From assembly GCA_023634235.1 (NCBI GenBank), contig JAMKCF010000018.1, positions 12,832,932 to 12,896,931 of the forward strand: a stretch of DNA of 64,000 nucleotides. Direction: 5' to 3'. Shown here piece after piece: positions 1-64,000 of this stretch. Both the position numbers and the translations under genes were made by a program. Below the pieces are notes generated by a model, which ran no database searches, was not told the origin of the DNA, and worked only from the letters and a program-made list of their open reading frames with translations. Origin of the DNA: Pisaster brevispinus. Its lineage: Eukaryota; Echinodermata; Asteroidea; Forcipulatida; Asteriidae. Every line of letters starts with the position of its first letter. Position 1 is the first letter of the stretch.

Positions 1-750
1 TGGGACTTGGTTTTTCGTTAGGGTTATTGATAGGTTTAGGGTTAGGATTAGGCTTAGGTGTATGGTTAGGGTTAGGGATAGGGCTAAGGTTAGGGTTAGG
101 GTTAGGGGTAGAGTTAGGGTTAGGATTATGGTTAGTGTTAGTGTGTCGGTTAGGGTTAGGAATAGGGTTAGGGTTAGGGTTAGGGTTAGGATTAGAGTTA
201 GGGTTAGGGTTAGGGTTAGGGTTAGGGTTAGGGTTATGTAAGGGTCCAGGGTTTGGGTTAGCGTTAATCTTTGGGTTTGAGTTTGAGTTGGGTTTGGCTT
301 GGGGTATGGGTTGGGTTTGGGTTTTGGGTGGGATTGGGGTTTGGGTTGGGGTTGGAGTTGGGTTGGGACTTGGTTTTTCGTTAGGGTTATTGATAGGTTT
401 AGGGTTAGGATTAGGCTTAGGTGTATGGTTAGGGTTAGGGATAGGGCTAAGGATAGGGTTAGGGTTAGGGGTAGAGTTAGGGTTAGGATTATGGTTAGTG
501 TTAGTGTGTCGGTTAGGGTTAGGAATAGGGTTAGGGTTAGGGTTAGGGTTAGGATTAGAGTTAGGGTTAGGGTTAGGGTTAGGGTTAGGGTTAGGGTTAT
601 GTAAGGGTCCAGGGTTTGGGTTAGTGTTAATCTTTGGGTTTGAGTTGGAGTTGGGTTTGGCTTGGGGTATGGGTTGGGTTTGGGTTTTGGGTGGGATTGG
701 GGTTAGGGTTGGGGTTGTGGTTTAGGTTGGGGTTGGGTTTGGGGTTGGAG
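1..750 (+). repeat. Degenerate telomeric repeats in ~363-bp modules
   Basis: TTAGGG repeats mixed with variants (TTGGGG, TTTGGG, TTAGGA, ATAGGG). Two long modules follow each other: the block beginning TGGGACTTGGTTTTTCG at 1 starts again at 364, and both carry the same landmarks (GTGTGTCGG, GTAAGGGTCCAGGG) in the same order. A third copy lies at 2404. The long Leu-Gly open frames here are an artefact of the 6-bp repeat and not genes. Confidence 0.93.
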
Positions 751-2046
751 TTAGGGTTAGGGTTAGGGTTAGGGTTAGGGTTAGGGTTAGGGTTAGGGTT
801 AGGGTTAGGGTTAGGGTTAGGGTTAGGGTTAGGGTTAGGGTTAGGGTTAGGGTTAGGGTTAGGGTTAGGGTTAGGGTTAGGGTTAGGGTTAGGGTTAGGG
901 TTAGGGTTAGGGTTAGGGTTAGGGTTAGGGTTAGGGTTAGGGTTAGGGTTAGGGTTAGGGTTAGGGTTAGGGTTAGGGTTAGGGTTAGGGTTAGGGTTAG
1001 GGTTAGGGTTAGGGTTAGGGTTAGGGTTAGGGTTAGGGTTAGGGTTAGGGTTAGGGTTAGGGTTAGGGTTAGGGTTAGGGTTAGGGTTAGGGTTAGGGTT
1101 AGGGTTAGGGTTAGGGTTAGGGTTAGGGTTAGGGTTAGGGTTAGGGTTAGGGTTAGGGTTAGGGTTAGGGTTAGGGTTAGGGTTAGGGTTAGGGTTAGGG
1201 TTAGGGTTAGGGTTAGGGTTAGGGTTAGGGTTAGGGTTAGGGTTAGGGTTAGGGTTAGGGTTAGGGTTAGGGTTAGGGTTAGGGTTAGGGTTAGGGTTAG
1301 GGTTAGGGTTAGGGTTAGGGTTAGGGTTAGGGTTAGGGTTAGGGTTAGGGTTAGGGTTAGGGTTAGGGTTAGGGTTAGGGTTAGGGTTAGGGTTAGGGTT
1401 AGGGTTAGGGTTAGGGTTAGGGTTAGGGTTAGGGTTAGGGTTAGGGTTAGGGTTAGGGTTAGGGTTAGGGTTAGGGTTAGGGTTAGGGTTAGGGTTAGGG
1501 TTAGGGTTAGGGTTAGGGTTAGGGTTAGGGTTAGGGTTAGGGTTAGGGTTAGGGTTAGGGTTAGGGTTAGGGTTAGGGTTAGGGTTAGGGTTAGGGTTAG
1601 GGTTAGGGTTAGGGTTAGGGTTAGGGTTAGGGTTAGGGTTAGGGTTAGGGTTAGGGTTAGGGTTAGGGTTAGGGTTAGGGTTAGGGTTAGGGTTAGGGTT
1701 AGGGTTAGGGTTAGGGTTAGGGTTAGGGTTAGGGTTAGGGTTAGGGTTAGGGTTAGGGTTAGGGTTAGGGTTAGGGTTAGGGTTAGGGTTAGGGTTAGGG
1801 TTAGGGTTAGGGTTAGGGTTAGGGTTAGGGTTAGGGTTAGGGTTAGGGTTAGGGTTAGGGTTAGGGTTAGGGTTAGGGTTAGGGTTAGGGTTAGGGTTAG
1901 GGTTAGGGTTAGGGTTAGGGTTAGGGTTAGGGTTAGGGTTAGGGTTAGGGTTAGGGTTAGGGTTAGGGTTAGGGTTAGGGTTAGGGTTAGGGTTAGGGTT
2001 AGGGTTAGGGTTAGGGTTAGGGTTAGGGTTAGGGTTAGGGTTAGGG
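751..2046 (+). repeat. Perfect (TTAGGG)216 telomere-type tract
   Basis: 1296 bp made of 216 uninterrupted TTAGGG units with no variant. It is framed by degenerate repeats on both sides. The G-rich strand runs 5' to 3' into the window, opposite to what a left chromosome end would show (CCCTAA). It is therefore interstitial, inverted or misjoined in the assembly. Confidence 0.97.
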
Positions 2047-3060
2047 TGAGGGCTTTGGTAAAAGTTAGAGTAAGGGTAAGGGTTGGGGTTGGATTGGGGT
2101 TAGGGTTAGGGTTAGGGTTAGGGTTAGGGTTAGGGTTAGGGTTAGGGTTAGGGTTAGGGTTAGGGTTAGGGTTAGGGTGAGGGCTTTGGTAAAAGTTAGA
2201 GTAAGGGTAAGGGTTGGTGTTGGATTGGGGGTTGGGGTTGGGGTTGGGGTATGGGTTGGGTTTGAGTTTGGGTTTGGGTTGGGTTTGGGGTTAGTGTTAG
2301 GGTTAGAGTTAGGGTTAGGGTTGGGGTTGGATTATGGGTTTGGTTTGGGTTTGGGTTTGGGATATGGGTTGGGTTTGGGTTTAGGTTCGGGTTTGGGTTG
2401 AGGTTGGGACTTGGTTTTTCGTTAGGGTTATTGATAGGTTTAGGGTTAGGATTAGGCTTAGGTCTATGGTTAGGGTTAGGGATAGGGCTAAGGTTAGGGT
2501 TAGGGTTAGGGGTAGAGTTAGGGTTAGGATTATGGTTAGTGTTAGTGTGTCGGTTAGGGTTAGGAATAGGGTTAGGGTTAGGGTTAGGGTTAGGATTAGA
2601 GTTAGGGTTAGGGTTAGGGTTAGGGTTAGGGTTAGGGTTATGTAAGGGTCCAGGGTTTGGGTTAGCGTTAATCTTTGGGTTTGAGTTGGAGTTGGGTTTG
2701 GCTTGGGGTATGGGTTGGGTTTGGGTTTTGGGTGGGATTGGGGTTTGGGTTGGGGTTGGAGTTGGGTTGGGGTTGTGGTTTAGGTTGGGGTTGGGTTTGG
2801 GGTTGGAGTTAGGCTTAGGGTTAGGGTTAGGGTTAGGGTAAGCGTTAGGGTTAGGGTTAGGTTAGGGTTAGGGTTAGGGTTAAGGTTAGTGTTAAGGTTA
2901 GGGTTAGGGTTAGGGTTGGGGCTAGGGCTGGGGCTTGGGCTGGGGCTGGGGCTGGGGCAAGGGATAGGGCTAGGGAAAGAGCTAGGGTTAGGGTTAGGGT
3001 TAGGGTTAAGGGTTAGGGTTAGGTTTATGGAAAGGGTTAGGGTTAGGGTTGGGGTTAAGC
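2047..3060 (+). repeat. Degenerate telomeric repeats, inner flank
   Basis: Contains a second perfect run of 13 TTAGGG units (2100-2177), two copies of a GTGAGGGCTTTGGTAAAAG segment (from 2046 and 2177), a third copy of the ~363-bp degenerate module (from 2404) and a GGGGCT-rich variant stretch (about 2917-2958). The tract ends in GGGGTTAAGC at about 3060, where it passes straight into the 5S spacer. Confidence 0.9.
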
Positions 3061-3083
3061 ATATAAATTAATGTAAGCAGTTT

Positions 3084-3201
3084 GTCTAATGCCATACTAC
3101 GCTGAAAATACCGGTTCTCGTTTGATCACCGAAGTTAAGCAGCGTCAGGCCTGGTCAGTACTTGGACAGGAGACCTCCTGGGAATACAGGGTGCCGTAGA
3201 C
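3084..3201 (+). rRNA. 5S rRNA gene 1 (variant)
   Basis: First unit after the telomeric repeats. The 5' end reads GTCTAATGCC, so the terminal helix is partly broken; the rest is near the array consensus. Confidence 0.8.
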
Positions 3202-3290
3202 ATCCATTTTGTTTTCCTCCTTTTTGACAAACAAAAGCTTAAAGATAACCAATAAGCATGGAATTTTATATAAGCAGTTTGTCTACGGCC

Positions 3291-3398
3291 ACACTACGCT
3301 GAAAACACTGGTTCTCGTGTGATCTCAAAAGGTAAGCAGCGTCGGGCCTGGTCAGTACTTCTACGGGAGACCTGCTGGGAATAGCGGGTGCCGTAGAA
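3291..3398 (+). pseudogene. 5S rRNA gene 2, degenerate
   Basis: About 10 nt short. The usual GATCACCGAAGTTAAG is altered to GATCTCAAAAGGTAAG and the 3' end is GTAGAA. Confidence 0.75.
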
Positions 3399-3478
3399 AT
3401 CCATTTTGTTTTACTCCTTTTTTGACTATCAGAAACTTGAAATTTACGATTAAGCACGTATATTTATGTTAGCAGTTT

Positions 3479-3596
3479 GTCTACGGCCACACTACGCTGA
3501 AAAGACTGGTTCTTGTTTGATCAGCGAAGTTAAGCAGCCTCGGGCCTGGTCAGTACTTGGATGGGAGACCTCCTGGGAATACCGGGTGCCGTAGAC
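3479..3596 (+). rRNA. 5S rRNA gene 3
   Basis: Full length. Has ATGGGAGACC in box C, the canonical T found in few copies here. Confidence 0.87.
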
Positions 3597-3676
3597 ATCC
3601 ATTTTGTTATTCTCCTTTTTTGACTAACAGAAACTTGAAGAAAACCATTAAACACGTAATTTTATATAAGCAGTTT

Positions 3677-3794
3677 GTCTACGGCCATACTACGCTGAAT
3701 ACACCGGTTCTCGTTTGATCACCGAAGTTAAGCAGCGTCGGGCCAGGTCAGTACTTGGATGGGAGACCTCCTGGGAATACCGGGTGCCGTAGAC
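3677..3794 (+). rRNA. 5S rRNA gene 4
   Basis: Full length, closed terminal helix, canonical GGATGGGAG in box C. Confidence 0.9.
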
Positions 3795-3870
3795 ATCTAT
3801 TTTGTTTTTGTTTTTTCCTTTTTTGACTAACAGAAACTTGAAATTAACCATAAATGTATGAAAGCAGTTT

Positions 3871-3988
3871 GTCTACGGCCATACTACGCTGAAAACACCG
3901 GTTCTTGTTTGATCACCGAAGTTAAGCAGCGTCGGGCCAGGTCAGTACTTGGACGGGAGACCTCCTGGGAATACTGGGTTCCGTAGAC
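3871..3988 (+). rRNA. 5S rRNA gene 5
   Basis: Full length; small changes near the 3' end (GGGTTCCGTAGAC). Confidence 0.87.
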
Positions 3989-4067
3989 ATCCATTTTGTT
4001 TTCCACCTTTTTTGACTGGCAGAAACTTTAAATTGACCATTAAGCATTTTATTTTTTTAAGCAGTTT

Positions 4068-4184
4068 GTCTAGTCCATACTACGTTAAAAACACCGGTTC
4101 TCGTTCGATCACCTAAGTTAAGCAGCATCGGGCCTGGTCAGTACTTGGAAGGGAGACCTGCTGGGAATACCGGGTGCCGTAGAC
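4068..4184 (+). rRNA. 5S rRNA gene 6 (variant)
   Basis: 5' end GTCTAGTCC and TACGTTAAAA in place of TACGCTGAAAA; probably weak or non-functional. Confidence 0.75.
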
Positions 4185-4263
4185 ATCTATTTTGTTTTCG
4201 TCCTTTTCTGACTAACAGAAACTTGAGAAAACCATTAAGCACGTAATTTTATATAAGAAGTTT

Positions 4264-4381
4264 GTCTACGGCCATACTACGCTGAAAACACTGGTTCTCG
4301 TTTGATCACCGAAGTTAAGCAGCATCGGGCCTGGTCAGTACTTGGACGGGAGACCTCCTGGGAATACCGGGTGCCGTAAAC
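4264..4381 (+). rRNA. 5S rRNA gene 7
   Basis: Full length; the last bases are GTAAAC, so one pair of the terminal helix is lost. Confidence 0.85.
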
Positions 4382-4460
4382 ATCTATTTTGTTTTCGTCC
4401 TTTTTTGACTTACACAAAGTTGAAATTGACCATTAAGCGAGTAATTTTATTGGAGCAATT

Positions 4461-4590
4461 ATCTACGGCCATACTACGCTGAAAACACCGGTTCTTGTTT
4501 GATCACCGAAGTTATCACCGAAGTTAAGCACCGTTTGTCCTTGTTAGTACTTGGACGGGAGACCTCCTGGGAATACCGGGTTCCATAGAC
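4461..4590 (+). pseudogene. 5S rRNA gene 8 with internal duplication
   Basis: 130 nt long: ATCACCGAAGTT is present twice in a row in the box A region, and CCGTTTGTCCTTGTTAG replaces the usual loop. 5' end is ATCTAC. Shares this lesion with gene 32. Confidence 0.8.
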
Positions 4591-4670
4591 ATCAAATTTG
4601 TTTTTGTCCTGTTTTGACTAACAGAAACTTGAAATTGACCATTAAGCGAGAATTTTTTTTGGAAGCGATT

Positions 4671-4788
4671 ACCTACGGCCATACTACGCTGAAAACACCA
4701 GTTCTCGTTTGATCACCGAAGTTAAGCAGTGTCGGGCCTGGTCAGTACTTGGACGGGAGACCTCCTGGGAATACTGGGTTCCGTAGAC
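4671..4788 (+). rRNA. 5S rRNA gene 9
   Basis: Full length with ACCTAC at the 5' end; otherwise near consensus. Confidence 0.82.
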
Positions 4789-4868
4789 ATCCATTTTGTT
4801 TTCCACCTTTTTTGACTGGCAGAAACTTTAAATTGACCATTAAGAATTTTATTTTTTGTAAGCAGTTT

Positions 4869-4985
4869 GTCTAGTCCATACTACGTTAAAGACATCGGTT
4901 CTCGTTTGATCACCGAAGTTAAGCAGCGTCGGGCCAGGTCAGTACTTGAACGGGAGACCTACTGGGAATACTGGATTCCGTAGAC
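4869..4985 (+). rRNA. 5S rRNA gene 10 (variant)
   Basis: 5' end GTCTAGTCC and TACGTTAAAGACATCGG; probably impaired. Confidence 0.75.
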
Positions 4986-5065
4986 ATCCATTATGTTTAG
5001 TTCCTTTTTTGACTAACAGAAACTTGAAGAAAACCATTAAGCACGTAATTTTGAATAAGAAGTTT

Positions 5066-5183
5066 GTCTACGGCCATACTACGCTGAAAACACCGGTTCT
5101 CGTTTGATCACCGCAGTTAAACAGCTTAGGGCCTGGTCAGTACTTGGACGGGAGACCTCCTGGAAATGCCGGGTGCCGTAGAC
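5066..5183 (+). rRNA. 5S rRNA gene 11 (variant)
   Basis: Box A region changed to GCAGTTAAACAGCTTAGGG. Confidence 0.8.
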
Positions 5184-5265
5184 ATCCAGTTTGTTTTCCT
5201 TTTTTTTTTACTAATACAAAATTGGAAATTAACCATTAAGCACGTAAATTTTATGTAAGCAGTTT

Positions 5266-5383
5266 GTCTACGGCCATACTACGCTGAAAACACCGGTTCT
5301 CGTTTGATCACCAAAGTTAAGCAGCGTCAGGCCTGGTCAGTACTTGGACGGGAGACCTCCTGGGAATACCGGGTGCCGTAGAC
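5266..5383 (+). rRNA. 5S rRNA gene 12
   Basis: Full length and near the array consensus. Confidence 0.9.
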
Positions 5384-5463
5384 ATTGAATTTGTTTTTCT
5401 CCTATTTTGACTAAGATAAACTTGAAATTAACCATTAAGCACATACATTTATGTAAGCAGTTT

Positions 5464-5580
5464 GTCTACGGCCATACTACGCGGAAAAAGCCGGTTCTCG
5501 TTTGATCACCGAAGTTAAGCAGCGTCGGGCCTGGTCAAAATTGAACGGGAGACCTCGTGGGAATACCGGGTGCCGTAGAC
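5464..5580 (+). rRNA. 5S rRNA gene 13 (variant)
   Basis: GCGGAAAAAGCC replaces GCTGAAAACACC, and the GTACTTGG loop is changed to AAATTGA. Confidence 0.75.
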
Positions 5581-5660
5581 ATCCATTTTGTTTTCGTCCT
5601 CTTTTGACTAACAGAAACTTGAAATTAACCATTTAGCTTATTTATTTATGAAAGCAGTTT

Positions 5661-5778
5661 GTCTACGGCCATACTACGCTGAAAACACCGGTTCTCGTTT
5701 GATCACCGAAGTTAAGCAGCGTCGGGCCAGGTCAGTACTCGGACGTGAGACCTCCTTGGAATACTGGGTGCAGTAGAC
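5661..5778 (+). rRNA. 5S rRNA gene 14
   Basis: Full length; ACGTGAG in box C and GCAGTAGAC at the end. Confidence 0.82.
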
Positions 5779-5857
5779 ATCCATTTTGTTTTCCACCTTT
5801 TTTGGATTGCAGAAACTTTAAATTGACCTATAAGCATGTAATTTTTTGTAAGAAGTA

Positions 5858-5975
5858 GTCTACGGCCATACTACGCTGAAAACACCGGTTCTCGTTTGAT
5901 CACCAAAGTTAAGCAGCGTCGGGCCTGGTCAGTACTTGCACGGGAGACCTCCTGGAAATACCGGGTGCTGTAGAC
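5858..5975 (+). rRNA. 5S rRNA gene 15
   Basis: Full length, near consensus. Confidence 0.87.
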
Positions 5976-6055
5976 ATCCATTTTGTTTTCTTCCTTTTTT
6001 GACTAACATTAACTTAAAGAAAACAATTAAGCACATAAATTTATATAAGAAGTTT

Positions 6056-6173
6056 GTCTACGGCCATACTCCGCTGAAAACACCGGTTCTCGTTTGATCA
6101 CCAAAGTTAAGCAGCGTCTTGCCTGGTCAGTACTTGGACGGGAGACCTCCTTGGAATACCGGGTGCTGTAGAC
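6056..6173 (+). rRNA. 5S rRNA gene 16
   Basis: Full length; CTCCGCTG and GCGTCTTGCC are private changes. Confidence 0.83.
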
Positions 6174-6252
6174 ATCCAATTTGTTTTCCTCATTTTTTGA
6201 TTAACAGAAACTTGAAATTGACCATTAAGCGAGTAATTTTATTGGAGCAATT

Positions 6253-6366
6253 ATCTACGGCCATACTAACTGAAAACACCGGTTCTCGTTTGATCACCGA
6301 AGTTAAGCAGCGTCGGGCCAGGTCAGTACTTGGACGGGAGACCTGGGAATACCAGGTGCCGTAGAC
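6253..6366 (+). pseudogene. 5S rRNA gene 17, short
   Basis: Lost bases in the helix after box C (GACCTGGGAAT) and in TACTAACTG; 5' end ATCTAC. Confidence 0.75.
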
Positions 6367-6445
6367 ATCTATTTTGTTTACTTCCTTTTTTGACTAACAG
6401 AAACTTGAGAAAACCATTAAGCACGTAATTTTATATAAGAAATTT

Positions 6446-6563
6446 GTCTACGGCCATACTACGCTGAAAACACCGGTTCTCGTTTGATCACCGAAGTTAA
6501 GCATCATCGGGCCTGGTCAGTACTTGGACGGGAGACCTCCTGGGAATACCGGGTACCGTAGAC
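6446..6563 (+). rRNA. 5S rRNA gene 18
   Basis: Full length; GCATCATCGGG and GGGTACCGTAGAC. Confidence 0.85.
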
Positions 6564-6643
6564 ATCCAGTTTGTTATTCTCCTTTTTTGACAAACACAAA
6601 CTTGAAATTGACCATTAAGCGAGTAATTTTTTGTAAGCAGTTT

Positions 6644-6761
6644 GTCTACGGCCATACTACGCTGAAAACACCGGTGCTCGTTTGATCAACGTAGTTAAGC
6701 AGCTTCGGGCCAGGTTAGTACTGGGACGGGAGACCTCCTGTGATTACCGGGTGCCGTAGAC
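6644..6761 (+). rRNA. 5S rRNA gene 19 (variant)
   Basis: CGGTGCTCG and CAACGTAGTTAAG, shared with gene 25. Confidence 0.8.
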
Positions 6762-6842
6762 ATCTATTTTGGGTTTTTTCCTTTTTTGACTAACAGAAAC
6801 TTGAAATTAACCAGTAAGCACATAAATTTATGTAAGCAGTTC

Positions 6843-6960
6843 GTCTACGGCCATACTACGTTGAAAACACAGGTTCTCGTTTGATCACCGAAGTTAAGCA
6901 GCGTCGGGCCTGGTCAATACTTGAACGGGAGACCTCCTGGGTATACCGGGTGCCGTAGAC
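6843..6960 (+). rRNA. 5S rRNA gene 20
   Basis: Full length; TACGTTGAAAACACAGG, as in gene 27. Confidence 0.85.
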
Positions 6961-7040
6961 ATCTATTTTGTTTTCGTCCTTTTTTGACTAACAGAAACTT
7001 GAAATTAACAAGTAAGCACATAAATTTATGTAAGCAGTTC

Positions 7041-7158
7041 GTCTACGGCCATACTACGCTGAAAACACCGGTTCTTGTTTGATCACCGAAGTTAAGCAGC
7101 GTCGGGCCAGGTCAGTACTTGGACGGGAGACCACATGGGAATACTGGGTGCAGTAGAC
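7041..7158 (+). rRNA. 5S rRNA gene 21
   Basis: Full length; GACCACATGGGAAT after box C. Confidence 0.85.
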
Positions 7159-7238
7159 ATCTATTTGGTTTTCGTCCTTTTTTGACTAACAGAAACTTGA
7201 AATTAAGCATAAAGCACATAATTTTACATAAGAAGTTT

Positions 7239-7356
7239 GTCTAAGGCCATACTATGCTGAAAAATACGGTTCTCGTTTGATCACCGAAGTTAAGCAGCGT
7301 CAGGCCAGGTCAGTACTTGGACGGGACACCTCCTAGGAATACAGGGTGCAGTAGAC
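7239..7356 (+). rRNA. 5S rRNA gene 22 (variant)
   Basis: GTCTAAGGCC start, TATGCTGAAAAATACGG, GGGACACC in box C. Confidence 0.78.
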
Positions 7357-7435
7357 ATCTATTTTGTTTTTGTCTTTTTTGATTAACAGAAACTTGAAAT
7401 TAACCATTAAGCACATAAATTTATGTAAGCAGTTT

Positions 7436-7553
7436 GTCTACGGCCATACTACGCTGAAAACACCGGTTCTCGATTGATCACCGAAGTTAAAAAGCGTAGG
7501 GCCTGGTCAGTACTTGGACGGGAGACCTCCTGGGAATACCGGGTGCCGTAGAC
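7436..7553 (+). rRNA. 5S rRNA gene 23
   Basis: Full length; GTTAAAAAGCGTAGGG in box A. Confidence 0.83.
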
Positions 7554-7634
7554 ATCTATTTTGTTTTCTTCCTTTTTTTGACTAACAGAAACTTGAAATT
7601 AGCCTTTAAGCACATACATTTATGTAAGCAGTTT

Positions 7635-7752
7635 GTATACGGCCATACTACGCTAAAAACACTGGTTCTCGTTTGATCACCGAAGTTAAGCAGCATCGGG
7701 CCTGGTCAGTACTTGGACGAGAGACCTCCTGGGAACACCGGGTGCCGTAGAC
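7635..7752 (+). rRNA. 5S rRNA gene 24
   Basis: Full length; GTATACGGCC at the 5' end. Confidence 0.83.
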
Positions 7753-7832
7753 ATCCAATTTGTTTTTCTCCTTTTTTGACTTACACAAACTTTAAATTGA
7801 CCATTAAGCGAGTAATTTTTTGTAAGCAGTTT

Positions 7833-7950
7833 GTCTACGGCCATACTACGCTGAAAACACCGGTGCTCGTTTGATCAACGTAGTTAAGCAGCTTCGGGCC
7901 AGGTCAGTACTTGGACGGGAGACCTCCTGGGAATACCAGGTGCCGTAGAC
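7833..7950 (+). rRNA. 5S rRNA gene 25
   Basis: Full length; same CGGTGCTCG and CAACGTAG variant as gene 19. Confidence 0.83.
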
Positions 7951-8025
7951 ATCTATTTTGTTTTCGTCCTTTTTTGACACAAACTTGAAATTTACCATTA
8001 AGCGAGTAATTTTATTAAAGCAGTT

Positions 8026-8142
8026 ATCTACGGCCATACTACGCTGAAAACGCCGGTTTTCGTTTGATTACCGAAGTTAAGCAGCGTCAGCCAGGTCAGT
8101 ACTGGGACGGGAGACCTCCTGGGATTACCGGGTGCCGTAGAC
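8026..8142 (+). rRNA. 5S rRNA gene 26 (variant)
   Basis: ATCTAC start, GATTACCGAAG, and loss of bases in GCGTCAGCCAGG. Confidence 0.78.
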
Positions 8143-8223
8143 ATCTATTTTGGTTTTTTTCCTTTTTTGACTAACAGAAACTTGAAATTAACCAGTAAGC
8201 ACATAAATTTATGTAAGCAGTTC

Positions 8224-8341
8224 GTCTACGGCCATACTACGTTGAAAACACAGGTTCTCGTTTGATCACCGAAGTTAAGCAACGTCGGGCCTGGTCAGTA
8301 CTTGGACGGGAGACCTCCTGGGAATACTGAGTTCCGTAGAC
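8224..8341 (+). rRNA. 5S rRNA gene 27
   Basis: Full length; TACGTTGAAAACACAGG, as in gene 20. Confidence 0.85.
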
Positions 8342-8421
8342 ATCCATTTTGTTTTCCACCTTTTTTGACTGGCAGAAACTTGAAATTAACCATTAAGCAC
8401 ATACTTTTATGTAAGCAGTAT

Positions 8422-8541
8422 GTCTACGGCCATACTGAGCTTAAAAAACACCGGTTCTCGTTTGATCACCGAAGTTAAGCAGCGTTGGGCCAGGTCAGTA
8501 CTTGGACGGGAGACCTCCTGGGAATAGCGGGTGCCGTAGAC
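8422..8541 (+). rRNA. 5S rRNA gene 28 (variant)
   Basis: 120 nt; TACTGAGCTTAAAAAACACC insertion variant, shared with genes 29 and 31. Confidence 0.8.
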
Positions 8542-8621
8542 ATCTATTTTGTTTTCGTCCTTTTCTGACTAACAGAAACTTGAAATTAACCATTAAGCAC
8601 ATACTTTTATGTAAGCAGTAT

Positions 8622-8741
8622 GTCTACGGCCATACTGAGCTTAAAAAACACCGGTTCTCGTTCGATCACCGAAGTTAAGCAGCGTCGGGCCAGGTCAGTA
8701 CTTGGACGGGAGACCTCCTGGGAATACCGGGTGCCGTAGAC
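8622..8741 (+). rRNA. 5S rRNA gene 29 (variant)
   Basis: Same insertion variant as gene 28; CGTTCGATCACCG, closer to canonical 5S in that loop. Confidence 0.82.
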
Positions 8742-8821
8742 ATCTATTTTGTTTTCGTCCTTTTCTGACTAACAGAAACTTGAAATTAACCATTAAGCAC
8801 ATACTTTTATGTAAGCAGTAT

Positions 8822-8941
8822 GTCTACGGCCAAACTTAGCTAAAAAAACACCGGTTCTCGTTCGATCACCGAAGTTAAGCAGCATCGGGCCTGGTCAGTA
8901 CTTGGAAGGGAGACCTGCTGGGAATACCGGGTGCCGTAGAC
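8822..8941 (+). rRNA. 5S rRNA gene 30 (variant)
   Basis: AACTTAGCTAAAAAAACACC variant; GGAAGGGAGACCTGC in box C. Confidence 0.78.
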
Positions 8942-9021
8942 ATCTATTTTGTTTTCGTCCTTTTTTGACTAACAGAAACTTGAAATTAGCCATTCAGCAC
9001 ATACATTTATGTAAGCAGTAT

Positions 9022-9141
9022 GTCTACGGCCATACTGAGCTTAAAAAACACCGGTTCTCGTTCGATCACCGAAGTTAAGCAGCATCGGGCCTGGTCAGTA
9101 CTTGGACGGGAGACCTCCTGGGAATACTGGGTGCCGTAAAC
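9022..9141 (+). rRNA. 5S rRNA gene 31 (variant)
   Basis: Same insertion variant as genes 28-29; ends GTAAAC like gene 7. Confidence 0.8.
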
Positions 9142-9220
9142 ATCTATTTTGTTTTCGTCCTTTTTTGACTTACACAAAGTTGAAATTGACCATTAAGCGA
9201 GTAATTTTATTGGAGCAATT

Positions 9221-9350
9221 ATCTACGGCCATACTACGCTGAAAACACCGGTTCTTGTTTGATCACCGAAGTTATCACCGAAGTTAAGCACCGTCTGTCC
9301 TTGTTAGTACTTGGACGGGAGACCTCCTGGGAATACCGGGTTCCGTAGAC
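9221..9350 (+). pseudogene. 5S rRNA gene 32 with internal duplication
   Basis: 130 nt with the same doubled ATCACCGAAGTT as gene 8, showing that the two regions are copies of one segment. Confidence 0.8.
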
Positions 9351-9429
9351 ATCAAATTTGTTTTTGTCCTGTTTTGACTAACAGAAACTTGAAATTGACC
9401 ATTAAGCGAGAAATTTTTTGGAAGCGATT

Positions 9430-9543
9430 ACCTACGGCCATACTACGCTGAAAACACCAGTTCTCGTTTGATCACCGAAGTTAAGCAGTGTCGGGCCTGG
9501 TCAGTACTTGGACTACCTCCTTGGAATACCGGGTGCCGTAGAC
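9430..9543 (+). pseudogene. 5S rRNA gene 33, last + strand copy
   Basis: Lost about 5 nt in box C (GGACTACCTCC instead of GGACGGGAGACCTCC). Last unit before the non-array insert. Confidence 0.78.
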
Positions 9544-9600
9544 ATCCATTTAGTTTTACTCCTTTTTTGACTAACAGAAATTTGAAACTAGACATATTGC

Positions 9601-9614
9601 ATTTGTGCACAAAT
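9601..9614. repeat. 14-bp perfect palindrome
   Basis: ATTTGTGCACAAAT reads the same on both strands and lies close to the left edge of the insert. Confidence 0.8.
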
Positions 9615-9790
9615 GCCGAGCTGTTTCGCCTTAACTTTTTGAAATTAATCAACTGAATATGAAAGGGGTTTTTATTCAAAGCAGTTATGACGTATCAAGC
9701 CTGTTTAAAAAAGAATTTGGATTATACCACGTTTTGTTAGCAATTTATGACTAAAAGGTGCAAAAAATGAAAAAATCATAAACAATCATG

Positions 9791-9813
9791 TGATGACGTC
9801 ATCATGACGTCAT
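9791..9813. promoter_or_regulatory. Double TGACGTCA palindrome
   Basis: Two overlapping-type GATGACGTCATC sites share an ATCAT centre. TGACGTCA is the consensus CREB/ATF site, but function here is not shown. Further sites lie at 9937-9952, 10097-10110 and 10356-10385. Confidence 0.45.
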
Positions 9814-10355
9814 TTCAGAATTTACAAGACCTTGCCAATATATAACAACCTACCAAGTTTCAACATGATAGCACTAATACTTCGGGAGATATACGAGTTC
9901 AAAAAGTGCACCTTTAATGCCACGTCACGTGACCCCGATGACGTCATCGATCTAAAACTTCACACATATGACAACTGCCTGACGGTCAACATGTGTGTAA
10001 ATTTTGAAGTGATTACACCAAACTTCACCACACACATCTTCAAAAAGTCCATTTTGATCAGTTTTCAACCTGCCGCTAGAGGGCGCTCTTGTGTGTTGTG
10101 ACGTCATCGGTATTTTTTTTGTAATTGCCCACCCTTGCCAAACAATAACATCGTTGAAAGCAACTTCATAAAAATTTCCACTTTTGAATTACAAGGCACT
10201 TCCTGTTTCGACCGGAAGTAGAGGTCATGTGAGGTCACGCACACTGAATAAAATAGACCTAGTTTATCACCACCCAATCCCGCAAACCGAAACCTACGGT
10301 CTTTTGTGGTTGATTTGATATAGATTTTCAAATATTTAAAAAAAGGAAACTTTAA

Positions 10356-10393
10356 TATGACGTCACGTGACAGGTGATGACGTCATCATGACA
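10356..10393. promoter_or_regulatory. TGACGTCA / CACGTGAC cluster
   Basis: ATGACGTCACGTGAC followed by GATGACGTCATCATGAC. It mirrors the 9791 and 9921-9952 clusters, so the insert is built from repeated palindromic modules. Confidence 0.45.
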
Positions 10394-10864
10394 TCAATGT
10401 TTTAGGATCATTATTGCACCAATACCTTTCATCACTGAAAGTTTCATTGCAATCGCTCATTGGGAACATTGCAAAATAACGCATACAAACGTTTTTACTG
10501 AAACATACAAATAAAAAAATAATAATAACTAGAAACGAGTTTGTAACGAACAAACACTGGGGTTTCGGCTTTTTAAATAATTGTAAATAATAAACTACCA
10601 TACCAATGATAAAGTAATTAATAAGCTATACCGCACAGACCTTGAAATAAATTGTGGTGGGAGAATGCAATGAAATTGTGCGAGAACAAACCGCTACTAA
10701 TATTATCCCAAAACACTTCCGTATTAAGTTCGAGGACTCTCCACAAACAAGAGGGCGCTATACAGGTGCACCGTTAACTGTAGAAGCGCAGCAGCTAACC
10801 AAAATGAACGGTACACAGGTCGAACGATGCCATGCGCGTGGACAATGGGCTGTATGGGTCTGGC

Positions 10865-10884
10865 CCATAGAGCAAGCTCTATGG
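10865..10884. repeat. 9-bp stem inverted repeat
   Basis: CCATAGAGC, two bases, GCTCTATGG. Short perfect hairpin in the insert; no known role. Confidence 0.6.
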
Positions 10885-11249
10885 TCTGGCCGTATGCAGC
10901 GTGTTACGATGCCTAGCGTGGGAAGCAATGGCTGTGTGGAGGGATGGCCGTATGCGATGTACAGCGTGAATTACGTGCAATGTACACACACAAGACGATC
11001 GTGCTTTGTTGACGATACGTGTTTTTAAATCGTTAATATCGTCAACAGATGATTAAAAACCCTCGATCGAACTGCTGCTTGATCTAAGTTAGAGCACAGG
11101 CTTTCATTTGATGTATTGTTTGTGTCTTTTAAGACTGTAGTTCCTGAGATCGAACGATAACAAATTTCATGTGTAAATGCTATGAGACTTTTTCGGAAAG
11201 AAGAATAATAATAGTGAAAAAAAAAAAAAATCTCGACAAAAACAAAGGT

Positions 11250-11272
11250 GGTTTCGGCTGATGGCCGAAACC
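11250..11272. repeat. Hairpin 1 at right end of insert
   Basis: GGTTTCGGC and GCCGAAACC form a 9-bp stem with a 5-nt loop, followed by CCCAATAAAA. Preceded by ACAAAAACAA, as is hairpin 2. Confidence 0.7.
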
Positions 11273-11302
11273 CCCAATAAAAAAAACTTTAACAAAAACA
11301 AG

Positions 11303-11335
11303 AGCTGTTTCGCTGCGCTTTGCTGCGAAACAGCT
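11303..11335. repeat. Hairpin 2 at right end of insert
   Basis: AGCTGTTTCGC and GCGAAACAGCT form a perfect 11-bp stem around an 11-nt loop. It ends exactly where 5S spacer sequence resumes. Confidence 0.75.
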
Positions 11336-11373
11336 AATTAACCATTAAACACGTAACTTTATGTAAGCAGTTT

Positions 11374-11406
11374 GTCTACGGCCATACTACGTTGAAAACA
11401 CCGGTT
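11374..11406 (+). pseudogene. 5S rRNA gene, + strand 5' fragment
   Basis: The first 33 nt of a 5S gene (GTCTACGGCC to CACCGGTT) run directly into spacer (TTGTTGTCCTCC), so about 85 nt of the gene are deleted. It is the last + strand piece before the array inverts. Confidence 0.85.
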
Positions 11407-11420
11407 TGTTGTCCTCCTTA

Positions 11421-11464
11421 TTTGACTAACAGAAATTTGAAAGTGACAATTTCTGTTAGTCAAA
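11421..11464. repeat. Array inversion point, 17-bp inverted repeat
   Basis: Spacer sequence TTTGACTAACAGAAATT (11421-11437) is followed after 10 bases by its exact reverse complement (11448-11464). Left of it 5S units read on the + strand, right of it on the - strand, so the two arrays converge here. Confidence 0.9.
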
Positions 11465-11469
11465 AAAGG

Positions 11470-13740
11470 AAGAAAACAAATTAGATGTCTGCGCTACCCG
11501 TTTACGGAATACCCAGGAGGTCTCCCGTCCAAGTACTGACCAGACCCGACGCTGCTTGACTTCGGTGATCAAACGAGAACCGGTGTTTTCAGCGTAGTAT
11601 GGCCGTAGACAAACTTCTTATATAAAATTATGTGCTTAATGGTTAATTTCAAGTTTCTGTTAGTCAATAAAGGACGAAAACAAAATAGATGTCTACGGCA
11701 CCCGGTATTCCCAGGAGGTCTCCCGTTCAAGTACTGACCAGACCCGACGCTGCTTAACTTCGGTGATCAAACGAGAACCGGTGTTTTCAGCGTAGTATAG
11801 CCTTAGACAGACTGCTTACATAAATTTATGTGCTAATGGTTAATTTCAAATTTCTGTTAGTCATAAAAAGAAAAAACGAAAACAAAATAGATGTCTACGG
11901 CACCCGGTATTCCCAGGAGGTCTCCCGTCCAAGTACTGACCAGGCCCGATGCTGCTTAACTTCGGTGATCGAACGAGAAACCGGTGTTTTTCAGCGTAGT
12001 ATTGCCGTAGACAAACTTCTCATATAAAATTAAGTGGTTAATGGTTTTCTTCAAGTTTCTGTTAGTCAAAAAAGGAGAATAACAAACTGGATGTCTACTG
12101 CACCCGGTATTCCCAGGAGGTCTCCTGTCCAAGTACTGACCTGCCCGACGCTGCTTAACTTCGGTGATCAAACGAGAACCGGTGTATTCAGCGTAGTATG
12201 GCCGTAGACAAACTGCTTACATAAATTTATGTGCTTAATGGTTAATTTCAAGTTTCTGTTAGTCAAAAAAGGACGAAAACAAAATACATGTCTACCGCAC
12301 CCGGTATTCCCAGGAGGTCTCCCCGTCCAAGTACTGACCTGGCCCGACGCTGCTTAACTTCATAGATCAAACGAGAACCGGTGTATTCAGCGTAGTATGG
12401 CCGTAGACAAACTGCTTACATAAATTTATGTGCTTAATGGTTAATTTCAAGTTTCTGTTAGTCAAAAAAGGACGAAAACAAAATAGATGTCTACTGCACC
12501 CGGTATTCCCAGGAGGTCTCCCGTCCAAGTACTGACCTGGCCAGACGCTGCTTAACTTCGGTGATGAAACGAGAACCGGTGTTTTCAGCGTAGTATGGCC
12601 GTAGACAAACTGGTTTCATACATTTATGTGCTTAATGGTTAATTTCAAGTTTCTGTTAGTCAAAAAAGGACGAAAACAAAATAGATGTCTACGGCACCCG
12701 GTATTCCCAGGAGGTCTCCCGTTCAAGTACTGACCTGGACCGACGCTGCTTAACTTCGGTTATCAAACGAGAACCGGTGTTTTCAGCGTAGTATGGCCTT
12801 AGACAAACTGCTTACATACATTTATGTGCTTAATGGTTAATTTCAAGTTTCTGATAGTCAAAAAAGGACAAAAACAAAATAGATGCCTACGGCACCCGGT
12901 ATTCCAAGGAGGTCTCCCGCCCAAGTACTGACCTTGCCCGACGCTGCTTAACTTCGGTGATAAAACGAGAACCGGTGTATTCAGAGTAGTATGGCCGTAG
13001 CCAAATTGCTTACATAAATTTACGTTCTTAATGGTTAATTCCAAGTTTCTGTTAGTCAAAAAAGGACGAAAACAAAATAGATGTCTACTGCACCCGGTAT
13101 TCCCAGGAGGTCTCCCGTCCAAGTACTGACCTGGCCAGACGCTGCTTAACTTTGGTGATCAAACGAGAACCGGTGTTTTCAGCGTAGTATGGCCGTAGAC
13201 AAACTGCTTTCATACATTTATGTGCTTAATGGTTAATTTCAAGTTTCTGTTAGTCAAAAAAGGAAAAAACTAAAAACAAAATACATGTCTACGGCACCCG
13301 GTATTCCCAGGAGGTCTCCAGTCCAAGTACTGACCTTGCCCGACGTTGCTTAACTTCGGTGATCAAACCAGAACTGGTGTATTCAGCGTAGTATGGCCGT
13401 AGACAAACTGCATACATAATTTATGTGCTTAATGGTTAATTTCAAGTTTCTGTTAGTCAAAAGAGGACGAAAACAAAATAGATGCCTAAGGCACCCGGTA
13501 TTCCCAGGAGGTCTCCCGTCCAAGTACTGACCTGGCCCGACGATGCTTAACTTCGGTGATCAAACCAGAACCGGTGTTTTCAGCGTAGTATGGCCGTAGA
13601 CAAACTGCTTACATAAATTTATGTGCTTAATGGTTAATTTCAAGTTTCTGTTAGTCAAAAAAGGACGAAAACAAAATAGATGTCTACGGCACCCGGTATT
13701 CCCAGGAGGTCTCCCGTCCAAGTACTGACCTGGCCCGACG
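11470..13740 (-). repeat. 5S array, irregular first block
   Basis: About 11-12 units next to the inversion point with many private changes, for example CGTCTGCGCTACCCGTTTACGG in the first unit and missing bases at CTGCCCGACG near 12141. No clear higher-order period. Confidence 0.7.
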
Positions 13741-13754
13741 CTGCTTAACTTCGG

Positions 13755-16520
13755 TGACAAACGAGAACCGGTGTTTTCAGCGTAGTATGGCCTTAGACAA
13801 ACTGCTTACAAAAATGTATGTGCTTAATGGTTTATTTCAAGTTTCTGTTAGTCAAAAAAGGACGAAAACAAAATAGATGTCTACCGCACCCGGTATTCCC
13901 AGGAGGTCTCCCGTCCAAGTACTGACCTGGCCCGACGCTGCTTAACTTCGGTGATCAAACGAGAACCGGTGTTTTCAGCGTAGTATGGCCGTAGACAAAC
14001 TGCTTACATAAATTTATATGCTTAATGGTTAATTTCAAGTTTCTGTTAGTCAAAAAAGGACGAAAACAAAATAGATGTCTTCGTCACACACTATTCCCAG
14101 GAGGTCTCCCGTCCAAGTACTTACCTGGCCCGACGCTGCTTAACTTCGGTGATCAAACGAGAACGGTGTATTCAGCGTAGTATGGCCGTAGACAAACTGG
14201 TTTCATACATTTATGTGCTTAAGGTTAATTTCAAGTTTCTGTTAGTCAAAAAAGGAAAAAACAAAAAACAAAATACATGTCTACGGCACCCGGTATTCCC
14301 AGGAGGTCTCCCGTCCAAGTACTCACCTAGCCCGACGCTGCTTAACTTTGGTGATCAAACGAGAACCGGCGTATTCAGCGTAGTATGGCCGTAGACAAAC
14401 TGCATACATAATGTATGTGCTTAATGGTTAACTTCAAGTTTCTGTTAGTCAAAAAAGGACAAAAACAAAATAGATGCCTAAGGCACCCGGTATTCCCAGG
14501 AGGTCTCCCGTCCAAGTACTGACCTGGCCCGACGCTGCTTAACTTCGGTGATCAAACGAGAACTTGTGTTTTCAGCGTAGTATGGCCTTAGACAAACTGC
14601 TTACATAAATTTATGTGCTTAATGGTTTTCTTCAAGTTTCGGTTAGTCAAAAAAGGACGAAAACAAAATAGATGCCTACGGCACCCGGTATTCCCAGGAG
14701 GTCTCCCGCCCAAGTACTGACCTAGCCCGACGCTGCTTAACTTCGGTGATCAAACGAGAACTGGTGTATTCAGCGTAGTATGGCCGTAGACAAACTGCAT
14801 ATATAATTTATGTGCTTAATGGTTAATTTCAAGTTTCTGTTAGTCAAAAGAGGACGAAAACGAAATAGATGCCTAAGGCACCCGGTATTCCCAGGTGGTC
14901 TCCCGTCCAAGTACTGACCTGGCCCGACGCTGCTTAACTTGCGTGATCAAACGAGAACGGTGTTTTCAGCGTAGTATGGCGGTAGACAAACTGCTTACAT
15001 ACATTTATGTGCTTAATGGTTAATTTCAAGTTTCTGTTAGTCAAAAAAAGACAAAAACAAAATAGATGTCTACGGCACCCGGTATTCCCAGGAGGTCTCC
15101 CGTCCAAGTACTGACCTGGCCCGACGCTGCTTAACTTCGGTGACAAACGAGAACCGGTTCAGCGTAGTATGGCCTTAGACAAACTGCTTACAAAAATGTA
15201 TGTGCTTAATGGTTTATTTCAAGTTTCTGTTAGTCAAAAAAGGACGAAAACAAAATAGATGTCTACCGCACCCGGTATTCCCAGGAGGTCTCCCGTCCAA
15301 GTACTGACCTGGCCCGACGCTGCTTAACTTCGGTGATCAAACGAGAACCGGTGTTTTCAGCGTAGTATGGCCGTAGACAAACTGCTTACATAAATTTATA
15401 TGCTTAATGGTTAATTTCAAGTTTCTGTTAGTCAAAAAAGGACGAAAACAAAATAGATGTCTTCGTCACACACTATTCCCAGGAGGTCTCCCGTCCAAGT
15501 ACTTACCTGGCCCGACGCTGCTTAACTTCGGTGATCAAACGAGAACGGTGTATTCAGCGTAGTATGGCCGTAGACAAACTGGTTTCATACATTTATGTGC
15601 TTAAGGTTAATTTCAAGTTTCTGTTAGTCAAAAAAGGAAAAAACAAAAAACAAAATACATGTCTACGGCACCCGGTATTCCCAGGAGGTCTCCCGTCCAA
15701 GTACTCACCTAGCCCGACGCTGCTTAACTTTGGTGATCAAACGAGAACCGGCGTATTCAGCGTAGTATGGCCGTAGACAAACTGCATACATAATGTATGT
15801 GCTTAATGGTTAACTTCAAGTTTCTGTTAGTCAAAAAAGGACAAAAACAAAATAGATGCCTAAGGCACCCGGTATTCCCAGGAGGTCTCCCGTCCAAGTA
15901 CTGACCTGGCCCGACGCTGCTTAACTTCGGTGATCAAACGAGAACTTGTGTTTTCAGCGTAGTATGGCCTTAGACAAACTGCTTACATAAATTTATGTGC
16001 TTAATGGTTTTCTTCAAGTTTCGGTTAGTCAAAAAAGGACGAAAACAAAATAGATGCCTACGGCACCCGGTATTCCCAGGAGGTCTCCCGCCCAAGTACT
16101 GACCTAGCCCGACGCTGCTTAACTTCGGTGATCAAACGAGAACTGGTGTATTCAGCGTAGTATGGCCGTAGACAAACTGCATATATAATTTATGTGCTTA
16201 ATGGTTAATTTCAAGTTTCTGTTAGTCAAAAGAGGACGAAAACAAAATAGATGCCTAAGGCACCCGGTATTCCCAGGTGGTCTCCCGTCCAAGTACTGAC
16301 CTGGCCCGACGCTGCTTAACTTGCGTGATCAAACGAGAACGGTGTTTTCAGCGTAGTATGGCGGTAGACAAACTGCTTACATACATTTATGTGCTTAATG
16401 GTTAATTTCAAGTTTCTGTTAGTCAAAAAAAGACAAAAACAAAATAGATGTCTACGGCACCCGGTATTCCCAGGAGGTGTCCCGTCCAAGTACTGACCTG
16501 GCCCGACGCTGCTTAACTTC
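13755..16520 (-). repeat. 5S higher-order repeat, ~1.38 kb x2
   Basis: Seven-unit block repeated in tandem: TGACAAACGAG variant at 13755 and 15141, CGTCACACACTATTC variant at about 14091 and 15473, and the GAACGGTGTATTCAG variant at 14161 and 15543, all about 1382-1386 bp apart. The order of variants is the same in both copies. Confidence 0.85.
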
Positions 16521-19300
16521 GGTGATCAAACGAGAACCGTTGTTTTCAGCATAGTATGGCCGTAGACAAACGTCTTATATAAAATTATGTGCTTTATGGT
16601 TAATTTCAAGTTTCTGTTAGTCAAAAAAGGACGAAAACAAAATAGATGTCTACTGCACCCAGTATTCCCATGTGGTCTCCCGTCCAAGTACTGACCTCGC
16701 CCGACGCTGCTTAACTTCGGTGATCAAACGAGAACCGGTGTTTTTCAGCGTAGTATGGCCGTAGAAAAACTTCTTTCATACATTTATGTGCTTAATGGTT
16801 AGTTTCAAGTTTCTGTTAGTCAAAAAAGGAAAAAACAAAAAACAAAAGACATGTCTACGGCACCCGGTATTCCCAGGAGGATTCCCGTCCAAGTACTGAC
16901 CTAGCCCGACGCTGCTTAACTTCGGTGATCAAACGAGAACCGGTGTATTTAGCGTAGTATGGCCGTAGACAAACTGGTTTCATACATTAATGTGCTTAAG
17001 GTTAATTTCAAGTTTCTGTTAGTCAAAAAAGGAAAAAACAAAAAACAAAATACGTGTCTACGGCACCCGGTATTCCCAGGAGGTCTCCCGTCCAAGTACT
17101 GACCTAGCCCGACGCTGCTTAACTTCGGTGATCAAACTAGAACCGGCGTATTCAGCGTAGTATGGCCGTAGACAAACTGCATACATAATGTATGTGCTTA
17201 ATGGTTAACTTCAAGTTTCTGTTAGTCAAAAAAGGACGAAAACAAAATAGATGCCTACGGCACCCGGTATTCCCAGGAGGTCTCCCGTCCAAGTACTGAC
17301 CTGGCCCGACGCTGCTTAACTTCGGTGATCAAACGAGAACTGGTGTATTCAGCGTAGTATGGCCGTAGACAAACTGCATATATAATTTATGTGCTTAATG
17401 GTTAATTTCAAGTTTCTGTTAGTCAAAAGAGGACGAAAACAAAAAAAATGCCTAAGGCGCCCGGTATTCCCAGGTGGTCTCCCGTCCAAGTACTGACCTG
17501 GCCCGACGCTGCTTAACTTCGGTGATCAAACGAGAACGGTGTTTTCAGCGTAGGATGGCCGTAGACAAACTGCTTACATACATTTATGTGCTTAATGGTT
17601 AATTTCAGGTTTCTGTTAGTCAAAAAAGGAAAAAAAACAACCAAAAGAAATGTCTACGGCTACCGGTATTCCCAGGAGGTCTCCCGTCCAAGTACTGACC
17701 TAGCCCGACGCTGCTTAACTTCGGTGATCAAACGAGAACCGGTGTATTTAGCGTAGTATGGCCGTAGACAAACTGCATACATAATGTATGTGCTTAATGG
17801 TTAATTTCAAGTTTCTGTTAGTCAAAAAAGGACAAAAACAAAATGGATGTCTACTGCACCCGGTATTCCCAGGAGGTCTCCTGTCCAAGTACTGACCTGG
17901 CCCGACGCTGCTTAACTTCGGTGATCAAACGAGAACCGGTGTTTTCAGCATAGTATGGCCGTAGACAAACTGCTTACATAAATTTATGTGCTCAATGGTT
18001 AATTTCAAGTTTCTGTTAGTCAAAAAAGGAAAAAACAAAAAAGATGTCTACGGCACCCGGTATTCTCAGAAGGTCTCCCGTCCAAGTACTGACGTGGCCC
18101 GACGCTGCTTAACTTCGGTGATCAAACGAGAACCGGTGTATTCAGCGTAGTATGGCCGTAGACAATCTTCTTATATAAAATTACGTGGTTAATGGTTTTC
18201 TTCAAATTTCTGTTTGTCAAAAAAGGAGTATAACAAACTGGATGTCTACGGCACCCGGTATTCCCAGGAGGTCTCCCGTCCAAGTACTGACCTGGCCCGA
18301 CGCTGCTTAACTTCGGTGATCAAACGAGAACCGGTGTTTTCAGCGTAGTATGGCCGTAGACAAACTGCTTACATAAATTAATGTGCTTAATGGTTAATTT
18401 CAAGTTTCTGTTAGTCAAAAAAGGAGAATAACAAAGTGGATGTCTACGGCACCCGGTATTCCCAGGAGGTCTCCCGTCCAAGTACTGACCTGGCCCGACG
18501 CTGCTTAACTTCGGTGATCAAACGAGAAACGGTGTATTCAGTGTAGTATGGCCGTAGACAAACTGCTTACATAAACTTACGTGGTTAATGGTTTTCTTCA
18601 AATTTCTATTAGTCAAAAAAAGAGATTAACAAACTGGATGTCTACGGCACCCGGTATTCCCAGGAGGTCTCCCGTCCAAGTACTGACCTGGCCCGACGCT
18701 GCTTAACTTCGGTGATCAAACGAGAACCGGTGTTTTCAGCGTAGTATGGCCGTAGATAAACTTTTCATATAAAATTAAGTGGTTAATGGTTTTCTTCAAG
18801 TTTCTGTTTGTCAAAAAAGGAGAATAACAAACTGGAAGTCTAGGGCACCCGGTATTCCCAGGAGGTCTCCCGTCCAAGTACTGACCAGGCCCGATGCTGC
18901 TTAACTTCGGTGATCAAACGAGAACCGGTGTTTTCAGCGTAGTATGGCCGTAGACAAACTTCTCATATAAAATTACGTGGTTAATGGTTTTCTTCAAGTT
19001 CTGTTAGTCAAAAAAGGAGAATAACAAACTGGATGTCTACGGCACCCGGTATTCCCAGGAGGAATCCCGTCCAAGTACTGACCTGGCCCGACGCTGCTTA
19101 ACTTCGGTGATCAAACGAGAACCGGTGTTTTCAGCGTAGTATGGCCGTAGACAAACTGCTTACATAAATTTATATGCTTAATGGTTAATTTCAAGTTTCT
19201 GTTAGTCAGAAAAGGACGAAAACAAAATAGATGTCTTCGTCACACAGTATTCCCAGGAGGTCTCCCGTCCAAGTACTTACCTGGCCCGACGCTGCTTAAC
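16520..19300 (-). repeat. 5S array, mixed block
   Basis: About 14 units, including several with the spacer TATAAAATTACGTGGTTAATGG class and AGGAATCCC or AGGATTCCC changes in the gene. Shares individual units with the neighbouring higher-order repeats but no full period. Confidence 0.65.
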
Positions 19301-19308
19301 TTCGGTGA

Positions 19309-22300
19309 TCAAACGAGAACCGGTGTTTTCAGCGTAGTATGGCCGTAGACAAACTGCTTACATAAATTTATGTGCTCAATGGTTAATTTCAAGTTTCTGT
19401 TAGTCAAAAAAGGACGAAAACAAAATAGATGTCTACGGCACCCGGTATTCCCAGGAGGTCTCCCGTCCAAGTACTGACCTGGCCCGACGCTGCTTAACTT
19501 CGGTGACAAACGAGAACCGGTGTTTTCAGCGTAGTATGGCCTTAGACAAACTGCTTACAAAAATGTATGTGCTTAATGGTTTATTTCAAGTTTCTGTTAG
19601 TCAAAAAAGGACGAAAACAAAATAGATGTCTACCGCACCCGGTATTCCCAGGAGGTCTCCCGTCCAAGTACTGACCTTGCCCGACGCTGCTTAACTTCGG
19701 TGATCAAACGAGAACCGGTGTTTTCAGCGTAGTATGGCCGTAGACAAACTGCTTACATAAATTTATATGCTTAATGGTTAATTTCAAGTTTCTGTTAGTC
19801 AAAAAAGGACGAAAACAAAATAGATGTCTTCGTCACACACTATTCCCAGGAGGTCTCCCGTCCAAGTACTTACCTGGCCCGACGCTGCTTAACTTCGGTG
19901 ATCAAACGAGAACGGTGTATTCAGCGTAGTATGGCCGTAGACAAACTGGTTTCATACATTTATGTGCTTAAGGTTAATTTCAAGTTTCTGTTAGTCAAAA
20001 AAGGAAAAAACAAAAAATAAAATACATGTCTACGGCACCCGGTATTCCCAGGAGGTCTCCCGTCCAAGTACTCACCTAGCCCGACGCTGCTTAACTTTGG
20101 TGATCAAACGAGAACCGGCGTATTCAGCGTAGTATGGCCGTAGACAAACTGCATACATAATGTATGTGCTTAATGGTTAACTTCAAGTTTCTGTTAGTCA
20201 AAAAAGGACAAAAACAAAATAGATGCCTAAGGCACCCGGTATTCCCAGGAGGTCTCCCGTCCAAGTACTGACCTGGCCCGACGCTGCTTAACTTCGGTGA
20301 TCAAACGAGAACTTGTGTTTTCAGCGTAGTATGGCCTTAGACAAACTGCTTACATAAATTTATGTGCTTAATGGTTTTCTTCAAGTTTCGGTTAGTCAAA
20401 AAAGGACGAAAACAAAATAGATGCCTACGGCACCCGGTATTCCCAGGAGGTCTCCCGCCCAAGTACTGACCTAGCCCGACGCTGCTTAACTTCGGTGATC
20501 AAACGAGAACTGGTGTATTCAGCGTAGTATGGCCGTAGACAAACTGCATATATAATTTATGTGCTTAATGGTTAATTTCAAGTTTCTGTTAGTCAAAAGA
20601 GGACGAAAACAAAATAGATGCCTAAGGCACCCGGTATTCCCAGGTGGTCTCCCGTCCAAGTACTGACCTGGCCCGACGCTGCTTAACTTGCGTGATCAAA
20701 CGAGAACGGTGTTTTCAGCGTAGTATGGCGGTAGACAAACTGCTTACATACATTTATGTGCTTAATGGTTAATTTCAAGTTTCTGTTAGTCAAAAAAAGA
20801 CAAAAACAAAATAGATGTCTACGGCACCCGGTATTCCCAGGAGGTGTCCCGTCCAAGTACTGACCTGGCCCGACGCTGCTTAACTTCGGTGATCAAACGA
20901 GAAGCGTTGTTTTCAGCATAGTATGGCCGTAGACAAACGTCTTATATAAAATTATGTGCTTTATGGTTAATTTCAAGTTTCTGTTAGTCAAAAAAGGACG
21001 AAAACAAAATAGATGTCTACTGCACCCAGTATTCCCATGTGGTCTCCCGTCCAAGTACTGACCTGGCCCGACGCTGCTTAACTTCGGTGATCAAACGAGA
21101 ACCGGTGTTTTTCAGCGTAGTATGGCCGTAGAAAAACTTCTTTCATACATTTATGTGCTTAATGGTTAGTTTCAAGTTTCTGTTAGTCAAAAAAGGAAAA
21201 AACAAAAAACAAAAGACATGTCTACGGCACCCGGTATTCCCAGGAGGATTCCCGTCCAAGTACTGACCTAGCCCGACGCTGCTTAACTTCGGTGATCAAA
21301 CGAGAACCGGTGTATTTAGCGTAGTATGGCCGTAGACAAACTGCATACATAATGTATGTGCTTAATGGTTAATTTCAAGTTTCTGTTAGTCAAAAAAGGA
21401 CAAAAACAAAATGGATGTCTACTGCACCCGGTATTCCCAGGAGGTCTCCTGTCCAAGTACTGACCTGGCCCGACGCTGCTTAACTTCGGTGATCAAACGA
21501 GAACCGGTGTTTTCAGCATAGTATGGCCGTAGACAAACTACTTTCATACACTTATGTGTTTAATGGTTAATTTCAAGTTTCTGTTAGTCAAAAAAGGAAA
21601 AAACAAAATAGATGTCTACGGCACCCGGTAATCTCAGAAGGTCTCCCGTCCAAGTACTGACGTGGCCCGACGCTGCTTAACTTCGGTGATCAAACGAGAA
21701 CCGGTGTATTCAGCGTAGTATGGCCGTAGACAATCTTCTTATATAAAATTACGTGGTTAATGGTTTTCTTCAAATTTCTGTTTGTCAAAAAAGGAGAATA
21801 ACAAACTGGATGTCTACGGCACCCGGTATTCCCAGGAGGTCTCCCGTCCAAGTACTGACCTGGCCCGACGCTGCTTAACTTCGGTGATCAAACGAGAACC
21901 GGTGTTTTCAGCGTAGTATGGCCGTAGACAAACTGCTTACATAAATTTATGTGCTTAATGGTTAATTTCAAGTTTCTGTTAGTCAAAAAAGGACGAAAAC
22001 AAAATAGATGCCTACGGCACCCGGTATTCCCAGGAGGTCTCCCGTCCAAGTACTGACCTGGCCCGACGCTGCTTAACTTCGGTGACAAACGAGAACCGGT
22101 GTTTTCAGCGTAGTATGGCCTTAGACAAACTGCTTACAAAAATGTATGTGCTTAATGGTTTATTTCAAGTTTCTGTTAGTCAAAAAAGGACGAAAACAAA
22201 ATAGATGTCTACCGCACCCGGTATTCCCAGGAGGTCTCCCGTCCAAGTACTGACCTGGCCCGACGCTGCTTAACTTCGGTGATCAAACGAGAACCGGTGT

Positions 22301-25300
22301 TTTCAGCGTAGTATGGCCGTAGACAAACTGCTTACATAAATTTATATGCTTAATGGTTAATTTCAAGTTTCTGTTAGTCAAAAAAGGACGAAAACAAAAT
22401 AGATGTCTTCGTCACACACTATTCCCAGGAGGTCTCCCGTCCAAGTACTTACCTGGCCCGACGCTGCTTAACTTCGGTGATCAAACGAGAACGGTGTATT
22501 CAGCGTAGTATGGCCGTAGACAAACTGGTTTCATACATTTATGTGCTTAAGGTTAATTTCAAGTTTCTGTTAGTCAAAAAAGGAAAAAACAAAAAATAAA
22601 ATACATGTCTACGGCACCCGGTATTCCCAGGAGGTCTCCCGTCCAAGTACTCACCTAGCCCGACGCTGCTTAACTTTGGTGATCAAACGAGAACCGGCGT
22701 ATTCAGCGTAGTATGGCCGTAGACAAACTGCATACATAATGTATGTGCTTAATGGTTAACTTCAAGTTTCTGTTAGTCAAAAAAGGACAAAAACAAAATA
22801 GATGCCTAAGGCACCCGGTATTCCCAGGAGGTCTCCCGTCCAAGTACTGACCTGGCCCGACGCTGCTTAACTTCGGTGATCAAACGAGAACTTGTGTTTT
22901 CAGCGTAGTATGGCCTTAGACAAACTGCTTACATAAATTTATGTGCTTAATGGTTTTCTTCAAGTTTCGGTTAGTCAAAAAAGGACGAAAACAAAATAGA
23001 TGCCTACGGCACCCGGTATTCCCAGGAGGTCTCCCGCCCAAGTACTGACCTAGCCCGACGCTGCTTAACTTCGGTGATCAAACGAGAACTGGTGTATTCA
23101 GCGTAGTATGGCCGTAGACAAACTGCATATATAATTTATGTGCTTAATGGTTAATTTCAAGTTTCTGTTAGTCAAAAGAGGACGAAAACAAAATAGATGC
23201 CTAAGGCACCCGGTATTCCCAGGTGGTCTCCCGTCCAAGTACTGACCTGGCCCGACGCTGCTTAACTTGCGTGATCAAACGAGAACGGTGTTTTCAGCGT
23301 AGTATGGCGGTAGACAAACTGCTTACATACATTTATGTGCTTAATGGTTAATTTCAAGTTTCTGTTAGTCAAAAAAAGACAAAAACAAAATAGATGTCTA
23401 CGGCACCCGGTATTCCCAGGAGGTGTCCCGTCCAAGTACTGACCTGGCCCGACGCTGCTTAACTTCGGTGATCAAACGAGAAGCGTTGTTTTCAGCATAG
23501 TATGGCCGTAGACAAACGTCTTATATAAAATTATGTGCTTTATGGTTAATTTCAAGTTTCTGTTAGTCAAAAAAGGACGAAAACAAAATAGATGTCTACT
23601 GCACCCAGTATTCCCATGTGGTCTCCCGTCCAAGTACTGACCTGGCCCGACGCTGCTTAACTTCGGTGATCAAACGAGAACCGGTGTTTTTCAGCGTAGT
23701 ATGGCCGTAGAAAAACTTCTTTCATACATTTATGTGCTTAATGGTTAGTTTCAAGTTTCTGTTAGTCAAAAAAGGAAAAAACAAAAAACAAAAGACATGT
23801 CTACGGCACCCGGTATTCCCAGGAGGATTCCCGTCCAAGTACTGACCTAGCCCGACGCTGCTTAACTTCGGTGATCAAACGAGAACCGGTGTATTTAGCG
23901 TAGTATGGCCGTAGACAAACTGCATACATAATGTATGTGCTTAATGGTTAATTTCAAGTTTCTGTTAGTCAAAAAAGGACAAAAACAAAATGGATGTCTA
24001 CTGCACCCGGTATTCCCAGGAGGTCTCCTGTCCAAGTACTGACCTGGCCCGACGCTGCTTAACTTCGGTGATCAAACGAGAACCGGTGTTTTCAGCATAG
24101 TATGGCCGTAGACAAACTACTTTCATACACTTATGTGTTTAATGGTTAATTTCAAGTTTCTGTTAGTCAAAAAAGGAAAAAACAAAATAGATGTCTACGG
24201 CACCCGGTAATCTCAGAAGGTCTCCCGTCCAAGTACTGACGTGGCCCGACGCTGCTTAACTTCGGTGATCAAACGAGAACCGGTGTATTCAGCGTAGTAT
24301 GGCCGTAGACAATCTTCTTATATAAAATTACGTGGTTAATGGTTTTCTTCAAATTTCTGTTTGTCAAAAAAGGAGAATAACAAACTGGATGTCTACGGCA
24401 CCCGGTATTCCCAGGAGGTCTCCCGTCCAAGTACTGACCTGGCCCGACGCTGCTTAACTTCGGTGATCAAACGAGAACCGGTGTTTTCAGCGTAGTATGG
24501 CCGTAGACAAACTGCTTACATAAATTTATGTGCTTAATGGTTAATTTCAAGTTTCTGTTAGTCAAAAAAGGACGAAAACAAAATAGATGCCTACGGCACC
24601 CGGTATTCCCAGGAGGTCTCCCGTCCAAGTACTGACCTGGCCCGACGCTGCTTAACTTCGGTGATCAAACGAGAACCGGTGTTTTCAGCGTAGTATGGCC
24701 GTAGACAAACTGCTTACATAAATTTATATGCTTAATGGTTAATTTCAAGTTTCTGTTAGTCAAAAAAGGACGAAAACAAAATAGATGTCTTCGTCACACA
24801 CTATTCCCAGGAGGTCTCCCGTCCAAGTACTTACCTGGCCCGACGCTGCTTAACTTCGGTGATCAAACGAGAACGGTGTATTCAGCGTAGTATGGCCGTA
24901 GACAAACTGGTTTCATACATTTATGTGCTTAAGGTTAATTTCAAGTTTCTGTTAGTCAAAAAAGGAAAAAACAAAAAACAAAATACATGTCTACGGCACC
25001 CGGTATTCCCAGGAGGTCTCCCGTCCAAGTACTCACCTAGCCCGACGCTGCTTAACTTTGGTGATCAAACGAGAACCGGCGTATTCAGCGTAGTATGGCC
25101 GTAGACAAACTGCATACATAATGTATGTGCTTAATGGTTAACTTCAAGTTTCTGTTAGTCAAAAAAGGACAAAAACAAAATAGATGCCTAAGGCACCCGG
25201 TATTCCCAGGAGGTCTCCCGTCCAAGTACTGACCTGGCCCGACGCTGCTTAACTTCGGTGATCAAACGAGAACTTGTGTTTTCAGCGTAGTATGGCCTTA

Positions 25301-28300
25301 GACAAACTGCTTACATAAATTTATGTGCTTAATGGTTTTCTTCAAGTTTCGGTTAGTCAAAAAAGGACGAAAACAAAATAGATGCCTACGGCACCCGGTA
25401 TTCCCAGGAGGTCTCCCGCCCAAGTACTGACCTAGCCCGACGCTGCTTAACTTCGGTGATCAAACGAGAACTGGTGTATTCAGCGTAGTATGGCCGTAGA
25501 CAAACTGCATATATAATTTATGTGCTTAATGGTTAATTTCAAGTTTCTGTTAGTCAAAAGAGGACGAAAACAAAATAGATGCCTAAGGCACCCGGTATTC
25601 CCAGGTGGTCTCCCGTCCAAGTACTGACCTGGCCCGACGCTGCTTAACTTGCGTGATCAAACGAGAACGGTGTTTTCAGCGTAGTATGGCGGTAGACAAA
25701 CTGCTTACATACATTTATGTGCTTAATGGTTAATTTCAAGTTTCTGTTAGTCAAAAAAAGACAAAAACAAAATAGATGTCTACGGCACCCGGTATTCCCA
25801 GGAGGTGTCCCGTCCAAGTACTCACCTAGCCCGACGCTGCTTAACTTTGGTGATCAAACGAGAACCGGCGTATTCAGCGTAGTATGGCCGTAGACAAACT
25901 GCATACATAATGTATGTGCTTAATGGTTAACTTCAAGTTTCTGTTAGTCAAAAAAGGACAAAAACAAAATAGATGCCTAAGGCACCCGGTATTCCCAGGA
26001 GGTCTCCCGTCCAAGTACTGACCTGGCCCGACGCTGCTTAACTTCGGTGATCAAACGAGAACTTGTGTTTTCAGCGTAGTATGGCCTTAGACAAACTGCT
26101 TACATAAATTTATGTGCTTAATGGTTTTCTTCAAGTTTCGGTTAGTCAAAAAAGGACGAAAACAAAATAGATGCCTACGGCACCCGGTATTCCGAGGAGG
26201 TCTCCCGCCCAAGTACTGACCTAGCCCGACGCTGCTTAACTTCGGTGATCAAACGAGAACTGGTGTATTCAGCGTAGTATGGCCGTAGACAAACTGCATA
26301 TATAATTTATGTGCTTAATGGTTAATTTCAAGTTTCTGTTAGTCAAAAGAGGACGAAAACAAAATAGATGCCTAAGGCACCCGGTATTCCCAGGTGGTCT
26401 CCCGTCCAAGTACTGACCTGGCCCGACGCTGCTTAACTTGCGTGATCAAACGAGAACGGTGTTTTCAGCGTAGTATGGCGGTAGACAAACTGCTTACATA
26501 CATTTATGTGCTTAATGGTTAATTTCAAGTTTCTGTTAGTCAAAAAAAGACAAAAACAAAATAGATGTCTACGGCACCCGGTATTCCCAGGAGGTGTCCC
26601 GTCCAAGTACTGACCTGGCCCGACGCTGCTTAACTTCGGTGATCAAACGAGAACCGTTGTTTTCAGCATAGTATGGCCGTAGACAAACGTCTTATATAAA
26701 ATTATGTGCTTTATGGTTAATTTCAAGTTTCTGTTAGTCAAAAAAGGACGAAAACAAAATAGATGTCTACTGCACCCAGTATTCCCATGTGGTCTCCCGT
26801 CCAAGTACTGACCTGGCCCGACGCTGCTTAACTTCGGTGATCAAACGAGAACCGGTGTTTTTCAGCGTAGTATGGCCGTAGAAAAACTTCTTTCATACAT
26901 TTATGTGCTTAATGGTTAGTTTCAAGTTTCTGTTAGTCAAAAAAGGAAAAAACAAAAAACAAAAGACATGTCTACGGCACCCGGTATTCCCAGGAGGATT
27001 CCCGTCCAAGTACTGACCTAGCCCGACGCTGCTTAACTTCGGTGATCAAACGAGAACCGGTGTATTTAGCGTAGTATGGCCGTAGACAAACTGCATACAT
27101 AATGTATGTGCTTAATGGTTAATTTCAAGTTTCTGTTAGTCAAAAAAGGACAAAAACAAAATGGATGTCTACTGCACCCGGTATTCCCAGGAGGTCTCCT
27201 GTCCAAGTACTGACCTGGCCCGACGCTGCTTAACTTCGGTGATCAAACGAGAACCGGTGTTTTCAGCATAGTATGGCCGTAGACAAACTACTTTCATACA
27301 CTTATGTGTTTAATGGTTAATTTCAAGTTTCTGTTAGTCAAAAAAGGAAAAAACAAAATAGATGTCTACGGCACCCGGTAATCTCAGAAGGTCTCCCGTC
27401 CAAGTACTGACGTGGCCCGACGCTGCTTAACTTCGGTGATCAAACGAGAACCGGTGTATTCAGCGTAGTATGGCCGTAGACAATCTTCTTATATAAAATT
27501 ACGTGGTTAATGGTTTTCTTCAAATTTCTGTTTGTCAAAAAAGGAGAATAACAAACTGGATGTCTACGGCACCCGGTATTCCCAGGAGGTCTCCCGTCCA
27601 AGTACTGACCTGGCCCGACGCTGCTTAACTTCGGTGATCAAACGAGAACCGGTGTTTTCAGCGTAGTATGGCCGTAGACAAACTGCTTACATAAATTTAT
27701 GTGCTTAATGGTTAATTTCAAGTTTCTGTTAGTCAAAAAAGGACGAAAACAAAATAGATGCCTACGGCACCCGGTATTCCCAGGAGGTCTCCCGTCCAAG
27801 TACTGAACTGGCCCGACGCTGCTTAACTTCGGTGATCAAACGAGAACCGGTGTTTTCAGCGTAGTATGGCCGTAGACAAACTGCTTACATAAATTTATAT
27901 GCTTAATGGTTAATTTCAAGTTTCTGTTAGTCAAAAAAGGACGAAAACAAAATAGATGTCTTCGTCACACACTATTCCCAGGAGGTCTCCCGTCCAAGTA
28001 CTTACCTGGCCCGACGCTGCTTAACTTCGGTGATCAAACGAGAACGGTGTATTCAGCGTGGTATGGCCGTAGACAAACTGGTTTCATACATTTATGTGCT
28101 TAAGGTTAATTTCAAGTTTCTGTTAGTCAAAAAAGGAAAAAACAAAAAACAAAATACATGTCTACGGCACCCGGTATTCCCAGGAGGTCTCCCGTCCAAG
28201 TACTCACCTAGCCCGACGCTGCTTAACTTTGGTGATCAAACGAGAACCGGCGTATTCAGCGTAGTATGGCCGTAGACAAACTGCATACATAATGTATGTG

Positions 28301-30050
28301 CTTAATGGTTAACTTCAAGTTTCTGTTAGTCAAAAAAGGACAAAAACAAAATAGATGCCTAAGGCACCCGGTATTCCCAGGAGGTCTCCCGTCCAAGTAC
28401 TGACCTGGCCCGACGCTGCTTAACTTCGGTGATCAAACGAGAACTTGTGTTTTCAGCGTAGTATGGCCTTAGACAAACTGCTTACATAAATTTATGTGCT
28501 TAATGGTTTTCTTCAAGTTTCGGTTAGTCAAAAAAGGACGAAAACAAAATAGATGCCTACGGCACCCGGTATTCCCAGGAGGTCTCCCGCCCAAGTACTG
28601 ACCTAGCCCGACGCTGCTTAACTTCGGTGATCAAACGAGAACTGGTGTATTCAGCGTAGTATGGCCGTAGACAAACTGCATATATAATTTATGTGCTTAA
28701 TGGTTAATTTCAAGTTTCTGTTAGTCAAAAGAGGACGAAAACAAAATAGATGCCTAAGGCACCCGGTATTCCCAGGTGGTCTCCCGTCCAAGTACTGACC
28801 TGGCCCGTCGCTGCTTAACTTGCGTGATCAAACGAGAACGGTGTTTTCAGCGTAGTATGGCCGTAGACAAACTGCTTACATACATTTATGTGCTTAATGG
28901 TTAATTTCAAGTTTCTGTTAGTCAAAAAAAGACAAAAACAAAATAGATGTCTACGGCACCCGGTATTCCCAGGAGGTGTCCCGTCCAAGTACTGACCTGG
29001 CCCGACGCTGCTTAACTTCGGTGATCAAACGAGAACCGTTGTTTTCAGCATAGTATGGCCGTAGACAAACGTCTTATATAAAATTATGTGCTTTATGGTT
29101 AATTTCAAGTTTCTGTTAGTCAAAAAAGGACGAAAACAAAATAGATGTCTACTGCACCCAGTATTCCCATGTGGTCTCCCGTCCAAGTACTGACCTGGCC
29201 CGACGCTGCTTAACTTCGGTGATCAAACGAGAACCGGTGTTTTTCAGCGTAGTATGTCCGTAGAAAAACTTCTTTCATACATTTATGTGCTTAATGGTTA
29301 GTTTCAAGTTTCTGTTAGTCAAAAAAGGAAAAAACAAAAAACAAAAGACATGTCTACGGCACCCGGTATTCCCAGGAGGTTTCCCGTCCAAGTACTGACC
29401 TAGCCCGACGCTGCTTAACTTCGGTGATCAAACGAGAACCGGTGTATTTAGCGTAGTATGGCCGTAGACAAACTGCATACATAATGTATGTGCTTAATGG
29501 TTAATTTCAAGTTTCTGTTAGTCAAAAAAGGACAAAAACAAAATGGATGTCTACTGCACCCGGTATTCCCAGGAGGTCTCCTGTCCAAGTACTGACCTGG
29601 CCCGACGCTGCTTAACTTTGGTGATCAAACGAGAACCGGTGTTTTCAGCATAGTATGGCCGTAGACAAACTACTTTCATACACTTATGTGTTTAATGGTT
29701 AATTTCAAGTTTCTGTTAGTCAAAAAAGGAAAAAACAAAATAGATGTCTACGGCACCCGGTAATCTCAGAAGGTCTCCCGTCCAAGTACTGACGTGGCCC
29801 GACGCTGCTTTACTTCGGTGATCAAACGAGAACCGGTGTATTCAGCGTAGTATGGCCGTAGACAATCTTCTTATATAAAATTACGTGGTTAATGGTTTTC
29901 TTCAAATTTCTGTTTGTCAAAAAAGGAGAATAACAAACTGGATGTCTACGGCACCCGGTATTCCCAGGAGGTCTCCCGTCCAAGTACTGACCTGGCCCGA
30001 CGCTGCTTAACTTCGGTGATCAAACGAGAACCGGTGTTTTTCAGCGTAGT
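19309..30050 (-). repeat. 5S higher-order repeats of 2.4-3.2 kb
   Basis: The same ordered series of variant units recurs from 19898, 22477, 24859 and 28030, that is with steps of 2579, 2382 and 3171 bp (13, 12 and 16 units). The 12-unit copy lacks one unit carrying the CTACCGCACC and GGCCTTAGAC pair near 22210; the 16-unit copy has an internal four-unit repeat (about 25020-25800 again at 25830-26600). This is typical of recent unequal exchange. Confidence 0.88.
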
Positions 30051-33000
30051 ATGGCCGTAGAAAAACTTCTTTCATACATTTATGTGCTTAATGGTTAGTT
30101 TCAAGTTTCTGTTAGTTAAAAAAGGAAAAAACAAAAAACAAAAGACATGTCTACGGCACCCGGTATTCCCAGGAGGTCTCCCGTCCAAGTACTGACCTGT
30201 CCCGACGCTGCTTAACTTCGGTGATCAAACGAGAACCGGTGTTTTCAGCGTAGTATGGCCGTAGACAAACTGCTTACATAAATTTATGTGCTTAATGGTT
30301 AATTTCAAGTTTCTGTTAGTCAAAAAAGGACGAAAACAAAATAGATGTTTACGGCACCCGGTATTCCCAGGAGGTCTCCCGTCCAAGTACTGACCTGGCC
30401 CGACGCTGCTTAACTTCGGTGATCAAACGAGAACCGGTGTTTTCAGCGTAGTATGGCCTTAGACAAACTGCTTACAAAAATGTATGTGCTTAATGGTTTA
30501 TTTCAAGTTTCTGTTAGTCAAAAAAGGACGAAAACAAAATAGATGTCTACCGCACCCGGTATTCCCAGGAGGTCTCCCGTCCAAGTACTGACCTGGCCCG
30601 ACGCTGCTTAACTTCGGTGATCAAACGAGAACCGGTGTTTTCAGCGTAGTATGGCCTTGGACAAACTGCTTACAAAAATGTATGTGCTTAATGGTTCATT
30701 TCAAGTTTCTGTTAGTCAAAAAAGGAGAATAACAAACTGGAAGTCTAGAGCACCCGGTATTCCCAGGAGGTCTCCCGTCCAAATACTGACCAGGCCCGAT
30801 GCTGCTTAACTTCGGTGATCAAACGAGAACCGGTGTTTTCAGCGTAGTATGGCCGTAGACAAACTTCTCATATAAAATTACGTGGTTAATGGTTTTCTTC
30901 AAGTTTCTGTTAGTCAAAAAAGGAGAATAACAAACTGGATGTCTACGGCACCCGGTATTCCCAGGAGGAATCCCGTCCAAGTACTGACCTGGCCCGACGC
31001 TGCTTAACTTCGGTGATCAAACAAGAACGGTTTATTCAGCGTAGTATGGCCGTAGACAAACTGCTTACATAAATGTATATGCTTAATGTTTAATTTCAAG
31101 TTTCTGTTAGTCAAAAAAGGACGAAAACAAAATAGATGTCTACGGCACCCGGTATTCCCAGGAGGTCTCCCGTCCAAGTACTGACCTGGCCCGACGCTGC
31201 TTAACTTCGGTGATCAAACGAGAACCGGTGTTTTCAGCGTAGTATGGCCTTAGACAAACTGCTTACAAAAATGTATGTGCTTAATGGTTTATTTCAAGTT
31301 TCTGTTAGTCAAAAAAGGACGAAAACAAAATAAATGTCTACCGCACCCGGTATTCCCAGGAGGTCTCCCGTCCAAGTACTGACCTGGCCCGACGCTGCTT
31401 AACTTCGGTGATCAAACGAGAACCGGTGTTTTCAGCGTAGTATGGCCTTAGACAAACTGCTTACAAAAATGTATGTGCTTAATGGTTCATTTCAAGTTTC
31501 TGTTAGTCAAAAAAGGACGAAAACAAAATAGATGTCTACGGCACCCGGTATTCCCAGGAGGTCTCCCGTCCAAGTACTGACCAGGCCCGATGCTGCTTAA
31601 CTTCGGTGATCAAACGAGAACCGGTGTTTTCAGCGTAGTATGGCCGTAGATAAACTTTTCATATAAAATTAAGTGGTTAATGGTTTTCTTCAAGTTTCTG
31701 TTAGTCAAAAAAGGAGTATAACAAACTGGAAGTCTAGGGCACCCGGTATTTCCAGGAGGTCTCCCGTCCAAGTACTGACCAGGCCCGATGCTGCTTAACT
31801 TCGGTGATCAAACGAGAACCGGTGTTTTCAGCGTAGTATGGCCGTAGACAAACTGCTTACATAAATTTATATACTTAATGGTTAATTTCAAGTTTCTGTT
31901 AGTCAAAAAAGGAAAAAACAAAATAGATGTCTTCGTCACACAGTGTTCCCAGGAGGTCTCCCGTCCAAGTACTTACCTGGCCCGACGCTGCTTAACTTCG
32001 GTGATCAAACGAGAACGGTGTATTCAGCGTAGTATGGCCGTAGACAAACTGGTTTCATTCATTTATGTGCTTAATGGTTAATTTCAAGTTTCTGTTAGTC
32101 AAAAAAGGAAAAAACAAAAAACAAAATACATGTCTACGGCACCCGGTATTCCCAGGAGGTCTCCCGTCCAAGTACTGACCTAGCCCGACGCTGCTTAACT
32201 TCGGTGATCAAACTAGAACCGGCGTATTCAGCGTAGTATGGCCGTAGACAAACTTCATACACAATGTATGTGACTAATGGTTAACTTCAAGTTTCTGTTA
32301 GTCAAAAAAGGACGAAAAGAAAATAGATGCCTAAGGCACCCGGTATTCCCAGGAGGTCTCCCGTCCAAGTACTGACCTGGCCCGACGCTGCTTTACTTCG
32401 GTGATCAAACGAGAACTTGTGTTTTCAGCGTAGTATGGCCTTAGACAAACTGCTTACATAAATTTATGTGCTTAATGGTTTTCTTCAAGTTTCGGTTAGT
32501 CAAAAAAGGACGAAAACAAAATAGATGCCTACGGCACCCGGTATTCCCAGGAGGTCTCCTGCCCAAGTACTGACCTAGCCCGACGCTGCTTAACTTCGGT
32601 GATCAAACGAGAACTGGTGTATTCAGCGTAGTATGGCCGTAGACAAACTGCGTATATAATTTATGTGCTTAATGGTTAATTTCAAGTTTCTGTTAGTCAA
32701 AAGAGGACGAAAACAAAATAGATGCCTAAGGCACCCGGTATTCCCAGGTGGTCTCCCGTCCAATAACTGACCTGGCCCGACGCTGCTTAACTTCGGTGAT
32801 CAAACGAGAACGGTGTTTTCAGCGTAGTATGGCCGTAGACAAACTGCTTACATACATTTATGTGCTTAATGGTTAATTTCAAGTTTCTGTTAGTCAAAAA
32901 AAGACAAAAACAAAATAGATGTCTACGGCACCCGGTATTCCCAGGAGGTGTCCCGTCCAAGTACTGACCTGGCCTGACACTGCTTAACTTCGGTGATCAA

Positions 33001-36000
33001 ACGAGAACCGTTGTTTTCAGCATAGTATGGCCGTAGACAAACGTCTTATATAAAATTATGTGCTTTATGGTTAATTTCAAGTTTCTGTTAGTCAAAAAAG
33101 GACGAAAACAAAATAGATGTCTACTGCACCCAGTATTCCCATGTGGTCTCCCGTCCAAGTACTGACCTGGCCCGACGCTGCTTAACTTCGGTGATCAAAC
33201 TAGAACCGGTGTTTTCAGCATAGTATGGCCGTAGACAAACTGCTTTCATACAATTATGTGTTAAATGGTTAATTTCAAGTTTCTGTTACTCAAAAAAGGA
33301 AAAAAACAAAAAACAAAATAGATGTCTACGGCACCCGGTATTCCCAGGAGGTCTCCCGTCCAAGTACTGACCTGGCCAGAAGCTGCTTAAGTTCGGTGAT
33401 CAAACGAGAACCAGTGTTTTCAGCGTAGTATGGCCGTAGACAAACTGCTTACATACATTTTTGTGATTAATGGTTAATTTCAAGTTTCTGTTAGTCAAAA
33501 AAGGACAAAAACAAAATAGATGTCTACTGCACCCGGTATTCCCAGGAGGTCTCCTGTCCAAGTACTGACCTGGCCCGACGCTGCTTAACTTCGGTCATCA
33601 AACGAGAACCGGTGTTTTCAGCATAGTATGGCCGTAGACAATCTTCTTATATAAAATTACGTGGTTAATTGTTTTCTTCAAATTTCTGTTAGTCAAAAAA
33701 GGAGAATAACAAACTGGATGTCTAGGGCACCCGGTATTCCCAGGAGGTCTCCCGTCCAAGTACTGACCAGGCCCGATGCTGCTTAACTTCGGTAATCAAA
33801 CGAGAACCGGTGTTTTCAGCGTAGTATGTCCGTAGACGAACTTCTCATATAACATTACGTGGTTAATGGTTTGTTTCAAATTTCTGTTAGTCAAAAAAGG
33901 AGAATAACAAACTAGATGTCTACGGCACCCGGTATTCCCAGGAGGTCTCCAGTCCAAGTACTGACGTAGCCCGACGCTGCTTAACTTCGGTGATCAAACG
34001 AGAACCGGTGTATTCAGCGTAGTATGTCCGTAGACAAACTGCATACATAATTTATGTGCTTAATGGTTAATTTGAAGTTTCTGTTAGTCAAAAAAGGACG
34101 AAAACAAAGAGATGCCTTAGTACCCGGTATTCCCAGGAGGTCTCCCGTCCAAGTACTGACCTGGCCCGACGCTGCTTAACTTCGGTGATCAAACGAGAAC
34201 GGTGTATTCAGCGAAGTATGGCCGTAGACAAACTGCTTACATAAATTTATGTGCTTAATGCTTAATTTCAAGTTTCTGTTAGTCAAAAAAGGACAAAAAC
34301 AAAATAAATGTCTACTGCACCCGGTATTCCCAGGATGTCTGCCGTCCAAGTTATGACCTGGCCCGACGCTTCTTAACTTCGGTGATCAAACGAGAACCGG
34401 TGTTTTCAGCATAGTATGGCCGTAGACAAACTTCTTATATAAAATTACGTGGTAAATGGTTTTCTTCAAGTTTCTGTTAGTCAAAAAAGGAGAATAACAA
34501 ACTGGATGTCTAGGGCACCCGGTATTCCCAGGAGGTCTCCCGTCCAAGTACTGACCAGGCCCGATGCTGCTTAACTTCGGCGATCAAATGAGAACCGGTG
34601 TATTCAGCGTAGTATGGCCGTATACAATCTTCTTATATAAAATTACGTGGTTAATGGTTTTCTTCAAATTTCTGTTAGTCAAAAAAGGAGAAAATCAAAC
34701 TGGATGTCTACGGCACCCGGTATTCCCAGGAGGTCTCCCGTCCAAGTACTGACCAGGCCGAAGCTGCTTGACTTCGGTGATCAAACGAGAACCGGTGTTT
34801 TCAGCGTAGTATGGCCGTAGACAAACTGCTTACATAAATTTATGTGCTTAATGGTTAATTTCAAGTTTCTGTTAGTCAAAAAAGGACGAAAACAAAATAG
34901 ATGTCTACGGCACCCGGTATTCCCAGGAGGTCTCCCGTCCAAGTACTAACCTGGCCCGACGCTGCTTAACTTCGGTGATCAAACGAGAACCGGTGTTTTC
35001 AGCGTAGTATGGCCTTAGACAAACTTCTCATATAAAATTAGGTGGTTAATGGTTTTCTTCAAATTTTTGTTAGTCAAAAAAAGAGAATAACAAACTGGAT
35101 GTCTACGGCACCCGGTATTCCCAGGAGGTCTCCCGTCCAAGTACTGACCAGGCCCGATGCTGCTTAACTTCTGTGATCAAACGAGAACCGGTGTTTTCAG
35201 CGTAGTATGGCTGTAGACAAACTTCTGATATAAAATAACGTGGTTAATGGTTTTCTTCAAGTTGCTGTTAGTCAAACAAGGACGAAAACAAAATAGATGT
35301 CTACGGCACCCGGTATTCCCATGAGGTCTCCCGTCCAAGTACTGATCTGGCCCGACGCTGCTTAACTTCGGTGATCAAACGAGAACCGGTGTTTTCAGGG
35401 TAGTATGGCCGTAGACAAACTGCTTACATAAATTTATGTGCTTAATGGTTAATTTCAAGTTTCTGTTAGTCAAAAAAGGACGAAAACAAAATAGATGCCT
35501 ACGGCACGCGGTATTCCCAGGAGGTCTCCCGCCCAAGTACTGACCTGACGCTGCTTAACTTCGGTGATCAAACGAGAACCGGTGTATTCAGCGTAGTATA
35601 GCTTTAGACAAACTTCTTACATAAATGTATGTGCTTAATGGTTAATTTCAAGTTTCGGTTAGTCAAAAAAAGAAAAACGAAAACAAAATAGATGTCTACG
35701 GCACCCGGTTTTCCCAGGAGGTCTCCCGTCCAAGTACTGACCAGGCCCGATGCTGCTTAACTTCGGTGATCAAACGAGAACCGGTGTTTTCAGCTTAGTA
35801 TGGCCGTAGACAAACTGCTTACAGAAAATTACATGCTTAATCGTCAATTTAAAGTTTCTGCCAGTCAAAAAAGTTGGAAAACAAAATGGATGTCTACGGA
35901 ACCCAGTATTCCCAGTAGGTCTCCCGTCCAAGTACTGACCTGGCCCGACGCTTCTTTACTTCGGTGATCGAACGAGAACCGGTGTTTTCAGCGTAGTATG

Positions 36001-36560
36001 GCCGTAGACAAACTGCTTTCATACATTTATGTGCTTAATGGTTAGTTTCAAGTTCCTGTTAGTCAAAAAAGGAAAAAACAAAAAACAAAATAGATGTCTA
36101 CGGCACCCGGTATTCCCAGGAGGTCTCCCGTCCAAGTACTGACCTGGCCCGACGCTGCTTATCTTCGGTGATCAAACGAGAACCGGTGTTTTAAGCTTAG
36201 TATGGCCGTAGACAATCTTCTTATATAAAATTACGTGGTTAATGGTTTTCTTCAAATTTCTGTTAGTCAAAAAAGAGAATAACAAACTGGATGGCTACGG
36301 CACCCGGTATTCCCAGGAGGTCTCCCGTCCAAGTACTGACCAGGCCCGATGCTGCTTAACTTCGGTGATCAAACGAGAACCGGTGTTTTCAGCGTAGTAT
36401 GGCCATAGACAAACTTCTCATATCAAAATTACGTGGTTAATGGTTTTCTTCAAGTTTCTGTTATTCAAAAAAGGAGAATAGCAAACAGGATGTCTACGGC
36501 ACCCGGTATTCCCAGGAGGTCTCCCGTCCAAGTACTGACCTGGCCCGACGCTGCTTAACT
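30050..36560 (-). repeat. 5S array, shuffled block
   Basis: About 33 units made of the same variant classes in a different order, with local duplications (for example GGCCTTAGACAAACTGCTTACAAAAATG units repeated at about 30450, 30650, 31250 and 31450). Confidence 0.7.
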
Positions 36561-37083
36561 TCGGTGATCAAACGAGAACCGGTGTTTTCAGCGTAGTATG
36601 GCCGTAGACATACTGCTTACATAAATTTATGTGCTTAATGGTTAATTTCAAGATTCTGTTAGTCAAAAAAGGACGAAAACAAAATAGATGCCTACGGCAT
36701 CCGGTATTCCAAGGAGGTCTCCCGTCCAAATACTGACCTGGCCCGACGCTGCTTAACATCGGTGATCAAACGAGAACTGGTGTATTCAGCGTAGTATGGC
36801 CGTAGACAAACTACTTACAAAAATTTATATGCTTAATGGTTAATTTCAAGTTTCTGTTAGTCAAAAAAGGACGAAAACAAAATAGATGTCTACGGCACCC
36901 GGTATTCCCAGGAGGTCTGCCGTCCAAGTACTGACCAGGCCCGATGCTGCTTTACTTCGGTGATCAAACGAGAACCGGTGTATTCAGCGTAGTATGGCCG
37001 TAGAGAAACTGCTTACATAAATTTATGTGCTTAATGGTTTTCTTCAAGTTTCTGTTAGTCAAAAAAGGACGAAAACAAAAAAG

Positions 37084-37205
37084 ATGTCTACTGTAACGCG
37101 GTATTCCCAGGAGGTCTCCCGTCCAAGTACTGACCTGGCCCGACGCTGCTTAACTTCCGTGATCAAACGAGAACGGTGTTTTCAGCGTAGTATGGCCGTA
37201 GACAA
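37084..37205 (-). rRNA. 5S unit: uninterrupted sister of the transposon target
   Basis: Carries the rare 3' end CTACTGTAACGCGGTATTCCCAGG seen only here and at the left edges of the two transposon copies, but continues normally into AGGTCTCCCGTCC. It therefore shows the target before insertion; the duplicated bases ATTCCCAGG are at 37103-37111. Confidence 0.85.
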
Positions 37206-40200
37206 ACTGCTTACATAAATTTATGTGCTTAATGGTTAATTTCAAGTTTCTGTTAGTCAAAAAAGGACGAAAACAAAATAGATGTCTACTGCACCCAGTA
37301 TTCCCATGTGGTGTCCCGTCCAAGTACTGACCTGGCCCGACGCTGCTTAACTTCGGTGATCAAACGAGAACCGGTGTTTTCAGCGTAGTATGGCCGTAGA
37401 AAAACTTCTTACAAAAATGTATGTGCTTAATGGTTAATTTCAAGTTTCTGTTAGTCAAAAAAAGAAAAACGAAAACAAAATAGATGTCTACGGCACCCGG
37501 TATTCCCAGGAGGTCTCCCGTCCAAGTACTGACCAGGCCCGATGCTGCTTAACTACGGTGATCAAACGAGAACCGGTGTTTTCAGCGTAGTATGGCCGTA
37601 GACAAACTTCTCATATAAAATTAAGTGGTTAATGGTTTTTTTCAAGTTTCTGTTAGTCAAAAAAGGACAATAACAAACTGGATGTCTACGGCACCCGGTT
37701 TTACCAGGAGGTCTCCCGTCCAAGTACTGACCTGGCCCGATGCTGCTTAACTTCGGTGATCAAACGAGAACCGGTGTTTTCAGCGTAGTATGGCCGTAGA
37801 CAAACTGGTTTCATACATTTATGTGCCTAATGGTTAATTTCAAGTTTCTGTTAGTCAAAAAAAGAAAAACGAAAACAAAAAAGATGTCTACGGCACCCGG
37901 TATTCCCAGGAGGTCTCCTGTCCAAGTACTGACCAGGCCCGATGCTGCTTAACTACGGTGATCAAACGAGAACCGGTGTTTTCAGCGTAGTATGGCCGTA
38001 GACAAACTTCTCATATAAAATTACGTGGTTAATGGTTTTCTTCAAATTTCTGTTAGTCAAAAAAGAGAATAACAAACTGGATGTCTACGGCACCCGGTAT
38101 TCCCAGGAGGTCTCCCGTCCAAGTACTGACCAGGCCCGATGCTGCTTAACTTCGGTGATCAAACGAGAACCGGTGTTTTCAGCGTAGTATGGCCATAGAC
38201 AAACTTCTCATATCAAAATTACGTGGTTAATGGTTTTCTTCAAGTTTCTGTTATTCAAAAAAGGAGAATAGCAAACTGGATGTCTACGGCACCCGGTATT
38301 CCCAGGAGGTCTCCCGTCCAAGTACTGACCTGGCCCGACGCTGCTTAACTTCGGTGATCAAACGAGAACCGGTGTTTTCAGCGTAGTATGGCCGTAGACA
38401 TACTGCTTACATAAATTTATGTGCTTAATGGTTAATTTCAAGATTCTGTTAGTCAAAAAAGGACGAAAACAAAATAGATGCCTACGGCATCCGGTATTCC
38501 AAGGAGGTCTCCCGTCCAAATACTGACCTGGCCCGACGCTGCTTAACATCGGTGATCAAACGAGAACCGGTGTTTTCAGCGTAGTATGGCCTTAGACAAA
38601 CTGCTTACATAAATTTATGTGCTTAATGGTTAATTTCAAGTTTCTGTTAGTCAAAAAAGGACGAAAACAAAATAGATGCCTACGGCACGCGGTATTCCCA
38701 GGAGGTCTCCCGCCCAAGTACTGACCTGACGCTGCTTAACTTCGGTGATCAAACGAGAACCGGTGTATTCAGCGTAGTATATCTTTAGACAAACTGCTTA
38801 CATAAATTTATGTGCTTAATGGTTAATTCCAAGTTTCTGTTAGTCAAAAAAGGACGAAAACAAAATAGATGTCTACTGCACCCGGTATTCCCAGGAGGTC
38901 TCCCGTCCAAGTACTGACCTGGCCCGACGCTGCTTAACTTCGGTGATCAAACGAGAACCGGTGTTTTCAGCGTAGGATGGCCGTAGACAAACTTCTTACA
39001 TAAATGTATGTGCTTAATGGTTAATTTCAAGTTTCGGTTAGTCAAAAAAAGAAAAACGAAAACAAAATAGATGTCTACGGCACCCGGTATTCCCAGGAGG
39101 TCTCCCGTCCAAGTACTGACCAGGCCCGATGCTGGTTAACTTCGGTGATCAAACGAGAACGGTGTTTTCAACTTAGTATGGCCGTAGACAAACTTCTCAT
39201 ATAAAATTAAGTGGTTAATGGTTTTCTTCAAGTTTCTGTTAGTCAAAAAAGGAGAATAACAAACTGGATGTCTACGGCACCCGGTATTCCCAGGAGGTCT
39301 CCCGTCCAAGTACTGACCTGGCCCGACGCTGCTTAACTTCGGTGATCAAACGAGAACCGGTGTTTTCAGCGTAGTATGGCCTTAGAAAAACTTCTTACAT
39401 AAATGTATGTGCTTAATGGTTAATTTCAAGTTTCGGTTAGTCAAAAAAAGAAAAACGAAAACAAAATAGATGTCTACGGCACCCGGTTTTCCCAGGAGGT
39501 CTCCCGTCCAAGTACTGACCAGGCCCGATGCTGCTTAACTTCGGTGATCAAACGAGAACCGGTGTTTTCAGCTTAGTATGGCCGTAGACAAACTGCTTAC
39601 AGAAAATTACATGCTTAATCGTCAATTTAAAGTTTCTGCCAGTCAAAAAAGTTGGAAAACAAAATGGATGTCTACGGAACCCAGTATTCCCAGTAGGTCT
39701 CCCGTCCAAGTACTGACCTGGCCCGACGCTTCTTTACTTCGGTGATCGAACGAGAACCGGTGTTTTCAGCGTAGTATGGCCGTAGACAAACTGCTTTCAT
39801 ACATTTATGTGCTTAATGGTTAGTTTCAAGTTCCTGTTAGTCAAAAAAGGAAAAAACAAAAAACAAAATAGATGTCTACGGCACCCGGTATTCCCAGGAG
39901 GTCTCCCGTCCAAGTACTGACCTGGCCCGACGCTGCTTATCTTCGGTGATCAAACGAGAACCGGTGTTTTCAGCGTAGTATGGCCATAGACAAACTTCTC
40001 ATATCAAAATTACGTGGTTAATGGTTTTCTTCAAGTTTCTGTTATTCAAAAAAGGAGAATAGCAAACTGGATGTCTACGGCACCCAGTATTCCCAGGAGG
40101 TCTCCCGTCCAAGTACTGACCTGGCCCGACGCTGCTTAACTTCGGTGATCAAACGAGAACCGGTGTTTTCAGCGTAGTATGGCCGTAGACATACTGCTTA

Positions 40201-40666
40201 CATAAATTTATGTGCTTAATGGTTAATTTCAAGATTCTGTTAGTCAAAAAAGGACGAAAACAAAATAGATGCCTACGGCATCCGGTATTCCAAGGAGGTC
40301 TCCCGTCCAAATACTGACCTGGCCCGACGCTGCTTAACATCGGTGATCAAACGAGAACTGGTGTATTCAGCGTAGTATGGCCGTAGACAAACTACTTACA
40401 AAAATTTATATGCTTAATGGTTAATTTCAAGTTTCTGTTAGTCAAAAAAGGACGAAAACAAAATAGATGTCTACGGCACCCGGTATTCCCAGGAGGTCTG
40501 CCGTCCAAGTACTGACCAGGCCCGATGCTGCTTTTATTCGGTGATCAAACGAGAACCGGTGTATTCAGCGTAGTATGGCCGTAGAGAAACTGCTTACATA
40601 AATTTATGTGCTTAATGGTTTTCTTCAAGTTTCTGTTAGTCAAAAAAGGACGAAAACAAAAAAGAT

Positions 40667-40692
40667 GTCTACTGTAACGCGGTATTCCCAGG
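40667..40692 (-). pseudogene. 5S rRNA gene 3' fragment, left of transposon A
   Basis: The last 26 nt of a - strand 5S gene, cut off after ATTCCCAGG (40684-40692) by the transposon. Confidence 0.88.
40684..40692. repeat. Target site duplication, left of A
   Basis: ATTCCCAGG, repeated at 48362-48370 on the other side. The uninterrupted sister unit has it once. Confidence 0.8.
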
Positions 40693-40706
40693 CGCTCTCC
40701 CAGCCA

Positions 40707-40738
40707 AGGACTTATCCGGGTCCTCAACCCACCAATCA
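40707..40738 (+). repeat. Left terminal inverted repeat, copy A
   Basis: AGGACTTATCC, 13 bases, then ACCAATCA. The right end read in reverse is AGGACTTATCC, 6 bases, ACCAATCA. The stretch from the element edge to here also resembles 5S box C in - orientation. Confidence 0.78.
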
Positions 40739-40820
40739 TTGAGCTCTGTTGAGCAGCCAGTTTCCTCAACAGGCCAATCAGTGAGCTCTGTTGAGCAAGC
40801 TCTTTGCTCAACAGACCAAT
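40731..40820 (+). promoter_or_regulatory. Subterminal 42-bp repeats with CCAAT boxes
   Basis: CCAAT at 40732, 40774 and 40816, exactly 42 bp apart. Each repeat contains GAGCTCTGTTGAGCA and CTCAACAG, which pair with each other. These could be CCAAT-box promoter elements, transposase binding sites, or both. Confidence 0.55.
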
Positions 40821-40838
40821 CACCGACCGATGTTGAGG

Positions 40839-40871
40839 ATGACGTCAACTTCGTGACCTGCCATCACGAAG
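40839..40871 (+). promoter_or_regulatory. CRE-like site and hairpin
   Basis: ATGACGTCAAC (CREB/ATF-like) at 40839-40849, overlapping a perfect hairpin CTTCGTGA / TCACGAAG (40849-40856 and 40864-40871). With the CCAAT repeats it gives the left end the look of a polymerase II promoter. Confidence 0.45.
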
Positions 40872-41635
40872 ACGGTCAGAGGTCGATCAGCTGTTGATAC
40901 TCACGAAATCAACCATTCATTCACGCGAAGACATTATTATTTGGATTACGGTAAAATTTCCCACAAAAAAGAGCACGATAATAAAATGTTGAAATGACAG
41001 AAAAGAATATGGATCCGACAGCTAGCTCTATCGTTCATTATGTGTGCTGAAACCCCCGAATGAGTAAGAAAACGTAAAGTTTACATACGATCGCACGATC
41101 GGATTAGCCGGTACCATGGTACTGGGTAAGGCATTGTACTAAACTAGGTAAGCTTAGGGAAAATTTTCCCACTTTTTCACTCATTTTTACAAGTTTAGTT
41201 ATAAATAGTGGTTGTGTATAATACTTAGATGGATGCCATTATAGATAGTATACGGGACTGAAAAAAAGACCGAGTCTAGACTCTAGTGTCTGGTCTGTGT
41301 ATTGTAGATAGTATAGATGGGGAAAATCGTTAATAGTTAAGTCGCTGCTAGTGCTACTGGATACTGGCACTTGCTAAGTATGTATAATGCACCCACAACT
41401 CATCATAAGTCATGACTCGTGGCCATGTAAGAAAATGGTTGTACGTTTTTAATCAGCTTTGAATTATCAAGTACATGTATAATCAACAAGCCCGATGGTT
41501 CAAAAATAGGATGTAAACAAATAGTCATGTATACGTATATGAAACATGATTTTCAAACCACATTTTTTACATTGTACATTGTGTACATTGCACTTATAGA
41601 CACATTTTGAATTTATGTATTGTTGTTATTAACAG
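40872..41635 (+). other. 5' leader region of the copy A gene
   Basis: No coding sequence seen. It contains a TATA-like box and strong splice donor candidates at CTGG|GTAAGG (about 41125) and CTAG|GTAAGC (about 41147), one of which could end a non-coding first exon spliced to the acceptor at 41635. Bases 41034-41248 are absent from copy B. Confidence 0.5.
41199..41207 (+). promoter_or_regulatory. TATA-like box, copy A only
   Basis: TTATAAATA, a good match to a metazoan TATA box, about 430 bp before the start codon exon. Deleted in copy B together with its surroundings. Confidence 0.4.
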
Positions 41636-42184
41636 GTCAGAATGGAGGCAAAGCAAGGGATGTACAAATGCAGCAAGTGTCATCAAGAGTTCAATGTCAA
41701 ATCAAACTTGACTAGACATATGAAAAAACATGAGGAAAAGCTTTTCCAATGTCCAGGTTGCAGCAAGACGTTTACACTAAAACAAAACTTAGAAAGTCAC
41801 TCAAAGCAGCATTTTTATCCTGCAATACCCCATTTCAAGACAGGAGAAGCGAGACTGAAATGCTCCCAAGAAGCTGCCCATGTAGCTGGTTGCTCCTATA
41901 AGGCACCGGTTGAAAATGTGTGGCATCCAGACAAAGCTGAAACAGACGCAAGGAGAATTAGTGGCTCCTTGTGGAGAGCCAGTTTAATCATCCAATTTGG
42001 AAAGTATTCCGGCAAAAATTTCAAGTGGCTCCTTGAGAACGATGTTGGCTGGGTGGTGTGGCTACTGGATGCCTTCAGCATTCATGGTGAGAAGTGCCCC
42101 AGCATGCTCTGGCAGAAAGAGAGACTGCTAGAATTTGTCAAAGAATTTCCCTCTGTAAGGTGCCATCTTGACAACCGACTTAAG
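41636..42184 (+). CDS. Copy A coding exon 1 (zinc fingers)
   Basis: Acceptor ATTAACAG before, donor AAG|GTTAGT after. Start codon at 41642. Encodes both C2H2 fingers and the FGKYSGKNF segment (181 codons). Confidence 0.8.
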
Positions 42185-45100
42185 GTTAGTTTTAAATGCA
42201 ATGTACAGTATCTCACCATTATTTTAGGAGTGATTTCACCGGGTAGATATATGTGGGCATGAATGAAGACTCTTCATGATCATTACATAACTCCCAAACT
42301 CATGGGATGATAACATGTACTGTACTAAAGAACCAATATCTATACAAGACTAATTGTATTTATAATACTAGATGGTTTTACTTTAAGTATGAACCATGAA
42401 AAGAATCAACAATGAGTCAGATGAGTTGTGTAGTAGAGTTAACTCTTGCATCACACACACGAACACATGCTTGACTAATGAGATGGATCCCAATACTAAT
42501 CATTTCAATACAGTTTGAACAGGAAGTTAGAAAGAGAGGCTTTTTTTTCATTTGCAGAAGCCGAAGGAGAAAAAAGATGCACCTATCGCAGCAGGGGACT
42601 TCGAAGATGACTATATTAAAGACGCTGAACTACTGGCAATGGCAGGTAAGCTATATTTGGGGGTTTTCTGTAACTTTTTAGAAAAGAGGTCAAATGTTTT
42701 TGATATTTGATACAAAAATAAACAATAATCTGCTTGTAATTCAGATGACGATGTATGTTTCCATCTTGAATTTTGGTTGAATTTTCTTTCAGTTTTCATG
42801 TCTTAATGAAGATGAAGTGCATTGCAGCATTGGTGAGAAATTATTTTTGTCTGCTTGTGTGGTATTGAGGTGACCCTAATTTGCCTAGAAATCTTGATAT
42901 TGTAGCTCTGTTTGCTGTGTTTCTGTAGCTGACATAGCTGTTTCTGTAGCTGGCATAGCTGTTTCTGTAGCTGGCATAACTCTATTTAGCTGGGATAGCT
43001 TTATTTCTTTCTGTAGCCGTGATAGCTGTAACTATTTTTCTCCTTCCGCTTCCTCCTTCTATTCTACTGTATTACTAACTTTGCACATTATCGTTATGTT
43101 GGAACTTGCTTGACAATGTACAGAGCTAAAAGTTGTGCTATTGTTCCCATCACTTCTTTTCTTTGCAACTCCTATATGGTTCCTTCCCTTTGCTCTGATC
43201 TTTACAAATTTAAAGGGGCAGGTCATGATCCTATAATACCTTATATATTTTCTGTACTCATAAATAAATTATATCCAGATCGTGTCTGTAAAATATATAA
43301 CAAATTTTGAGTGTACGCAGACCATTCAAATTTTACAAGACGTTTAATCTTCGACTCCTTCGAGCAAATGGATCGTGACGTACTCCTTTAATATTTATTC
43401 TTATTACATTGTTTATATAAACAAATCATTTATGGTGAAGGATGTGGTACATTGGGTGGACTGTACAATTTTTCTTTTTTCACATGTATTTTAGAATTAA
43501 AATTGCTCTTACTCTTTGACTTTTCAGAGGATGTACTCATGGACTCAGGGGTTGGTGTGTCCACTCAGATCACATCTGTTGGAAAGCTTCTGCCTTCATC
43601 AGAATCAACATTGGCATCAGAAGACAGACCTTCGACATCATCAGCAGACAGATCTTTGTCCTCTGTGGATGATTCTACCGTGCAGGAAGGGTGGCAGAAA
43701 TTCTGGGACGAGCCTCCAGCACAGGTTCAGGGCATCTCTCCCTCAAACGTTCGATGGCTAAAGACTGATGGGCCATATGGCATCTTTGAAACAGCAAAGA
43801 TGTACACTACATCCAAAAGAGAATTTGGGACTCGGCAAATCTTCAAGAAGAAGATGGAATTTAATCCCCCACCTCTTCCAACTTCAGTGAAAGGGTCCTT
43901 GCCATCTATGCTGTCCTTCTTCACCACTCCTGTCCTCTTCTGGAGACCAGTTGGAGTGATGGAGATCAAGATAAAATGCCCCAATCCAAAGTGTCCTGCT
44001 CCACCAGGTAGTTACCTGACCAAAAGCGGCTATGGAAACATTGCGCGACAAGTGTGCGGCATGAGGCACTACTACACACTCTTGACAGAAAGACTTAAAT
44101 GCAATCCTTGCATGAGACTTAGACAGCAGGCCAAGAGTGAAGATGACCAGCCACTCCAATATAGATGGCATGCCTTCAGCCCCAGCATCCTCATGCAACT
44201 TTCCCCAGCAGTTAAGAGCATGTTTCCAGCCATCATCTGTGGAAAGCGGGCTATAGACAAGAACGTTGTGACATTCCTGAGTGATAGGCTCAATTCTGTA
44301 TCTATGACCAAGGTGCACCGAATGATCCAGCAAGGCCATGACGAATGGTATGCAGAGAGAAGAGACTTGTACCAGACTCTACTGATGGAGGCACATACTG
44401 CCAGCAAAGCACCTATGTCACAGCGTGGTATACTCTCCTTTACAGACCATCACTATACCCCGCCTATCCCGCCAACTCCACTTCCATCCCCCCGTGTTCT
44501 GCGTAGAGCTCAACTCATCATGGAGATGGAAAAGATGCCTGTCTACCGATCATCTATCATGAGTGTGACTGGAGAGATACTGTGCATGGATGGTACAAAA
44601 CAGGTAGATATTTTCTTTTTCTGTTTGTATTATTATCATTATTCATTACTAATTCAGTTTTTTTAACAAAGTACTATGGCACTGTAAAATATATAACAAA
44701 TCTAGAAAGAAAGAACCAGAACAATGACAGATTAAATTGATCTTCAAATTTACCAACAATTCTTTCACACTAGTAAACATGTATATAAATACAATAATAC
44801 ACCATAATGGAAAATGCCAAATGTGGACAAAGATTTTAAAGCCCAGTCCAATTACATTCAATAGGGGGTTTCACTTGAAGTGAAAATGAAAAGTTCATTG
44901 TTTTAATGTGAATCATTTGAAAAAATGAACTTATGACAGTGATTGAAAATATGATTTTAAATTGTAATTTAAGTGGAAAATGAAGAAAAACAGTCTAAGA
45001 CAGAAATCTTTTACTACAGCTGTAATTTTGTGTGTGTATTTGCATGTTTTCTACATACAGGTTCTTAAGAAAATTCAAGGAGATGGAAAAGGCACCATGC

Positions 45101-47670
45101 ATTATGTTACCAGTGTGCTGAATGAGTGGGGGCAGTTTCTGACAACTGTTGTAGTCGCCTCTGAGTCGGAGAATTGCTACAGGAGGCTTGCTGAGGGACT
45201 CACCGCACGCTTTAAACGTGCCAATGCTGCAGCGCCAAAGGTGCTCTACGCTGACAACAACTGTTGTAGGTATGTCAAGTATTTTGCGCTAAGGATTTTG
45301 TGCAAACAAATCTATGAAGTGTGCTTATTTTCACCATATAGATTTACGTGGGTGAAGTGGAAATGGTTATCAATTCCGTTCAATTCTGATTGCATTTGTT
45401 TCAGGGATGGTGGGGCCTCATGGCTTGAATCCCTCTTCCAAGACTGGAGTGATGATGGTATGGTCATCAGACTCGACATTTGGCACTGGCTCCACCGGTG
45501 GGAAGCTGTTGTGATAAAGCAGTCACATGCCAAGTATGGAGTGTTCATCAGTGCTCTAGCTGGTGCAATACTGGCATACAACAAACATGACATGGACCAA
45601 CTCATCCAAGCCATCCGCAAAGGGAACAAGGACTTCTCGCAGTACAGGAATGAAGAAATGCTGTCTTTCGTCAAGCCACATCAGGCATCAGCTTATGTGC
45701 GCCGAGTGACACGTGGTGTCCAGGTAAGCTGATGGTATTATTTTGTGCATATTTTTATTTCAAAAACTAAGAAGGATCTTTGCATTGAAAGCATCGAAAC
45801 ACATTGTTGATCTTCAAAATTAGTCTCTGCATTGTGAACACTTTGTCCTTCATCGGTTAATGAGGATTTCAGATGTTGCAAATTGTGAAAGATACCCATC
45901 AGTGACTTTTTACTGTATTTGTTTTCTTTCTCACACAGGAAACAAGAATGTGAAAAACTAAAGGAATCATGATTACTTTAAATTAGTGCATTTACACAGA
46001 TCTCTTGCTTTTTTCTGCAGGAGAGTGCATTTGCTGTTGAGTACATCCTGGAAGAGTTCAAGGGTCGAGCTGGTCTAGACATCGATGGTATCCCTTTGTT
46101 TAAGTCACCAGAAGCTGTCGATAAGCATTGGGCAACTGCCAGTAAACATCTGAGTTGTATGCAGGTAAGGTTACACAATGGGTCATTAATACACAGACAA
46201 ATTCGTACAGCCTGCTGATTAAAAAGCAATAGTTGAGTTATACAACACCGGCAGCGTAACGGTGTTGTTACAATCCAGTATTGGTACACTGTACCCCTGT
46301 GCCCAACTAAATTGTAACAACAACGTTATGCTCCTGTACCGGTATCAGAACTTCGCAGGCTGGTACCAGTGATGAAACTGAATTAGTGTTTTTCAATCAG
46401 CAGTCCGTATTGATTTTGCAGTGTATAAGTATGAAACTTTTATATGTGTGACGCCATATCTTTTTAAGCCCTATACTTCATTTTATATCCAATTTATGCA
46501 GTGATATTAATGCAATGATTATAAAGAACCCTGTTATACTTCATGGAATGTTAAATCTTGATTTTTTCCAATTTGTTCAAAATGAGAAGGTCTGACATAA
46601 TTTATAGAAGACCCTAATGTATGTTCATAATGTTTAATAAAATGTCAAATTTACAACTTATGATTTAAAATATCCAAATATTTGACTTTAGAATGTAAAA
46701 ACAATGTATGAAGAACTTTGGAATTATCCACATTTTTGTCATTATATTCAGGATCCACCAAATATCCAGCTGTACGTGGCGACCAAGGTTGTTACTATCA
46801 ATGGGGTGAAGCTGAACAAGTACAGGTGTCGAAGAGGCAGCAACTCCTTGGAAGGGCTTCATGCCCACTTAATAAATGCCATCCCTTCGAAGCGATGTGG
46901 CATAATTCCTTTCCAGGTTAGCATGTACATTTACATTGTTGTGGTATATTATGCTCAGTCAGAATTATAAAGTAGCATCTCTTTTGTATAATGGTGCATT
47001 TTGTGACAAATTTAAGAAATCCTGTTGTGCCTCAAAGCATCAGTGGACATTTAATAAACAAACTACCAATTTTGTAGGGCAGGACTGAGATAACTTAAGC
47101 ACATGTTCACTGGTTCCACTCCATGGTCAGAAATCATGAGCACTAGTCTATTTGGATAATAATGTTGACCTCTGAATAAAGTTGTCTAAACCTTGATGGA
47201 GGACAGATTCAGCTCTATGTTGATTGACATAGTATAATGCGTACAGTTGATATTGTATTGACTCCTTCATTCTTTCACTCCTTTGTTCTGTCAATTAAAT
47301 TAGAATATATTCATTTAAAATACATTCATTATAAAGTGCATTATGATAAGTATGATGACATTTCATTTGAAAACATGTATTCTAATGTGATGATTCATAC
47401 TTTGTCCCTCTTATCTTCCAGGTATATCTCATCTCCTTTGCCGTGCAATGGAATAACCGCATGGAAAAACTGAAGGTTGCTGGAGGGAAGGGACGAACTA
47501 CATGTGTTGATCCACGGCAAATACAAAGGCTCAACCAACATGCAGAAATCTTGTTTGGGAAAGATCATTTGTTTGAGCCCAATTTTTCTTCACCAATGGT
47601 CTTCCCAGACAGCTATGAGCCTGCAGAAAAAGAGCTTTTGGGAGTTGAACAGATTTTGCTCTTGTTTTAA
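41642..47670 (+). CDS. DUF6729-like DDE transposase, copy A (3'-truncated, 8 exons)
   Basis: Joining exons 41642-42184, 42558-42645, 43528-44603, 45061-45269, 45405-45723, 46021-46164, 46752-46916 and 47422-47670 gives one open frame of 930 codons; every junction is GT-AG and phases match. Residues 1-60 hold two C2H2 fingers (C10, C13, H26, H30; C37, C40, H53, H57). Residues 117-145 (FGKYSGKNFKWLL...) resemble a short motif also seen at the C-end of ExoX-like nucleases. Residues 330-560 form a Cys-containing region (C361, C366, C402, C405) that I recognise as DUF6729-like. An RNase-H-like core follows: D565 in CMDGTK, D634 in LYADNN, D663-x2-H666 in RLDIWHWLHRW, and E827 in RGSNSLEGLHAHL. The spacing (68, then 193 with an insertion) fits MULE-type transposases. 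The true C-terminus is lost: after LLGVE the frame runs into deleted-junction sequence, adding QILLLF and a stop. Probably nuclear and DNA-binding; activity without the C-terminal third is doubtful. Exon 1 starts at an AATGG start codon right after an acceptor, so an upstream non-coding exon is likely. Confidence 0.78.
42558..42645 (+). CDS. Copy A exon 2
   Basis: Between TTTGCAG and GTAAGC; Lys-rich start (KPKEKKD) then an acidic stretch (FEDDYIKD). Confidence 0.75.
42905..43040 (+). repeat. Intronic ~21-bp tandem repeat
   Basis: TGTTTCTGTAGCTGGCATAGC repeated about four times with decay, inside the second intron; also in copy B at about 50950-51090. Confidence 0.75.
43528..44603 (+). CDS. 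Copy A exon 3 (DUF6729-like region, first Asp)
   Basis: Acceptor CTTTTCAG, donor CAG|GTAGAT; 1076 bp. Ends right after the first catalytic Asp motif CMDGTKQ. Begins with a Ser-rich linker. Confidence 0.85.
45061..45269 (+). CDS. Copy A exon 4 (second Asp)
   Basis: Acceptor CTACATACAG, donor TAG|GTATGT. Ends with KVLYADNNCC, holding D634. Confidence 0.83.
45405..45723 (+). CDS. Copy A exon 5 (D-x2-H motif)
   Basis: Acceptor TTGTTTCAG, donor CAG|GTAAGC. Holds RLDIWHWLHRW. Confidence 0.83.
46021..46164 (+). CDS. Copy A exon 6
   Basis: Acceptor TTTTCTGCAG, donor CAG|GTAAGG; 48 codons of the insertion domain between second Asp and Glu. Confidence 0.8.
46752..46916 (+). CDS. Copy A exon 7 (catalytic Glu)
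   Basis: Acceptor ATATTCAG, donor CAG|GTTAGC. Holds CRRGSNSLEGLHAHL with E827. Confidence 0.83.
47422..47670 (+). CDS. Copy A exon 8, truncated by deletion
   Basis: Acceptor TCTTCCAG. Matches copy B up to GGAGTTGAA (47649), then enters sequence that in B lies 3.1 kb further on, reaching a TAA at 47668. Confidence 0.83.
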   Translation, partial: VYLISFAVQWNNRMEKLKVAGGKGRTTCVDPRQIQRLNQHAEILFGKDHLFEPNFSSPMVFPDSYEPAEKELLGVEQILLLF

Positions 47671-48310
47671 GAAAGAATGCATAAGAGGTGAAAACAAATA
47701 AAATACAGAGTCCTTTGATATCAACACTTTGTGTTGTGTTTTGCTTATTTTTAATATGAGTAGCTATTTTCTCTCAGTGATTTATTTCCTCACTTTTTGT
47801 AATGTTTAATTGAAGCTTTTAGCATGATTGCAAAGCTTACCTGTGTCTAACCATCCAACTTAAAGAAATTAGCCAAATTTATTGTTTGCATGAAATCACC
47901 GAGCAACGGAGAACTGTTGATAGTATAACACATTGTGAGAAACGACTCCTTCTGAAGTAACATAGTTTTTGAGAAAGAGGTAAATTCTCCCTCTAATATT
48001 ACAGACATCGGGGCATTTGAAAGCACTCAAAATCACTCAAATTTGTGCAACAAGGGTATTCTCTTCGTAAAGCCTTTTATTACGCATCTTTCAATATTCT
48101 CTTGCAACTACAAATGAGGAATTGAGTTCAAATTTTCACAGATTTGTTATTGTTATTGCTTATGTTGGGATACACGAAGTAGAATACTGGTCATTAACAA
48201 TTACCAAAGTTGTATTTAACCATTTTGGGGCAAAGCTGTTCAGAGAAGACAAGAGAGGGCGCTTTTCTATGACTTCCGGTGATCTGGTAGAATCTGGGAG
48301 AACTTCCGGT
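47650..48310 (+). other. Copy A 3' untranslated end region
   Basis: Non-coding sequence shared with copy B (58787-59438). Contains AATAAA at 47697-47702, a possible poly(A) signal for the truncated gene. No other gene seen. Confidence 0.6.
48272..48310 (+). promoter_or_regulatory. Two ETS-type sites next to right TIR, copy A
   Basis: ACTTCCGGT at 48272-48280 and 48302-48310, 30 bp apart; ACCGGAAGT on the - strand is the ETS consensus. They may instead be subterminal transposase sites. Confidence 0.4.
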
Positions 48311-48334
48311 GATTGGTCAACCAGGATAAGTCCT
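48311..48334 (-). repeat. Right terminal inverted repeat, copy A
   Basis: On the - strand it reads AGGACTTATCC, TGGTTG, ACCAATC, matching the left end. Confidence 0.78.
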
Positions 48335-48335
48335 C

Positions 48336-48352
48336 GGGGGGGGGGGGGGGGG
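48336..48352 (+). repeat. Poly-G tract at right terminus, copy A
   Basis: 17 consecutive G between the TIR core and the element edge; copy B has 16. Confidence 0.9.
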
Positions 48353-48361
48353 TGATGACCC

Positions 48362-48463
48362 ATTCCCAGGAGGTCTCCCGTCCAAGTACTGACCTGGCCC
48401 GACGCTGCTTAACTTCGGTGATCAAACGAGAACCGGTGTTTTCAGCGTAGTATGGCCGTAGAC
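48362..48463 (-). pseudogene. 5S rRNA gene 5' part, right of transposon A
   Basis: Starts with the target duplicate ATTCCCAGG (48362-48370) and continues as a normal 5S gene to its 5' end at 48463. From here on the DNA is the same as that to the left of A (40088 onward), not as that to the right of B. Confidence 0.85.
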
Positions 48464-48543
48464 ATACTGCTTACATAAATTTATGTGCTTAATGGTTAAT
48501 TTCAAGATTCTGTTAGTCAAAAAAGGACGAAAACAAAATAGAT

Positions 48544-48661
48544 GCCTACGGCATCCGGTATTCCAAGGAGGTCTCCCGTCCAAATACTGACCTGGCCCGA
48601 CGCTGCTTAACATCGGTGATCAAACGAGAACTGGTGTATTCAGCGTAGTATGGCCGTAGAC
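48544..48661 (-). rRNA. 5S rRNA gene between transposon copies (1)
   Basis: GCCTACGGCATCC 3' end and AAATACTGACC; same unit as at 36680 and 40270. Confidence 0.85.
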
Positions 48662-48741
48662 AAACTACTTACAAAAATTTATATGCTTAATGGTTAATTT
48701 CAAGTTTCTGTTAGTCAAAAAAGGACGAAAACAAAATAGAT

Positions 48742-48859
48742 GTCTACGGCACCCGGTATTCCCAGGAGGTCTCCCGTCCAAGTACTGACCAGGCCCGATG
48801 CTGCTTTACTTCGGTGATCAAACGAGAACCGGTGTATTCAGCGTAGTATGGCCGTAGAG
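48742..48859 (-). rRNA. 5S rRNA gene between transposon copies (2)
   Basis: Full length; 5' end reads GTAGAG. Same as the unit ending near 40586. Confidence 0.83.
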
Positions 48860-48939
48860 AAACTGCTTACATAAATTTATGTGCTTAATGGTTTTCTTCA
48901 AGTTTCTGTTAGTCAAAAAAGGACGAAAACAAAAAAGAT

Positions 48940-48965
48940 GTCTGTTGTAACGCGGTATTCCCAGG
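48940..48965 (-). pseudogene. 5S rRNA gene 3' fragment, left of transposon B
   Basis: Duplicate of the fragment left of A, ending with ATTCCCAGG (48957-48965). Confidence 0.85.
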
Positions 48966-48979
48966 CGCTCTCCCAGCCA

Positions 48980-49011
48980 AGGACTTATCCGGGTCCTCAA
49001 CCCACCAATCA
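48980..49011 (+). repeat. Left terminal inverted repeat, copy B
   Basis: Same sequence as copy A; the CCAAT-bearing 42-bp repeats follow at 49005, 49047 and 49089. Confidence 0.78.
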
Positions 49012-49688
49012 TTGAGCTCTGTTGAGCAGCCAGTTTCCTCAACAGGCCAATCAGTGCGCTCTGTTGAGCAAGCTCTTTGCTCAACAGACCAATCACCGAC
49101 CGATGTTGAGGATGACGTCAACTTCGTGACCTGCCATCACGAAGACGGTCAGAGGTCGATCAGCTGTTGATACTCACGAAATCAACCATTCATTCACGCG
49201 AAGACATTATTATTTGGATTACGGTAAAATTTCCCACAAAAAAGAGCACGATAATAAAATGTTGAAATGACAGAAAAGAATATGGATCCGACAGCTAGCT
49301 CTATCGTATACGGGACTGAAAAAAAGACCGAGTCTAGACTCTAGTGTCTGGTCTGTGTATTGTAGATAGATGGGGAAAATCGTTAATAGTTAAGTCGCTG
49401 CTAGTGCTACTGGATACTGGCACTTGCTAAGTATGTATAATGCACCCACAACTCATCATAAGTCATGACTCGTGGCCATGTAAGAAAATGGTTGTACGTT
49501 TTTAATCAGCTTTGAATTATCAAGTACATGTATAATCAACAAGCCCGATGGTCCAAAAATAGGATGTAAACAAATAGTCATGTATACGTATATGAAACAT
49601 GATTTTCAAACCACATTTTTTACATTGTACATTGTGTACATTGCAGTTATAGACACATTTTGAATTTATGTATTGTTGTTATTAACAG

Positions 49689-50238
49689 GTCAGAATGGAG
49701 GCAAAGCAAGGGATGTACAAATGCAGCAAGTGTCATCAAGAGTTCAATGTCAAATCAAACTTGACTAGACATATGAAAAAAACATGAGGAAAAGCTTTTC
49801 CAATGTCCAGGTTGCAGCAAGACGTTTACACTAAAACAAAACTTAGAAAGTCACTCAAAGCAGCATTTTTATCCTGCAATACCCCATTTCAAGACAGGAG
49901 AAGCGAGACTGAAATGCTCCCAAGAAGCTGCCCATGTAGCTGGTTGCTCCTATAAGGCACCGGTTGAAAATGTGTGGCATCCAGACAAAGCTGAAACAGA
50001 CGCAAGGAGAATTAGTGGCTCCTTGTGGAGAGCCAGTTTAATCATCCAATTTGGAAAGTATTCCGGCAAAAATTTCAAGTGGCTCCTTGAGAACGATGTT
50101 GGCTGGGTGGTGTGGCTACTGGATGCCTTCAGCATTCATGGTGAGAAGTGCCCCAGCATGCTCTGGCAGAAAGAGAGACTGCTAAAATTTGTCAAAGAAT
50201 TTCCCTCTGTAAGGTGCCATCTTGACAACCGACTTAAG
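49689..50238 (+). pseudogene. Copy B exon 1, frameshifted
   Basis: Seven A instead of six at 49776-49782 turns MKKHEEK into MKKT and a stop (49785-49787), so finger 2 and all later exons are out of frame with the normal start. Confidence 0.85.
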
Positions 50239-50608
50239 GTTAGTTTTAAATGCAATGTACAGTATCTCACCATTATTTTAGGAGTGATTTCACCGGGTAG
50301 ATATATGTGGGCATGAATGAAGACTCTTCATGATCATTACATAACTCCCAAACTCATGGGATGATAACATGTACTGTACTAAAGAACCAATATCTATACA
50401 AGACTAATTGTATTTATAATACTAGATGGTTTTACTTTAAGTATGAACCATGAAAAGAATCAACAATGAGTCAGATGAGTTGTGTAGTAGAGTTAACTCT
50501 TGCATCACACACACGAACACATGCTTGACTAATGAGATGGATCCCAATAATCATTTCAATACAGTTTGAACAGGAAGTTAGAAAGAGAGGCTTTTTTTTC
50601 ATTTGCAG

Positions 50609-50696
50609 AAGCGGAAGGAGAAAAAAGATGCACCTATCGCAGCAGGGGACTTCGAAGATGACTATATTAAAGACGCTGAACTACTGGCAATGGCAG
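50609..50696 (+). CDS. Copy B exon 2
   Basis: Same as A exon 2, with KRKEKKD at the start. Confidence 0.7.
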
Positions 50697-51571
50697 GTAA
50701 GCTATATTTGGGGGTTTTCTGTAACTTTTTAGAAAAGAGGTCAAATGTTTTTGATATTTGATACAAAAATAAACAATAATCTGCTTGTAATTCAGATGAC
50801 GATGTATGTTTCCATCTTGAATTTTGGTTGAATTTTCTTTCAGTTTTCATGTCTTAATGAAGATGAAGTGCATTGCAGCATTGGTGAGAAATTATTTTTG
50901 TCTGCTTGTGTGGTATTGAGGTGACCCTAATTTGCCTAGAAATCTTGATATTGTAGCTCTGTTTGCTGTGTTTCTGTAGCTGGCATAGCTGTTTCTGTAG
51001 CTGGCATAGCTGTTTCTGTAGCTGGCATAACTCTATTTAGCTGGGATAGCTTTATTACTTTCTGTAGCCGTGATAGCTGTAACTATTTTTCTCCTTCCGC
51101 TTCCGCCTCTTCTACTGTATTACTAACTTTGCACATTATCGTTATGTTGGAACTTGCTTGACAATGTACAGAGCTAAAAGTTGTGCTATTGTTCCCATCA
51201 CTTCTTTTCTTTGCAACTCCTATATGGTTCCTTCCCTTTGCTCTGATCTTTACAAATTTAAAGGGGCAGGTCATGATCCTATAATACCTTATATATTTTC
51301 TGTACTCATAAATAAATTATATCCAGATCGTGTCTGTAAAATATATAACAAATTTTGAGTGTACGCAGACCATTCAAATTTTACAAGACGTTTAATCTTC
51401 GACTCCTTCGAGCAAATGGATCGTGACGTACTCCTTTAATATTTATTCTTATTACATTGTTTATATAAACAAATCATTTATGGTGAAGGATGTGGTACAT
51501 TGGGTGGACTGTACAATTTTTTTTTCATAGTATTTTAGAATTAAAATTGCTCTTACTCTTTGACTTTTCAG

Positions 51572-52647
51572 AGGATGTACTCATGGACTCAGGGGTTGGT
51601 GTGTCCACTCAGATCACATCTGTTGGAAAGCTTCTGCCTTCATCAGAATCACCATTGGCATCAGAAGACAGACCTTCGACATCATCAGCAGACACATCTT
51701 TGTCCTCTGTGGATCATTCTACCGTGCAGGAAGGGTGGCAGAAATTCTGGGACGAGCCTCCAGCACAGGTTCAGGGCATCTCTCCCTCAAACGTTCGATG
51801 GCTAAAGACTGATGGGCCATATGGCATCTTTGAAACAGCAAAGATGTACACTACATCCAAAAGAGAATTTGGGACTCGGCAAATCTTAAAGAAGAAGATG
51901 GAATTTAATCCCTCACCTCTTCCAACTTCAGTGAAAGGGTCCTTGCCATCTATGCTGTCCTTCTTCACCACTCCTGTCCTCTTCTGGAGACCAGTTGGAG
52001 TGATGGAGATCAAGATAAAATGCCCCAATCCAAAGTGTCCTGCTCCACCAGGTAGTTACCTGACCAAAAGCGGCTATGGAAACATTGCGCGACAAGTGTG
52101 CGGCATGAGGCACTACTACACACTCTTGACAGAAAGACTTAAATGCAATCCTTGCATGAGACTTAGACAGCAGGCCAAGAGTGAAGATGATCAGCCACTC
52201 CAATATAGATGGCATGCCTTCAGCCCCAGCATCCTCATGCAACTTTCCCCAGCAGTTAGGAGCATGTTTCCAGCCATCATCTGTGGAAATCGGGCTATAG
52301 ACAAGAACGTTGTGACATTCCTGAGTGATAGGCTCAATTCTGTATCTATGACCAAGGTGCACCGAATGATCCAGCAAGGCCATGACGAATGGTATGCAGA
52401 GAGAAGAGACTTGTACCAGACTCTACTGATGGAGGCACATACTGCCAGCAAAGCACCTATGTCACAGCGTGGTATACTCTCCTTTACAGACCATCACTAC
52501 ACCCCGCCTATCCCGCCAACTCCACTTCCATCCCCCCGTGTTCTGCGTAGAGCTCAACTCATCATGGAGATGGAAAAGATGCCTGTCTACCGATCATCTA
52601 TCATGAGTGTGACTGGAGAGATACTGTGCATGGATGGTACAAAACAG
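51572..52647 (+). CDS. Copy B exon 3 (DUF6729-like region)
   Basis: 1076 bp, open throughout. Differs from A at nine bases, seven of them changing the amino acid. Confidence 0.8.
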
Positions 52648-53104
52648 GTAGATATTTTCTTTTTCTGTTTGTATTATTATCATTATTCATTACTAATTCA
52701 GTTTTTTTAACAAAGTACTATGGCACTGTAAAATATATAACAAATCTAGAAAGAAAGAACCAGAACAATGACAGATTAAATTGATCTTCAAATTTACCAA
52801 CAATTCTTTCACACTAGTAAACATGTATATAAATACGATAATACACCATAATGGAAAATGCCAAATATGGACAAAGATTTTAAAGCCCAGTCCAATTACA
52901 TTCAATAGGGGGTTTCACTTGAAGTGAAAATGAAAAGTTCATTGTTTTAATGTGAATCATTTGAAAAAATTAACTTATGACAGTGATTGAAAATATGATT
53001 TTAAATTGTAGTTTAAGTGGAAAATGAAGAAAAACAGTCTCAGACAGAAATCTTTTACTACAGCTGTAATTTTGTGTGTGTATTTGCATGTTTTCTACAT
53101 ACAG

Positions 53105-53313
53105 GTTCTTAAGAAAATTCAAGGAGATGGAAAAGGCACCATGCATTATGTTACCAGTGTGCTGAATGAGTGGGGGCAGTTTCTGACAACTGTTGTGGTC
53201 GCCTCTGAGTCGGAGAATTGCTACAGGAGGCTTGCTGAGGGACTCATCGCACGCTTTAAACGTGCCAATGCTGCAGCGCCAAAGGTGCTCTACGCTGACA
53301 ACAACTGTTGTAG
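53105..53313 (+). CDS. Copy B exon 4
   Basis: Keeps D634 motif LYADNN; T-to-I change in LIARF. Confidence 0.78.
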
Positions 53314-53448
53314 GTATGTCAAGTATTTTGCGCTAAGGATTTTGTGCAAACAAATCTATGAAGTGTGCTTATTTTCACCATATAGATTTACGTGGGTGAA
53401 GTGGAAATGGTTATCAATTCCGTTCAATTCTGATTGCATTTGTTTCAG

Positions 53449-53767
53449 GGATGGTGGGGCCTCATGGCTTGAATCCCTCTTCCAAGACTGGAGTGATGAT
53501 GGTATGGTCATCAGACTCGACATTTGGCACTGGCTCCACTGGTGGGAAGCTGTTGTGATAAAGCAGTCACATGCCAAGTATGGAGTGTTCATCAGTGCTC
53601 TAGCTGGTGCAATACTGGCATACAACAAACATGACATGGACCAACTCATCCAAGCCATCCGCAAAGGGAACAAGGACTTCTCGCAGTACAGGAATGAAGA
53701 AATGCTGTCTTTCGTCAAGCCACATCAGGCATCAGCTTATGTGCGCCGAGTGACACGTGGTGTCCAG
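53449..53767 (+). CDS. Copy B exon 5
   Basis: Keeps D-x2-H, but HWLHRW has become HWLHWW by CGG to TGG. Confidence 0.78.
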
Positions 53768-54064
53768 GTAAGCTGATGGTATTATTTTGTGCATATTTTT
53801 ATTTCAAGAACTAAGAAGGATCTTTGCATTGAAAGCATCGAAACACATTGTTGATCTTCAAAATTAGTCTCTGCATTGTGAACACTTTGTCCTTCATCGG
53901 TTAATGAGGATTTCAGATGTTGCAAATTGTGAAAGATACCCATCAGTGACTTTTTACTGTATTTGTTTTCTTTCTCACACAGGAAACAAGAATGTGAAAA
54001 ACTAAAGGAATCATGATTACTTTAAATTAGTGCATTTACACAGATCTCTTGTTTTTTTCTGCAG

Positions 54065-54208
54065 GAGAGTGCATTTGCTGTTGAGTACATCCTGGAAGAG
54101 TTCAAGGGTCGAGCTGGTCTAGACATCGATGGTATCCCTTTGTTTAAGTCACCAGAAGCTGTCGATAAGCATTGGGCAACTGCCAGTAAACATCTGAGTT
54201 GTATGCAG
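54065..54208 (+). CDS. Copy B exon 6
   Basis: Same 48 codons as copy A. Confidence 0.78.
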
Positions 54209-54794
54209 GTAAGGTTACACAATGGGTCATTAATACACAGAAAAATTCGTACAGCCTGCTGATTAAAAAGCAATAGTTGAGTTATACAACACCGGCAGCG
54301 TAACGGTGTTGTTACAATTCAGTATTGGTACACTGTACCCCTGTGCCCAACTAAATTGTAACAACAACGTTATGCTCCTGTACCGGTATCAGAACTTCGC
54401 AGGCTGGTACCAGTGATGAAACTGAATTAGTGTTTTTCAATCAGCAGTCCGTATTGATTTTGCAGTGTAAAGTATCAAACTTTTATATGTGTGATGCCAT
54501 ATCTTTTTAAGCCCTATACTTCATTTTATATCCAATTTATGCAGTGATATTAATGCAATGATTATAAAGAACCCTGTTATACTTCATGGAATGTTAAATC
54601 TTGATTTTTTCCAATTTGTTCAAAATGAGAAGGTCTGACATAATTTATAGAAGACCCTAATGTATGTTCATAATGTTTAATAAAATGTCAAATTTACAAC
54701 TTATGATTTAAAATATCCAAATATTTGACTTTAGAATGTAAAAACAATCTATGAAGAACTTTGGAATTATCCACATTTTTGTCATTATTTTCAG

Positions 54795-54959
54795 GATCCA
54801 CCAAATATCCAGCTGTACGTGGCGACCAAGGTTGTTACTATCAATGGGGTGAAGCTGAACAAGTACAGGTGTCGAAGAGGCAGCAACTCCTTGGAAGGGC
54901 TTCATGCCCACTTAATAAATGCCATCCCTTCGAAGCGATGTGGCATAATTCCTTTCCAG
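54795..54959 (+). CDS. Copy B exon 7
   Basis: Keeps the catalytic Glu motif SNSLEGLHAHL. Confidence 0.78.
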
Positions 54960-55464
54960 GTTAGCATGTACATTTACATTGTTGTGGTATATTATGCTCA
55001 GTCAGAATTATAAAGTAGCATCTCTTTTGTATAATGGTGCATTTTGTGACAAATTTAAGAAATCCTGTTGTGCCTCAAAGCATCAGTGGACATTTAATAA
55101 ACAAACTACCAATTTTGTAGGGCAGGACTGAGATAACTTGAGCACATGTTCACTGGTTCCACTCCATGGTCAGAAATCATGAGCACTAGTCTATTTGGAT
55201 AATAATGTTGACCTCTGAATAAAGTTGTCTAAACCTTGATGGAGGACAGATTCAGCTCTATGTTGATTGACATAGTATAATGCGTACAGTTGATATTGTA
55301 TTGACTCCTTCATTCTTTCACTCCTTTGTTCTGTCAATTAAATTAGAATATATTCATTTAAAATACATTCATTATAAAGTGCATTATGATAGGTATGATG
55401 ACATTTTATTTGAAAACATGTATTCTAATGTGATGATTCATACTTTGTCCCTCTTATCTTCCAG

Positions 55465-55747
55465 GTATATCTCATCTCCTTTGCCGTGCAATGGAATAAC
55501 CGCATGGAAAAACTGAAGGTTGCTGGAGGGAAGGGACGAACTACATGTGTTGATCCACGGCAAATACAAAGGCTCAACCAACATGCAGAAATCTTGTTTG
55601 GGAAAGATCATTTGTTTGAGCCCAATTTTTCTTCACCAATGGTCTTCCCAGACAGCTATGAGCCTGCAGAAAAAGAGCTTTTGGGAGTTGAATATGCATA
55701 CTGCCAGTCCACTGACTTCTCTTCCAAGAATTATTACATTCAAGGAG
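55465..55747 (+). CDS. Copy B exon 8, complete
   Basis: 94 codons plus one base; continues past the A breakpoint (55692) with YAYCQSTDFSSKNYYIQG to donor GAG|GTGAGA. Confidence 0.78.
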
Positions 55748-56190
55748 GTGAGAAACACTTTCATAGCATACAAAAGTCAATGATGAAATTCTTTCCCATG
55801 AACTAAGACACATAGGGTGGTACCTATCTATGTTTTCTCAGCCTTGAGATACACAGCTATGGTTAGAATACATAAGTTTGTGTTAAATAAACCTCATATT
55901 TTAAAAACTTGTCATTTGACAATTGTGCTCTTTTACTTTTGCGTTGTAATTTTGCGCTGACTATGGACTGCAACTCTAGAAGCTATTGTTGGCAGAAAGA
56001 ACAAAAGAAGTTTTTTAACAAATAGACTTGTAATTTACCTAATGGGTAGTCCACACTTATGACCCATACGTAATGATGAAGTCTCTAAAAACTGTATCCA
56101 AGTTATATTCATTTGTTGTTTGGTGAAACAAATAAGAAGCTAACTATTTGTTGTTTACATGTTTGTATTCTATTCTCTTTTTTTATACAG

Positions 56191-57584
56191 CTGAAGAAGA
56201 GCAATCCAATGAAGAAGAAGAGATGGAGTCTGAGTCCGAGTCCGAGGACGAGGGCATGGAAGATGCGGGCACAGATGACATTCAAGTGGAACCAATGGAC
56301 ACAATCAGTTCCAAACATGCTGTTGTGACCAAGGAGGAGCAGATAACAGGAGATGTCAGTCCTGTCCTGGAAGATGTACTCATGACACCAAGTCATCTTC
56401 ATCTTCCAGGATATGATGATGTAGAACAACTGGCACTGCTCCTCCTTGAACTGTGCAGTGATGATGACAAGCATCTCGTCCCAGTAGAGCTAAGGAAAAA
56501 AATAGCAGAAGCAGCTGCTAAACTGGCCGAGCATGACAAGTGTGCTAGAAAGTTTGTAAAAAAGTACGAGTCTAAGTGGGGTTATACTTTGTTTGGGAGA
56601 TGTTTAGGGTCGGACAGCATGGAAATGAGTGCTGCGCAAAAAACCAAATTCGGGTGGATGCGATACGCTCAGGCAGCAGAAATCACTGAGGAGTCGAGGC
56701 TTCTTTACATTTTAATAAAAATGCTTAAGAATCGCCCAAAGGTTGGTGGCCTGTCATCTCCGACAAAAGTTGCAGCACTAATAAAATCTTCTTACAAAAG
56801 GATTGTAGACAGGGTAAAAGACGACCAAGTCTTGTCGGGGGTTGGAATTCCTCTGCCAAACATAAACACAAAATCAATAACAGCCTTCTTTGCAAAGCAA
56901 GACAAGAGATCCAACTTCCTTGCAACTGCCAAACTAAAAGTGGCAACTCACCGGAAAGTTTTGTCATCACAACCAATCCCAGCCGCGTCCAAGCTCCCTC
57001 AGTCCCTTCCATCACCATCTTATACTCAAGTACAGTACAAAGATGTTCCCCACGAGTCTGGTTAGCGACTTGGTGAGAAGAGGCGGCTTCAGTTTGATGC
57101 TCCTGAAACGCCTGATCTGAATGAGCTTCCACCCCAGTCCACAGCTTACACAGAGCCCAAATTTCAACGCTGGATTTGTCCTAAATTAACTGCATCTCCA
57201 GGATCAAGTGGTGTACCAATTCTCTTGGTCGTGCCTTCACAGCCAATGGCACACTCTGTATCCCTACAACCTGCATCAAGTAGTGTGCCTTTTATATGTC
57301 AACCTCCACCTCCTCCACCACCAAAACAGACTCGTTCCATTCCTAACCCATCCACCAAACCATGTGCTGCATGTCGTGTACCAAAATGTGGTGGGCTTCG
57401 TAAAAGGTACACACCATCAAAGACCAAGACTGTTGGCAGCAAGCAGAAAATTTTCACTTTCTGTCCAACCACAAACAAATCGACTACACCAGGATTTCAG
57501 AAAGTTTACAACAATTTTGAACATTTTCAAGCAGAGGTGGACGAAGAGCTTGGGAGGAGGAAGAGAACCGATACTCGGGACTAA
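56191..57584 (+). pseudogene. Copy B exon 9, last exon with in-frame TAG
   Basis: Acceptor TTTTATACAG. Acidic start, helical middle, Pro-rich and Cys-containing end. The frame is open from the acceptor to TAA at 57582 except for one TAG at 57063; the 172 codons beyond it are in the same frame and still protein-like, so TAG looks like a recent nonsense change or, less likely, a read-through site. Confidence 0.78.
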
Positions 57585-57790
57585 GAAGTAACTATAAATA
57601 CTAAATAGTAAACTTGTGGGTACAACCATGTATAAAATCTCTTTTGAGGGAGTGTTGGCTCACGAGCAGAGTATACTGTTCGAAACGTCGAGACCACACC
57701 GACTCTTTTCAGAGCCAACACTCCCTCAAAAGAGATTTTATACATGGTTGTACCCGCAAGTGTAGTATTTAGTATTTATAGTCACTTCTT
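57583..57790. mobile_element. Foldback insertion with 78-bp arms
   Basis: Arms 57583-57660 and 57713-57790 are reverse complements with 4 mismatches in 78 and a 52-nt loop. The 14-bp sequence TACTCGGGACTAAG stands on both sides (57572-57585 and 57825-57838), like a target duplication. It landed on the stop codon end of the transposase gene; because the duplicate includes the TAA, the reading frame end is kept. Class unknown; TSD of variable length type and foldback shape would suit a Penelope-like or MITE-like element. Confidence 0.7.
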
Positions 57791-57839
57791 ATTTTTCACA
57801 CCATGCAAAGCTTCAAACACCATTTACTCGGGACTAAGT

Positions 57840-58401
57840 TCTAATTTTAAAGTATATTCTTCCTTTATCTTTTAGCTTTTTTAGCTGAAAACAGTTTTCC
57901 ATTTTGATGGGATATTTTTGAGATATGAGGAGAATTATTCAACATAACCATTGTTAATGCATGGCATTGTTTGTTTTTGATCGGTTCTTGCAAATAGTTT
58001 GGTCAAATAGAATGTGGGTTTCAGCTACCATTAGTTAAATGATGATGGAATTTGTATATTTTTATACAAGAATGACTGTCGCTTTAATACTTCCTTTTAG
58101 TACTGCAGGTGGGATTATTCTAAAGTCAGCAGGTCTATACGGTATACACACGGAGGGAATACACATCCTGGAGGTGGGGGGGGGGGGGAGAGTGGGGGTG
58201 GTAAACTGTACTGACTATGCTAAGAGATCAATGCCAGGTTATGTGGTGTAAACAAGTAGGCGTATGTACTGCAGGTGGGATTATTCTAAAGGGTTAAGCC
58301 AGAGTGGGGAGGGGGGGGGGATGGGTACATGAAAGTGAAAACCTACTGTCCCATCCAAGGGAGAAATTTGTAGGTTAACAGTACTGCGTTTGTCATGATT
58401 T
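57840..58401. other. Non-coding 3' region with direct repeats, copy B
   Basis: No gene seen. Holds two copies of a 25-bp direct repeat starting TACTGCAGGTGGGATTA (58101-58125, 58267-58291) and two G-rich runs (about 58176-58190 and 58308-58320). Absent from copy A because it lies in the deleted 3.1 kb. Confidence 0.6.
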
Positions 58402-58781
58402 GAATAATAATAAACCGCATTTGTATAGTGCATATCACTGCTAAGTCCCTATGCGCTGGATAGGAAAAAAGAAATACCAACGGAAGAACAACTAGTGGTA
58501 ACTGGTGAATAGATGAGTTTTAAGGCGATTTTTGAATTGCCCAACCGTGACTGCTTCCTTAACAGACTCTGGTATGCCATTCCACAATTCAGCTGCAGCT
58601 ACTTGGAATGACCGAGCTCCGTAAGATTTTGTGACGTGGTGGAAGTGACGAGAAGGGACTTTGATTTGGAACGTAAATTTCTAGAAGGAATATATTTGTG
58701 AACTAGTTCCTGTAGATAAACTTGGGCTGTGCCCTGTAAACAATGAAAAGTAAGGAGGAGAATTTTAAACCTAATTCTAGC
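58402..58781 (-). mobile_element. 5'-truncated LINE fragment (reverse transcriptase C-end)
   Basis: On the - strand the translation gives FKILLLTFHCLQG, YLQELVHKYIPSRNLRS, then after a frameshift SYGARSFQVAAAELWNGIPE and VGQFKNRLKTHLF before a stop at 58492-58494. RSF.VAA..LWN.(I/L)P and FK..LKTHLF are the usual C-end signature of CR1/L2-type ORF2 proteins. The 3' end has a short TTATTATTATT tail. Dead by truncation and frameshift. Confidence 0.8.
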
Positions 58782-58786
58782 TTGAA

Positions 58787-59438
58787 CAGATTTTGCTCTT
58801 GTTTTAAGAAAGAATGCATAAGAGGTGAAAACAAATAAAAAACAGAGTCCTTTGATATCAACACTTTGTGTTGTGTTTTGCTTATTTCTAATATGAGTAG
58901 CTATTTTCTCTCAGTGATTTATTTTCTCACTTTTTGTAATATTTAATTGAAGCTTTTAGCATGATTGCAAAGCTTACCTGTGTCTAACCATCCAACTTAA
59001 AGAAATTAGCCAAATTTATTGTTTGCATGAAATCACCGAGCAACGGAGAACTGTTGATAGTATAACACATTGTGAGAAACGACTCCTTCTGAAGTAACAT
59101 AGTTTTTGAGAAAGAGGTAAATTCTCCCTCTAATATTACAGACATCGGGGCATTTGAAAGCACTCAAAATCACTCAAATTTGTGCAACAAGGGTATTCTC
59201 TTCGTAAAGCCTTTTATTACGCATCTTTCAATATTCTCTTGCAACTACAAATGAGGAATTGAGTCCAAATTTTCACAGATTTGTTATTGTTATTGCTTAT
59301 GTTGGGATACACCAAGTAGAATACTGGTCATTAACAATAACATTTAACCATTTTGGGGCAAAGCTGTTCAGAGAAGACAAGAGAGGGCGCTTTTCTATGA
59401 CTTCCGGTGATCTGGTAGAATCTGGGAGAACTTCCGGT
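58787..59438 (+). other. Copy B 3' end region
   Basis: Matches copy A 47650-48310, including AATAAA at 58834-58839. No gene. Two ACTTCCGGT sites at 59400-59408 and 59430-59438, as in copy A. Confidence 0.6.
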
Positions 59439-59462
59439 GATTGGTCAACCAGGATAAGTCCT
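59439..59462 (-). repeat. Right terminal inverted repeat, copy B
   Basis: Same as in copy A; 16 G follow at 59464-59479. Confidence 0.78.
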
Positions 59463-59488
59463 CGGGGGGGGGGGGGGGGTGATGACCC

Positions 59489-59590
59489 ATTCCCAGGAGG
59501 TCTCCCGTCCAAGTACTGACCTGGCCAGACGCTGCTTAACTTCGGTGATCAAACGAGAACCGGTGTTTTCAGCGTAGTATGGCCGTAGAC
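59489..59590 (-). pseudogene. 5S rRNA gene 5' part, right of transposon B
   Basis: Begins with target duplicate ATTCCCAGG (59489-59497) and runs to the 5' end GTAGAC. With the fragment at 40667-40692 it makes up the gene first hit by the element. Confidence 0.85.
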
Positions 59591-59670
59591 AAACTGCTTA
59601 CATAAATGTATGTGCTTAATGGTTAATTTCAAGTTTCTGTTAGTCTAAAAAGGACGAAAACAAAATAGAT

Positions 59671-59788
59671 GTCTACGGCACCCGGTATTCCCATGAGGTC
59701 TCCCGTCCAAGTACTGACCTGGCCAGACGCTGCTTAACTTCGGTGATCAAACGAGAACCGGTGTTTTCAGCGTAGTTTGGCCGTAGAC
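59671..59788 (-). rRNA. 5S rRNA gene, distal 1
   Basis: Full length; GTAGTTTGG variant; AGTATTCC-type end is CCCATGAGG. Confidence 0.86.
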
Positions 59789-59877
59789 AAACTGCTTTCA
59801 TACATTTATGTGCTTAATGGTTAATTTCAAGTTTCTGTTAGTCAAAAAAGGAAAAAAAAAACTGAAACAAAATAGAT

Positions 59878-59994
59878 GTCTACGGCACCCAGTATTCCAA
59901 TGAGGTCTCCCGTCCAAGTACTGACCTGGCCCGACGCTGCTTAACTTCGGTGATCAAACGAGAACCGGGTTTTCAGCGTAGTATGGCCGTAGAC
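59878..59994 (-). rRNA. 5S rRNA gene, distal 2
   Basis: One base short at ACCGGG; CCCAGTATTCCAATGAGG end. Confidence 0.84.
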
Positions 59995-60074
59995 AAACCG
60001 CTTTCATAAATGTATGTGCTTAATGGTTAATTTCAAGTTTCTGTTTTGCAAAAAAGGACGAAAACAAAATAGAT

Positions 60075-60192
60075 GTCTACGGCACCCGGTATTCCCAGGA
60101 GGTCTCCCGTCCAAGTACTGACCTGGCCAGACGCTGCTTAACTTCGGTGATCAAACGAGAACCGGTGTTTTAAGCGTAGTATGGCCGTAGAC
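60075..60192 (-). rRNA. 5S rRNA gene, distal 3
   Basis: Full length, near consensus. Confidence 0.88.
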
Positions 60193-60278
60193 AAACTGCT
60201 TTCATACATTTATGTGCTTAATGGTTAATTTCAAGTTTCTGTTAGTCAAAAAAGGAAAAAAACAAAAACAAAATAGAT

Positions 60279-60396
60279 GTCTAAGGCACCCGGTATTCCC
60301 AGGAGGTCTCCCGTCCAAGTACTGACTTGGCCCGACGCTACTTAACTCCGGTTATAAAGCGAGAACCGGTGTTTTCAGCATAGTATGGCCGTAGAC
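60279..60396 (-). rRNA. 5S rRNA gene, distal 4 (TTATAAAG class)
   Basis: GTCTAAGGC end and CCGGTTATAAAGCG variant in the box A side loop. Confidence 0.82.
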
Positions 60397-60476
60397 AAAC
60401 TTCTTATATAAAATTACATGGTTAATGATTTTCTTCAAGTTTCTGTTAGTCAAAAAAGGAGAATAACAAACTGGAT

Positions 60477-60593
60477 GTCTGCGACACCCGGTATTCCCAG
60501 GAGGTCTCCCGTCCAAGTACTGACCAGGCCCGATGCTGCTTAACTTCGGTGATCAAACGAGAACCGGTGTTTTCAGCGTAGTATGCCGTAGAC
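60477..60593 (-). rRNA. 5S rRNA gene, distal 5
   Basis: GTCTGCGACACC end; one base lost in GTATGCCGTAG. Confidence 0.82.
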
Positions 60594-60683
60594 AAACTGC
60601 TTTCATACATTTATGTGCCTAACGGTTAATATCAAGTTCTGTTAGTCAAAAAAGGAAAAAAAAACCAACAAAACAAAATAGAT

Positions 60684-60801
60684 GTCTACGGCACCCGGTA
60701 TTCCCAGGAGGTCTCCCGTCCAAGTACTGACCTGGCCAGACGCTGCTTAACTTCGGTGATCAAACGAGAACCGGTGTTTTCAGCATAGTATGGCCGTAGA
60801 C
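60684..60801 (-). rRNA. 5S rRNA gene, distal 6
   Basis: Full length, near consensus. Confidence 0.87.
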
Positions 60802-60887
60802 AAACTGCTTTTATACATTTATGTGCTTAATGGTTAATTTCAAGTTTCTGTTAGTCAAAAAAGGAACAAAAAACAAAACAAATAGAT

Positions 60888-61005
60888 GTCTACGGCACCC
60901 GGTATTGCCAGGAGGTCTCCCGTCCAAGTACTGACCTGGCCCGACGCTACTTAACTCCGGTTATAAAGCGAGAACCGGTGTTTTCAGCATAGTATGGCCG
61001 TAGAC
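60888..61005 (-). rRNA. 5S rRNA gene, distal 7 (TTATAAAG class)
   Basis: TTATAAAG class with a private GGTATTGCCAGG. Confidence 0.82.
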
Positions 61006-61085
61006 AAACTTCTTATATAAAATTACACGGTTAATGATTTTCTTCAAGTTTCTGTTAGTCAAAAAAGGAGAATAACAAACTGGAT

Positions 61086-61203
61086 GTCTGCGACACCCGG
61101 TATTCCCAGGAGGTCTGCCGTCCAAGTACTGACCTGGCCCGACGCTGCTTAACTCCGGTTATAAAGCGAGAACCGGTGTTTTCAGCATAGTACGGCCGTA
61201 GAC
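61086..61203 (-). rRNA. 5S rRNA gene, distal 8 (TTATAAAG class)
   Basis: GTCTGCGACACC end and AGTACGGCC near the 5' end. Confidence 0.82.
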
Positions 61204-61284
61204 AAACTTCTCATATAAAATTACGTGCTTAATGGTTTTCGACAAGTTTCTGTTAGTCAAAAAAAGGAGAATAACAAACTGGAT

Positions 61285-61402
61285 GTCTACGGCACCCGGT
61301 ATTCCCAGGAGGTCTCCCGTCCAAGTACTGACCTGGCCCGACGCTGCTTAACTCCGGTGATCAAACGAGAACCGGTGTTTTCAGCGTAGTATGGCCGTTG
61401 AC
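61285..61402 (-). rRNA. 5S rRNA gene, distal 9
   Basis: Full length; 5' end GTTGAC. Confidence 0.85.
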
Positions 61403-61482
61403 AAACTGCTTTCATAAATTTATGTGCTTAATGGTTAGTTTCAAGTTTCTGTTTTGCAAAAAAGGACGAAAACAAACTGGAT

Positions 61483-61600
61483 GTCTACGGCACCCGGTAT
61501 TCCCAGGAGGTCTCCCGTCCAAGTACTGACCTGGCCAGACGCTGCTTAACTTCGGTGATCAAACGAGAACCGGTGTTTTCAGCGTAGTATGGCCGTAGAC
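61483..61600 (-). rRNA. 5S rRNA gene, distal 10
   Basis: Full length, near consensus. Confidence 0.88.
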
Positions 61601-61688
61601 AAACTGCTTTCATACATTTATGTGCTTAATGGTTAATTTCAAGTTTGTGTTAGTCAAAAAAGGAACAAAAAACCGAAACAAAATAGAT

Positions 61689-61806
61689 GTCTACGGCACC
61701 CGGTATTCCCAGGAGGTCTCCCGTCCAAGTACTGACCTGGCCCGACGCTGCTTAACTCCGGTTATAAAGCGAGAACCGGTGTTTTCAGCATAGTATGGCC
61801 GTAGAC
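61689..61806 (-). rRNA. 5S rRNA gene, distal 11 (TTATAAAG class)
   Basis: Full length apart from the class-specific changes. Confidence 0.84.
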
Positions 61807-61886
61807 AAACTGCTTTCATACATTTATGTGCTTAATGGTTAATTTCAAGTTTCTGTTAGTCAAAAAAGGACGAAAACAAAATAGAT

Positions 61887-62004
61887 GTCTACGGCACCCG
61901 GTATTCCCAGGAGATCTCCCGTCCAAGTACTGACCAGGCCCGATGCTGCTTTACTTCGGTGATCAAACGAGAACCGGTGTTTTCAGCGTAGTATGGCCGT
62001 AGAC
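61887..62004 (-). rRNA. 5S rRNA gene, distal 12
   Basis: Full length; AGGAGATCTCCC in box C. Confidence 0.85.
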
Positions 62005-62091
62005 AAACTGCTTTCATACATTTATGTGCTTAATGGTTAATTTCAAGTTTCTGTTAGTCAAAAAAGGAACAAAAAACAAAACAAAATAGAT

Positions 62092-62209
62092 GTCTACGGC
62101 ACCCGGTATTCCCAGGAGGTCTGCCGTCCAAGTACTGACCTGGCCCGACGCTGCTTAACTCCGGTTATAAAGCGAGAACCGGTGTTTTCAGCATAGTACG
62201 GCCGTAGAC
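62092..62209 (-). rRNA. 5S rRNA gene, distal 13 (TTATAAAG class)
   Basis: AGGTCTGCCGTCC in box C. Confidence 0.82.
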
Positions 62210-62290
62210 AAACTTCTCATATAAAATTACGTGCTTAATGGTTTTCGACAAGTTTCTGTTAGTCAAAAAAAGGAGAATAACAAACTGGAT

Positions 62291-62408
62291 GTCTACGGCA
62301 CCCGGTATTCCCAGGAGGTCTCCCGTCCAAGTACTGACCTGGCCAGACGCTGCTTAACTTCGGTGATCAAACGAGAACCGGTGTTTTCAGCGTAGTTTGG
62401 CCGTAGAC
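62291..62408 (-). rRNA. 5S rRNA gene, distal 14
   Basis: GTAGTTTGG variant as in distal 1. Confidence 0.86.
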
Positions 62409-62497
62409 AAACTGCTTTCATACATTTATGTGCTTAATGGTTAATTTCAAGTTTCTGTTAGTCAAAAAAGGAAAAAAAAAACTGAACCAAAATAGAT

Positions 62498-62615
62498 GTC
62501 TACGGCACCCAGTATTCCAATGAGGTCTCCCGTCCAAGTACTGACCTGGCCCGACGCTGCTTAACTTCGGTGATCAAACGAGAACCGGTGTTTTAAGCGT
62601 AGTATGGCCGTAGAC
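62498..62615 (-). rRNA. 5S rRNA gene, distal 15
   Basis: CCAATGAGG end as in distal 2. Confidence 0.84.
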
Positions 62616-62701
62616 AAACTGCTTTCATACATTTCTGTGCTTAATGGTTAATTTCAAGTTTCTGTTAGTCAAAAAAGGAAAAAAACAAAAACAAAATAGA
62701 T

Positions 62702-62819
62702 GTCTAAGGCACCCGGTATTCCCAGGAGGTCTCCCGTCCAAGTACTGACCTGGCCCGACGCTACTTAACTCCGGTTATAAAGCGAGAACCGGTGTTTTCA
62801 GCATAGTATGGCCGTAGAC
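62702..62819 (-). rRNA. 5S rRNA gene, distal 16 (TTATAAAG class)
   Basis: GTCTAAGGC end; second copy of the marker unit distal 4. Confidence 0.82.
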
Positions 62820-62899
62820 AAACTTCTTATATAAAATTACATGGTTAATGATTTTCTTCAAGTTTCTGTTAGTCAAAAAAGGAGAATAACAAACTGGAT

Positions 62900-63016
62900 G
62901 TCTGCGACACCCGGTATTCCCAGGAGGTCTCCCGTCCAAGTACTGACCAGGCCCGATGCTGCTTAACTTCGGTGATCAAACGAGAACCGGTGTTTTCAGC
63001 GTAGTATGCCGTAGAC
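62900..63016 (-). rRNA. 5S rRNA gene, distal 17
   Basis: Second copy of distal 5, with the same lost base. Confidence 0.82.
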
Positions 63017-63105
63017 AAACTGCTTTCATACATTTATGTGCCTAACGGTTAATATCAAGTTCTGTTAGTCAAAAAAGGAAAAAAAAACAACAAAACAAAA
63101 TAGAT

Positions 63106-63223
63106 GTCTACGGCACCCGGTATTCCCAGGAGATCTCCCGTCCAAGTACTGACCTGGCCAGACGCTGCTTAACTTCGGTGATCAAACGAGAACCGGTGTT
63201 TTCAGCGTAGTATGGCCGTAGAC
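63106..63223 (-). rRNA. 5S rRNA gene, distal 18
   Basis: AGGAGATCTCCC in box C. Confidence 0.85.
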
Positions 63224-63310
63224 AAACTGCTTTCATACATTTATGTGCTTAATGGTTAATTTCAAGTTTCTGTTAGTCAAAAAAGGAACAAAAAACAAAA
63301 CAAAATAGAT

Positions 63311-63428
63311 GTCTACGGCACCCGGTATTCCCAGGAGGTCTGCCGTCCAAGTACTGACCTGGCCCGACGCTGCTTAACTCCGGTTATAAAGCGAGAACCG
63401 GTGTTTTCAGCATAGTACGGCCGTAGAC
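63311..63428 (-). rRNA. 5S rRNA gene, distal 19 (TTATAAAG class)
   Basis: Same as distal 13. Confidence 0.82.
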
Positions 63429-63509
63429 AAACTTCTCATATAAAATTACGTGCTTAATGGTTTTCGACAAGTTTCTGTTAGTCAAAAAAAGGAGAATAAC
63501 AAACTGGAT

Positions 63510-63627
63510 GTCTACGGCACCCGGTATTCCCAGGAGGTCTCCCGTCCAAGTACTGACCTGGCCCGACGCTGCTTAACTTCGGTGATCAAACGAGAACCGG
63601 TGTTTTCAGCGTAGTATGGCCGTAGAC
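63510..63627 (-). rRNA. 5S rRNA gene, distal 20
   Basis: Full length, array consensus. Confidence 0.89.
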
Positions 63628-63707
63628 AAACTGCTTTCATAAATTTATGTGCTTAATGGTTAATTTCAAGTTTCTGTTTTGCAAAAAAGGACGAAAACAA
63701 AATAGAT

Positions 63708-63825
63708 GTCTACGGCACCCGGTATTCCCAGGAGGTCTCCCGTCCAAGTACTGACCTGGCCAGACGCTGCTTAACTTCGGTGATCAAACGAGAACCGGTG
63801 TTTTCAGCGTAGTATGGCCGTAGAC
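63708..63825 (-). rRNA. 5S rRNA gene, distal 21
   Basis: Full length, near consensus. Confidence 0.88.
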
Positions 63826-63913
63826 AAACTGCTTTCATACATTTATGTGCTTAATGGTTAATTTCAAGTTTCTGTTAGTCAAAAAAGGAACAAAAAAACG
63901 AAACAAAATAGAT

Positions 63914-64000
63914 GTCTACGGCACCCGGTATTCCCAGGAGGTCTCCCGTCCAAGTACTGACCTGGCCCGACGCTGCTTAACTCCGGTTATAAAGCGAGAA
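63914..64000 (-). rRNA. 5S rRNA gene, distal 22 (cut by window edge)
   Basis: 3' part only; TTATAAAG class. Confidence 0.82.

Follow-up and report, generated by a model that had tools for sequence, protein, structure and literature searches.

The window, a stretch of 64,000 nucleotides from a Pisaster brevispinus contig, is filled by a tandem array of 5S rRNA genes. Rfam matched it 206 times, in units of ~198 bp that lie on the plus strand at ~3.1 to 9.5 kb and on the minus strand from ~11.1 kb onward. Equal Rfam scores and spacings suggest higher-order repeats in the array; a self-comparison gave none that passed the filters. Two large inserts break the array, with 5S units in between (Table 1). 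Both sit at one position of the 5S gene, ~nt 98 to 103 of ~119, and ATTCCC borders each of them on the left and on the right. The first-pass annotation had described one transposon inside a 5S gene, running from 40684 to 59497. The transposase-coding insertion is real, but it comprises two elements, of 7,672 and 10,526 bp, and a single 18.8-kb element is ruled out by the 5S units between them. Copy 1 lacks ~3.1 kb that are present in copy 2 at ~55693 to 58781, and exon E8 of the gene was lost with this segment.

Table 1. Features of the two inserts and of the 5S genes around them (positions within the window)
Feature	Position	Strand	Remarks
Empty sister site	37103..37108		left flank as at the inserts, without insert
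3' stub of 5S gene split by copy 1	40667..40689	-	border inferred from intact units
Target ATTCCC, left of copy 1	40684..40689		
Element copy 1	40690..48361	+	7,672 bp; 3' part of gene deleted
5S-like left end, copy 1	40690..40717	+	20/28 against C18-type 5S, 22/28 against C16-type
Sub-terminal inverted repeat AGGACTTATCC, left, copy 1	40707..40717	+	
Open frame with exon E1, copy 1	41633..42262	+	two C2H2 fingers, ATG at 41642
Open frame with exon E2, copy 1	43392..44666	+	DUF6729, E 2.9e-25
Sub-terminal inverted repeat, right, copy 1	48324..48334	-	
Target ATTCCC, right of copy 1	48362..48367		
5' part of 5S gene split by copy 1	48362..48463	-	border inferred from intact units
3' stub of 5S gene split by copy 2	48940..48962	-	border inferred
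Target ATTCCC, left of copy 2	48957..48962		
Element copy 2	48963..59488	+	10,526 bp; 1-bp frameshift in E1, TAG at 57063-57065 in E8
5S-like left end, copy 2	48963..48990	+	sequence identical to copy 1
Sub-terminal inverted repeat, left, copy 2	48980..48990	+	
Exon E1, copy 2	49695..50241	+	C2H2 fingers; frameshift in A run
Exon E2, copy 2	51571..52647	+	CCCC finger/DUF6729, first catalytic D
Exon E3, copy 2	53105..53314	+	second catalytic D
Exon E4, copy 2	53450..53767	+	DxxH, as DIWH
Exon E5, copy 2	54062..54208	+	
Exon E6, copy 2	54795..54959	+	catalytic E
Exon E7, copy 2	55465..55743	+	
Exon E8, copy 2	56190..57584	+	C-terminal CxxCx4C cluster; in-frame TAG
Sub-terminal inverted repeat, right, copy 2	59452..59462	-	
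Target ATTCCC, right of copy 2	59489..59494		
5' part of 5S gene split by copy 2	59489..59590	-	border inferred

The sister 5S site without an insert that the annotation had pointed out is borne out at 37103: its 306-bp left flank is identical to that of insert 1 at 304 positions and to that of insert 2 at 303. Copy 1 is 99.73% identical to the copies on contig C16 and 99.39% identical to copy 2. Since copy 1 is closer to the C16 copies than to its neighbor, the two window inserts probably landed separately, in sister units, to judge from their sequences.

Both inserts encode a transposase-like protein, as had been claimed. One genomic copy is open and gives a predicted protein of 1,378 amino acids, in which C2H2 fingers and a CCCC finger (Pfam DUF6729) accompany a DDE/DxxH core. 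The catalytic residues are conserved in the alignment: the first D in 25/25 rows, the second D in 24/25, the D and H of DxxH in 25/25 and 24/24, respectively, and the E in 25/25. The D-D and D-E spacings are 69 and 194, compared to 68 and 176 in the published description of Dada-U6_DR; the CCCC finger is formed by C333, C338, C374 and C377, in steps of 5, 36 and 3, compared to 5, 35 and 3 in that description. The C-terminal finger is CxxCx4C in the query and in six of the aligned relatives in its group (P0094, P0095, P0096, P0099, P0100 and P0105). None of these six, fish members included, has a CCHC finger, which is present in eight of the more distant rows, or nine with P0125 (P0113-P0119, P0124, P0125).

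Relatives of the transposase come from sea urchin, crinoid, sea cucumber, amphioxus, Lingula and fish, and the closest full-length ones contain DUF6729. In a FastTree transposase tree the nearest row was from a sea urchin (support, 0.999); deeper branches were weakly supported. The mitochondrial COX1 of the host uses AAA at positions where asparagine would stand, in line with genetic code table 9, which applies to echinoderms and also to flatworms. The predicted fold of a relative (model mean pLDDT, 66.8) was closest to the transposase of ISCth4, which we take to be an IS256 member. Pfam searches with nine frames, exon by exon, gave no Mutator family among the matches listed (for one protein, the best 25 of 32 families), and no reverse-transcriptase family was among those listed for the nine frames. 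A profile search of solved-structure sequences returned 0 matches, as did Rfam on two 8-kb stretches at other DUF6729 loci, and a scan of viral contigs with the DUF6729 exon turned up two stretches that fit a pattern and 0 relatives. We found no paper under the name DUF6729 in a literature search that left most subscription papers outside.

Is the 5S gene a preferred landing site? We searched the genome, whose 512 contigs total 549.7 Mb, with the leftmost 265 bp of the element and scored all 17 candidates; the counts are lower bounds. At least 17 left ends lie on three contigs, 14 on C18, two on C16 and one on C12. By sequence, 14 are 98 to 100% identical, and the other three form a second family, B (77 to 83% over 145 bp), which uses the same 5S site as the main family. 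Fifteen of the 17 left junctions adjoin GGTATTCCC of the 5S gene, the left end of C16a adjoins GGTATTCCCC, and that of C16b belongs to the second element in a tandem pair at the same 5S base. This search found no left end at a non-5S site (0/17). A 15th young copy, represented by its right end only, lies near the end of contig C18. The first-pass annotation saw only one insertion event and had left target preference to a genome search for repeated insertion at one 5S base. Genome-wide there are 17 left ends of two families, 16 of them at the same base and the 17th in tandem there, and the proposed use of 5S genes as a landing site holds. This picture of site specificity is drawn from left ends, the best candidates having been scored.

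Perhaps one or a few insertions of an element with little target preference were multiplied passively, by duplication of the array and recombination? The left flanks on C18 fall into seven classes that are 6 to 17% apart and 98.3 to 100% identical within classes (copies a, d, g and j, 99.0 to 99.7%; c and l, 100%; h and i, 98.3%). Such near-identical flanks indicate that array duplication multiplied some of the C18 copies, and the absence of visible purifying selection among the copies (see below) would fit as well. However, the spacers of the 5S genes that were hit on C16 and C12 are unrelated, and these insertions are hence separate events. Moreover, two families occupy one site, window copy 1 is closer to the C16 copies than to copy 2, and empty sister sites persist. 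We therefore consider it improbable that passive multiplication explains the distribution, and we favor repeated insertion at one base. Thirteen of the 14 young copies are mutually at least 99.1% identical, where identity statements omit copy g (100 N and unrelated sequence) and keep copy d, whose right end was not reached. The C16 tandem pair consists of two 7.7-kb copies that are 100.00% identical, with CTTCCCC between them.

The annotation had read ATTCCCAGG on both sides of each copy as a 9-bp target duplication. The flanks are present at all four junctions (40684, 48362, 48957 and 59489). ATTCCCAGG is ordinary 5S sequence, with 161 occurrences in the window, so its presence at both junctions is no proof of a 9-bp duplication, and we dismissed it as sole evidence. 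Among 12 genomic junction pairs, the two sides have nine bases in common in six (a, b, h, i, j and k), both window copies included, and seven in three (f, l and B1). In pairs f and l, ATTCCCA is followed by a different base in the 5S gene, yet ATTCCCAGGCGC is kept at the left end; in pair B1 the element begins AAGCGC and the 5S gene reads AGG. These three junctions assign the final GG to the element and leave ATTCCC or ATTCCCA as the duplication. Hence, a duplication of 9 bp is dismissed, and one of at most 7 bp is supported where the two sides are distinguishable; our choice of 6 bp follows the argument made for Dada-U1 (PMC3706591). Two further pairs (c and B3) have only five bases in common, and for e there is no match in register, which counts against our reading. 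Read literally, c and B3 would limit the duplication to five bases. The three pairs would call for later change, recombination or flank replacement of the kind reported for Dada-tA (PMC3706591).

A MULE/Mutator-type element with a 9-bp duplication would suit the six pairs with nine common bases but is already contradicted by f, l and B1, quite apart from the pairs that share five, the lack of a Mutator family among the Pfam matches listed and the DUF6729 domain of the closest full-length relatives; we regard this classification as very unlikely.

The terminal inverted repeat cores that had been reported at both ends exist and are exact, but they are sub-terminal: AGGACTTATCC lies 17 bp inside the left end and 26 to 27 bp inside the right end, and the bases outside it differ between the ends. 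With up to one mismatch allowed, there were four matches, all exact (40707 and 48980, plus strand; 48324 and 59452, minus strand), where shuffles lead one to expect 0.95. Genome-wide, exact AGGACTTATCC occurred 116 times, compared to 139 for the control, and also in unrelated sequence; no element was found around the other occurrences inspected.

The left end resembles the 5S target itself. Aligned without gaps to the 5S sequence that follows ATTCCC in the empty site, the first 28 bp of the element agree to a degree (Table 1) that was equalled in 0 of 200,000 shuffles. Without the AGG, the agreement is 17/25 with the C18 type and 19/25 with the C16 type, which 5 and 1 of 200,000 shuffles reached. 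We take the mimicked stretch of 5S to overlap box C of the 5S promoter.

We also considered that the left end might be 5S sequence acquired by homologous recombination or capture, without recognition by the transposase. A likeness of 20 to 22 bases in 28 invites this idea, and tandem arrays recombine often. Other placements on the element, right end included, gave at most 17/28 against 5S, however, and homologous exchange alone would not place a second ATTCCC at a right junction that is exact to the base. In addition, Dada-U6 and Dada-U1 are described as arranged likewise with respect to their own targets (PMC3706591). Acquisition of this kind is very unlikely, and we retain insertion by a transposase that recognizes its target.

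We are confident that both inserts are Dada-type cut-and-paste DNA transposons, whose DDE transposase targets one base of the 5S gene, always in one orientation, and duplicates ATTCCC (6 bp, or else 7). The same DNA-binding part of the transposase may read both the sub-terminal repeat and, in the 5S gene, the similar AAGTACTGACC; the choice of site would follow from this dual reading of element end and target. The left junction would then resemble a 5S target anew, so that a second copy could land beside the first. The C16 tandem pair suggests a landing beside an earlier copy. Some of the C18 copies also multiplied passively with the 5S array.

How do the copies fare after insertion? Among 12 copies (g was left out, as was C16b, which is identical to C16a), variable sites are spread evenly over the codon positions (20, 19 and 19), the residue is altered in 44 codons and the change is silent only in 9, and variation is about as dense in coding (58/1,917) as in noncoding (66/2,540) sequence. 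The copies drift once inserted; selection on the source is indicated by the conservation seen across animals. Both ends are intact in the five copies that lack E8 (b, k, h and the C16 pair; window copy 1 is one of the five), and these copies occupy four different flank settings. Hence, they were probably moved in trans.

The features described for Dada by Kojima and Jurka (2013, PMC3706591) recur here: a DDE/DxxH core, an N-terminal CCCC finger, a duplication of 6 to 7 bp, sub-terminal but no terminal inverted repeats, mirrored at equal distance in the target, and insertion in a multicopy small RNA gene. All 17 left ends are at the ATTCCC of 5S genes, one of them in tandem, as is characteristic of Dada-5S. 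The exception is at the C terminus, where we find CxxCx4C in place of the CCHC finger that the 2013 paper ascribes to every Dada (PMC3706591). Counting CCHC as a described trait and not a defining one, we conclude that the element is a Dada, most probably of the Dada-5S lineage, an assignment based on motifs, ends, target and gene structure. If CCHC were held to be defining, the element would be said to work like Dada-5S. The annotation had set Dada aside on account of duplication length and proposed a little-described transposon group. Both points were mistaken: at most 7 bp is supported, and the superfamily is known and its target published, for Dada-5S (PMC8869645).

Identity to the query is 57 to 58% for proteins from the clupeids (Clupeidae) Alosa and Clupea, ~40% for Takifugu, of the Tetraodontidae, and 32% for Salvelinus, of the Salmonidae. 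Table 1 of PMC8869645 gives Clupeidae only 5S, Tetraodontidae only U1 and Salmonidae only U6 elements. A protein from Gambusia, of the Poeciliidae, falls in the present group, yet the same table gives no Dada-5S for that family.

The superfamily and the 5S target were already known, and the element belongs to the Dada kind. The present analysis adds a host phylum, shows two families side by side in a single genome, supports a duplication of 6 to 7 bp from the junctions and describes a 5S-targeting Dada whose left end resembles its target. We found no earlier report of an echinoderm 5S-targeting Dada; Repbase and most subscription papers were outside the search. More tentatively, with doubt slightly outweighing belief, we suggest that Dada already targeted 5S genes before echinoderms and vertebrates diverged: a single lineage of transposases would have kept the same base, its left end held as a copy of 5S and each insertion rebuilding the target. 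Dada-U6 is described as the target-specific Dada lineage that occurs in four animal phyla (PMC8869645), and an echinoderm 5S-targeting Dada would be the second such lineage across phyla. A genome with at least 15 young copies, and a second family besides, permits direct study of how a DDE transposase retains one site over the long term. For gene delivery, too, insertion that is exact to the base and falls in a repeated gene is of interest, according to the 2013 authors (PMC3706591).

The closest known system is Dada-5S, described from ray-finned fish with the target ATTCCCAGGCGGTC (Kojima 2022, PMC8869645). The element studied here has the same target, and C16-type 5S carries this exact string where the tandem pair joins it on the right; the host here is an echinoderm, and the two were compared by description, not by sequence. 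Dada-U6 and Dada-U1, as far as described in PMC3706591, likewise have a DDE core with DxxH, a CCCC finger, introns and a 6-bp duplication, and the Dada-U6_DR protein has 1,402 amino acids, compared to the 1,378 predicted here. They also have sub-terminal without terminal inverted repeats, a copy of the repeat standing at equal distance in the target, and both tandem and internally deleted copies; the C16 pair is much like the tandem copies of Dada-U1. Kojima and Jurka noted the target-like end in both and speculated that it might help to recognize the target (PMC3706591). Dada-U6 and Dada-U1 differ in their targets and in a C-terminal finger of CCHC rather than CxxCx4C (PMC3706591). Mutsu, too, inserts in 5S genes, but it is a non-LTR retrotransposon (PMC3706591), whereas the element described here encodes a DDE transposase.

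Family B, the second element family in the host genome, consists of older relatives that carry internal deletions and share the 5S insertion site of the main family. Copy B2 lacks its right end, and copy B3 lies in a solitary 5S gene on contig C12. Outside both families, we also observed 11 of the 26 matches to DUF6729, the CCCC-finger family of the predicted transposase, in the host genome; in two of these 11 the reading frame is open, over 868 aa in one and 951 aa in the other. When two 8-kb stretches at such loci (C18:8.506 and 8.542 Mb) were compared with Rfam, no matches were obtained.

Locations of the features described
Feature	Location
Telomere-like tract	window 1-3070
5S array strand switch	window 9460-11145
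Right-end G runs	window 48335-48354 and 59463-59479
Family B copy L076	C18:8.994 Mb
Family B copy L077	C18:9.270 Mb
Family B copy L079	C12:7.166 Mb
DUF6729 loci outside both families	C18:8.508-8.559 Mb; C7:1.844 Mb; C1:16.596 and 25.17-25.19 Mb; C16:9.046 Mb

The 5S array itself changes orientation, with + units upstream and - units downstream of about 1.7 kb of non-5S sequence. It is adjoined by a degenerate, TTAGGG-type telomere-like tract; contig C18 ends roughly 0.5 Mb away.

The element's right end is separated from its right sub-terminal repeat by a run of G residues whose length varies; in c, e and l, three of the young C18 copies, CGGAGGGG takes the place of this run. The right flank of copy e (L017) is TTCCCC, whereas ATTCCC was expected. 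It resembles the CTTCCCC that separates the tandem copies on C16. Perhaps this flank was carried over, as in Dada-tA.
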